64,000 nt of DNA from Gossypium raimondii (lineage: Eukaryota > Streptophyta > Magnoliopsida > Malvales > Malvaceae). Under the pieces are notes generated by a model. That model was not told the DNA's origin. It saw only the letters and a list, made by a program, of their open reading frames with translations, and did not search any database. The stretch lies in the NCBI RefSeq assembly GCF_025698545.1, contig NC_068565.1, positions 930,001 to 994,000 of the forward strand, given 5' to 3'. The first letter of the stretch is position 1. Every line of letters begins with the position of its first letter. A program made the translations under genes and the position numbers. Below, piece by piece: positions 1 to 64,000 of this stretch.

Positions 1-2805
1 TGGAAATGGAACAAGCAGATTATGGTAAGGTTTTCGACATACCTGCTGAAGTACTTGAATTCCCACCCCCACCAGTAAAGCATGCTTGACTCCGGGATCA
101 AAGAGATCACTCCAACTTGGACCCTGCACAGTTTCAGTTGGATGGATCATAGCTGGTCCAACCGGATGCTCCTTCATAAGCTCCTTGGAATAAAGAGCCG
201 GCTGACTCACTAAAGCAACAGCCTTGACATACTTGCTGTCCGAAGGGGCAACAGCACCAGACAAAGAAACTAGTGATCCACGTATAGATCCAGGGGCACC
301 CTCTTGGCGCAAATAAATTCTTTTAAATCCCTCTTCTTTTTCTTGGCCTTCTTTTTTGGACCATTTCCAAACCAGTTGCCAACCACCACCGATCCCTGTG
401 CTACCAACCAGTTCTCCATCATTTCCTTGCATTAAACTAATTAGTCTCAAGTTTGCAAAGCTTCCTTGTGCAGGTGGAACAATGCCTGTCTCCACAGTGG
501 TTGTCTGCCGAGAAATCAAAGGACTATGCAAGTTGTCATCAGAATCACCAGCAGCAGCATCAGACAGGTAGTCCTCACCCTCTCTAATGACACTCTCATC
601 GTCCTCCCACTCTTCATGTCTAGCTTGATTACCTCCCACACTGAACATGCTGCCAAAGTGTGGAAACAGAATGCTTTGCATGCTTCCTGTTTCGGGAAGC
701 TTCTCATGGATATTTCCAAAGAGAGTGACAACAGGATCCACAGGAACAAGGGCACTCCGGCTAGCTATGCTTCCATGCTGAGACACAAGACCAAGGGTAC
801 TACGTCCAGTAACCGGTTTGGCTACCCATGAAAGACCTGGTTCTGGTCCATATAGCTTGATTTGATCTCTATCAGCCGATATATCAGGGTCTTCAATGTC
901 TTCATTGGCTGGACCAATTATGTACTCCTCTATCGATGTTTCACCTCCAACACCGAGCCCCTCAACTAGCAAAGCCATCTCAGCTGTTTATCTAAATACT
1001 ATCAGTACCATCTACAATATGTGCATCATCATTCATCAAATAGATAAAAAGAGCACATATTCTTTCGACAAATACCTATTTTTTTGAGTTCTGGCAAGCA
1101 CACATGAACAGACCACAAACACAAACACAATACAGGTGGCAAGTACAATGTGCATACCGAAAAAAATGAAAACTTGAAAGAGTGAATGCGGATGAACTAA
1201 CCGGTAACGTCTTCCCTGTCACGGAGCCTCTGCAAAACCTTTATCGCCTCACACATTCGCCCTTTACTTACTAACCATCTCGGTGACTCAGGCAAGAAGA
1301 ACACAGTTAATGCAAAATATACAAGGGAAGGAATAGAAAGAACTCCAAGCATCAATCGCCAATTCGGTATTGTCGATAACGACATTCCAAAAACCATGCA
1401 ATACGAAAGAAACATTCCAATGGAACCAGTAAACTCTGGAAGGGTATTCAACAACCCCCTTATTTCTGGTGGTGCTGTCTCAGATATATAAACCGGGACC
1501 AGTGTAACAGCCAAACCAACTCCAAAGCCATCCATAAGTCTTCCCAGAAGTAGGATATAAACATTAGGAGACCATATCATTACGATACCGCTAAGAAAGT
1601 AAAAGACCGATGAGATTATTAGCAATGGCCGGCGGCCGAGCCAATCCGATATGTATCCTGAGCATGTAGTAATGCAGGTGGCTCCAATAAGAGACATTGC
1701 AATAATCAAGCCTTCTATAGTTGGTTCACTTTCCAATTTGAACTCTCTCTTAACATATAAAACAGCACCTACAGAAAAAAAGAAAATGACAAAGAGGGTA
1801 TATATATAACGTGTGTATATATATATGTATTGTATATATATATAATCCAAATTTAATCATAAAATGAAGTTTGCCATAGATATTTGATAGATAAAAAGGT
1901 AAAAGTAGCATAGAGGTCGTTGTACTAGGATTAAGATTGCATTTTATCCCCTCTGCTCAAAAAAATGGACAAATTAACTCCTATACATTAATCAAATCAA
2001 AGAGCAAACTAGTCTTTTCATAAAAAATTTCATCCATTTCTACTGTTAAAAACCAGTTCATGTATGTCAGAATGAGGTATACGTGACATATCACGTGTAA
2101 CTATCTAGTTATTCACACCAGTTTTTAACACCAAAAGAGAATGAAATTTTTAACAAAGAGAACCAGTTTGTTATTTGATCTATTATATAAGGATTAATTT
2201 ATCCTTTTTAGTAAAGAGGATAAAATGTAATCTAACTCCTAATATAGGGATATTCATAATACTTTTACCTAGATAAAATGATTATTTTAGACCAAATGGT
2301 TGGAACTTTTCAATGTTGGACTACATGTATATAACCTATGTTGCTTTGACACTGTTATTTATTGGCATTGACTACTGTTATTTATTGGCATTTACATGAT
2401 ATACAAGTATTAAGAGTCAAATTATATTGTGTCCTCTCTACTTAAAAAAATAAATTAGTCCTTGTACATTATAGTTCCTACTACTAAAAACTGAAGTCAG
2501 AATAAGGCATAAATAGCACCTATCAATAATTTTCTGGTTATTTTGTCGCTCAAAAATAGATAATTTTTTTAACAAAAAGTCTACTTTGCTCTTTAATTAA
2601 TACTTTGCTCTTTAATTAAATATAGAGGGACTAACTTGTTATTTTTTTTAGTAGAGGACTACGTTACTTTTATCTAGTTTATACCACTAGGTGAAATTAG
2701 TGAAGAACTGAAAAGGAGTAAATTACCTGCAATGGTGGCGGTATCCCATCCTTGCAAAAAGTTACCAATTGCTGCTGCAACAGCTACAAGCACAGCTCCA
2801 CCCAT
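1..2805 (-). CDS. TST2: Tonoplast sugar transporter, TST2/TMT2 (MSSP2) type, 5' part
   Basis: Members of this major-facilitator family move glucose, fructose and sucrose into the vacuole in exchange for protons. Visible coding exons on the minus strand are 2805-2727, 1768-1202 and 983-43; the joins keep frame and give about 529 of the usual ~740 residues. Bases 1-42 are the start of the next intron, and the rest of the gene lies outside the window. The protein starts MGGAVLVAVAAAIGNFLQGW, followed by the first helix bundle with WLGRRP and PESPRWLVSKGR. Exon 3 encodes the long hydrophilic loop typical of TMT proteins (EEYIIGP, FPHFGSMFSVGGNQ, SPLISRQTT), and the visible part ends where the second bundle begins (HALLVGVGIQVLQQ). 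The loop resembles Arabidopsis TMT2 more than TMT1. Residue 22 is Thr where the Arabidopsis proteins have Asn (GWDN). Two MITEs sit in intron 1. Confidence 0.93.
1897..2270. mobile_element. MITE, hAT-like, family A copy 1 (TST2 intron 1)
   Basis: A 374-bp palindromic element with inverted ends AGGTAAAAGTA / TACTTTTACCT, flanked by a perfect 8-bp target duplication AGATAAAA at 1889-1896 and 2271-2278. The inner sequence is also inverted: 'actgttaaaaaccagt' on the left is answered by 'accagtttttaacacc' on the right. No transposase is present. The 8-bp duplication points to hAT mobilisation. Relatives lie at 2410, 26080, 29752 and 57635. Confidence 0.8.
2410..2682. mobile_element. MITE family A copy 2, degraded (TST2 intron 1)
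   Basis: A shorter, diverged relative of the element at 1897-2270. It shares the order 'agagtcaaatta..tgtcctctctact', 'aaattagtccttgtacatta', 'actaaaaactg', then the mirrored 'gagggactaacttgt' and 'agtagagga..tacttttatc'. No clear target duplication remains. It also holds a small direct repeat of 'tactttgctctttaatta' at about 2582-2620. Confidence 0.55.
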
Positions 2806-3012
2806 TATTACTGAAAAAGTGAGCACTAAATCAAGTACCCTGAAAGTTAAACAACGAAAAACCCAAATCAAAGATCAAAAAACGATTCAAGCTAGTTATC
2901 AAAGATTCCATACAGAACCATCAAAAGAAAAAAAAAAAGCAAATTAAAAAAAGGGGTCAAATTACCTATGGTAGCAAAAGCAGATATAGAAATGGCCAAT
3001 AAAGCTTCTTCA
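2806..3012 (-). other. Probable 5' UTR exons of the TST2 gene
   Basis: Upstream of the ATG the first coding exon extends to 2839, where TTTCAG on the minus strand looks like a splice acceptor. A second untranslated exon probably occupies 3012-2966, with a TTTGCAG acceptor before it and a GTAATT donor after it. An intron-split leader is a guess from splice-like sequence only. The true transcription start is not visible and probably lies above 3012. Confidence 0.4.
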
Positions 3013-5525
3013 CTGCAAATTCCCATAAACATTTGGCAACAAAGAAAAAAAAAAAGAAGAGCTTATTATTGGGGTTTTTGAAACTAAGCCACCTGCTCTT
3101 TTACACTTCTCTCTTTATCTAGCACGTATCCGAATGAAAAGTATCTTTCCTTGGGTCTCCATCGAAGTTTTGTAAAAAAACACAAACAAACAAACCAAAA
3201 AAGAGAACATTATAATTGCATAATTAGCTCCCCCAGTCTTTTCAAGTTCCTTTGTTTTGATTGGGTAAAAGAAAATTGAATCATAAGGTGGAGAGAAAAG
3301 AAGAAAAGAACTTTGATGGGAAAGTTGTTTAATTAATGGAGGAGTGAGGTTGAAGAATATGCTGTGTTGGATTAACTCATTGACTGTATCTTTGTTTTCT
3401 TAAGATATTAAAGAAAAATAAACAATTATATTTTGAATCAAAATATAAAGTTGGGTTAATCTATATTTTATCACTGGTGACTTGTATTTTAATTTTCTTT
3501 TTAGATTTAATTGATATTTAAACTTTAAATTTTATTTTGTAAATATTGTAGTAGTAATATGTTGACGTAATTTTAACGATCAATAGTATAATAATATGCG
3601 ATAGTTTCTGTTTTGAAACATTGAATATTTTTGAGTAGTTGATAGAAAATTAAAAATATAAAATATTTGAAATGAATCCAGAGAATTGATTGTCTACATA
3701 CTTTTGAACTTGAAGAATAATTTATCCAAATTCATTCATATTTTTAGTAATTTTATATATTTTAATTTTCCATAAATATTATATTTTTATTATTATGAAA
3801 TTAAAACATATATTTAAGAAATATATGGATTAAGCTTGTGACTTTGGCATGCTAAGTACTCTTCAATAATTTTTTCTTAGTGTAAATTCATTAGTATGAG
3901 ATATTGAAATTAAAATATATATATCACTTAATATTAATGTATTAAAAAATTCAAGATTATAATAAATATGAATTTAATAAAATGATTTTATCGATTTTAA
4001 CAATTAAATGTATAAATTCTTGAAACATATTTTAACTTTGAAAAATTTAAATAACAAATTAGTATACTCAATTTCCTAAAGAAAAATATTATGTAAGGTT
4101 TTGAATAATTTATGTTTTATTGTTTTTTATACAATCATATCTGTACACCCAAATTTTTAAATGTATTATATTTTATTTTTAAAATTCTAAACCCTATTAT
4201 CCAAAAAATAAACACAACTAATAAATTAGACCCTAGCATATTATATTCAAATCTTAAATTTATAATAATTTTAAATTTTTTCTTTTTAAATATTCATTTT
4301 TATTAATTATTTGGAGTCTAAATCTCCTTAAAAGTAATAAACAACATAAATTAATAATTTGATATTTTCAAAATAAAAATAATGCCTTTTAAATGGATTT
4401 CATTTTGACTTTTCAATTTTAGAGCGAAGTTTGTTTGATTTAGATTCCTAAAAAAATAAGTAAATCAATTTTTCTTAAATTAAATCAATTGATTACTCGC
4501 CATTAGTCATAAATATTTAAAAATAAAATTACTAGATTTTTCTATGACTTGACATCAAATGATATAAAAAAAACAAATATCAAATACAAGTACAAGAACC
4601 TTTTAAAGTATCATAAACCTTCAACAACCGGCATGGGCTACTTTAAATAATAAAATTTGCAAAACCAAAACAAGAAAGATTTTTACAATTTAATATTTAT
4701 AGACATTTTCATTTTTTTATGAGATTTAATTTAACTTCATCTGTAAGTAAATGCGTCATTAAAGTTTCACTAAGATGTAAATAAAATTACGGACTTATTT
4801 AAATCCTCTGTTGCTATACACCTTCCAAAACTGTAGTTTCACGAGCTATAGAAACTTCCCGCAAAATAAATAGAGTATTATTATGACAAATATGACCGAT
4901 ATATCCATTTCACATGTCATAGTCATGTTTAAGAAGTTATCTTATACCATATATTGATATTTCATATGACATAATAAATTTATCATATGATAAGTTTGAA
5001 AAGTAAAATAAGTATATTATAATAATAATAATAACAAAATTTTAAGCTCGATACCATATATCAAGTTAAATATTCTATATAAAATCAATTAGTAATAGGT
5101 GAAGTGACTCAACTTGAATATAAAGACACAAGCAATCTTGGGCAATCAACTTGAATATAAAATTATAGACAAGCATAACTAAAAGTAGATAGGACTTTAT
5201 CTCCTTTGTTTAAATGAAAGAATAATACTTTTAATCATTTACCATTATTCATAATTCAATTCAAGTCCTTTTACAGTAAAATTTTTAATTTTGACCTCTC
5301 AAATTTTATAATTTTATTTTAACCCCAATATTAAATTCCAAACTTTGTCCCTTACCATAGACAATCTAGAGTCAATTGATGTAGGATAGCACTATTCTTG
5401 ACAATTGATAAGTACGATATATCATAAAATTGAATCTTATTTCTATACATTGTTAGTGAAACAAAAATTTTCACAGGCGGGTTTAGGTAACAGTCATGTC
5501 CCATTGTAATTATTATTTTATTTTT
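3013..5525. other. Intergenic, AT-rich, upstream of TST2 and downstream of the unknown plastid gene
   Basis: About 2.5 kb of strongly AT-rich DNA. The part next to 3013-3400 should hold the TST2 promoter and leader. It includes pyrimidine-rich runs on the minus strand, but I could not fix a TATA box. The rest has no convincing gene; the few open frames are short and low in complexity. Confidence 0.6.
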
Positions 5526-8337
5526 CTAAGAACATATGACAACATTCTCCACCTCTTTGTAGAATTTTTTTATTTTATTGGCAGTGAATAAAATAATAAC
5601 GCATACACACATACATAAGTTGTAAATAAAACTTACTTTCAACTTCCCCTCTCTTGAGAAGCAACATCTTGATGTAATAGCATATCCTTGATCATAAAGC
5701 CACCCCACCTCAATGCAAGTTTCACCTCCACTGTCCATTAAGGAGCACCATAATTGTTTAGGGAGCAATATGAGATTGCTTCCATCTCTTATTGACTTCA
5801 TTACCCCGTTAGCTTTGAGCTCTTCAAGAAAATTCTGAAGTTTTTAAAAACAAGTTCACAATTAACAATGACATACAACAATTTGTTCGTCAAAATCTTG
5901 TATATGTTATTCTGACTCTCCATTATTTTTGAAATACTTATATAGATGCATATCCGCACGTGCATATGATAAGATAAAGATATGACCTCTAGGAACCCTT
6001 TCAATAAATAAAAAAAGTTTGAAGAAAAAGTTGAACATAACCATATTGGACATATAACTTTATACAGCAATTATACTCAAATCCGAGTAACATACCCCGT
6101 AGGTATATCCACAATAAACTTCTCTTGGTGACGATGTCTAAAAAAACTGTTCTGAAGCTATAATTCTTAGAAAATCATCTATTTAATATTCACTCATCAT
6201 TACTTAGTTTCGAATAAAGGGAGTTCCGAATAAAGGGAGAATGCCAAGCTAATATTCACTCATCTATTTAGCATTCATGTTCAAAACCCGTACCCAATGC
6301 ACATTCTGATACGGGCATAAGGCTATAATCTTCCAAGACATACACGTACCTAACGCTCACATCCAACAAGGTTATAGATAAAACGAAAGGATATTAAAAG
6401 CACAATTTGAATCTAAAAAATCAAAAAAAAAAAAAAAAGCTTAAAAAGTGAAGGAAATGTTTACACTCACATCACCAGAACTATCAAAACTGGCAGCAGC
6501 ATTAGACCCTTTCCATACACCACCAACATCAGAGGCATTTGTAGCAGCTGTTGAGGCAAATGCAGAATCACGAATAGCACATCCACCAAGTTGATCACCA
6601 TTCCTAAATGGACCATACCATTGTTCGCAAAAGACCCTAACATTTTGTAACACGAACTTCGTACCATCGACTCGAACAACCTGAATAATCCTCACACGAG
6701 ACTCCCTATCTCGAGGATTAATCAAGCAATGCTCCAACTCCAACAGATTTTTATCTGCAACTGACCAGATAGCAGTGTAACATCCACTAGAATGATATGC
6801 AAAGGCAGAAACTTCATTGTCCACACCCCCGATGTTCTTCTCTTCGATGCTATATCGTGTTGCAGCATCGGCTTCACATCCAACGGTGGGGAGTAGTTTT
6901 ATAGTTTTGTAAGTCATGGTGTTCTCCACTGGTTCAGCAAGGGTAGGGCATTGAGTTTGCCAATCATAAACCTTGACTTCCCATTCCCTGTAAGCTTCAG
7001 GTACTACAGATTCAGGAAGTTCAATTGGTTTCCCTTCAATAGTGAAATCAGCTCCAAATCCATCCCATTCACCTGATACATTCTTGGCAAATTCTGACCA
7101 AGCTTCACAAATGAAAGAACAATATCAATTTTTCGCTCACAATTTACAATCTACAACACTGACATTACATTCATTGTGTCTTCTGGCCTAAATTGCTCCG
7201 AGTCTTCATTTTTCTTGGAGTATTCATATATGACACCTACACCTGATACATATTCGGACATAGGCATAATATATAATCCTTTAATCATAGAGTTGAGACC
7301 CTGTTCATTAATTTTCTTTCCATCATTTCTATTGGATGGTAATGGAGGAAAGCTCAGCTTCAAGAATCCTCCAAGAATACGAAAAACTTAGGGAAAGAAG
7401 CCATTACCATATTGGATAAATACTCATGTCGGACACGGTTGAGGGGTCAGTAAGACCCTCAACAAATCCGGTAGTTTCTCCAACCAAAGTTTTATCCCCT
7501 GACTCTACCAAAACCCTTGGGGGTTAACAGAACACCTCATAGTGCCTAAACAGATAAAATTGTGAAAACTAAAGAGTTTGTGCACGGTTGGACTCGAGCC
7601 AATGGCCTATATGCTCATGGAGGAGAATGCTACCACTTGAGCTCGCCTTTTTTGTTGAGTGTCCAACCTCAATAAGTATGGTATCGTCCCTGATAAAAAT
7701 TGTCTCTCCACTCTATCGAGAATCTTGACGAGTCCACGAAGTGGAACGTCTCGAATGCCAGAACAGGAGAAACCATGGCAAATTAAAGAATTCGTACATG
7801 GTTGAACTCGACTTCATGACATTTTACGGAAATGCCCCACCGCCTGAGCTAATTATATCCGACACTTATAACATAGCTTCCAAGTTCCAACTAATACTTA
7901 AAATAAGTGATTGAAATAATCAACTTGTTCAATAGAAAAAGGGAACCAAAAGGAGAAAAAAAACGAGCAAAGTTTCTAAACTGGGTTTCATTTTGATGGG
8001 GTCATACATTAAATTAAACATAAAAATAATCAAAGACAATAAATAAAAGGAACAAATAGACAACAAACTTACTATCATCAGCAGCAGCATCTGTGGTGAA
8101 ATCGGAGTTGTGAACCCCAACATCAGAAACAACAGTCTTCGCTAAGCAAGATGGCTGAAATTTTCCACCATTTCTACACTGATGAACGTACGGAGGGTCC
8201 GAAAATGAATGAAAATTGACCCTTGAATGGAGTTGCTGATGATTTACTGCTAAATTCCCAAGCTTTGGCAACGAGAAAGCTAAGCAATTAACGGCTCTGT
8301 TATGAGATATTAAAGTGCTTGGTGCTGATAATGCCAT
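5526..8337 (-). CDS. Probable plastid protein of unknown function (DUF3598/lipocalin-like?)
   Basis: Four exons on the minus strand: 8337-8073, 7102-6471, 5834-5637 and, less surely, 5552-5526. Joined they give about 373 residues in frame. The first ~75 residues are rich in Ser, Asn and Arg with almost no acidic residues, as in a chloroplast transit peptide. The mature part opens with TWSEFAKNVSGEWDGFGADF and ends with KQLWCSLMDSGG and GWLYDQGYAITSRCCFSREG. The repeated W..G..DG pattern recalls DUF3598-type beta-barrel proteins of plastids and cyanobacteria, but I cannot confirm that. The ATG at 8337 is the first in frame. The last exon adds only VENVVICS and has a weak acceptor, so the true C-terminus may differ. 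Introns 1 and 2 are full of short repeats. Confidence 0.75.
6060..6350. repeat. Interspersed repeat family B, copy in intron 2 of the unknown plastid gene
   Basis: Contains 'tactcaaatccgagtaacata' near 6072 and 'acccgtacccaatgcac' near 6288, words that recur in four other introns of this window. Borders are approximate and no target duplication was found. Confidence 0.45.
7165..7300 (-). repeat. Interspersed repeat family B, copy in intron 1 of the unknown plastid gene
   Basis: Read on the minus strand, 'tgtccgaatatgtatcagg' is followed by 'actccaagaaaaatgaagac' and 'tcggagcaattta'. The same order of words is seen at 27295-27375 and in part at 58490-58560. This explains the 70-codon open frame here, which is not a gene. 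Confidence 0.5.
7385..7647 (-). mobile_element. tRNA-derived SINE-like element, copy 2 (joined head to tail with copy 1)
   Basis: On the minus strand GAGCTCAAGTGG (7644-7633) is an A-box relative, and GGCTCGAGTCC (7600-7590) matches the B-box consensus at 10 of 11 positions. The body ends in a strong hairpin, GTTGAGGGTC followed by GACCCCTCAAC, at about 7468-7443. The 3' border near 7385-7440 is not clear. Same strand and likely same family as copy 1. Confidence 0.6.
7648..7862 (-). mobile_element. tRNA-derived SINE-like element, copy 1
   Basis: On the minus strand the head contains TAGCTCAGGCGG (7851-7840), an 11/12 match to the RNA polymerase III A box. About 30 bases on comes a weaker B-box-like GTCGAGTTCAACC. 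The body runs to an AAAAAA tail at 7653-7648, directly joined to the head of a second element. Length of about 215 bp and no open frame fit a SINE. The body shares diverged blocks with copy 2, for example 'ACTTATTGAGG' against 'ATTTGTTGAGG'. Confidence 0.6.
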
Positions 8338-8619
8338 TTTCAACCTTCTGATGATCCTTGATTGATGAACCCTTTTATTATTACCTTATCTTCAGCTCAG
8401 TCTTAGAGCATCAATGGCTTCCAAGTTCAAAAGGATGATAAGAAATCTCAGCCATTGCGATTAATACATATAGGGACCTGGGCTAATAACTGAAAAATTA
8501 AAGCTGAGGTTGCATTATGGGATAAGTTTTTATAGGCCATTATTTTCCTTTAATATTAGCCCAATAGTAAAGCAGCCCAATCATTGGCTTCCATTCAACA
8601 ATAGTTAAATAATAAAGGT

Positions 8620-9080
8620 TAAATTTTTCTATTAGTCCTTGTACTTTTCGAATTGGTCAATTTTAGTCCATTTCCTTTTCAAATTTTGAAATTTTAGTAT
8701 TGACCCAAATAGTAGCAGTTAAATATGTTTAGTTTAATTTATTTACTAGTCATGTACTATTCATATAGTTATAGATTTAGTCTATTTTCTCCAATTGAAT
8801 TACTCTAAGTCCCTATACTTTTGAATTTTGAAATTAGGTCTTAACACAATTTAATCCATTAATTAGATTTTTAGTGAGTAATATTTAGAAATAATAAGCT
8901 AACATGACATTGCAAATATGATAATATATTTGGCACATCAAATTTTGAAAATAGCTGAACTTTACTTAATGAATTTAACTATTATTGTTTAGTGAGGACT
9001 AAAATTTTAAAAACTAAAAAGTATAAAGACTAAAATGACCAAATAAAAGTATAGAAATTAAATTCACAACTTTTGCCAAG
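8620..9080. repeat. Palindromic repeat, 'ctattagtccttgtac' type
   Basis: Left end 'ggttaaatttttctattag' is answered on the right by 'agtatagaaattaaattcac'. Inner blocks 'attttagtccat' and 'ggactaaaattttaaaa' also mirror each other. It looks like an old MITE; a related copy with the same ends lies at 55635-56372. Confidence 0.5.
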
Positions 9081-9751
9081 TACAACGAGTAATAGCAAAA
9101 TGGAACCAATAATAAATAATATTTTAGAAAATCATAAACTAGTTCAACCGATTAAACTACTTTTTGTATCATAATTCTTAGTTTTTTACCGTTTACTGTT
9201 ATACCTATCAAATTGATAAGATCAATTATTTTTATTTACGCGATTAATCTAATTTGGTTCTAACATCATTACTTTTTACTTGCATGATAATTTATATACA
9301 TGATATTATGAATTTATATTTGATGCATGTAATTCAAAATACTATTAGTAAATCAGATGATAATTAAACATATAATTAAGTCATTGTTTAACAAAAGTGA
9401 AGTTATATGTTTAATTAGATGACATTTTATTATCATAAAATGTTAGTTCAAATCAAAGGTGATTTACTTTAATTAAGGTTTATTGAGCTTTATTTATTAA
9501 ATAATTTATAGACTAAATATGTGTAGATGGATATGTTAATAATTATTTTTATTTAATAATGGGTTTAATAGAAATTAAAATTAACGTGCAAAAGTTATAT
9601 ATTAGAGTCATCGACTCAAAATATAATTTTAATATAATTTTTATTTAAAGTTACTCTCATTATTCTTTTTTAACACAATTTATAATATTTAAATTAAATT
9701 TCATAACAATCTACATTTATTACTTAAACATAATTTTTATATTTTATTAAT

Positions 9752-9998
9752 GGGTAAACTACATAAATGATCACCCGACTATTAGAAAGTTTCTTATTAG
9801 GCTTATCAATTTATTTTTTTAGTCTAAAATCGTAAACCATTAAAATGATAAGAGTTTGTTTACTCATGACATGTATTTTTTAACCAAAATACATGTCATC
9901 GAGTAAACTAATGAGTCAAGCAAACTGTTAGCATTTTAACAGTTTTGGACTATAAATAAAAAATTGATAAGTCAAGTGACTATTTATATAGTTTACCC
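9752..9998. mobile_element. MITE, family C copy 1
   Basis: 247 bp with terminal inverted repeats GGGTAAACTACATAAATGAT and ATAGTTTACCC. It has the same ends as the larger element at 43138-43762. The flanking 9-mers match at only 6 of 9 bases, so the insertion looks old. Confidence 0.6.
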
Positions 9999-10337
9999 AG
10001 TAATAATTGAATTAATTTTTTAATTTTCGTAAAATATAATAATCACGAATTAAGATAAAAAAATTAATTTGTCAAATTTATAAAGTAAAAAGGGTTGAAT
10101 TGACTGTTAAACCATCCTTTTAAATCCTAATTCTTAAGCAAGGAAATCGTGATCGTAGACGGGAAGTATAGTGACTAGGTGGACGGTCACGATCATCGTA
10201 TATATATTTATTCAAAAGTTGAAAAAAAAATTCACTTTATTAAATTCACCCGCTTAATTGATGGTCAAAAAAAAAATCACCCGGTTAATTTATCGTAGCC
10301 GTTCATCTATCATGAAATAGACTTAATCAACGGCTGA

Positions 10338-15187
<4,850 letters not shown>

Positions 15188-16004
15188 AAAGAAAAAAAGA
15201 AGTGACAGGTTCATTTAAAGGTTTTTTTTTGGCAATATAATAATTGCTTATCTTTTTTTGTGTTGTTGAAGTCATTGATGAGATGTAGTTTAGTGTAATA
15301 ATGGTTTGGTGTTTATGAATGTGATGAACATTTAGTTAGTGTTAAAACGTCTATACTTTTGAATCATGTGGAAATGTTTCAAAGCTGCCCGGAATTAACT
15401 TTCCTTTGGGGACATTATGGTATTTTTCCTCTATTGAGTAGAGAGGCCTAATTATGAACCGCATCATCCGCTTTACGGAAATTGAGAAATTAGCCCCTTA
15501 ACTTTAATTTATTAGAATTTGATTCTCATACTTTACAAAATTTGAAAAGTTAGTTTAGTTGTTGGTTAAACCATGAACTTGAAACGTTGAATTTTGTTTG
15601 CTTATATGTTACGTATATATGACTGAAATCATTGAGCAGCTTATTTTTATGTTGGCGATGTAATGGCAAGAATTAAATTTAGTTTTTTAGATTATTATAA
15701 AAGATTAATGTTATTTATCGATTTAATTAATTAATAATTAAATATTATTTTCTAAATCAATTACGAAAGAAAAATCCTTTTCCAATTGGTATTGTGATTG
15801 TTTAATTGATATCTGCTTTCTAAAAATTATTTCAGTAAATTTTATCAAATAGTAAAAATATTTTACTTATAATCGTTTAAACATAAAAGTATCAATTTTT
15901 AGAAAATCAATCCATTTTCTAATATCATTTTCTGTAAAATATTGTACATGAAAAAAATCGAAAAAAAAATACTAATTTGGATATGTAATGTTACTTAAAA
16001 AAAT

Positions 16005-16545
16005 GATAAACTCTACTCGATGTCACTAAACTAGTAATAAGTTGCGTTTAGATCATTGAATTTTAAAATTTTACAAAATGGTCACTGGAATATTAAAAAA
16101 TTTCCATTTAAGTCAATGAATTAGTTGAAAGCTTTTATTGAAATCACTGGATTGTTAAGTTTTTCTTTAAGTTCGACTAGCAAGCTTCAAGCAATAATTC
16201 GACAATTAGTACAATGGATCAATGCCTATTTATGAGTAGAAGAACATATTTTAGATCCAAGTCGATTTGAGGGTCAATGCCAAAGATAAGAGAAGAAAAT
16301 TGTTTGGATTTTGGTTCACAGATTCGTAACTTTCAAAGATGTTTTATGAAGAAAAATTGAATCATAAAATAGAACGAGAATGATAGCTTTCGATCAGTGG
16401 AAGTAGTACAAATAGAAAATGTTATACAACAACGATTTTAATAGTTTGGTGACATACATTAAAACTTTCAAATAATTTAATAATTATTTTGTAACTTTTT
16501 TAAGTTAGAGTGACCAAAAACTTAAACTTACTAATATAATTTACC
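16005..16545. repeat. Repeat family D copy 1
   Basis: Runs from 'gataaactctactcgatgtc' to 'tataatttaccctaaaa'. The middle words 'gaagaaaattgtttggattttg' (first 20 bases shared), 'ggttcacagattcgtaac' and 'aactttcaaataatttaat' recur in order at 42590-43012, so these are two copies of one dispersed element. No coding potential. Confidence 0.5.
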
Positions 16546-16699
16546 CTAAAAAAGTTAAAAATTACCATATCTAAGTGAGACATGTCAACATGGCCTTACA
16601 TTGTTTTTTAAACATTTTCTAGTATTAGAATTCCGTCCTTTTTCTTACCAAACAAACTGTCATCATAATAAAGATAGACTTTATTTGTTCAAGGGGTGA

Positions 16700-17100
16700 A
16701 TACCCTATAAGATTAGTTGTTAAAATAGAATGTCGATAATGACAATATATTGAAAGTAAAAGGAAAAAAATAAAACACACAGATTTTACGTGAAAACCCT
16801 TTCGGAAAAAAATCACAAGCAGAGGAGAAGAAAATTAACTATGTCGAATTCGAATGATTACAAAGAGTATAGACTACGTCTTATAAAATAGAAGTAATGC
16901 AGTAAGATTGAAACACTTTATTCAAATCAATATCAAACAGAGGAAGTAAACTTCTATATGGATTCTTCTTGTACAGTTTATACCGTACCGTGGAGGCTAG
17001 ACCCGGTTGCGACCTCAGTCCAGTATCTTGTTTATTGGGGATCCATGATAGGCTGCGGCCTTCACCCTCATGGATCCTCCTATCTTGTCACTTGTATTTT
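16700..17100. mobile_element. Retroelement-like relic (LTR-type suspected), broken
   Basis: The stretch with 'acacagattttacgtgaaaa', 'ccctttcggaaaaaa' and 'gcagaggagaagaaaatt' is a phrase I associate with plant retrotransposon non-coding ends. It passes into an unusually GC-rich piece at 16980-17090. No coding domain is present and no paired end was found. Family and age are uncertain; it looks like an old fragment. Confidence 0.3.
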
Positions 17101-19009
17101 ATTTTAATAAGTATTTGAGTCGTAAGTTTAATATTAGTAATTATACCTGTTGTTATATTAATTATTATAATTTTCTAAGGATATTTTTTATTTAAAAAAA
17201 TTCTTAGGGTCGAATAAAAGGTGTGGTTATTATATTAGTAATTAGATTTGTCTAAAAATAATATTTAAATTTGTCACTCTAGAGGTTATGGTACTAGTAA
17301 TTAGACTTATGGCTATTATTTATATTCACATAATGAAAATTTTAGTTATTAATATTTATATTTTTTACAATTCAATTTTTTAAAAAGAATCAAATTTGAT
17401 TTTAACTTTTAGAATGAATCGAATGGTTGTTTTTAATGAAATATTGACTAAGATATTAAATTTTTAAACATGGTAGTCGTATGACAATCCATGTGTACTT
17501 TATGCAAACTTGTTTAAAATTTTATAAATTTTTGTATTATTTTTAATACTTTCGTAATTTTAGAGGTTAAACGTTCAAACTAAGGTCAAACATTTTAAGA
17601 GTTGCTCACATAATAGTCAAATATTTTGAAATGGTCATATAGGAGCCTAACTTTCAAAAAAAAAAAAACCTTATACAAGAGTTTTCACGCATTTCAAGCC
17701 CAATTTGGAGTAAAAATTAGTTGATTGTTGATGAGTTTAGAATAAACACAATATATGAATCAAATATTGCTTGAAAATAAAATAAAATAATAAAATATTA
17801 TTTGAAACACGATATATAACATTTGAGAATACCTTATTTGAGCACTTTTAAAAAAGTCTGACCCTTATTTGATCATATTAAATGGTAATTCCTTCATTTA
17901 AGCACTTTTTGTAAAAATTATGCCATTATATGACCATTTTGAAAGGTTGGACCATTATGTAAGTAATCCCTGAAAGGTTGGATTCCAATTTGACCATTTA
18001 ACTATATTTAAATTATTTGTTAACATAACATATAAGATAAATAGAGTAATGCCAACATAAAGTATACGTGAACGGTTACCCGAGTTGTCAAGCCAACATC
18101 ATTAAAAATTTTACTATGTCACGTTAAAAAAAAAACGATTCGACTTTTTTTTAAAGGCTAATGGCCAAATTCAACTCAAGAGAAGAACAAGGGTCACATT
18201 GATAAAAGTTATAAAAATTGAGAGCTAAATTTATTATTATGTCATTTATATTTAAGTTATTCTTAATATTTTTTCATCAATATCAATTGAGAAATTATTA
18301 AAAATTTTATTTTATTATTTTGGAAAAATTAAAGAATGGAGGATGTAAATGTTATTCAACATAAAATTTGAAACATTTTTATTAACAATGTTTAAATTTT
18401 AAGATAATTAATTTATAAAATTACTTACTTCACTTATAATTTCTTACTAAATTACACCTATCTAACCATCAATAAAAGTACAATTATCAAAATTAAATTG
18501 AATCAGTTGAATTAGAAATTAACATATTAAATCGATTCGACCGATACTATGTCATAAAAAAGAGTGAATTAAAAATATTAAATCGATTAAAAATTATTTA
18601 AGCGAGTTAAAACTAATTTAAATATTTAATTTTGTTGTTATAAATTAAAATTTTGAAAGTTTACATTGCTATTATTATATGGTTGTGTTTATTATTGTTT
18701 TTCTGGTTGAACTAATTAAACCGGTGATAAGAAAATTAACTAATTTGATTATTTATAGGATTTTACAACATTGGAATTAAGTGTCCTACAATCTTACGTT
18801 AGACTTGTGGTTATTACATTGATGAGTCTTGTTATATTATAATAAATTCTCTGGTGGAGATTTATCAAATAAATTACTTTAAAACAATATTTTAAGAGTG
18901 TAATGAATGTTATAATGATGTTTTTGTTTTTATTTTTATAGGAATGTTAAATAAAACAACTAAGAACCATTAATTAAATAAAAATGTCTATTATTAAATG
19001 ATTTAATTT

Positions 19010-19352
19010 TGAATTTCATCCTCTATTTTACGAAAATTAAAAGGTTAGTATCCCTACTTTAATTTGTTAAAATTTGATCCTTATGCTTTATAAAATTGAA
19101 AAAGTTAGTACGATTGGATAAACTTGTTAAAATTCATCAAATCAAGACCTAGACATCAAAATTTCAACAATATATAGGCAAGAAATTAGTGAAAATCACC
19201 ACTTCAACAAATTAATTCAATAAATCGACCTATTTACCAATGATTAGATTAATTTCTCATCTTTGTAAATAAGAGGATCAAATTATGTCAAATTAAAGCA
19301 CAAATTCTAACTTCTCAGTTTTCATAAAGTATAGGGATGGAATTCTAAATTA
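19010..19352. mobile_element. Palindromic MITE upstream of the HMGR promoter
   Basis: Left end 'atcctctattttacgaaaat' is mirrored by the right end 'ttcataaagtatagggatgg'. Inner blocks 'aaaatttgatccttatgctt' and 'gaggatcaaattatgtc' are also inverted. About 340 bp without a coding frame, ending about 475 bp before the HMGR start codon. Confidence 0.55.
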
Positions 19353-19565
19353 AACCTTTTTAACTCAAATAAGTAAATGGATTAAATTCCAGAAATTAAA
19401 AACAGAAAAATTAAATTTCAAAAGTATGAAAATAAAAAGGACTAGGTGCAAATTAGACCTTATTGTCTTAAACACCCAAACTAAAAACCATGCACTTGCA
19501 AAAAAAGACAGCCTTCAAGCTCTTTTGAGTTCATCTCATACCATTGTTCAGTTGCACAGCTGTCA

Positions 19566-19571
19566 CACGTG
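19566..19571. promoter_or_regulatory. G-box CACGTG upstream of HMGR
   Basis: CACGTG lies 262 bases before the HMGR ATG in the context TCACACGTGCC. G-boxes bind bHLH factors such as PIFs and MYCs, and bZIP factors such as HY5 and ABFs. This suggests light, jasmonate or ABA control, which is not shown by sequence alone. Confidence 0.5.
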
Positions 19572-19606
19572 CCAACACCCTGTCTCTTCACTCACGCGCC
19601 ATTACC

Positions 19607-19615
19607 TTTTATATC
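19607..19615 (+). promoter_or_regulatory. Possible TATA box of HMGR
   Basis: TTTTATATC stands about 215 bases before the ATG, between the two CACGTG motifs. If used, transcription would start near 19640 and give a leader of about 190 bases. It is the best TATA-like word in the proximal region. Confidence 0.4.
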
Positions 19616-19646
19616 ATACGCTCTCATCCACATCTCTTCATTACTC

Positions 19647-19656
19647 GACACGTGTC
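19647..19656. promoter_or_regulatory. Perfect palindromic ABRE/G-box GACACGTGTC upstream of HMGR
   Basis: A 10-base perfect palindrome with a CACGTG core, 83 bases downstream of the first G-box. If the TATA-like word at 19607 is the real one, this site lies in or next to the leader. Confidence 0.5.
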
Positions 19657-19827
19657 CTCCCAAAACAACGCTATCAGGAAATAGTTTTCCCTATTTTTCC
19701 CTCAATTCCGTTTCTCCTTAGAACGTAGCGGAACTGTCTCGCACCCTCTCGTTTTCACATTTTCCTATTTTATGCTCTCATCCTCCGCCGTGCCTTCCGC
19801 CGTCGGCTTCCTTCACCACCGCTATCA

Positions 19828-22800
19828 ATGGAGACCCACCGGCGATCTTCGATTAATTCCGTTCGGTCTCACAAGCCGGCAAGGCCAATTGCTTTGGAAG
19901 ATGATTCCACCAAAGCTTCTGACGCATTGCCACTTCCTTTGTATTTAACGAATGCTGTGTTCTTCACTCTCTTTTTCTCGGCTGTTTATTTCCTTCTTTG
20001 CCGTTGGCGGGAAAAGATCCGATCCTCTACGCCTCTCCATGTCGTCACCTTTTCCGAGATCGTTGCGATTCTTGCTTCCGTTGCGTCGTTTATTTACCTT
20101 TTGGGGTTCTTTGGTATCGATTTCGTTCAATCTTTGGTTCTCCGGCCATCGGCTGACGTTTGGGCTACTGAAGATGATGAAGTGGAAAGTGAAGTTTTGC
20201 TTCGTAATGAAGATGCTCGTCACGTTCCTTGTGGACAAGCACTTGATCGGTCGATTCGATCTTTGCAACCTCCGGCACCTATTGTAACTGCTGAGAAAGT
20301 GTTCGATGAAATGCCCGTGACAGTTATGACTGAGGAAGACGAAGAAATAATTAGATCCGTTGTTTGTGGAATGACTCCTTCATATTCTTTGGAATCTAAA
20401 TTAGGTGATTGCAAGAGAGCAGCTGCGATCAGGCGTGAGGCTTTGCAGAGAATAACAGGGAAGTCATTATCAGGATTGCCCTTGGATGGTTTTGATTACG
20501 AGTCGATATTGGGACAGTGTTGTGAGATGCCGGTTGGTTACGTGCAGATTCCCGTGGGCATTGCTGGGCCTTTGTTGCTTAATGGAAGAGAATACTCGGT
20601 TCCCATGGCAACCACCGAAGGATGCTTGGTAGCTAGCACTAATAGAGGCTGTAAGGCTATTCATTTGTCTGGTGGAGCTACAAGTGTTCTATTGAGAGAT
20701 GGGATGACTAGAGCTCCTGTTGTGAGGTTCGGTACCGCAAAAAGGGCGGCTGATCTGAAGTTGTATTTGGAAGATCCTGAAAATTTCGAGACCTTGGCTT
20801 GTGTTTTTAACAGGTTTTTTTCCTTCGAATTCTTGGTTTAATAATTTGTATTCAAGTTAATATTGTTGCTTGTTTGTCTAAGAGTTTTGGGTATTTTTGA
20901 GTTATTGCAGATCAAGCAGGTTTGCTAGGCTTCAAAGCATCAAATGTGCAATTGCAGGGAAGAATCTGTATTTAAGATTCTCATGCTTTACTGGTGATGC
21001 TATGGGGATGAACATGGTTTCCAAGGGAGTTCAAAACGTTTTAGATTTCCTTCAAACCGATTTCCCTGACATGGATGTCATTGGCATCTCCGGTGAGTCT
21101 CTTTTTAATGGATTTATAATTTTGTTCCTGTTAAAATGTGCCTATAGTTCCTGTACTTTCCAAAAATTAGGAATTTGGTCCTACTTTTCAGATTTCAAAA
21201 ACATTATTATTATTTTGGTTAAATTTCTTGCTATTACATTTTGAAATAAAAAAAATACTCATTTGGTAGCTATATAATAAGAAAAGATGTTGTAATTAAA
21301 AATATTATTAACAGTTAGACTTGAATTTTGAAATATGAAAAGTAGGAATAATTTCCTGAAAATACAAGTTCAGGGACTAAATTCCTAATTTTCATTGTTT
21401 GAGCTTAAGATCGTTGAATTTTATTGATTTATGATGGATATAGGAAACTTCTGTTCCGACAAAAAGCCAGCTGCAGTAAATTGGATTGAAGGCCGAGGCA
21501 AATCTGTCGTCTGTGAGGCCATCATTAATGGTGATGTAGTGACGAAGGTCTTGAAGACAAGTGTAGAATCTCTCGTGGAGCTTAACATGCTTAAGAACCT
21601 TACTGGTTCTGCCATGGCTGGAGCTCTGGGTGGATTTAATGCTCATGCCAGTAACATTGTCACTGCTGTCTATATAGCCACTGGCCAAGATCCTGCCCAA
21701 AATGTCGAGAGCTCTCATTGCATCACCATGATGGAAGCTGTTAATGGCGGCAAGGACCTTCATGTCTCTGTCACAATGCCTTCCATTGAGGTAATTGATT
21801 GTGTTGCTCGGGTTTTCACTATCGAAATTATCAGGCATAGTAAAAATATCATACAACTTATGCCCCGATATATGACCCTCTAGGTACGCTCTAAATGCAT
21901 CTAACACGAGAATGAGATATTAAATGCATTGACATGAGTACAAGACATGATCCTCAAGTACACTCGAGTAAATTAGTCGTTCTCCTAGAAAAGTGAGCTA
22001 TTTAGTATTGGTACATTGAAACGGTTAATGATGGTAAGATTGAACGACTTGTCGAAGTGAAAAAAATGATCAAACTACTTTTTAACTGTTGTTGTCTTTT
22101 TAAGGGTTAAATTACTTTTTTGGGTTTGAACTTGGCTACTAGTCTCATGTTGGGGCTTAAAGTTTTTTTGGTCTAAATCAGTCTTTGAACTTGACAATTG
22201 TTCTATATTTGACCTAATTTTTTTTTCAAGTTAGTTTCTGATATTTTCTTAGAAACCCTAAAGCTCAAGTCTCAATATGGGAAAAATTACCAAGTTCAAG
22301 GACTAATTTGGATAAAAAAAAGGTTCATGACTCAATGTAAGAAGAATTATCTAGTTCAAAGATTAATTTGGATAAAAAAAGGTTCAAGCTCTAGTGTGAG
22401 GACAGTAACTTGGTTCAGGTCTGAATATGGGAACAAGACCAGAAAAAGTTCAAGCTTGATATAAGAATTGTTGCCGCGGATCCAAATAATGATTTAACAC
22501 TCTTTAGTTTATGGTACAAGAATTAGTCAGCTCCAACTTTTAGAATTCTCCAATACAGGTAAACCTTGGAAAAAAGGTTAAGATATCCGTATCTTGCCTA
22601 ATAATTTTATATTGTTATGTGATTTATCTTCATAGGTTGGCACTGTTGGTGGTGGAACTCAGCTTGCATCACAATCAGCTTGTTTGAACCTTCTTGGTGT
22701 CAAGGGTGCAAGCAAAGAATCCCCTGGAGCAAACTCAATACTCCTTGCGACTATCGTAGCCGGTGCTGTCCTTGCCGGCGAGCTGTCACTGATGTCAGCA

Positions 22801-22878
22801 CTTGCTGCCGGGCAACTAGTGAAAAGCCATATGAAGTACAATAGGTCTAGCAAGGATGTTTCCAAGGTTTCTTCCTAA
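19828..22878 (+). CDS. HMGR: 3-hydroxy-3-methylglutaryl-CoA reductase
   Basis: Reduces HMG-CoA to mevalonate with two NADPH, the committed step of cytosolic isoprenoid synthesis (sterols, sesquiterpenes such as cotton gossypol), and is anchored in the ER. Four exons, 19828-20813, 20911-21092, 21444-21790 and 22636-22878, join in frame to 585 residues. The N-terminus has the Arg cluster METHRRSS, then two membrane spans at about 38-57 and 77-96. The catalytic domain shows EMPVGY (233-238) and TTEGCLVA for HMG-CoA, DAMGMNM and GTVGGGT for NADPH, the lysine of SDKKPA, and near the end SHMKYNRSS with the catalytic His and the Ser known in plants as a SnRK1 target. From memory it matches the cotton HMG1 protein almost exactly. 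Two G-boxes lie in the promoter, and introns 2 and 3 carry MITEs. Confidence 0.98.
21132..21398. repeat. Palindromic MITE-like repeat in HMGR intron 2
   Basis: Left end 'gttcctgtactttccaaaaa' is mirrored by the right end 'atacaagttcagggactaaa', and 'aggaatttggtcc' by 'gggactaaattcctaa'. It fills most of this 351-bp intron. Confidence 0.5.
22105..22505. mobile_element. Palindromic MITE family E copy 1 (HMGR intron 3)
   Basis: Begins 'gggttaaattactttttt' and ends 'ccaaataatgatttaacact'. It carries repeats of 'aagttcaaggactaatttgg' and 'cttgacaattgttc'. The same blocks in the same order occur at 61858-62235. Confidence 0.6.
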
Positions 22879-24363
22879 ATTTGATGAAAAAAATGACCTT
22901 GGTGTCTGTCAAAGCCTGAAAAATTTGGTGTAAAGTTGGAAGCTGAAAGAGAGACATCATCATCTCTTAGTAATAAGCTAAGTAGACTTGCATGTATTTG
23001 TAATTTACTTCTATTTATTTTTGTATTTTGTTTTTGTTTTGTTTTTTAAATTTTTCTTAAGTAAGTCAATGTAATCTGAGGTCTTAGATTTGTGTAAAAT
23101 GACAGGATTGTTATTAGCATTTTCTTTCTTTTGGTTTCTCTTGGTTGAGAAATGAGTTAATTGCACACATCCCTAAATTATGAACTTCATTTTAAATTGG
23201 TCACTAAATTTTTATTTTTTATTTTAAATTATGTCATATAAAATTTTGATGTCTGATTTAATTAATAATTTTAGTAATAGGATTTTATTGAGAATATAAT
23301 TAGAATGTTTTAAAGTTTGAGTACTAATTTAAAACAAGGATTATAGTTTAGATATGTTTGGTGCAATTTGAGAAGTTGGGTCTAAATGTGGAAATATTTA
23401 CAAATTATGTCAATTTAGTCTTTGATTTTTTAAATTAACTTTCAATATTTACACTTTTTTTACATTGAGGGTTAATTTAAAAAATTTAAAAATAGAAATT
23501 ATTATCTTGAATTTTATTTTTAAGTTTTTAAGTGAAATGGTCATAAAGAAAAGTAAAATTACAAAAAATTAAATTACACAATATATAAATGTTGAGAGTT
23601 AAATTTTTTAGAATCAACATTAAATTGATACCATGAATAAAATTTGAAGATTAAAATCGTTATTATGTCAATTTTAAAACCACTATGGTTAGTCACTCAT
23701 TTTATAAGTTTTTATAGTTAAGTGATAACAAAAATACTAATAATTAGATGATTATTTTATAACTTTTAATAATTAGGTGATAAAAAATTACTTTTAAAAA
23801 AGTTCCTAAATTAACAAAGTGTGATTAAAAAATCAATTAAATTGTATAACTATAGGGTAAATTTGAGATTAAAATATTCAATCCAAATAAATAATGTTAA
23901 GCTTGAATGCAAATTTATAAAAATTAATAAAAGAAAAATCAAATTCAATTAAAATACGATTTAAACCAAACCTAAAAATTCACATTTCCATTTAACTCGG
24001 TTATCCGGTCTTGAATTTCGATTACACGTAATGAACCCTAAAATCCACATGGAATTAACCCAATAAAAAAATCCCTAATTGATTCGCTTATATTATGATT
24101 TTCTTCCAACATTTCAATAGCTGAAAGCCTTGGTTTTGAAGCAGAGAAGAGCAAAAAAAGCTTTTTCAAGCTCTTTTCCTTTTCCCTTCTAAAGGTAGAA
24201 ATACATTGTTTCTTTTCTGGGTTTTCTTTTAAATGTTTGATTTCGAAATATTGACTTTATTTTGAATAAATATGCGACCTTTTTTTTTGTTAAATCTAAT
24301 TAGGGTTTTTTGATTAAAGCAGGGGGAGAAAGTTGGAAACAAAGAGCCTAAGCTTATAATTTG
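22879..24363. other. HMGR 3' UTR, repeats and HDA19 upstream region
   Basis: About 270 bases of HMGR 3' UTR lead into a palindromic repeat at 23155-23375 ('aattgcacacatccctaaat' against 'atgtttggtgcaatttgaga'). AT-rich DNA follows. The HDA19 leader probably starts near 24120 and has an intron at 24195-24322 (AAAG|GTAGAA donor, AAAGCAG acceptor) just before the ATG. Confidence 0.5.
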
Positions 24364-27300
24364 ATGGACACGGGAGGGAATTCATTACCGTCGGGACCCG
24401 ACGGCGTGAAGAGGAAAGTGTCGTATTTTTACGATCCGGAGGTCGGCAATTACTATTACGGCCAAGGTCATCCTATGAAACCTCATAGAATCCGAATGAC
24501 GCATGCCCTTTTAGCACACTATGGATTGCTTCAAAATATGCAAGTTTACAAGCCATTACCTGCTCGAGAAAGAGACCTTTGCCGTTTCCATGCCGATGAT
24601 TATGTGAATTTTCTTCGCAGTATAACGCCGGAAACACAGCAAGATCAGCTCCGGCAGCTTAAGCGGTTTAATGTCGGTGAGGATTGTCCGGTTTTTGATG
24701 GCCTTTTCTCGTTTTGTCAAACGTATGCAGGTGGATCTGTTGGTGGTGCTGTTAAATTAAACCATAATATTTGTGATATTGCGATTAATTGGGCTGGTGG
24801 CTTGCATCATGCGAAGAAATGTGAAGCTTCTGGGTTTTGTTATGTTAATGATATTGTTCTTGCTATATTGGAACTTCTTAAGCAGCATCAGGTATGTGTT
24901 TTTAATACTTTAGTTCTTCATTAGCTTTGTTTGGAACTTTAAGAAATAGTTAAGATATTGCGAGCTAGTGCTAGCACTTTGGTTGGGGATAGATGCATCC
25001 AAAGTCCATGGAGGTGGTAGTGGTTTTCAAGATTATACATCCATAGTGAAGTGGGGTGGGTGGTGGAGCAGAGCATGCTAACTATCAGTGGTGATGGGTT
25101 TTGCAACATCTGCCCCCCACCCCGCACCATTGCCATCTCTACCCATTCCTCCATTGAAGGATCAGGCAGAAGGTAGAAAAGCTGAAAACAAAGCCACTTA
25201 TCCGATTTTTCTAGCTTTCTTTTAGAACTTTCTTCTTCATCTTTGAGAGGCGACTGTGTCTTTGTCCCACCCTGGGAAAACAATAGGAAATAGATAAGCC
25301 ATTGCGCACTAGTGCTAGCACTTGTTGACAACCGGGAACCCTCGAAGAATGATAAACAGTTGCTATAGTAGGCATGAAATAATAAACATATACATATTAA
25401 TTGACCCGGATGAATTGTTTAAGTTTTCAATTCATACATTTCATCCTAGATTTTCAAGATTTATGTTTTTGCACCGGTAATAACTTGATGTTGTATAGTT
25501 TGTTATCAATAATGCTTTTCCTTCTCTTTGTTGCAGCGTGTTCTATATGTTGATATCGATATCCACCATGGAGACGGTGTGGAGGAGGCATTTTATACAA
25601 GTGACAGGGTCATGACTGTTTCTTTTCATAAATTTGGCGATTATTTCCCTGGCACGGGGGATATACGTGATATTGGATATTCAAAAGGGAAATACTATTC
25701 CCTTAATGTTCCTTTGGATGATGGGATCGATGACGAGAGTTACCATTTCTTGTTTAAGCCAATTATTGGTAAAGTTATGGAAGTTTTTAAGCCTGGTGCA
25801 GTTGTCCTTCAATGTGGTGCTGACTCCTTATCTGGAGATCGGTTGGGGTGTTTCAATCTTTCGATCAAGGGTCATGCTGAATGTGTTAAATTTATGAGAT
25901 CTTTCAATGTTCCATTGTTACTATTAGGTGGTGGTGGTTATACCATTCGGAATGTTGCTCGTTGTTGGTGCTATGAGGTAACTTATCTTTCACAATTTCA
26001 TTGAATTAATAATATATACTAATTGGTTTAAGCAATTCGGTTTGCTATTGTAATCTAATGTTAATATATGATAAAGGTGGGTAAAAGTATCATGGAGACC
26101 CTTGAATTAGGAGTTGGATTACATTTTAACCCTCTACTAAAAAAAGGAAGAATTGATCTCTATGTGTTAGTTCAAAGAGCAAATTGGTCTTTTTATTGAA
26201 ATCTTCATTTTTACGGTTAAAAACCGGTCCCTGTACGCTAGCATAAGGTACACGTGGGACACCATTGTAAGTGCCTGGTTATTTCGTTAGCCATAGCCCA
26301 CATCAGTTTTTAACAGTTAAATTCTTAACAAAATGGAGTGGATTGCTCTTTGATCTAACATAAAGAGACTAATTTACCCATTTTTTGAGTAAATGGGATA
26401 AAATGTAATCTGACTCCTAATACTGGGGCTTCCATGGTGTTTTTACTGGTAAATGTGAGTTTTAAGGTAGTAAACATTTTCATTGAAGATATACGGCACT
26501 TGTGTTTAATTTATCGAATAATAGTTGTCCTTTTCGTTTCTCGAGTAACCTACACACTTCAGAAGAACTTTTATTGTTTTTGTGCAACTAAATGCTCCTC
26601 TTTACTCAAAAAATCATTATTACATTTTATTCCATTTACTCATCAGCACTTCAAGTTGGTTCTTTTTCGATTTTTCCTGTATTATGGTTGTGATCTTAAA
26701 CTTAGAGGAACTATTTGTAATAATGATTTCTCAATGTAAGCAGACTGGAGTTGCACTCGGAACGGAAGTTGATGATCAGCTGCCTCAACATGAATATTAT
26801 GAATATTTCGGTCCGGATTATACACTTCATGTTGCCCCTAGTAACATGGAAAACAAGAACACACGCCAATTACTTGAAGAAATACGTAATAATCTACTCG
26901 ACAATCTCTCAAAGCTTCAGCATGCACCAAGTGTCCAATTTCAAGAAAGACCACCTGACACTGAGCTTCCCGAGGTGTGTTCCACAGCTTTTTTATGTTA
27001 TTTCTTATCATGTTTTAGTAGCTTCCTTTTGCATCTGGTATCTATCGGGGAAATATATCATGTTTCCCGCTCTCAGTTTTCAATCTTCTCCATATTTGGC
27101 ATTTCACATTTTAATTGTATTGTTGGAGCAGAAGTCATTTTTTTGCCTCTTTTCTGCCCCTCTAATGCAACTGGGTGGTAGTTTACATTGATACATTTCT
27201 TCTTATGTTACTTGGGCCCGGGTACGAATGTCAGATTCGGATATATTCAATTGTGTCCAAGTTTTAACATGTATTTGGAGGATCTTTTAAACATCATATC

Positions 27301-28077
27301 TTTATACCCATGTCCGGACAAGCATCGAACACAAGTACATAAAGAAAAGTGAAGAGTTAAGAGTAACATAGCATTTCATACATTTACTAGAAGTTACATG
27401 TATATCTATTGATTATATTCAGGCCGATGAAGATCAAGATGATGCAGATGAAAGATGGGACCCGGATTCAGACATGGAGGTTGATGAGAAGCGGTATTTT
27501 TCTCTCTTCTTTTTAAAAACTTTTTTGGATTTACACCCGAACCTGTTTTTGATTGCATTTTATTTTCATCTTTCCCATTCATTATGTAGGCCAATCCCTA
27601 GCAGAGTAAAGAGAGAAGCAATTGAACCCGAGAGAAAAGATTCGGTATGCTTTATGCTATAAATGTTAGATTTTTTCCGCGATTGCGAGACTTAATGGAT
27701 TTACATCACAATTCTTTTTTTTTTTTTAAATGCTAGTTTCAATGGAACTTTTTTCATTCTGGCTTTATATTCTCTCAGGAGGCTCCGAAAGGCACTGCGG
27801 AGCAAGCTAGAGGTTTCGACAACATGGCAACAAATGAGACCCTAAGTACAAAGGTGATATAAACACACTTGCATTTGTATTGTATATATAAATTATAACA
27901 CGACCTGATTCCGATAATGGTATTGGAACACTTAAAATGCCATGTTAATGTTTTCTTTTTCCTTTTCTATTTTTGCAGTCTGTAGATGTCAGGCCTATGG
28001 CTATCGATGAACCAACTGTGAAAGTTGAGCAAGAAACATCGAACAAAGCATCTGATCCAATATACCCGAAGTCTTAA
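24364..28077 (+). CDS. HDA19: Class I (RPD3-type) histone deacetylase, HDA19 type
   Basis: Zinc-dependent removal of acetyl groups from histone lysines in nuclear co-repressor complexes. Seven exons, 24364-24891, 25537-25977, 26744-26974, 27423-27493, 27590-27644, 27779-27853 and 27979-28077, give 499 residues (Arabidopsis HDA19 has 501). Start [14 protein letters not shown]. Core motifs: GGLHHAKK with the catalytic His pair, [14 protein letters not shown] and [11 protein letters not shown] with zinc ligands, [14 protein letters not shown] with the transition-state Tyr. The tail VKREAIEPE and the MDTGGNS start point to HDA19 rather than HDA6. The tail differs most from Arabidopsis. Introns 1, 2 and 3 hold a repeat-flanked segment, a family A MITE and a family B repeat. 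Confidence 0.97.
24957..25323. repeat. Segment between two near-identical 23-bp direct repeats (HDA19 intron 1)
   Basis: ATTGCG..AGTGCTAGCACTT occurs at 24957-24979 and again at 25301-25323 with 2 mismatches in 23 bases. The core AGTGCTAGCACT is itself a perfect palindrome, so the ends can also be read as inverted repeats. The ~320 bp between are GC-rich for an intron (runs such as CTGCCCCCCACCCCGC) and open on the minus strand for 130 codons. I recognise no protein in them. Confidence 0.55.
26080..26450. mobile_element. MITE family A copy 3 (HDA19 intron 2)
   Basis: 371 bp. Left end GGTAAAAGTATCATGGAG is answered at the right by CTTCCATGGTGTTTTTAC. The sequence is palindromic through most of its length, including 'tttttacggttaaaaaccgg' and 'catcagtttttaacagtt'. 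Flanks TAAAGGTG (26072-26079) and TAAATGTG (26451-26458) match at 7 of 8 bases, a likely target duplication. Confidence 0.75.
27205..27375. repeat. Interspersed repeat family B, copy in HDA19 intron 3
   Basis: Contains 'ttacttgggcccgggtacga', 'gtcagattcggatatattca', 'ttggaggatcttttaaacat' and 'cccatgtccggacaagcat', then 'aagaaaagtgaagagtt' and 'agtaacatag'. It is the fullest copy of the family seen here. Confidence 0.55.
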
Positions 28078-29623
28078 ATGGAAACCTTTCAAATAGGTAC
28101 TGGATGTAACTTGCAGGTATTAGCAACACTGTAACATTATAGCCCCCCCTTTGTTTGTTGTTCAGTGTAATCTGTAGAAGCCATGAAAAACCTAGCTTTC
28201 CTTTTAAGTTTTTATTTGAAGGTAATCCTGTATTTTATTTGATACTATATTTAATATTTGCAACAAATTTATATGAACATGCTATTAGAATCTGCTCCAT
28301 TTATATATAAGTTCTGTTATTTTATATTTTAGGATAAATCAAATTTATACTGAATTTTGGTTCAATGTGTAATTTGATAATGAACTTTGATTTTGTACAA
28401 TTATACACATAAAATTTGAATTGTGGTTCGTATTTACACATAAATGTCTGATTTTAATTGATTATACACATTTAAAGAAATAATTACGTATATTTATTTT
28501 CATATAGGATTAATATAATTGTTTGTGTATGTAATATGTCAACATAAAATTATGTTAATTTGATAATTTTGTTAATCATTTCATGTATGAAATCACAAAA
28601 ATTAAAATTCATGTATAATTTTGATATTTATTTTCTATTTAAAATTAATTTAATTTTAAACATGTACATATTGCCATATAAGTTTTGATGATTCCAATAT
28701 ACTTGCAAATTATTTGCTTTACTTGAATTCGAGCTCAATTTAAGCTAATATTTTACTAAACACAATTAACTTACGTTTTAAAGATAAACTATATTAATAA
28801 TTCTCTAACTATTAGTAAAAAATTTCACTTAATTGATAAAAATTATCAAATTACACATGTAAATATTAAAAATATTATTAAAAAATTAAGATTAAATTGA
28901 CATGTATGTTGTTCAAGATTAGTAATGCCAATTTTGAAAGATACAACCATTAACTGGCAAAAATACAATTGAATAATTGAATAATCATTTTGTAATTTTT
29001 CATAATCTAGTGACGAAAAAATTTACTGATACTTAAAAGTAACCATTTTGTAACTCACTGCAGGCAATCCTAAAATTAACTTTTAAGAAAATTGAACAAT
29101 TGTCTTTAATTTTCCTTCCATATTCAAAATAAATCAAGCAAAAACTTCTCAAAAGAAAGCTCAACATTCTTTTATTTCTAGGTTTTCAACAAATTAAAAC
29201 ATAAACCCCAAATATATGCATTCCCATCTCTGATACATACTATTTATCCTTATATAATACATCTGATAGAAAACAAAAATAGATATTAGTCATTGAAGGC
29301 ATTAAGATACAACTGGATGTGCAAACATATTTTGTGTTCTAACACAAGATCGGTATACTCACCGAGCAGTGCATACAAAGCGACAGAAAAACTATGCAGC
29401 AATCCAGCAGGAAAGTGTCGACCTAATTAGCCTTTCGTCTTCATTTTTCGGTCATTGCAGATTTGCAGTTGAATCAGCTTAGCAGTTAAATGTACAAGGT
29501 AAAGCAGGACTTACAAAGTAGTGGTCGGTGCTTGATAAGGCATTTCAGTGCCTAAACTTGAAGGATTTAATCCGTAAAAGCACAGAATAAACTTAGTGAA
29601 CGCATTCAATGTGTTGATTACAG
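28078..29623. other. Convergent intergenic region between HDA19 and KTN80
   Basis: Holds the 3' UTRs of HDA19 (from 28078) and, on the other strand, of KTN80 (below 29624, probably back to about 29270). The part between is AT-rich repeat DNA, including 'ttgtacaattatacacataa' at 28394, a phrase with relatives at 38030 and 47820. No gene seen. Confidence 0.55.
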
Positions 29624-32600
29624 TCATGATACTTCTTGAAGTGCTAGATTCAATTCCTGGGCAGATTTTGCAACTGATCCCCCTCTTCTATGGAGAAAAA
29701 CAAAAGAAAACGAAAAGAATAAATAAAAAAAGATCTCTAGAGCAAGCATATGGCAAAGTACCGTGGAGGCACCTATACTAGGTGTGAAATTGCTTTTTGC
29801 CCCCTTTACTCCAAAAAGGGGCAAATTCATCTTTGTATATTAGATTAAAGAGCAAATTAATTTTCTGTTAAAAATTTTATCCATTAATACTGTTAAAAAC
29901 TGGCATGGCTAACAGAATAACTAAACAATGACACGTGGCATGCCACATGAACCTCATGCAGACATACAGGGACCAATTTTTGACAGAAAATGGATGAATT
30001 TTTTAACAAAATAATCAATTTAGATTAAAGAGCAAACTAATATTTTCTGTTAAAAATTTTATCTGTTTATACGGTTAAAAACTGGCATGACTAACAGAAT
30101 AATTTAACAATGACACGTGGCGTGCCACATGTACCTCATGCAGACGTTCAAGGACCAATTTTTAACAGCAAAAATGGATTTAACGTACATGGACTAATTT
30201 GCCCCTTTTTTTGAGTAGAGGGGGTTAAATGCAATTTGGCTCCTAGTATAAGGGCCTCCATGATACTTTTACCCATACAGTTAAACCTATGGTGTTTATG
30301 CAGGTTTTATAAACGCCATACTCACCTAGTAAGAGTGGGAAGACATTGCTTTACTTTTTCTAGTTCTATAAAGCAGAGGTTGCAACGCTCAAACCTAGGC
30401 CAATCAGCAGCATGAAATCTCGGTTAATACCCAAATAACTGAATATTTGAACACTAAATTTACAGTTTAGAAGCAAGTGGTCTGACCTTTGCTCTGCCTC
30501 AATGTCTACACCGGCAGGTGCCAAAGCTGATAATGTTGAATATATCATTGAACCAAATATCCGGACCAGCTTAAGCAGCATGTCAAGACAGATGCTCAAA
30601 TGCCTATACAAAGGTCACATTTAAATATTGAAACTTCATCCAGATACCAGTAGTTACGATAATTTTAACTGCCTATTAAGTATTGAAGCTTAAAGCCACA
30701 GAGAAATACTGAAAACAATTGATGTTTCCAGAACAAATGGAAAATATAAAACCTGAGATCAAGTGACTATAAAGTTGAATAAAAAATGCAAGATTATGAC
30801 ACTGTTCTTACCTGTCCATGTCACTTCCAAGGAGACCGGATAGAAGTGGCAGAAGAGAAGTGCAAATTTCCAATGTTACAATGTCTATTTTTTCAGTAAC
30901 AATGCTCATCACATCAGCAAGCACCTGCAATTTCCATCATCAAAAGAAAAAGTGGCTCATCAATATATTCTGATTTACATAAAAGTTAGAACTTTGAAAA
31001 TGAATGGATGTATTAATAAACATAAACTGCATACACCATGATCAGACATCTTTTCCATTGCACTGATTGCCCCCTTTATGTCATTCCTTTCCCATAGTCG
31101 ATGAACAACCTATATAACCAGCAATATTCTATGAAAACTTCAACACTGTAGATATCTTACTATGAAGTGACCAACTAAAGCATCCAAAAAATCCATTAAT
31201 ATGACTTCAAGTTTTTCTATAATCACCTGTAACTTAGCTAAACGAGACTGCATGGAACCAATGAATTGATCATGCTGCTCCATTACATCTGCAACAGCAT
31301 CCTCATCAGTGGCCGAAGGCATTTCTTTTTCCACAGAAGAAGAGTATCTTCTTCCTTGTTTATACTTCAAAAGTTAACATGAATGCATCATTAGTATTGA
31401 CAGGGATTTTGAGAATATGGAGAAATAGGAAAGAAAGTGAATACAGACTTAGATATGCTTTTACCACGTCGAAAGAAGGCATGTTTGCCACAGATGCATT
31501 CCGTGGAGAGGCACACAAAGTAGGTCCATCAAAATTAGATCTCCTCCTTTTCTCCAAATTTAGGATTACTGAACGTGTTCTTCCTGAATAATTGACTAAA
31601 GATGTTGAGTGATAAGTTCACAGAATTGTGCATAACAACAAGCTATCAACTGATATACCTCCTTTTTGGCTTTCTAAAGGATACGCATCTCTATGTGATT
31701 TTTGCACTTGAGCATCATCTGAAACAAAGGATTAAAGTCAAGCAAGAATGGTTGATCATTTCAACTTGAAAATGCAATAAAAGCCTACTCAAGCTAGACC
31801 AAAACTGAAAACCAAACAAATCCAGAATACATGAACTACGACAACATGCCCACAAGCAGAATTTAGCAGAAACTGAAGTTCAAATCAGTTGTTCTTTTCA
31901 ATCACAATTCATAACCACGGATAATGCTATACATTAACATTCCTCAGGTTCAAATATGTTATCCAAAGGGTATAACGACCTAAAGAGAGATAAAGATACA
32001 CATAAGAATATAACCCAGCCTTAAAATGCATAGAAATATAGTCAGTTTCGAGACCAGAAGAACTAATTTAGAACTACAATTCTTTTGTTAACATAGATCC
32101 AATGTTCATGTGTGTATGCATGTGTGAGAGAGAGAGAGATACAGAGACTCTTGGAAGGTGAATTTCTTTAAGTTCTAAAGCAACTTCTAGGCTTAGCCAT
32201 TTGGTTTAACTCATGTTCAAATTAAATACCAAAGAGACTATATTTTTCAATATTCCCAAACATGTCATTTTCTTTATACAACCAAAAACTAGAGAAGTTA
32301 TTATTAGAACTTTAGAAGGTTCTCATCATTGTTCTCTCCATCTCACTCTTATGTAGTTCCTGTTAAGTCTCAAGAAAAATCTAGTTGTTACCAAGCACAG
32401 TCCTTTACTAAAAGCATTTCAATATAAACATTTTCAGTCATAAACAAATTCAAGGACTAATGATGAAATTGGAGGTTAAGCAAACATATTATACAAAATA
32501 TAAAATTCAGGGGAAAAAAAAGCAGCAGCTAAAATATGGAAGCAGAATGTTAAGTTACGAGTTTTAAAAATATACAATTTTCATCCCGGTAGCTTGAAGG

Positions 32601-35600
32601 CAATTCGACCACCGAGTTTAGTTCAGTCCTGACAGAGCCAATGCACCTATCTTCCCTCACATTCATTTCTGCAGCAGACATTCCATTAATTGGACCTTTA
32701 ACAGAAGGAAGAGTACTCCTGTCTGAACCACTGCTGAATTCAACCCTAGAACCTGCATTCTCAAGCGGAGCAGAGATAGCTGGCCAGTCCAAGTCTTCCC
32801 TGCTATTTTGAAACTTCCGAAAACTAGACGTCTTTGACTGCAAAGAAAATGGCATTGTTCTTCCAACAATACCAAGTTCTTTTCTCGAATCAGCTCCCTG
32901 CTCCAAAGTTCTCCCAACTATTCCAGCTTCTTTTCTTGATTCAGCAGCCGACTGACTTGATTCCAAACTTCTTCCAGTAATTCCAACTTCTCTTCTAGAT
33001 TCAGTGACTTGCTCCAAACTTCTCTCAGATATTCCAACTTCTTTTCTTAATTCAGCAGCCTGCTCCGACCTCATATCATTTCTAGGAACAAGCACAGGTA
33101 CAACATCAGACTTGCTAAAAGTGGGAACAGTGACAGCTGAATTAGCCCTTGTAGAACTCCTCCTTGGAACTGTTACCGACCTCTGTTGAGCTGTCTTTCG
33201 AGCAGCGTTTAAATTGACCCGGTGAGGGGTACCAGGTGCATTTCCTGTGGCTTTAACCAGTACGTAAAAAGCAAAATCAGGTAGATAAACAGGTAATGGT
33301 TGCACCCCCTCCCATCAGCACTTCCAGATATTTCATAACTTTTTGAAGACACAAAATAAGTAGAACAGAACAGTGAAGCATATCTCCTATCCATCAATCC
33401 ACTTTTGCCTTCTACTTTTGTTGTTTTATTGGTCAAAAAGTTGAGTAGTTCAGACTGATGGATTTGACTTGTCTCTCCTAAGACCTTTTGGACTAATAGC
33501 AAGAAAGAGAAAGTCTAGTAGAAATGCAAAGAACGAAAAACTAGGATAAAATATAACGTACTTTTTGACTCCTTCGCAGGATCTGAGTTTTGTGAAATGG
33601 ACAACCTTCCAAGGGATTTTGTTTCCTTCACCAAAGGATCAGGATTTTGTGAAACAGGTAATCTTCCCATACTAGCTTTTGTGGTATTCTCATTCAATAC
33701 AGAGAGGTTTCCACCTGAATGAGATTTAGGTTCAGAATGACCATTTACACGTTTAGCATTACCAACTGCATATGGTTCTATGCGCTGTGCCAGTGATCAA
33801 AATTCAATATTAAAATGTTAACACAATGACTGCCATTAAAGAAAGATGGACCAATTAAATATTTTGAAGTGTAGAAAGTTGAGCAATACCGAGATGTCTA
33901 CAACCCATACTCCTACACAGCTTTGATTATATGAGCAGCCAAGAAGCTTTCCTTCATGAACATTAAGATCTGACAATCTAGACCATCCCACATCCACACC
34001 ATCATAACATCTTATCGGTTCCCAAGAGAAAACCTAAAAGTTGGAAAAGAAAAATGAAGTGCAAACCGGACTAAGCATAAAGCATTCCCTGGTAAATATT
34101 CTAGACTAATGAAAGTTGAATTGATAAAAGACTTCACCTTCAGATTTTCATGCAATCCACAGAGTACGGTTCTTCCATCAGGATTGAAGGTCAAGCAACG
34201 GACACCTGCAGTCTAAAGTAGAAAAGAAAGCTTCATGCATACACTTCTCCATAAAACAAGATAAAAGATCCTAGATCTAAACATATGTAGAAGATCTTCT
34301 GATCTCAACATTAATCTCTAACTCTAGTAAGAGAATTAATAACAGCACCAAAGAAAATGAAAGTACCTCAGGCCCAGCTGAACCAATAAGCTCAAAGGTT
34401 TCAAGATCCCAAAACTTAACAGTCCGATCAGCTGAACCTGTGAAGCCAAGAGTATGTATGAAGAAAATCAGAACACACAAGAAGGATTTACAACCTCCTT
34501 GGACATCATAACAGATCTTACACTAAGAATTAAGTTTTAGACAACATAGAATAACATCTCAAGTCAATGAGGAATATGCAGTAGCTATTCTAATAGAAGG
34601 TAATAACCAACCTGTAGCCAGCAAAAACTCATGTGGATGGAAATCTAAGCACTGAATTTGACCTTCATGATCCTTGAATTGATGCAACAATTTTCCAGCA
34701 GTCAAATCCCACACCTGTTGATACACAGGACATGGAAAAGATCATTCTAACATGTGTATTTAAATCTGTTTACATGGTAAAAATGTTTTATCAAATGGTA
34801 CTGACAGTAAGCAACCTACATGCCAATCTGACAATTATACCATTTAAAACAATGAAATAGCCTGCAGAAATCAAACCCAAATAGCGGTAAACCAACAACA
34901 CATCTATGGGTCCATGCAAAGTCATTTAACGGTTTTAACAGTAAACAAGGGAGCTTATGACAGCCAGGTTTTTTAAGTTGGTTGACTCAGTGAATCAAAA
35001 ACAATTTGAGATGAAACAAGGTTATTGGTTTATCCAACACCCTCAACTTCGCATAGCCTGACTCTGGACTCCACAATCTCAATTCCAATTCCAGAGAAAC
35101 AAGAGTAATAGCAACAAGACAGACCACCAAAAGAAATGAAACCCTTCTGTTGTTCATTCACCCTACCATAACCACAGAAAGAAAAAGGAACACAGAAGAG
35201 TAACAAATGTCTACAAACAAAGGATCATGTTAGTACAAAATAATTTATATGATGAACCAAAGTATGGCAACTCCAACCTTCACAATGTTGTCCTCACCAC
35301 CGGATACAACCCATCGACCATCTGGTGTGAACCTGATTGCATTGACTCCTCGAGTATGACCCTTGTAAGTGTGGATGCACCCTTTCTTTCTGATATCCCA
35401 TATCTTTAGATTTGTATCAAGAGAGCCAGATGCAAAAAACTCGCCAAAGGGGTGGAAGTCCACAGAAATGCAATTGGATCTATGACCAGTCAGAGTCCGA
35501 ACAACTAGAAAAGTATCAGATTGCAAAACAGAAAATCAATATAAAATAGTTAAGGCCAACATTTAACATGCAGCAACATGTATATTTGAAGGAAAAACAA

Positions 35601-36336
35601 AGGTCTACAGAATTGGTAAAACATACTTTTTGCCTCCTCCAAATCCCATAGCTTAATGGTACCACTTGCAGCACCTGCAGCTACCAAAACTTCCGAGGAA
35701 TCAAAGGTCACTGAATCTATCCCACTTGTGTGTCCTGATAAATTCTGGTAGATGATTCAAACACAACAACAATGGAACAAGAATTCATCGATCTCCAAAA
35801 TGAAATTTTATCAAAGGTAGAACAGTTTAGTCCTTTTCTCGATAATTGACAGTAATTTAATCCTATTGTTTGCTGCATCCTACATTCGCTTTCCCCCTTA
35901 GTAGCTAGTGAGCATATAACAAACTGAAGCATACCAATGACAGGGAAAACACTACTAAGATCACTGCAAAAAGGGTATTTGAAACAAATTTAATAATAAG
36001 CATTGAGCAAATGTTAAGAGAGAGAACTGACCAGTATGGCATTCGGTTTACCGATAGCCCAAAGATTAACCTTGTGATCTTCCCCTCCAGTCACAAGAAC
36101 CCTCGACGATTTTCTTCCAATCTTTAGGCAATTCACACTTGAAGAATGTGCCACAAATTCTTCTATTTATTACATTTGTTAAGGACACCATAACAAAAAA
36201 AGAACACAAGAAAACTACAAATGCATATAAAACTAAAGAGATCCAAGAGCAAGTAAATCAATTGGAAACAATTTTTAATTAATAAAAAACCTTTAAAAAA
36301 AAGGATACGTAGCTTGTAAGCGCGTTTGGTACTCAT
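29624..36336 (-). CDS. KTN80: Katanin p80 WD40-repeat subunit B1
   Basis: Targets the microtubule-severing katanin p60 ATPase to microtubule crossovers and branch points. Eighteen exons (minus): 36336-36309, 36162-36032, 35744-35627, 35504-35278, 34714-34612, 34437-34367, 34212-34138, 34033-33890, 33784-33562, 33244-32576, 31718-31659, 31583-31465, 31364-31227, 31109-31035, 30924-30812, 30603-30487, 30394-30326, 29687-29624. They total 2544 bases, 847 residues, in frame throughout. Residues 1-299 are the WD40 propeller ([48 protein letters not shown]). A long disordered linker follows, with a four-fold short repeat. The C-terminal con80 domain (about 690-847) binds p60 and ends [21 protein letters not shown]. 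Exon 10 has two acceptors 6 bases apart, giving 847 or 849 residues. Confidence 0.95.
29752..30275. mobile_element. MITE family A copy 4 with internal tandem duplication (KTN80 intron 17)
   Basis: Left end GGCAAAGTACCGTGGAGGC and right end GGGCCTCCATGATACTTTTA are inverted. The middle is doubled: a 180-bp unit at 29841-30020 is repeated at 30021-30200, both with 'ggcatgnctaacagaataa' and 'caatgacacgtggc'. This makes the copy about 150 bp longer than its relatives. No clear target duplication. Confidence 0.7.
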
Positions 36337-39300
36337 GGCAGGAACGAACTATATGATAAAACCCTAACAATGGCTATAGCAAACATTCAAATGAAAAATA
36401 AAAATAAAAATCAAATGAACGTTGCCGTAGATCTCATCCTCATTTCATTTCATTAATTCAACCATTTTTCCACCACTGCAAAATCGACAGTTTTTACTGT
36501 TAGATCGGAAGCAACATTAAGTAAAGCATCTACATATACAAAAACTTAAACAAAAAGAAAGGAGCAAATGACATTTTACCAGAAACCAAACACTTACATG
36601 AAATACAACAGTTTTGAGAGATTGCTTCAGTGTTTAATCTTCCTTTCTTGGGTTTCCTCCAAAATTTGTGTGTGTTTTTTTTATATATATACCAGAAGAA
36701 AAAGAAGAGAAGTAGTTGTAAAATGCAAGAAATGTACACACAAAAAAAAAATCGATTTTGAAATTATGAATAAGTAAGAAGAATTTGATTTTTTTTCTTG
36801 TTTGATTTTTCAAACCCAGTTTTTCTCTTAACAAATTTTTCTTAATAAAAAACCCAAATCTTTAACCTAAAAACCAAACTCTAACAAACAAGATTTTTCC
36901 AGATATATAAAATCACTAAAATGATTAAGAAAAATAAAGAAAGAAGGAAGCGAAGGGGCCGCTTTCAGGTTTCACTGCCGTTGCTCCTTTTTAATTTTTA
37001 ATTCTATTTAACTGATTAATAGGGTTAATGTTACCATACGTCCCCGATTTATTTCTTAAATTTTAAATTAATCCCTAAATTTCAAAATATTCTTGTTCCT
37101 TATGCTGGCTTAATTGGCAATTTAGGCATTAAATGCGATTTCAAATCTGACCTAAAATATATTTAAAATACGTTAATCAATTTGTAAATATGTGTTAAAA
37201 TACTTTAATTGAACTGTAAACATATGTATACTTATTGTATAGATAGTTTAGGCATGACGGCAGACACGAGTCTGGCCCCATTCGTTAAGTGGTAAAATAT
37301 CCATTTAGCCCCTCCCATAATATAATTCATTCGAATTAAATTCTTTAACTTTTGAATGAATGAAAATTTTGTATTTTTAGCCTTCAAAAAAATATTAATG
37401 TAATTTAAACATTTTAACACAAAATTTTATAACTTTATCTCATCCCCCTCCAAATAAAATTTTTGGCTTTGCCAGTGTGTGCCAATAAAATTTAGGAAGG
37501 CGATTTCTTTAATTTTCTTTTTAACATGTTAAATCCAAGTTCTGTATGTAATAATCACACACGTATTTACAAATTGTTCCATGTATTTTGAATATGTTTG
37601 TGTCAATTTTGAGTGAATATTTAATGCCCAAACTAACAGCTAGACTAATGAAATGACTTAATTGATACAATATAAATATTTTTGGATTCAATTAAAATAT
37701 TTTGAAATCTTTGGACCAATTTAAAACCTAAGTCATAGTTTGAGGATGTATAGTATATTATTCCTAATTAATAAGGTTTCTTCGGAATGTTAATTGTATT
37801 TTTGCTTAAATTAACTAAAAGGGTGTGAGAAGTAAGAAAGGAGGAAATTAAGAAAATTTAAAATGGAAAGTAAAATAAAACTTACAAGAAAAACCTCTCT
37901 TTTTAGTTTGCTAGAATTTGATAAAAATTATTTAAATTTGCTAACTCAATACTTGACATATAAGTAATTAGCAAAATCAACAATATAATAATTAAAATTA
38001 TATATAAATTTTGATCTGGTGTAATTATACACGTGAAACTTTAATTGTGGGTCAAATGTATACAAAAAACTTTAATTTTTCGATTTATTTTAATACAAAA
38101 ACCTAAATCGAACCCATTTCAACTAATAAACTCTCTCAACATTATTTTTCGGTTTATTTTAATTGACTAAATCAAATAAAATCTAATTAAAATAAATAAA
38201 TTATATATTTTATTTGTATTAATATACCTAATCCAATTATCACACCTAACCTTATTCGATTTTCATACTCAAAACAAAATCCCAACAGACATAATCGTTA
38301 ATATATCAATTAATTTCATTTCAATTATTTCAAGTTTCATATAAATTTATTTTTAAAATTAAAATAAAATCGAATTGACCCAATTTATCTGATAATAACC
38401 ATAACTATTTTCAAAAGTAAAATTACAAGATTTTTTTAATTTTGTTTTACTGATTTAAAAAAGAAAATAATTTATAATTAGGAACATATAAATGGGTCAA
38501 AAGAAAAGGTTTCACTTATACATCAAATTGAATGCTTTTGAAATTTTAAGAAGTTTAATTTGTCGTTTTATAAAGCTAATGCAAAATTTTATAATGTAAT
38601 TAATTATAACATAAATTATTATTAATTAATTAAACTATTAAAAACTATATAAAGCTATATAAATTCATTAAAAAAACTTGGACTGAATTGCTATATGTAA
38701 ACTTGTACAATTGATAACTTTATAAATAATATAAATATTTTTTATTTTTCATTGCATGTCATTAATGCAATAAAATTTTATTTTATCATATTATTCACTT
38801 AAATTTGAAAAATAATTAATTTTGAAAATTTTCAACAGTCCTTACGTGATTTTAAATTTTATTTTTTTAGCTTTAGTTAAATAAGAGTTAATTTAATTCT
38901 TTTACCCTAAATTTAGTAATTAAGTCTATTTTAGTATCTTTATTTTTTTCCATTATAGTACTTAAACTTGAAATATATAAACTTAAATGAGATTTAGTTA
39001 TCAAGTTTTATAATAAAATTATACCAATTTTTAAATAAAATTACATTTCGACCCTCTAAAAATTAATTAACCAAGTAAAACTATTTAACATTTTTTTAGC
39101 TTTGCTATTCCAAAAAAAATCTTTATAACTTTATTTTGACGGTGACAGAATTTACGATTTCGTCTCATCCAAATAAATTGAGAAAATCATAACGTAAGTA
39201 TAATTAAATAAATGTTCATAACTTTAATTATATAGACAATAAATATTTTCAAATGCAATAAAATTTGTGAGGTTATTCGATATTTTCCAAATTCTTTTCA

Positions 39301-40795
39301 AGAATTCATTAGATCTCACAAATATTCTTTTAAGACATATAAAAATATTTAATCTTTTAATTAAAAATTACACGTATGGGAATTATCATTGTAAACAAAC
39401 CAAAAACCAACTCTTTTGTATCATTATTTTTGTGAACAGTCACATTGCTGCATGTGCAAAAATCCCTGATTTTTTTTTCATAATAATTTTTATCTGTCAT
39501 TCTACCATTCATTTAAATTTTCATATTTTAAATATTAAATTTATATTTTTTCTCAAATCACCTCAAAATAAAAATAAAAATTTTAATTATTTTATGCCGC
39601 TATATACACGTGGATTGTTACGTGGATGAAACATTAACATTTAATTATTTTTAAAATTTAAAAATAAAAAATTATAAAAACTATATTTGAAAATTAAAAT
39701 CATTCAAAATATTTAAAATTTATATAAAATATAATTTTTATATTTTCTAAATTAAAAATATCAATTAAATGATGATGTGCTATCTACATGGCAATTCACA
39801 TGTATGCCATATCAAGCAAAATTAACAAACGTTAATTTTTTTATCCGTTTAAGGTGATTTGAAAAAATGTAAGTTCAAATGTTAAATGAGACGAAAATTT
39901 AAATTGAAGACTAAAATGACTTTTTAGTAAAGTTTGAGGATAAAAAGGTCATTATGCATTTCTTTTCTATTATTATTTCTCATGAAAATTTTATATAAAA
40001 TACATAAAAATTAAATAAATTTTTATTTTAAATGGTAAAAATAAGACATTAAAGATCATGATATTTTAGTTTCAACTCTAGTATTTTTCTAGATTTTTTT
40101 TTATATAATGCCTAGAACTACCTATAACATCTTTTCAATTTGTAAATAAGAGTAAAAACGAGCTTGAACTTGCGTCGTCTTACATTGACAACAGTATCGA
40201 CGTCAATCAAGCTAAATAACTTTTTCAAAATAATATTTATTACTTTATAAAAATAATGGCTTTTTTGGCAATTTCATAACTAGGCTAAACATTTAAAAGT
40301 ATAGTATAAATATAGATATAAAATTATAGATTGAACTAAAAATTCTATCAAACGCGTATGCGTTTGAAAATTATGTATTTAGAATATAGGGTGTAAATAT
40401 CATGCCATATGCAAAATTTTTATTTGGTTTAAAAAAGATTAAAATATCATTGAATAACATATCTTATTTTAATTGCAAACCGACATTTTCGTAATTTCCT
40501 AATCGAGTTGGTGACTAGTTGACTTGTGACACCAATTCAATTAAGGGTTTAAATAATAATATAGATATACAATTAATGGAAATAATAAAGTGTGCATAGT
40601 AAAATTAAAATAAAGTTTCGATTTCGTGATAAATTTAAGGTTTTACCGATATAATTAGAGTTGTTCAAATCTTTTCACATACATATTTTTTATTATTTTT
40701 TTAAAAAATATTAAAAAACTTCAAATAATATAATTTATTTTAAATATAAAAAATTATATTTTTATAATTTTTATAATGGAATTGATATTCAATTT

Positions 40796-41465
40796 AGGGC
40801 TAGTTGGCAATGCTTTTGAAAAGTGACGTGGAAAAGTGCTCTCGAAAAGTGACGTGTAAAAGTACTTTTGAAAAGTTTAGTTTAAAATTTGAGTGTTCAT
40901 CATTACTCTCAAAAAGTGCTTTTGAGAAATAAAATGTCTATTTTAGACATATTATTATCAAGTAACAAATATATATTTAAATAATATTTAAATTAGTTAA
41001 TATTATTATATTTTAGTAAAAATATAAAAAATTATTATAACTTTTTGTTAATATTTTAATATATGAAATATAAAATTTTAATATTTTTAAGCAATAAATA
41101 TTAATTATTTATAAAATTTAATCGAATATATAAACTATATTTTAAATATTTAAATATAACCATTAAATATTTGTAATTAGTATTTTAAAAATATTTTTAT
41201 TTTAATTAATAATTTTAACACATTTGTAATTAAGCACCAAAAGAAAAAATAGAAAGTACTATATTATTAGAAGGGTGAAAAAATAATTAAACACTAAAAG
41301 TACTTTTGGGAGAGGAAAAGCTAAAACTTTTAGCTTCTACTTTTCAAAAAACAGTTCTAAAAAACTAAAAATTTTAGCCAAAAGTAGTTTACTTAGCATA
41401 ACTTTTCTTTCAAAAATATTTTTGAAACTAAAAGTAATTTTTTTATGTACTGCAGAACATACCCT
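40796..41465. mobile_element. hAT-like MITE, 'gttggcaatgcttttgaaaag' type
   Basis: Left end AGGGCTAGTTGGCAATGC is mirrored by the right end GTACTGCAGAACATACCCT at about two thirds of positions. The flanks carry many 'aaaagtacttttgaaaag' words in both directions around an AT-rich centre. About 670 bp, no transposase. No clear 8-bp target duplication. Confidence 0.55.
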
Positions 41466-41750
41466 TAATCAAAGATTTATTGCAAAGAACTAAAAGCGCA
41501 TTTACAGCCAAAAAAAAAAACCAGAAAAAGTCGATCCCTTTATCCAAGGGATCCTCCACCGACATAAGTCGTCGAGCCAGGAGCAAAAAGGCATTAATAG
41601 ACGCTTGAGACCAGATAAACCGGGTAGCCAAAACAAAGAAAATGCCGAGCAGCGGCGATCGAGGTAGCCAGCAGCGGAGCTTCCTCCACCCAATACCCAT
41701 CCTCCAGAGGGGACATACCATCATCAGCCACCGCATGCGCAGCCCTATTA
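41466..41750 (-). mobile_element. LINE 3' fragment (RNase H-like C-terminus)
   Basis: A GC-rich island on the minus strand translates to NRAAHAVADDGMSPLEDG and YWVEEAPLLATSIAA. The NRAAH.VA motif is typical of the RNase H end of plant non-LTR retroelement polyproteins. The frame then ends, and a non-coding tail with AATAAATC runs to 41466. The element is cut off at its 5' side, so only the last ~285 bp remain. Its 3' end abuts the MITE at 40796-41465. Confidence 0.5.
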
Positions 41751-42589
41751 AATGAAAACTGACATGTATATCAGTTATAAATTATATTTAAATATCAATT
41801 ATATTATACATCTATATCAGTTATTTCTATTAAATGAAATTTGACATGTTAATACATGCATGCTTTGCATATTTATGTATTCATTTTCGTGTGTTCTGTA
41901 ATTATGGAAAGCTGAAAAGACTCCATTAGATGCTACTTCCCTACAATGCAAATGCATGTGCAAAACATAAAATATGAATTGTATATTTTAAGCAATCTCA
42001 TTCAAATGATTTAACAACATTATGGTCCATTCTTTCATGATCTGCTTTAAAAGCACATCAATGGCGGTCGGTCTCATTTTCTCCCTCCGTGCACCATCAC
42101 TTTCACTCAAATCTCAAAATCCTAGGATTATAAATTTAAAATATCCAGGATTTTAATATTTTGATTTGAATTAAGGATGAGTAAAAAGTTGATTTAATTA
42201 ATGGTTTTTGGTTGAGTCAATTATGATGGCTAAGACAAGTGGTTAAACTTAAATAATAAGTTATGTGAATGAGTTTTCAATTATAATTTTGAAATATTTC
42301 ATACTCTAAATGTATGTTTAACGGCAATGTTTTCATAATTTGGCAGTGGTTGTCTAGTCAGGTTATCGGTTTGTCGGTCCAATCAGTTCGATTAAAAATT
42401 AAAAAAAAATTGTTCAATAGTCGATTCAATCAAGTTCTTAGTCGGTTCAATAGATCTGTAGCGATTCTCAATCCAATTGATTAAATTCTATTCTTTGGAC
42501 TAATAACACAGCTAGTGGTTCCAATCAGATTCAAACATCGTTGTTTAGAGTCGAAAGATTTGTTATATTGGAATAGAGCATGCGATATT

Positions 42590-43012
42590 AAGAATATACG
42601 AACGAGATTAACATTAGTTACAAAATGAGCATTGAACTATTCGAAAGTTTTGATTTGAGTCATTAGGCTGTTATGTTTTTTTTTTTTTAAGTTAGACTAA
42701 TGAGTTCCATGTGACAAATTGATGATCAATATGGTGGATCAATACTCATCGACAAGTGAAAAAAACATAGCTTAGATTTCAGTCAATATGACGATTAGTG
42801 TCGGAAATCAGATAAGAAAATTATTTAGATTTTAGTTCGTAAATTTGTGATATTTAAAGTTGTTTCATGAAAAAAAGATAAACTAAACTATAAAAGAGAA
42901 GAGGAATGAGAGAATCAAAACTTTCAAATATTTTAATAATCATTTAGTAATATTCTAAAGTAAAATGAATAAAATATAAACTTAATAGTAACATTAGACA
43001 AAGTTTACCCAA
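42590..43012. repeat. Repeat family D copy 2
   Basis: Shares 'gagcattgaactattcgaaa', 'gtggatcaatactcatcgac', 'aagaaaattatttagatttt' and 'tcaaaactttcaaatatttt' with, in the same order, 16005-16545. Ends 'aaagtttacccaag'. Non-coding. Confidence 0.5.
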
Positions 43013-43137
43013 GAAATACATACATAATCACAATGCATACAATGCAAGAATTGGGAGAACAAACTACAAACGAATAAAAAGCGCTGTCGTTTAAGCCCCA
43101 CATCTTTATGCTTTGTCGCCATCTTCCTTAAAATTAA

Positions 43138-43762
43138 GGGTAAACTACATAGATAGTCATCCAACTATTTAAAAATTTCATTTTAGGTATCTAAAATAAA
43201 AAGTTTGCAATTAAAATACTCACATTACATAGTTAATCATTTTGGTCACTCCGTTAAAATTACAAACCAATATGGTAGTAAAAATTTTGGTGTAATAACA
43301 AATTTAGCCTTCAAAATTTACATATTATATAAATTTAGTCATAATTTTAAAAAACTAACCCTCAAAATTTACAAACAATCTCAATTTGATCCTAATTCTA
43401 AAAATTCAAAGGGATATATAAAAACACCTAAATATAATAAATTTAAATATTATTGTTATATATTTTGAAAATATTTGTGCATTTTATATATCACTTTGAA
43501 TTTTTAGAATTAAGGATCAAATTGAAATTATTTGTAAATTTTGAGGGTTAATTTTTAAAATTATGACTAAATTGATATAATATGTAAATTTATTTTTATA
43601 CCAAATTTTTAACTATCATGTCAACTCCCTGGTTGTGATTTTAACAAGAGTGATCAAAATGTCCGAACTATGTAACGTGGGTGCTTAAATTGCAAATTTT
43701 TTATTTTAGTGCTTCAAATAAAAATTTTTGATAGTTGGGTGGACTATCTGTGCAGTTTACCC
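43138..43762. mobile_element. Long foldback MITE, family C copy 2, Mutator-like
   Basis: 625 bp. Ends GGGTAAACTACATAGATAGT and, from the other side, GGGTAAACTGCACAGATAGT. The two halves mirror each other almost throughout, for example 'caatttgatcctaattct' and 'agaattaaggatcaaattg'. A perfect 9-bp duplication TAAAATTAA flanks it (43129-43137 and 43763-43771), as expected for Mutator-like mobilisation. It ends 280 bp before the FyPP start codon. Confidence 0.8.
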
Positions 43763-43853
43763 TAAAATTAAAACAAGAAATAAAAATTAACGCCTAGATC
43801 TGTTTTGCATTTGGCTCCATTGATTTAACGGTGAAAAAAAAAACCGGACAAAA

Positions 43854-43873
43854 AAGAAGAAGAAGAAGAAGAG
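43854..43873 (+). repeat. (AAG)n microsatellite in the FyPP leader
   Basis: About six units of AAG, some 170 bases before the FyPP ATG and probably within its 5' leader. Purine-rich runs of this kind are common in plant leaders. Confidence 0.6.
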
Positions 43874-44042
43874 CGGCCATTGAAATTTTCTTCGTCAAGC
43901 TGCTTTTCTCCTCTGGTTAAAATCCCAGGTACAGGGAGAAGAGCGTGAAATTTACTTATTTTTTCTATTCATATTATTATTAAAAAAATTTCGCCAACAC
44001 TCAAAAGTGAAAGAATTCGAGCTTTCCGAGGAGAAGGAATCG

Positions 44043-47000
44043 ATGGATTTAGATCAATGGATATCAAAGGTTAAAGAAGGGCAGCATCTCTTGGAAGACG
44101 AGCTCCAGCTTCTTTGTGAATACGTATGTCTTCTTCTTATCCTTCCCTCTTTCTCTACTTTCCTTTTTTGGGCCTTTCAGCTACTAGGGTTTTACAATTG
44201 AGTAAAGTATGGTTTCTATTGTTTCTTTGGTGATTGGGTAATTAAGAGATTCGAAAATTGGTGTTTGTTTTGTTAAACTGAAGTTGAGCATTTGTAATGA
44301 ATGAAGAACTACAAAGAAAAAGAAAAAGGAAGTGAAGTTCGTGTCTGTACTTGAATATCATGGCATCTGTGTTTTTTTTTTTAATTTAAATTATAGTATC
44401 TCTAAGTAATGTTTCTAATGAATATTCACTGCGCTTTTCTTAATAAAAAGAAAGCTTCCCGAAACTGCGATTGCTTGCATTTCCTGGGTTTTTGTTTGAT
44501 TGAAGAATCATACACATAATGTTTACAGTTATATTAGCTACTTGTTTAGTTTCTTTGTTCTGCATTTTAGTAGAGTGCTTTGGTCGCTGATATATATTAT
44601 CAACTCGCAGTTTTATTCACTATGAAGGTTTACTCTCTGTGTGATTTCATTATTATGTAAAACATTACAGGTAAAAGAAATCCTCATAGAGGAGTCGAAT
44701 GTGCAACCTATCAACAGTCCAGTTACTGTTTGCGGTGATATCCATGGCCAGTTTCATGATCTAATGAAACTTTTTCGGACTGGAGGTCATGTACCAGAGA
44801 CAAATTACATTTTTATGGTATATTTTATGTCTATTGCCTTTATTTTTATAACTTTTTTTTTTTTGTGAAATTCCATGTGATGGTGTCTATGATAGATTAG
44901 TGATTTCAATTAATGAATGCTAAACTTTCCTATTCCCTTGGACAGGGAGATTTTGTTGATCGAGGTTATAATAGTCTTGAAGTTTTCACTATTCTTTTGC
45001 TTCTTAAGGCAAGGTATGCCCTCTTGGTAATAGTCTTGAAGTTTTCACTATTCTTTTGCTTCTTAAGGCAAGGTATGCCCTCTTGGTACATACTTAAGCA
45101 TCTCTATAACATTGCTTGGGGTTTATCTACTGATTTTCAACCTTGTACTTGGGTACATTATTTTTCTGCTTGTGACTTGTTCCTGGTTTACTGTCTGATT
45201 CCTAGCTGAAATTGCAGACCTCCTATGTACAATGTGTCCCCTGGTTAAGGTGTATTGGTCATCAACAATCATCATACACAGTTTCAAATTGTAGTTTTGT
45301 TTAGGAAGAAAAACCAACGCTAATATATTATTTATTTTAAAATTAGCCAAATTGCAACTTTTTCGTGCTTCAGATAAAAATACCCTGTTGAAGCTATCAT
45401 GTTGTTTTGGCAGCAAGATAGCAGGATATATTGTATTTGTTGTCATTCTTTCATTTTGAAGGTTTAATACTGATACCATAAATTGGTTCTGATAATGCTT
45501 TTCCAAGCATTTGATACTGTATTTTTTTTTGGCTGTTTATTGCTTGAAATAAGAGGTAACTTTGCTTCTCTTTATGTGCTCTGAATCACAGATACCCAGC
45601 GAATATCACTCTCTTGCGTGGGAATCATGAAAGCAGACAGCTTACTCAGGTGTGCTTTTAAATAACAAAACGGAATATGCTTGTAAAAAGGCTTATAGAA
45701 TTTTACGCGTTAGTGAAAATCTAAGGTTAAGCTTTACGAGTAGCACACCATCTGTGAGGATCTGAGGATCTGGAAGTTATATATGCAACCGTACTAGTTT
45801 GATTTTTAGTGTTGTTGAATAGTGCTGCAAAGCTGGAATTTTTTAGAAAAGCATCTGAAATACTGAGGACTGCCATTTTTTCGGTGTGTATACGTCTTTA
45901 CCAGGTTTATGGTTTCTATGATGAATGCCAAAGGAAGTATGGAAATGCTAATGCATGGCGGTATTGTACAGATGTTTTTGACTATCTTACACTTTCAGCA
46001 ATTATAGATGGGACTGTAAGCATTCTCTCTAAACTTCCTAAAACTAAGCACCTTATTAGCTCACATTTTTTATAGTTCTATGATTTTTTATTTTGTAGGT
46101 ACTTTGTGTACATGGTGGCCTTTCTCCTGATGTTAGAACTATTGATCAGGTATGTTTCATATTTTGAAGTTTAGTGTAGTTTTTCTTGTAGCAAGCATGA
46201 ATAATCATGTGATAATCTGGTCTGAGACATCTTGAGTAATCTAATAAAAGCAAGGCGTGTATGTTGACCTTTTCCTATATTTGAGTGGAGGACAACATTA
46301 TGGTCAATTGAAGATAAATAAATTTTTAAGAAATAACGGGGAAGGTTTTAGTTCCTTTTGTCTGTTAAAGAGGGTGCATTACGGTATTGAAAAAAAAGAA
46401 AAGAAAAAGAAAGAGGGTGCATTACAGCATTGGACTTTACCGACTTTGTAATCATCTAGTCTGAGTAGTATCTTTCTATTCAGTTTAGTTAATATTATTA
46501 ACCATCCTCTCCAAATCTTATTAAATAAGGTGTATGTACTTGATCACTCAGTTGCTTTTTTTTTTTGGTTTGTTCTGCTTAAGAGATAATTGACACTTTA
46601 GTCATTTCTATCTGGTGGTGTTTTATTTCACTAGTATGGTACCAGTTTTTCCGAGTGCAGTGATTGTTGGTTTGCTTCATTATTTCATTAGATGGTGTTG
46701 ATGCAGTTTTCTTTCCCCTCCTTTTATGCCAGATTAGGGTAATTGACCGGAACTGTGAAATCCCTCATGAAGGTCCATTCTGTGATCTCATGTGGAGTGA
46801 TCCAGAAGATATTGAAACATGGGCGGTCAGTCCACGTGGAGCCGGTTGGCTATTTGGGTCCAGGGTCACATCCGAGGTAACCAATCTTATCTCAGTTTAC
46901 AGTCATGTTGTCATGCTGCAATAATAATTTTAACTTTTTCCATCCATTGCAGTTCAACCACATAAACAATCTTGATCTTGTCTGTCGAGCTCACCAACTC

Positions 47001-47379
47001 GTGCAAGAAGGTCTTAAGTATATGTTTCAAGATAAAGGCCTAGTAACTGTGAGGCACTCTACTTTCCATTATCATCGTTTTTGCTTAATGGTACCAAGAG
47101 ATTAATAGAATTTCTTGAATACTGGTTTCTTACAGGTGTGGTCCGCACCGAATTATTGCTACCGTTGTGGGAACGTAGCTTCTATATTGAGCTTCAACGA
47201 GAATATGGTGAGAATTCTTTAACCTTCTTATTTTTCCTCTTTGCTTTACAAGTGTGTTCAAATGACCTTGTCATACTGGTGTTTATAATCTTCAGGAGAG
47301 AGAAGTGAAGTTCTTCACTGAAACAGAAGAAAATAACCAGATGAGAGGGCCGAGGTCTGGAGTCCCATATTTCTTGTAG
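44043..47379 (+). CDS. FYPP: Serine/threonine phosphatase PP6 catalytic subunit (FyPP type)
   Basis: Metal-dependent phosphatase; the Arabidopsis counterparts FyPP1/3 act in phytochrome, auxin (PIN) and ABA signalling. Ten exons: 44043-44123, 44671-44817, 44946-45013, 45592-45649, 45905-46015, 46099-46149, 46733-46876, 46953-47048, 47136-47207, 47296-47379. They give exactly 303 residues, the family length. Signatures: [52 protein letters not shown], and the C-terminal YFL that PP2A-like enzymes use for methylation and subunit choice. The [20 protein letters not shown] start separates it from PP2A and PP4. Exon 3 and its donor are partly copied in a 59-bp tandem duplication. Confidence 0.97.
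44969..45086 (+). repeat. 59-bp perfect tandem duplication across the exon 3 / intron 3 border of FyPP
   Basis: The unit at 44969-45027 is repeated without change at 45028-45086. It includes the last 45 bases of exon 3, the donor GTATGC and the next bases of the intron. The first donor (after 45013) keeps frame with exon 4; the copied donor (after 45072) would shift it. Confidence 0.95.
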
Positions 47380-49124
47380 AGCTACATACTGCAGTACTTG
47401 TAAAATTATCCCTAACATCAGGTTGCCAAAGGGAGGTGTCACAAGAAAGCCTCAATACGATGTTTGACATGGCTGACATGTAAATTTCTGTCTAATCCTT
47501 GTCTGACATGGCTGCAACATGGCTTTGTCTTTAAATCTTTGCCTTTGTCCCCGTACAATCGATATTAATGTATGCTAATCGATGTTTAGTTACTAACTTA
47601 AGAGTCTGTTTTTGAATTCTTGAGGTGTATTTGTTTCATTATGTATACTGCATTTGATCTAGTTCTAAAATATCATCATTTGTTTTCCTTGTGTTCTTTT
47701 TGACTAAAATGATATTGGATTTTACTCAAATCCTGATATTCCTTAGGTTGATAGCAATGGTTCCAATTGTTAAAGATTATAAAAGTATTTCACTATGATC
47801 CGTGTAATTAAATACATAAACTTTGATTTGGTGCAATTGTACACAAATTAGATTGTGGATCAATTGTACACATTTAAATAAATACATTGATCTACTTTTA
47901 TATTGGATAAATATAAAATAATTATATATGCAATATGTACATCTAAAATAAGAATATATTAATAACTATAAAAATTAAATCAAATCAAAATTTTATGTAT
48001 AAAATTGCATAAAATAAAATTTATGTATAACATTGTACATTGGATCAATATTCATGTGTAGTTTTAAGATTTAATAAAAGAATTTAGTCCAATTATTAAG
48101 TAACTATTAAAAATTGAGAAGATAGTTTTTGTTTTAATTTTTAAAATTTGATCTTCGTTCTTCATAAAAACTAAGAATTTAGTCCAATTATTAGGTAACA
48201 GTATTAAATCCTCAACGGTTTAAATTTATATGGGGTGAATTAATAAAATTAACAATTTAGTAATTTATATGAACAAATTATAATAACAAAAATTTAAGTT
48301 CACGTGACCAATAATTGAACTAATTCATAACTTAAAAAGAATACTAGATGAAATTTTAATAAATTAAAGTAAATTTATCTTTAAGTAATTTTGGTAAAGT
48401 AAAAAAGATGAACCCATAATTCATACCTATCAAAGTGTTCCATGTTTTCATTATTAATTGTTTGAAACAATCGATAATAGACGTAAAAGTATGAATGTTA
48501 ACCTTTGCTCTCTATTCACCCATTTTTGTAATTAACTATTCCAATCAATCCATAAACTTAAATTATATTAATTTTTAAATTTCTTTATTGAGTTTTAAAT
48601 TATAGATAAAACACACTAATATCATATATATATATTAACTAAATTGAAAAAGGAATGAGTGGAACCAAAATCAATTTTTATTATTATTTCTCTTTGTTTA
48701 AATCTTTTAAAATATTGAACCAACTTAACAAAGAGCACGTAATTTTTTCGAAATTAATATTTTATTCAAAAATTTCAAAATATTGAACTTGAACCCATAG
48801 TCCAACAACGAGCCCCTCTTATAGTATTTTTATATTGTCCAAAAACACTTGAAATTCGCTTCCTTTAATATTGTCAAAGCAAATATTTAAAGTTTAAAGT
48901 TTAAAATTAAAATTAAAATTAAAATTAAAAACCCATAGTGTTTTTGGATTTTGAGTCAACGTAATAAAATTAAATTACTCAAATTCACTTAATGGCATAT
49001 CATATAAGATCTATTACTTATGTTTTCTACCATTCAAGCTAGATAAGTAGATCTCCATGTTTTTCCCCTTGGGCTTAGCCGCTTAGCTCATTTAAGCAGT
49101 GTGAAGTGGTTAACAAAGACCACC
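47380..49124. other. FyPP 3' UTR and AT-rich intergenic DNA
   Basis: The FyPP 3' UTR probably runs to about 47680. A palindromic repeat of the 'caattgtacacaaatt' / 'gtataacattgtacattgg' kind lies at 47780-48090. A TTAAAA array stands at 48901-48930. No gene seen. Confidence 0.55.
48901..48930. repeat. (TTAAAA)5 array
   Basis: Five perfect TTAAAA units, preceded by diverged AAAGTT-type units at 48885-48900. Confidence 0.8.
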
Positions 49125-49367
49125 ATGACAGCAACAAAGAAGCTTTCATCTCTTTTTCTTATGTTGTCACTCATTTGTTTCATCTCCATCTTTCTCCTCT
49201 CTATTCCTAGAAAAGCTTCCATTTTTTTCCCTGCAACTCGTCCCAATTCCTCCGGTTTAGACCCAGCGACGGTTAGCACCAATTCCATCACTCGATCCCA
49301 CCCACCTACAACTGGCGATTCTTTGCATCGAGTTGTGGGTTTACGACCAAGATATGAGTTTCGCTAG
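49125..49367 (+). CDS. Possible small secreted or membrane-anchored peptide, unrecognised
   Basis: An 80-codon intronless frame starting at ATG 49125, in the good context CACCATGAC. The N-terminus MTATKKLSS is followed by one strongly hydrophobic stretch (LFLMLSLICFISIFLLSI, about residues 10-27). A polar, Pro/Ser/Thr-rich middle comes next (RPNSSG, SHPPTTGDS), then a basic end, LHRVVGLRPRYEFR. The layout is that of plant pre-propeptides with a C-terminal signal, but the last residues fit none of the CLE, CEP, IDA, PSK, PSY or RGF consensus patterns I know. The G+C content rises over the frame compared with its flanks. It could also be a chance frame. Confidence 0.35.
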   Translation: MTATKKLSSLFLMLSLICFISIFLLSIPRKASIFFPATRPNSSGLDPATVSTNSITRSHPPTTGDSLHRVVGLRPRYEFR

Positions 49368-50066
49368 CTACAAGGAAATGTTTGAATGATGGAATTACAC
49401 TTTATAAACAAAATTTTAGAAATCCGATTAAATTCAATCTCTATCATTTCGAGCTCATTATCTTTATCCGAAAATTTTAAATATATAGTATTTAAAAAAT
49501 TTATAAAAAAATCAAATCACATAAATGGTAATAACCATTTACCATTACGTTTGAAATTTAATTTAAATATTTAAGTAATAAAAGAAAATTTTAAAAATCA
49601 TTTGCAATTCAATAAAAATTTAAAATAATAATTTATTTATTATTATTCTATTTAATTAATGAATAATTAAAAAACTAAAAAAACGGTTGCCTCACTTATC
49701 GTAATATTGTTAAAATTATTTTGTTAACATCTGAATTTTGAAATCTGAAAATTAAAGAGACTAAATTATTAAAATAAAAATATAAAGACTAAATTGAAAA
49801 GTGAAGAGAACTATGGCAAATTTAACCTTTTTATTTTTTTTCTTCCAATTCTAAACGTGGACCCCTCCGACCTTTAGGGAATTAGAACATTAAACAAAAA
49901 CCCTCGTCTAAAAAAAGCCTAAAACCCATAAAAAGCCCTGCCCTGCCTCTGCCTGCAACTCGCTGCTGCGACTCGCCCCTTCATTTCATTCCTCTCTTTC
50001 ACACTAACCGTCGCGGCTGTTCGAATTTTTGCGTCCAAAAAGGTTTTTGTTTTCCTTCAACCAAAA
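49368..50066. other. Intergenic, TOM40 upstream region
   Basis: AT-rich to about 49850, then a C/T-rich stretch (for example CCCTGCCCTGCCTCTGCCTG at 49938) that is probably TOM40 core promoter and leader. No gene seen. Confidence 0.5.
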
Positions 50067-53000
50067 ATGGCGGGGCTTGTACCTCCAGTTACCACCACGA
50101 TTCCAGCCGATGCATCCAAGACGAAGAAAGCCGACGAGAAAACCGATTACATGAATCTTCCTTGCCCCATTCCTTTCGAAGAGATTCACCGCGAAGCTCT
50201 CAGTTAGTTTTTTCATCAATCTTCTCACTTTCTAATTTTCAGATTTATTACGTCTCTTGATTGGGAGCTATGTCTTTTAGTTTAGAATGGGAGCTTTTAT
50301 TTATTGATGTTTATTGGCTTATGTAGAGTGAAGGTGTTGCAGATTTAGTTTCTGATCTGGTTTAGCTCCTTTGTAGATCCTTTGTATGCTCTGATTACTG
50401 GAAATTAGCCTTTATAGAGCCTTAGTATGCAGATTTAGCTTCTAGTTTAGTGCTCCAAGCACATTCTTTAAGATTCATGTATGTAGTAATATCTTCGACC
50501 AATGTATTGAAAATGATGAATAAAGTTACTAATTATTGCATTTTTTTACAACATTTGAACATTATTGAGTATTTTTTTTTATGTGCAAAGTAGGTCGTAG
50601 CTTGAGTATAGGGATAGGGTTGCTGATGTTGGGATTTGAAGTCAGAGTTGGCATGCTTACGTGAAATAACTGAGCTAAGCCAGTATAAAGAGTATATTAA
50701 CTAACCTTAAAGAGTGCCTGAGGGCACTCGTTAACAAAACCTTTTGATTCGTCGTATAAGCAAGTTTTGTGAATGCAGTTGCTTGTTAGAATTGGTGATA
50801 GCAGAATTTAAAACCTTTTGAGTTCTAGGGTATTATGATGCGCCTATAGTATACGTAGTGTTATTATGTAGAAAAAGGAATGGCCTAAAACAGTGGTTAG
50901 GATCTACTATTTTCAATGAAAAGATTAATGTTTATTCTTGAATATATCTGGCAGTGTCTCTGAAGCCAGAAACTTTTGAAGGATTGCGATTTGATTTTAC
51001 CAAAGGACTAAATCAGAAATTCTCACTCAGTCACAGGTTGCTTTAGCTTCTTTGACTCTTTGAGGTTATTATTATTTTCTTATGTATTTTCTATATTAAT
51101 TAATAATAATGGTGTCTGTTCCCTCTCTATAATTTCAGTGTATCTATGGGCCCAACTGAAATTCCTTCTCAATCTGCTGAAACCATTAAAATCCCTACCT
51201 CTCACTATGAATTTGGTGCCAATTATATTGATCCAAATGTAGGTGGTTCTCTCATTATGTTGCTCTTCCAATCTCACCCTTTTGTCCTCCTAAATTATTT
51301 TATCTTACCAAGTCAATCTAATAGTAAGATCAATTATGGGGTTTCCTCAGTTGATGCTTATTGGGAGGGTCTTGACTGATGGTAGACTCAATGCAAGAGT
51401 GAAATGGGATTTGACTGACAATCTTACTGTGAAGGCTAATGCTCAGGTAATTAGCATTTTCATTAATTCTTTAAGCTTTGGTTTTCTCATTTTCAGGCAT
51501 AATATATGAATTTGCATTTGTAAGCTAGGGAATAACTTTATCTTTTTTTCTGTTGAAGCTCACAAATGAGCCTCATATGTCACATGGCATGTTCAACTTT
51601 GATTACAAGGTCAGTCACTCTTAAACTAGATTATATCTTGACTAGTTAGCTCTTGGTTGTGCCTGCATTATTGTTTGTATCATTCCAACTGTGATGAAAT
51701 GTGAGCTTGCCTTGTCTTTTGACATTTCTCTTTTCCTTGTACAGGGTAAAGACTACAGGTCTCAGTTTCAGATTGGAAATGGCGCATTATTTGGAGCTAG
51801 TTATTTCCAGGTAACCTTTCAAATCTATTGTTTGTTCAGATGCTCTACCTTATTACTATTGCTATGGTATATCTTGTTTTAGATGATAAATGCAATATGA
51901 TACATATATCGGTGGTGATGAATGCAACCTAGACTTCCTAGGGCCTTCTGCATTTTGCATTTTCATTGCTGTTTTAGAGAGGCATCGCACGACATTCATC
52001 ATCAACCTTATTATGTATCCACCATTTTGTAATTATGATTTGTTGTTATTATTGTTAACCTGCACCATATTTGTGCAGAGTGTCACACCACATTTATCCA
52101 TGGGTGGTGAAGTATTTTGGGCTGGTCAGCACCGAAAGTCAGGCATAGGTTATGCTGGCCGTTATGAAACAGATAAAATGGTACTTGCAGCCGGGTTTCA
52201 TCCTTTATTATCAGCTTTTCAGTATTTATTTTTGCAATTGTTAGTGGGTGCTGTTTATGACTTCCAAATATGTTTCTGAGCCTGTTATAAAGGTATGAAT
52301 GTCATTTAGATTCAGGATGTCCTTTCTTTTCTATGACTTAAACAACATTTCCAAAACATGGAACTGGTGGACCAAGTCATCAGAATCAAGGACATTGTTT
52401 GATTCATGAAAAACTCATGCTTCAGCATTTAAACTTCTGTCATGAAGTTTCTAGATTATCCAAAAGAGAAAAAAAAAGTTTGTCCTGTCCCTCGATGTTT
52501 GATGGCAATGCTTCTTCTAATATTACTTTTCAAAAAAAAAAAAATGCAAAAAAAAAAAGCATACTTTTAATCCATACCATAGTTAATTCATTTCTCCCTC
52601 ACCACTTTTTGCAACTTTCCTCTATCAAGAGGAACTTGTCGATGGCATGGTGTCACTTGTTATCACTAGAAATATTCTCCGTTTGCTTTATGCTTATACA
52701 ACCAGCCTAAGCATTCGCTGCCTCCAGGTTGCCACAGGCCAAGTTGCAAGCACTGGAATGGTTGCTTTGAGTTATGTTCAGAAGGTATCTGAGAAGGTAA
52801 GAACTTTATCCTCCTAATAATGATGCAATCTGTTAGGGTGTTATTCTTATGCAACATTTTTCTATCAAGGTTTCTCTGGCATCAGATTTCATGTATAACT
52901 ACATGTCAAAAGATGTAACAGCAAGTGTCGGCTACGATTACATCCTTAGACAGGTAAGTTTTGGGTTGATAAATTTTCAATATTAGTGCATATTGATGTT

Positions 53001-53839
53001 TTTGCATGTCTATAGGTGGTGTAATATTAGGATTTTTATTGTTTGATGCATGCATATTAGGAAACATGAACTATTATGACACTGAATTCATATGACATCT
53101 ATTTTTGAGGAAGTCTTTTGTTATGAATATTTTCAACATCCTATAGTTTATGTTCCTACATTCTTTTTTGAAGTAGTAGAATGGATCTAATTATACCATC
53201 ATTACGATTAATAATTTTATTGTGTTTTCAGTGTCGCTTGAGGGGAAAGATTGATTCAAATGGGTGCACGACTGCTTTTCTGGAAGAGCGGTTAAATATG
53301 GGTCTAAATTTTATTCTCTCTGCTGAGGTAAGATAGCTTTCATAACAAGAGATCTACAATTATACACATAGAGAAGTTTGTTTAGTTGTTTCTAAAACTT
53401 AATCATAAAATCCAGACGGGGTGACATTGGTTTGATCTTCAGATTACAAGTTCAACTGTTGAATCTGATTAGTCAATTAAATATTAAATGCGATTTTGAT
53501 ATTATTAAGTACTAAATAAGAAATTAGTTGATATATATTCGGCTTAATTTTATAGCTTTAAATATGGGACAAACCGGTAACCAGTTTTTTACTAGTTGAA
53601 CTGGTTTTCTACCTATTCATCGAATCATTGATCCTTTGGTGTGTGACAGACTGGACAGGTCACCAAATCTTGGTTGAATTAGTTCGACCGACCAATCGGG
53701 TTTTATTTTTCCACATGGTGATACCCAAAAGCTATGGAAATTGTGTTTCATAACATATTTCTTTTGTTGGATTCATATTTTGCAGATAGATCATAAAAAG
53801 AAAGACTACAAATTTGGATTTGGATTGACCGTAGGATGA
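50067..53839 (+). CDS. TOM40: TOM40, channel of the mitochondrial outer-membrane translocase
   Basis: Beta-barrel pore through which nuclear-coded precursors enter mitochondria. Eleven exons: 50067-50202, 50955-51036, 51139-51238, 51351-51446, 51559-51609, 51745-51810, 52079-52180, 52728-52796, 52870-52953, 53232-53327, 53786-53839. They give 311 residues (Arabidopsis TOM40-1 has about 309). The N-terminal arm runs to about residue 45 ([20 protein letters not shown]); the Porin_3 barrel follows with strands such as [44 protein letters not shown] and [13 protein letters not shown], and ends with the beta signal KFGFGLTVG. The stop comes directly after that last strand, as expected. Intron 10 carries an 'accggt'-type repeat. 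Confidence 0.96.
53560..53705. repeat. 'aaccggt..gaactggtt' repeat in TOM40 intron 10
   Basis: Shares the alternating 'accggt', 'gttgaactggtt' and 'gttcgaccgacc' words with 54060-54400 and, more loosely, 42340-42560. Non-coding dispersed repeat; borders not sharp. Confidence 0.4.
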
Positions 53840-56486
53840 GATTCGATTTTATTTTTCCTCGTAAAAAAAGCAATCGAAGATGTTTCTCGGTAAGAAATGA
53901 GTTTAAAACAATGTTGAATTTGGAGGTGAGCAATTTTATCGGTTGATATACTTCATGTTTTTCAGTTTAGAGTTGTAGCATTTTGTTACATAAAATGCAA
54001 TATGAGATTTGCTTACAATTACTCCCTCTCTTTATACACATAATAATGAATTGGGTTCAACCAAACCAACCGGTTCATGGATCCTTCTTGACCTATGTTA
54101 TTATCAGGATTTCACTTGCTTGCCCCCTGTTTTATATTTGCAATTTGACACACACATACACGTAATTGTTTTCAGAGTTGGACTGGAACGGCCGGTCAAG
54201 TTGGTTGTACCGGGAATTGGATAGGGTACCAGTTTGGAATAAGGGGTTAGATTAATTGACCCTTGAACCGGTTAGACTGGTGGACAGGCTAGTTGAACTG
54301 TTTTTCTCAATTTTTTTTAATATTTTTTATTTAAATAATTTATTCAGTCGAATTGGGAACTGTTGGTTTGACCAGTTCGACCATCGATCTTGTTTTGAAA
54401 ATCTTAATGTGTATGTTGTAGGTTACCTACAAATCAGTACAAAATTAATTTTGATGGAATTAAAACCAGAGTAGTTAATTGCGGGTGAGCTTGTGAGTTT
54501 TAATTCGGATGGCTCAAACGCTCTTAAATGTACAATATTTTTTAACTCGTATTTGGTTTTCATATTTAACTCGTAGCATGACATGATTAAATGATCTTCT
54601 AAAAATGCTTCAAACTTGAAAAAAAACTTAGAAAAATTGTCAATATCCATTTAATATTCGAACCTAAATTCAAGTAAGATACTCATGTTCATTATTCTCC
54701 CTCAAAGGGTTTTCTGACTTACAATGCACTGATAGAGCTCGGCTTCTACGATAGGCACATGCTGTGTTTGGTGAAGTCCTTAGGGAACATAAGACATTAT
54801 CTTTAATGTTCTCTTCCACGGTAACTCACCTTCAAGAGCTTCTTTGACACATCTTGCGCAGATCCACCAGCTTAACCGGATTCTCATCTTCACATTTACT
54901 CTCACTGTTCTTAGAATTAAATTAGTGGTTGAACTAATTAGTCTAATTGATTTGATTGAAAAACCATTAAAAATAAAGAAAAAAAATGTTCAAACTCGAT
55001 TGAATTGGTTCATGCTGATTTATGAGTCAGTCAATCTAATCTTTTATTTTAAATTAATATGTCAATTTTTAATTTAACCAATCTAATTAATCAATTGGTC
55101 CGATTCTAAAAATAATATTGACTCTCCCTCAAAAGGGTTCTCCGTCATGCCATCATACTGTGCTAAAATATTTGACACAAATGTAGAACCCGAATAGTTA
55201 AAACAAAATACAGTGATAGAAGCTCTACCGTCATGGTGCTTTCGAAATGAAAAAAGAAAAAAGGGGACCCAAATCCTAAAATATCTCCACTTACTATTTA
55301 TACTGTTTAAAAATGTCCTTTCCCACAAAGTCCAATACCCAATCCACTTGCTTTGCGTAAAGCATAAGATAACAGAAGCGAAAAGCAAGTCTTTTCGTCA
55401 ATTCCTTTCCTTTGGTTTCATCGCCATTTTTGCTTTAGATTTTAATTTCTCTGTTTTGAGAGACCATAAACTAAAGCGATCATGGAATCCGGATTTATGG
55501 AAACATAGGGAACCACTCAGTCGATTCGATCAAGAAAGTGGCAAAAACTAGATTCTAGGTAAAAATTCTGACATTCTCACTCTTTTCTCTTCTTTTTTAT
55601 TCCACTTTTTTCGATTACTATAGGTTTTTTTTTTAAATGGTTAGATTCTGTTATTAGTCCCTATACTTTGTAAAAATTGTGAATTTAATCTTACACTTTC
55701 CAAATTGATCAATTTTAATCTCTATATTTTTTAGCAGTTAAATTTCCTTGGTTAGTATTGTACTATGCATGTAGTTGTATATTTAGTTGGTATTCTCTAA
55801 ATAGATCATTCTAATATATTTTTCGAAGTGAAATTTTTGACACAATTTTCATGCAAGCTGACCAAAAGCTTCTTAAGGATCCTTTCATCAGTGAAACTCC
55901 TTGTTGAGCAAACTGACTGTCAATATAATATGTTGTATACGACTAGTACCAGTTTGGTCAATGTCAATAGAATATGAATTCCATTTGCTTTTAGAATAAT
56001 TACTTTTATATTTATTTGATAATAATCATGGACCTCACAATTTTTATTAAATTTGTGGATGGATTAGGTTTGGACTGGACTAATTTCATTCTATTTAAAT
56101 TATTATTTAATTAATATCATTTTTATTTAAATTTAATTTAAAGATATGTGCTTGGGCAAAATGTCATACCCATTTTTCGGGTCAGGCCCTGGCCTAGAAA
56201 ATGGGTCCAAAATTCGGTTGAGGCCTGGCTCAGTCCATAATCAGCTCCAATTAATGATGACTGAAATTTTATAATTCGAAAAAGTATAAGAATTAAATAA
56301 AATAAAATTAAAATATAAAGATTAAATCTACAATTTTCGTAAAGTATAGGAATTGATAGCAGAATTTAACTAAAAAGAAATTATACTCTTTGATGTGTAG
56401 AGTAGAGAAACATGTTCTTTGAGACATTTCTTCAAACATTTGGAACATCGTTTAAAGTGTATTGTGCCTTTTGATTGCAGGAGAAA
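53840..56486. other. TOM40 3' UTR, repeats and SDE3-like 5' UTR
   Basis: The TOM40 3' UTR is followed by an 'accggt' repeat at 54060-54400. The SDE3-like leader exon probably ends at 55558 (TTCTAG|GTAAAA). Its leader intron 55559-56480 ends in TTGATTGCAG and is nearly filled by a palindromic repeat (55635-56372). Confidence 0.5.
55635..56372. mobile_element. Palindromic MITE with extra inner sequence (SDE3-like leader intron)
   Basis: Left end 'gattctgttattagtcccta' is mirrored by the right end 'gtataggaattgatagcaga'. Inner blocks 'aaaattgtgaatttaatc' and 'gattaaatctacaattttc' also pair. About 300 bp between 55850 and 56250 do not belong to the palindrome and look like later additions, one of them a 'gggtcaggccctggcc' repeat. 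Confidence 0.55.
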
Positions 56487-59400
56487 ATGTCTTGTTTTCC
56501 TGAGATCTTGAAGTGTATTCTGTGTTGTGAAGACGAGGATATTGGGATTATTGATAACCGAACTTCTTCCAGAGATGCTTTTAGTCGAACTTACAACACT
56601 TTTCATCGTAGTTCCTCCATAGGTGAATCGTATCGTAGTTCCCAAACTTGGAGTTACCCAACATCATCCCTAAGCTCATCACCCGGAAATGAGTGGCTAT
56701 ATAACATTCATTCATCTACAACTTCAACCAAACCATCTCAGTCCTCGGTTAAGCCGGTTCTATATCCTCCTAGTCCGCTGCCATCATTTAAAACGTCATT
56801 CACGGCCCAAAAACCATCTCCATCACCTAAAGGACTGACACCACCTAAATCAACCACACCGTCTCCGAAACCCTCTTCCTCGTCTTCTAAGCCATGTCCA
56901 TCCCTTAAGCCAACTCTATCGGAACTAGGGAAAGGAACGTACAAAGCAGTCTATCCAAAGGATGCGTTACCGATTTACATGATTCCGAAGGATATCGAGG
57001 ATTTAATCAAGAGAGACATTGTGCCTGAAGTTTTGGGATTGACATCACCTAAACCAACCACACCGTCTCCGAAACCCTCTTCATCGTCTTTTAAGCCAAG
57101 TCCATCCCTTAAGCCAACTCTATCGGAACTAGGGAAAGGAAAGTACAAAACACTCAATCCAGAGGATACATTACCGATTAAGCCGGTTCTATATCCTCCT
57201 AGTCCGCTGCCATCATTTAAAACATCATTCACGGCCCAAAAACCATCTCCATCACCTAAAGGACTGACACCACCTAAATCAACCACACCATCTCTGAAAC
57301 CCTCTTCATCGTCTTGTAAGCCAAGTCCATCCCTTAAGCCAACTCTATCGGAACTAGGGAAAGGAAAGTACAAAACAGTCGATCCAAAGGATATGTTACC
57401 GATTTACATGATTCCGAAGGATATCGAGGATTTAATCAAGAGAGACACTGTGCCTGAAATTTTGAAGAAGCCATTGTCTGCCTCTTCATATCAGGATTTC
57501 TTTGCAGCCCTTCTATATGCTGAGGATTCCTATATTGAGGTAATGAGATAGGTTTGCCGTTAATTAAGCAATGATTCATGAAGTACAAAGTGATGAAAAC
57601 TTACAATGGGCTTGATCGGATTTGATTTGAATTGTATTTTACCGTTTTTACTAAAAAAATGAGCAAATTATTTTGTGTATGTTGAATCAAAGAGCAAATT
57701 GTTTTTTTCAGTTAAAATCTGATGGAAGAATCAAACAGTTACACATAGCGTGCCACATGTACCTCATGTTGATTTAAATTTTTATCAGTAAAAATGGATT
57801 AAATTTTTTGTAGAACCAATTTGCTCTTTTGATTTAACCCGGCTACTAATACAATGGCCTCCACGACACTTTTACTAGAAATTCATCTCTATACCCCAAT
57901 TTTCAAATATGGGTAGACCCGGGTGTTGGAACGGATAGTGCAAGAAAAACAAGAAGGGAGAATGCTTTTGGCAATGACTGTCATCTAATCTAAGAACATT
58001 GTTCACTGACGTACTGGGCAAGTAAACTCAAAAAAAAAAATGGAAACGCAGAACATCATAGCTAGAAACTAATGAATGCTTTTTTCCCCCCTCTGAAACA
58101 GAAATGGAGCAGTTTTGCGTTGGAGAATGTATCCATGGAGTTCCATTCAGCAACAATCTCTCAAAAGTCGGGAGAAAACAAGCATTTGAAAGCAAGTAAA
58201 AAGATGGATGATAAAAGTTTTGCAGTATTTAAGGTGGATTCTCTTTCTAAGGCACGACCATTTCTTCTGTCAAGGGACTTCGTCTTTGCAAAACGTGTAG
58301 GCAAAGAAACCAAACCATTTCAGGTTTCGACTCTTACTCTTTGCATGATCATGCATGTACCATAATATCTAACATGATACCTTATTTGAGCTTTTCAGCC
58401 AAGACTTTATAGCATGGTGCATATGAGCTCAACCTTATTCCAAGATTCCATGTGTTTGGAGAATCTTTGGAGGATACTATATGCCCGGATATGCTTTCTA
58501 TATTGATATTGAACATTGGTACTTCAAGAAAAATGTTGGAGTAACATAGGGTTCAACAAACAATGCATTTAAGAATTAATTTTGCAGCTCCCTAGCTAGC
58601 TTGTCTATCAAGTGAATAATTGGGGGTGAATGTATTTCAGAGATCTCTCTATTATAGGAACTTTATCAAATTAGTCCTCTATTATTAAATGGATCAATTT
58701 AATCCCTTTACTATTAAAAAGAATCAAATGAAACCAAAATCAAATAGAGTTAACATTTACTATTTAACAGAGTTAATATTTTAAAAGTTTTGTAAATGAA
58801 ATCTTTTATTTGAAATTGAACTGCAATTGAAAAAATAAAATTTCAGACATTTTTATACCGTAAATGTTAACTCTGATACAATTTGGACATATTTTATTCC
58901 TTTTAATATTATAGGGACTAAATTGATCCATTTAACACTAGAAGGATTAATTTGATCCGTTCCCTATAATACAATGACTAATTTAGGGCATCTTAGCATT
59001 TTGCATTTGTTGCATAGTCTAGATTAATAATAATATATTTATATGGATGATTTCATGGAACTATTAACTCTATACCCTGCTGAACAACAAGAATATCATG
59101 TCATTCAACTAAATGTCTCATGCAAAGTTCCGGGAAATCCTCGTGATTTGACCTAAGTCTGCAAAATTCTTTGATGATGATGTGCAAAGTTCAAAATTCT
59201 CTTACCTCAAGTGTGTGATGATATGTTTTTCATTGATTCCATCATGTAGTCGAAGTTCGAAGTGTGAAAGGTCTTAAATCTTTTCTTTCTCCTTTGTTAC
59301 ATTCTTGTGTTTTTGTTGCAGGGTGTTATATATCGGGTTGTGAAGAGCACGTCCATACTAGTCGAATTCGGAGAGGAGTTTCATTCTCAGCATGATTCAA

Positions 59401-60284
59401 CCTGCAGATATAATATTAGTTTCTCGTTTAACAGAGTATGTTTGAAAAGGGCTCACCAAGCGATCGCAGCAGTGTCTGCTTCATTAATAGGAAAGTTCCT
59501 TTTCCCTAATTCTTTCTCCCTACATCCCATGCATAACTCGGAATATTATAATCTTTATGACCATAATCTCAATCTAGATGAAAAGTCTGCAGTTCATCGT
59601 ATTTTGAACATCCGAGGCCCTCCACCATTTCTAGTAAAGGGTCCTCTCTGTGCAACTTTCAACGGTAATTCCGAATCCATTTCAGAGCAACTTTCAAGAA
59701 CTGGACTAGTTGTTAAAGAAGCAGTGCTGCAAACTTATCTACGTCACCCGCAATCTAAAATCCTTGTCTGCGCACCTATAAATAGGACATGTGATGTGCT
59801 AACGAGAAGCTTGAAAAAAGACATTCCAGCTTCTGATATCTTCAGAGCCAATGCTGCATTCAGGGAGATAGAGGGGGTTCCTATCGATATTCTTCCGTCT
59901 TGCCTTTACAAATGGGATGCCGAATGTTTCAGTTGTCCTTCGCTCCATAAACTAAGGGAATTCCGAGTCATATTTTCAACTTTTGCAAGTAGTTATCGGC
60001 TGTACAATGCCGGCATATCTGCCGGACATTTTAGCCATATCTTTTTGGTGGATGCTTCTTCAGCTACTGAACCAGAGACACTGGTGGCTTTCGCTAACTT
60101 TGCTGATGACAGTACAACCGTGATAGTTACCGGTGCACCCGGAAATCGTTCAAGCACTGTCCGTTCAGATATTGCTAGGCAAAAGGGATTGAGAATATCA
60201 TACTTCGAAAGGCTTTACAAGCTTAGTCCATTCAAGAATGATGATCCAATGTTCATTGCACAGCTTAAGGACCGATCACTTTAG
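56487..60284 (+). CDS. SDE3/MOV10-like protein, truncated and lacking the ATP-binding motifs
   Basis: Exons 56487-57539, 58102-58323 and 59322-60284 give 745 residues in an unbroken frame. Residues 1-~300 are new to the family: MSCFPEILKCILCCED, then Pro/Ser/Lys-rich repeats. From about residue 300 it follows Arabidopsis SDE3 (LPIYMIPKDIEDLIKRD, ENVSMEF, GVIYRVV..FGEEFHSQH, LFPN) into RecA domain 1. There the Walker A loop GPPGTGKT is replaced by GPLCATFNGN (532-541), the Walker B DEAG by VDASS (668-672), and GDPRQLGP by GAPGNRSS (696-703). Motif Ia survives as ILVCAPIN. The protein stops at QLKDRSL, before RecA domain 2 and the GW-rich AGO-binding tail. It should not hydrolyse ATP. The long open frame argues for a retained or recently lost gene. 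Confidence 0.8.
56751..57466 (+). repeat. In-frame coding repeats in the SDE3-like N-terminus
   Basis: A ~287-bp block starting AAGCCGGTTCTATATCC at 56751 returns at 57180, 429 bp (143 codons) later. Between them sits an extra ~145-bp module, so the unit PKSTTPSPKPSSSS..SLKPTLSELGKG occurs three times. The copies are very similar, mostly single-base differences, which suggests recent unequal exchange. Confidence 0.9.
57635..57882. mobile_element. MITE family A copy 5 (SDE3-like intron 1)
   Basis: Contains the family words 'gaatcaaagagcaaatt', 'agcgtgccacatgtacctca', 'aaccaatttgctctttt' and the right end 'aatggcctccacgacacttt'. The left end is worn ('accgtttttactaaaaaaa'). No clear target duplication. 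Confidence 0.6.
58430..58560. repeat. Interspersed repeat family B, short copy (SDE3-like intron 2)
   Basis: Contains 'gtttggagaatctttggagg', 'atatgcccggatatgc' and 'tacttcaagaaaaatgttgg' followed by 'agtaacatag', in the order seen at 27250-27375. Confidence 0.5.
58640..58995. mobile_element. Palindromic MITE-like repeat (SDE3-like intron 2)
   Basis: Left 'attataggaactttatcaaa', 'attaaatggatcaattta' and 'gagttaacatttac' are mirrored by right 'gtaaatgttaactc', 'aaattgatccatttaac' and 'gatccgttccctataat'. About 350 bp, no coding frame. Confidence 0.6.
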
Positions 60285-60406
60285 GGCTATTGCTAGGCAG
60301 AAGGGATTGAGAATATCATACTTCGAAAGGCTTTGCAAGCTTAGTCCATTCAAGAATGATGATCCAATGTTCGTTGCACAGCTTAAGGACCGATCACTTT
60401 AGGGCT
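60171..60406 (+). repeat. 118-bp tandem duplication of the SDE3-like 3' end
   Basis: 60171-60288 and 60289-60406 are the same sequence with three single-base differences. The first copy ends the reading frame (TAG at 60282-60284); the second lies in the 3' UTR. Confidence 0.95.
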
Positions 60407-60823
60407 GTAAATGAACAAAGTGTTCAATTAACAATTCATGAACAAGCTTGTTCAGTTATTCTCATTAATAAGCTCATTTATGTTCATTTAAAACTCAATT
60501 AAAACTCTTTTATTGTATATTAATAAATTTGTTTTATTGTTTGAGTGTTTATATTATTTATTTATAATATGATTATTAATATTTATATTGATTATTTTAT
60601 ATCTAAAAATTAATATATGTTTATTTATGATTTTTTTAATTCATAAACATTATTTGTAAACATATTCAACTATATGTTAACGAATATATTCGTTTAACTT
60701 AACCAAATAAACATATATCGATTTGAAACTATTAACGAACATGAACCAAACACATACAAACTTAAAAATAAACAAACGAACATAAACAGAAATTTGTTCT
60801 TTTAAACTCGGTTCATTTACAAC
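60403..60823. mobile_element. MITE, 'GGGCTGTAAATGAAC' type, downstream of SDE3-like gene
   Basis: Starts AGGGCTGTAAATGAACAAAG and ends CGGTTCATTTACAAC, an imperfect terminal inverted repeat. The inside is AT-rich with 'gttcattt' and 'aaatgaac' words. About 420 bp. The first six bases of this end also appear in the first copy of the 118-bp duplication. Target duplication not found. Confidence 0.55.
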
Positions 60824-61084
60824 AAATGAACAGGTTAGCCAAAAAAGAAAAATCCAAGATTACAAGAGGCTAAAAAATTAAAAAAGGCGTCGTGAAATTG
60901 TGTGATGTTTCATTCTTAAATACTTATCCTACTTCTCTCTCACAACATATAAAGTTGCAGTCAAAAGACCTTCATCGATGAAAATTTCATCAATCATTCG
61001 GAATAAAATACGAATGACAGATTAGTAACCATAATATCTAAAAGAGTTCATAAACCTATTAATCAATTCAAAACATTAGCAAGA

Positions 61085-64000
61085 CTAGACATATTTCCCT
61101 CTATATTTCAGTTTTGATCCTTTACTTACTTTTGAATCACCAGACTCGGCATCTGCTGGACTGAAAACCGAAGAGTGAAGATTACCATTTTCTAACCATT
61201 TGAGATGATTCTCCCTGAATTCCAAATGTTTTATCCTAGCTGCCAAAGCGAGTTCCTCCATGTACAAAGATGTCTTTACCATGGTGAGTAAAACACGACT
61301 GTATCGTGAGCTGAGCATCTGTTCGGAAGTGGCAACTAACTTAAAACATGGATGTTCCGGGAAATGGGTTTCTACAGAACCATCTTCTCTCAACACAGGA
61401 TAGAAGAATACAAGCCTGCCACCCATTACGAGCATCCTAGCAGCAAGATCAAGCAAGTCATGGACACACTCAACTAGGGTATAAGTTGCAGTTGATGGTA
61501 TATGGTCTGCCCTTTTGTCATCAGGGACAGTGTAAGGGCTAACAATCCCCTTGAGTAATTTTCGACCACCAGACTTACGTCCACCGGCCCGAACACCGTA
61601 TGGGGGATCACAGATTATCCCATCAAACACCTATGCAAAAGCAAGAAGGGATACTTATAATCAAAGACACATGGAAGAGGCGACCATAAACAAACCAAAA
61701 TAATCTCTTATAAAACTTCAAATGATCCTCTCTAAGCACTCGTTCATGTGTGTTAGTGTTTTTCGATCAAAACAACACCACGAAGACTTATTGAGCTCAA
61801 AAGAATTAAGAAAAATGTTGATCAAAGAAGACCTATGAATTCAAAACAATTAAAAATAGGGTTATATCATTTTTGGGGGCCTGATCTTGGCAACTTTTCT
61901 CACGTTAGAGCCTGAACTTGGCAATTGTTCCCACATTGGGGCTTAAATTTTTTTTTGTCCAAGTTAGTCCTTGAAAACCATAAAGCTCAAGCTCCAATGT
62001 GGGAATAGCTGCCAAGTTCAAGCCTCAGATTTGAGAACAATTGCCAAGTTCAGGGACTAACTTGGACAAAAAAAAAAGATCAAGTCCCAATGTGGTAAAA
62101 ATTCCTTAATTCATGCCCGAATGTAGGAACAATTGCCAAGTTCAGAGCCTAACTTAGACCAAAAAGAATTTTAGATCCCAATATGATAATAGTTGCCAAG
62201 TTTAGGCCCCAAATAATGATTTAACCCTCAAAAATACACTAGCATATTTAACAGCAAGCAATCATACAAGAAATTACCTCCTTTAATCCAGGACGCCAAG
62301 GAGGAAGGTTGTTATCTGCCCTCAACAAACCAATTGGCATCGGTAATCCATACTACAATGCAGCAAATAAATATATATTCTCAAACACATCTATTGCATG
62401 TAGATAAAAACCAAAAACAAAAAGATGAATTGCTTATTATGTGGCACATTCACCTGTTTGAAGTTACTCCAGACATTACAATCAGGGCCACGTCCATCAC
62501 GAACTACTCTAATGTCGATATCTGCACCCTGAACAAATCCAAGAAGTTGTCAATAGACCAAAGTTACTGCACAAATGTTTGTCATATGATTTCCAAAAGA
62601 AAGTCATTGATTGATTGATTCAATGAATGAATATTTTGGACTAAATTGAGAAAATGCAATACCATTGTCATTGCTCCAAAGTGAGCAGCAGAAACAAGAA
62701 TGCTCCCAGTGCCAACGAAAGGGTCATAAACAAGTTTCCCAGGTGCAGCCTGAGCTTGATTGGCCATTAAGAAAGCCATTTCCGCATCCATTGCTGTTGG
62801 TCCAAGATAATTTCGGGTTTTCAATTGATACATTGGTATAAGTTTCCTGTCAGCTCCACCAATTTCCCTACCAAAGAATATTCTCCTTTTAACAACCGGT
62901 GGAAGTCCATTATTAGTCTCATTTTCATCAGTTTCCATTAGCCAAAAATTGTGATCTGGGTTCTTTAAATTAACTCGACCCTGCAAAAACAAGTCGATTG
63001 AGTGTTAGAACTTAGAAACCCATTATACAAAATTTACAGATATAAGCTATTCCAATTCTTCTTCTCATTTCCAAAATATAACAATTTTTTCCTTCTCTTA
63101 CATGCTTGGATGCAAGCTACACTAGTACCAACAAGCAGGGGTGTAATTGAGAAACTGATGCTTGCAAGCTACTCAAGTTCTACTCGAAAAAAACTCAAAC
63201 TTGATTTGGTAATTCTCAAGCCGAGCTCAAGTTATCAATTGAACTGAATTTGAGTTCAATAATAATGGCTCACGAGCCTTATTGAGCTTTTCATTTTTAA
63301 TATATATATTTAATATTTTATATTATTAGATTATGTTATTATCCTTAATATATATTATCAACCCTAAGCTTAATATTGAGCCGAGCTCGAGCTTGAATAT
63401 GTACAAGCTTAATTGAGCTTGAGTACAAAGCTCAATTATATCTCAAGCCAAGCTCGAGCTTAAAATTAGATGTTTGATCAAGCTTGAGCCAAGCATTTAG
63501 ATTCGAATTTTGAATGGAGCTCGAGCTTGTCATTATTCAAGCTCAGCTCAATTACACTCCTAGCAAGATATTAGGGTCAGGGTAAAAATAATTCAAATCC
63601 AACCTGATCATCTTCCAATCGAATTCTAGCCATCGAGCAGATTGAACTCAAGTATCTAACAGTGAACTCAAATAATTCGCAAATGCAAGCACAAACGATT
63701 GAACTATGAGAATTAAGCTTAATTTTTACTAACTCCTATTAAGCAAAGCTCGAGCATCTTTATCTCGAATCAAGCTTCACGACATTGATTTCAAGTTAAG
63801 CTCAAGCTCAACACTATTATGCATTAACATTTTATAAATAAACTGATTAATCAAACCTTGAAAGGAATATAGGAAAGCCCTTGAATCCGTTCATTCTGTT
63901 CCTGAAGACTCAATACTTTCCCAAAACTATCAACAGTAATCTTAAACGTACTTTCGTACTCCAAATATGGCAACTTCCGTTCATCTGGATAACTTTTCAC
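61085..64000 (-). CDS. TRM11: tRNA (guanine-10-N2) methyltransferase, TRM11 catalytic subunit, 3' part
   Basis: With the small zinc protein TRM112 this enzyme puts N2-methylguanosine at position 10 of cytosolic tRNAs. Visible exons (minus): 64000-63857 (open at the window edge), 62980-62663, 62528-62454, 62352-62278 and 61630-61085. All joins are in phase 0 and give 402 residues plus stop; the N-terminus lies outside. Motifs: LKTRNYLGPTAMDAEMA and DPFVGTGSILV (SAM-binding motif I), then DPPYGVRAG (catalytic motif IV, DPPY). The first visible part (YPDERKLPYLEYESTFKI) belongs to the THUMP-bearing half. Two repeats occupy introns. Confidence 0.94.
61858..62235. mobile_element. Palindromic MITE family E copy 2 (TRM11 last intron)
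   Basis: Left end GGGTTATATCATTTTTGGGG pairs with the right end CCCCAAATAATGATTTAACC. Multiple 'gaacttggcaattgttccca' blocks alternate in both directions. Flanks TAAAAATA and CAAAAATA match at 7 of 8 bases and may be the target duplication. Same family as 22105-22505. Confidence 0.65.
63137..63560. mobile_element. 'GAGCTCGAGCTTG' MITE (TRM11 intron)
   Basis: Ends AGGGGTGTAATTGAG and CTCAATTACACTCCT form a clear inverted repeat. The inside is dense in 'agctcgagcttga' words on both strands around an AT-rich centre. Part of the same vocabulary continues at 63718-63812, outside the right end. Confidence 0.6.

Follow-up and report, generated by a model that had tools for sequence, protein, structure and literature searches.

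A putative ATPase-dead SDE3/MOV10-family paralog with a single RecA-like domain in Gossypium raimondii

The 64,000-nucleotide stretch of the Gossypium raimondii genome analysed here (the window; C1:930001-994000) contains the most divergent of the three SDE3-type genes that we found in this genome. We consider it fairly probable that this gene is a long-lived SDE3 paralog with a single RecA domain, ATPase-dead as judged by its motifs, which has been kept as a protein and acts by binding. According to this model, a third member of the SDE3/MOV10 family, long separated from the others, would have lost ATP binding and hydrolysis long ago, and the protein would have been retained for long after the catalytic loss. 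The remainder would consist of a MOV10 beta-barrel and a RecA1-like domain, with its RNA side better kept, behind a new Pro/Ser-rich N-terminus. Such a protein would bind without a motor, possibly on RNA, on silencing ribonucleoproteins or on SDE3 partners, and it may serve as an adaptor for, or compete with, the two motif-intact SDE3 paralogs, with neither unwinding nor translocation. Its 3' end would have been set by a transposon whose terminal sequence supplies the stop codon. The window protein may have a role in silencing and may still function today. The points for a kept protein are the intact 745-codon frame, the SDE3 splice positions, the rejection of omega = 1, the mild residue changes and the retention of the RNA motifs; the points against it are the averaging of omega, a saturated dS, a p-value of 0.06, unconstrained repeats and a 3' end that abuts a transposon.

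The window gene was found to comprise three exons on the forward strand with 745 stop-free codons from the ATG (Table 1). It was assembled from the list of open reading frames (56475-57551, 58066-58365 and 59268-60284) with consensus splice joins, and its frame ends in ...KDRSL-TAG. The gene model and its GT-AG joins bore out the original prediction of a 745-codon frame without a stop or frame break. The span that had been given for the gene, 58102-60284, covers only exons 2 and 3 (394 codons and the stop), and exon 1 is needed to reach 745 codons. Both introns are GT-AG and of phase 0, and their positions and phase are identical to those of the first two introns of the paralogs on C11 and C9, so that the window gene is not a retrocopy. 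The splice contexts of exon 2 are CAG/AAATGG at the acceptor and CAG/GTTTCG at the donor. The G+C content was 39-43% in the exons and 31-34% in the introns, and TTGCAG directly 5' of the start codon suggests, by eye, an intron in the 5' UTR. The C11 paralog matched exon 1 at 57372-57539 by tblastn with an E-value of 1.2e-5. The Pfam profiles Mov-10_helical on exon 1 and PF21634 on exon 2 both gave weak scores below the cut-off. The palindromic repeat in intron 2 had at least 82 genome matches including its own copy, a lower bound with 40 of 1114 candidates scored, and many of the places matched on both strands.

Table 1. Positions of the window gene, its parts and its two paralogs. Coordinates are those of the window unless a contig is given; kept columns are counted among those identical in the C11 and C9 paralogs.
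Feature	Position	Strand	Description
Exon 1	56487..57539	+	351 codons; open frame
Exon 1 layout			ATG, Cys-rich start MSCFPEILKCILCCEDED, Pro/Ser-rich region, then end of helical region
Exon 1, 3' part			end of MOV10-type helical region (IPKDIEDLIKRD...SYQDFFAALLYAEDSYIE)
In-frame direct repeats in exon 1	56746..57464	+	two 290-nt copies and a nested 144-nt unit, three times
Exon 2	58102..58323	+	74 codons; first part of MOV10 beta-barrel
Palindromic MITE-like repeat in intron 2	58640..58985	+	inverted arms; dispersed in own genome
Exon 3	59322..60284	+	320 codons and TAG; end of beta-barrel and RecA1-like domain
Former P-loop (motif I)	59640..59705	+	GPLCATFNGNSESISEQLSRTG replaces GPPGTGKTMT; 14 residues inserted
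Motif Ia region	59760..59795	+	ILVCAPINRTCD; 7/11 conserved columns kept
Motif Ib region	59838..59864	+	IFRANAAFR; 6/7 conserved columns kept
Motif Ic region	59964..59993	+	RVIFSTFASS; 6/10 conserved columns kept
Former motif II (Walker B)	60048..60062	+	VDASS replaces DEAGQ; 0/4 conserved columns kept
Former motif III	60132..60155	+	GAPGNRSS replaces GDPKQLGP; 2/8 conserved columns kept
Tandem duplication, 2 x 118 bp	60170..60405	+	97% identical
Small inverted-terminal-repeat transposon	60401..60826	+	exact ends read by eye
C11 paralog (L014)	C11:9.905-9.908 Mb		860 codons, own gene model
C9 paralog (L015)	C9:47.594-47.598 Mb		876 codons, own gene model

A search of the genome (750.8 Mb in 281 contigs) with exon 3 as the query revealed four places: the query exon, its 118-bp tandem duplicate and one gene each at C11:9.907 Mb and C9:47.596 Mb. 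The sequence identity of exon 3 was 37% to the C11 paralog and 36% to the C9 paralog over 300 residues (33-34% by tblastn). At the protein level, the match over the beta-barrel and RecA1 showed E-values of 2.8e-46 and 1.4e-42, respectively, so the earlier claim that the protein tracks SDE3 through the conserved core and RecA domain 1 holds well beyond chance. Both paralogs look like complete SDE3 genes and contain GPPGTGKT, DEAG or DESG, GDPKQLGP and RecA2; we use the name SDE3 for them on the basis of an earlier note and of their MOV-10 Pfam matches. As judged from both homology and intron position, the window gene is by descent a member of the SDE3/MOV10 family. When the C11 exon encoding RecA1 and RecA2 was used as the query, 14 genome matches were obtained. 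Three of these were the query exon, the C9 paralog and the window gene; the remaining 11 all lay no more than about 8 kb from another place with an AAA_11 helicase, and none of the 14 was seen to be an orphan RecA2. We also compared the 185 window ORFs of at least 60 amino acids with 169 kb including the C11 paralog and saw no shared neighbour gene. Besides the window gene, only the ORFs at 12598-12885 and 16628-16834 matched the C11 region, and these were rejected as syntenic neighbours because they belong to dispersed families with at least 150 matches each (150 scored candidates each, all matching, of 3216 and 2311). Searches of viral and genome contig collections returned no relatives; these are not plant collections and are hence silent on orthologs.

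The window gene differs from its two paralogs in the ATP motifs. In the alignment, the P-loop GPPGTGKT corresponded to GPLCATFNGNSES in the window gene, where 14 additional residues stand within the loop and immediately behind it. The pattern GxxGxGK(T/S) was absent from motif I, which reads GPLCATFNGN with an insertion and keeps 3 of 8 conserved columns, and motif II has VD in place of DE. The original prediction was right that motifs I, II and III are all destroyed and that motif III became GAPGNRSS; it was off register in motif II, where DEAGQ became VDASS rather than DEAG becoming DASS, and the source of motif III is GDPKQLGP rather than GDPRQLGP. Counting columns identical in the C11 and C9 paralogs as conserved, with motif limits chosen after the alignment was seen, the ATP motifs kept 5 of 20 columns versus 19 of 28 in the segments that we assign to the RNA motifs Ia, Ib and Ic (Fisher p = 0.008). 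Conserved columns outside the ATP motifs were kept at 90 of 187, and against these the difference of the ATP motifs reached only p = 0.06. The Pfam profile AAA_11 gave 23.8 bits on the window gene, under the curated cut-off of 27, and 121.7 and 112.1 bits on the intact exons of the two paralogs; the genome-wide AAA_11 search gave 24 places, and the window gene was not one of them. RecA2 (motifs IV-VI) was not found in the window by tblastn of both paralogs, as had been predicted, nor was any trace of it found downstream of the transposon, so that exon 3 carries a RecA1-like domain that lacks the ATP motifs and is not followed by RecA2. From its motifs, the window protein is probably inactive as an ATPase, and a putative RecA1-like helicase fold may be retained in it. 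A 21-nt mini-intron (gtaattccg...ttcag) behind the P-loop insertion was considered by eye and rejected, since plant introns are far longer.

The original prediction also held the AGO-hook tail to be absent, and this part stood, since the window protein contains no GW/WG site and no C-terminal tail with multiple such sites. This absence is not peculiar to the window gene, because the tails of the intact paralogs carry only one (C11) and two (C9) sites, with three more near the N-terminus of the C11 paralog, and because PMC10991848 describes the SDE3 AGO-hook in Asteraceae and Brassicaceae only.

The dN/dS was estimated in a three-gene codon model with branches for the window gene and the C11 and C9 paralogs, using 255 strict or all 297 codons. 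The omega of the window branch was 0.137 and 0.200, respectively, in the two-ratio model and 0.196 and 0.231 with free ratios (approximately 0.14-0.23 in all), values that average in the time before catalysis was lost. An omega of 1 on this branch was rejected, its fit falling 9.0 and 9.5 log units short of that of the two-ratio model. The dS of the window branch is saturated, with a profile 95% lower limit of about 1.6, at which omega is about 0.4. One omega for the three branches was about 0.10, and the two-ratio model gained only 0.04 and 0.4 log units over it, so the model gave no support for faster evolution of the window gene per synonymous change, as under relaxed constraint. About 2 synonymous substitutions per site separate the C11 paralog from the C9 paralog, so the window gene probably diverged at least as early as these two split. 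The amino-acid changes were milder than those in all 500 of 500 neutral runs with stops rejected, with a mean BLOSUM62 of -0.245 compared with a neutral mean of -0.778 (sd 0.131, best -0.378), and the hydrophobic class was kept at 68% of the changed columns compared with 58% in neutral runs (sd 4, best run 70%), the second of these signals being the weaker. Both comparisons carry a small bias, since mild changes are favoured by the alignment itself.

The open frame also limits how long the gene could have been free of selection. Over 255 codons, neutral runs reaching the observed divergence had to discard a mean of 16 stop mutations and at least 5. Of 2000 runs at 0.05 neutral substitutions per site, 1.3% retained an open whole frame when substitutions alone were simulated, and virtually none did when indels were added at an assumed rate of one per ten substitutions, 75% of them frame-breaking. 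At 0.02, the probability of an open frame was 0.158 with substitutions only and 0.0055 with the assumed indels. The aligned C11 segment was open in 18% of the runs at 0.05, in 4.8% at 0.1 and in 0 of 2000 at 0.72. A neutral release beyond about 0.02-0.05 substitutions per site would therefore usually have broken the 745-codon frame. The first and second codon positions differed from those of the C11 paralog at 21 of 40 positions in the ATP motifs and at 139 of 372 in other conserved codons. As this divergence of the ATP motifs exceeds the neutral release that the frame survives, catalysis was probably lost long ago and before any release, with the frame afterwards guarded by selection. This argument would lose force if gene conversion or other large events, few in number, had produced the motif changes. 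Two readings had been offered originally, and on this basis a pseudo-helicase kept for binding is favoured and a release from selection while active is disfavoured.

The two ends of the gene present a different picture. Proline and serine make up 33% of exon 1, for which the genome search gave no second match at E <= 0.001, and the proposal that a Pro/Ser-rich N-terminus replaces the SDE3 N-terminal domain is supported by these results. The two 290-nt copies in this exon are 95% identical and 429 nt apart, and the repeat region includes a duplicate of the IPKDIEDLIKRD segment. These copies showed 3 synonymous and 11 non-synonymous differences (pS 0.041 and pN 0.051 over 96 codons), and pN also exceeded pS in the three 144-nt comparisons, which overlap and so are not independent. 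The spacer formed by the exon 1 repeats is under no visible constraint, on small numbers. At the 3' end, the 118-bp copies occupy 60170-60287, which ends the frame, and 60288-60405, after the stop, and they differ at 3 positions. Since the second copy, with its 3 differences, lies outside the frame, exon 3 has no recent clock comparable to that of exon 1. The transposon region at 60406-60870 had at least 46 genome matches including its own copy (40 of 295 candidates scored). The sequence with the TAG stop at 60282 agrees with that of the transposon end, TAGGGCTGTAAATGAAC. Copies of the element elsewhere were compared at this boundary: the C11 copy shares TTTAGGGTTGTAAATGAACAAAG, the C8 copy carries TAGGGTTGTAAATGAAC at one of its ends and shows this pattern reversed at the opposite one, and the C9 copy is more diverged. 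The stop codon of the window gene looks like transposon sequence, and the transposon end was apparently copied upstream by the 118-bp duplication, which duplicated the junction. A 3' end that abuts a transposon and a tandem duplication is as seen in decaying genes.

These ends are what a young pseudogene might show, if a long-used ATPase-dead protein had recently had its C-terminus cut by the transposon and the 3' duplication and its frame were unbroken so far. The stop codon in transposon-like sequence, the tandem duplication and the nearly equal pN and pS of the exon 1 repeats agree with such a history, and below about 0.01-0.02 substitutions per site the complete frame could plausibly have survived under neutrality. 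The intact start and splice joins speak against it, and the open-frame probabilities at 0.02 leave room for a short neutral period only; we regard it as possible, if rather unlikely. A new, unrelated activity through the Cys-rich, Pro/Ser-rich N-terminus, for example as a membrane-tethered scaffold in which the helicase remnant serves as a fold only, would accord with the unmatched N-terminal exon and its in-frame repeats, but is improbable, as these repeats show no constraint and the RNA-side motifs are better kept than the ATP motifs. Release from selection while the protein was an active SDE3, the motif loss being the decay itself, would fit the ATP motifs being among the worst-kept columns but is very improbable, because the changes at 21 of 40 ATP-motif positions would be expected to bring many stops or frameshifts in 745 codons and because omega = 1 was rejected on the branch.

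We compared the window gene with known systems. It shares with the SDE3 genes on C11 and C9 the homology over the beta-barrel and RecA1 and the first two intron positions and phase, and differs from them in lacking the GKT, DE and QLGP motifs and RecA2 and in its replaced N-terminal domain. According to PMC3475670, every one of the motif mutants of human MOV10 is still recovered with L1 RNPs by co-precipitation, and restriction is weakened by mutations in each motif except Ia and V. These mutants are likewise ATP-motif-dead proteins of the MOV10 family that still join RNPs, and we count this in favour of the binding idea for the window protein; as they mostly lose activity, a dead copy need not be useful. 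The human mutants are laboratory substitutions in a full-length protein, whereas the window gene is natural and has one RecA domain. Utp25, described in PMC9539457 as the first fully validated pseudohelicase, is similar in that a helicase fold is in use with dispensable catalytic motifs, although it is of the DEAD-box type, has two RecA domains and has a known role in ribosome assembly. The RecA1 match of UPF1 (PDB 2xzo, 2gjk) to the window protein was weak and not significant (E = 0.053), and its match to the C11 paralog was strong (1.4e-45); UPF1 differs in being an active two-domain helicase.

Among the titles and abstract openings listed from the open-licence literature, we found no ATPase-dead SDE3 paralog in plants, and the window gene may well be annotated already in plant sequence databases. 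Other rosids may have SDE3-like proteins whose P-loop is altered, a possibility that is no part of the evidence used here. We tentatively suggest that the window gene could belong to an old lineage of SDE3 paralogs in plants, single-RecA and ATPase-dead, carried beside active SDE3 and common to other plants, in which a motorless RNA or RNP clamp or competitor would tune RNA silencing and the control of transposons and viruses. If still used, it would be a natural motorless MOV10/SDE3 protein in which the binding roles of the family are separated from those driven by ATP, and the effect of losing it could be examined against a background of two motif-intact paralogs in the same plant. If dead, it would record the stepwise decay of a silencing helicase gene, with catalysis lost first and the transposon arriving at the 3' end afterwards.

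Additional observations were made in the rest of the window. The next frames beyond the transposon, on the opposite strand, resemble one methyltransferase gene by eye; there was no Pfam match at 61088-61630, and Pfam UPF0020 supports the part at 62585-63004. A sigma-70 promoter scan was set aside because it relies on a bacterial consensus. Rfam MIR7502, a cotton miRNA family, also matches in the window.

Within intron 2 of the SDE3-like gene, we found a palindromic element resembling a MITE, which showed at least 82 matches in the genome with its own copy counted, many of the places being matched on both strands; the other listed copies were 67-83% identical to it. At least 150 genome matches each were found for two dispersed-repeat fragments encoding short peptides. 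The window also contained three places, in four rows, that exceeded the Rfam gathering score for MIR7502, and these may represent a hairpin family of repeat origin instead of single miRNA genes.

The N-terminus of the SDE3-like protein, MSCFPEILKCILCCEDED, contained clustered cysteines, which may be acylation sites. Among the adjoining opposite-strand frames, the Pfam search revealed a UPF0020 methyltransferase domain in 62585-63004 and no match in 61088-61630, and approximately 260 bp lay between the end of the nearest of these frames and the transposon at which the SDE3-like gene terminates. Elsewhere in the genome (G000), two stop-bearing matches to the helicase domain AAA_11 were identified as candidates for helicase pseudogenes or for intron read-through.

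Features in the window and, with contig prefix, elsewhere in the genome
Feature	Position	Strand	Detail
N-terminus, SDE3-like gene	56487-56540		
MITE-like element	58640-58985		
Opposite-strand frames	61085-63004	-	
Repeat fragment	12598-12885	-	
Repeat fragment	16628-16834	-	
MIR7502	2019-2155	-	
MIR7502	29866-30008	+ and -	
MIR7502	30048-30185	+	
HMG-CoA reductase gene	19729-20838	+	one exon; PF00368 positions 2-130
Histone deacetylase gene	24352-26001	+	2 exons; PF00850
AAA_11 match	G000:C2:47658306-47658764		3 internal stop codons
AAA_11 match	G000:C9:45754131-45754394		2 internal stop codons
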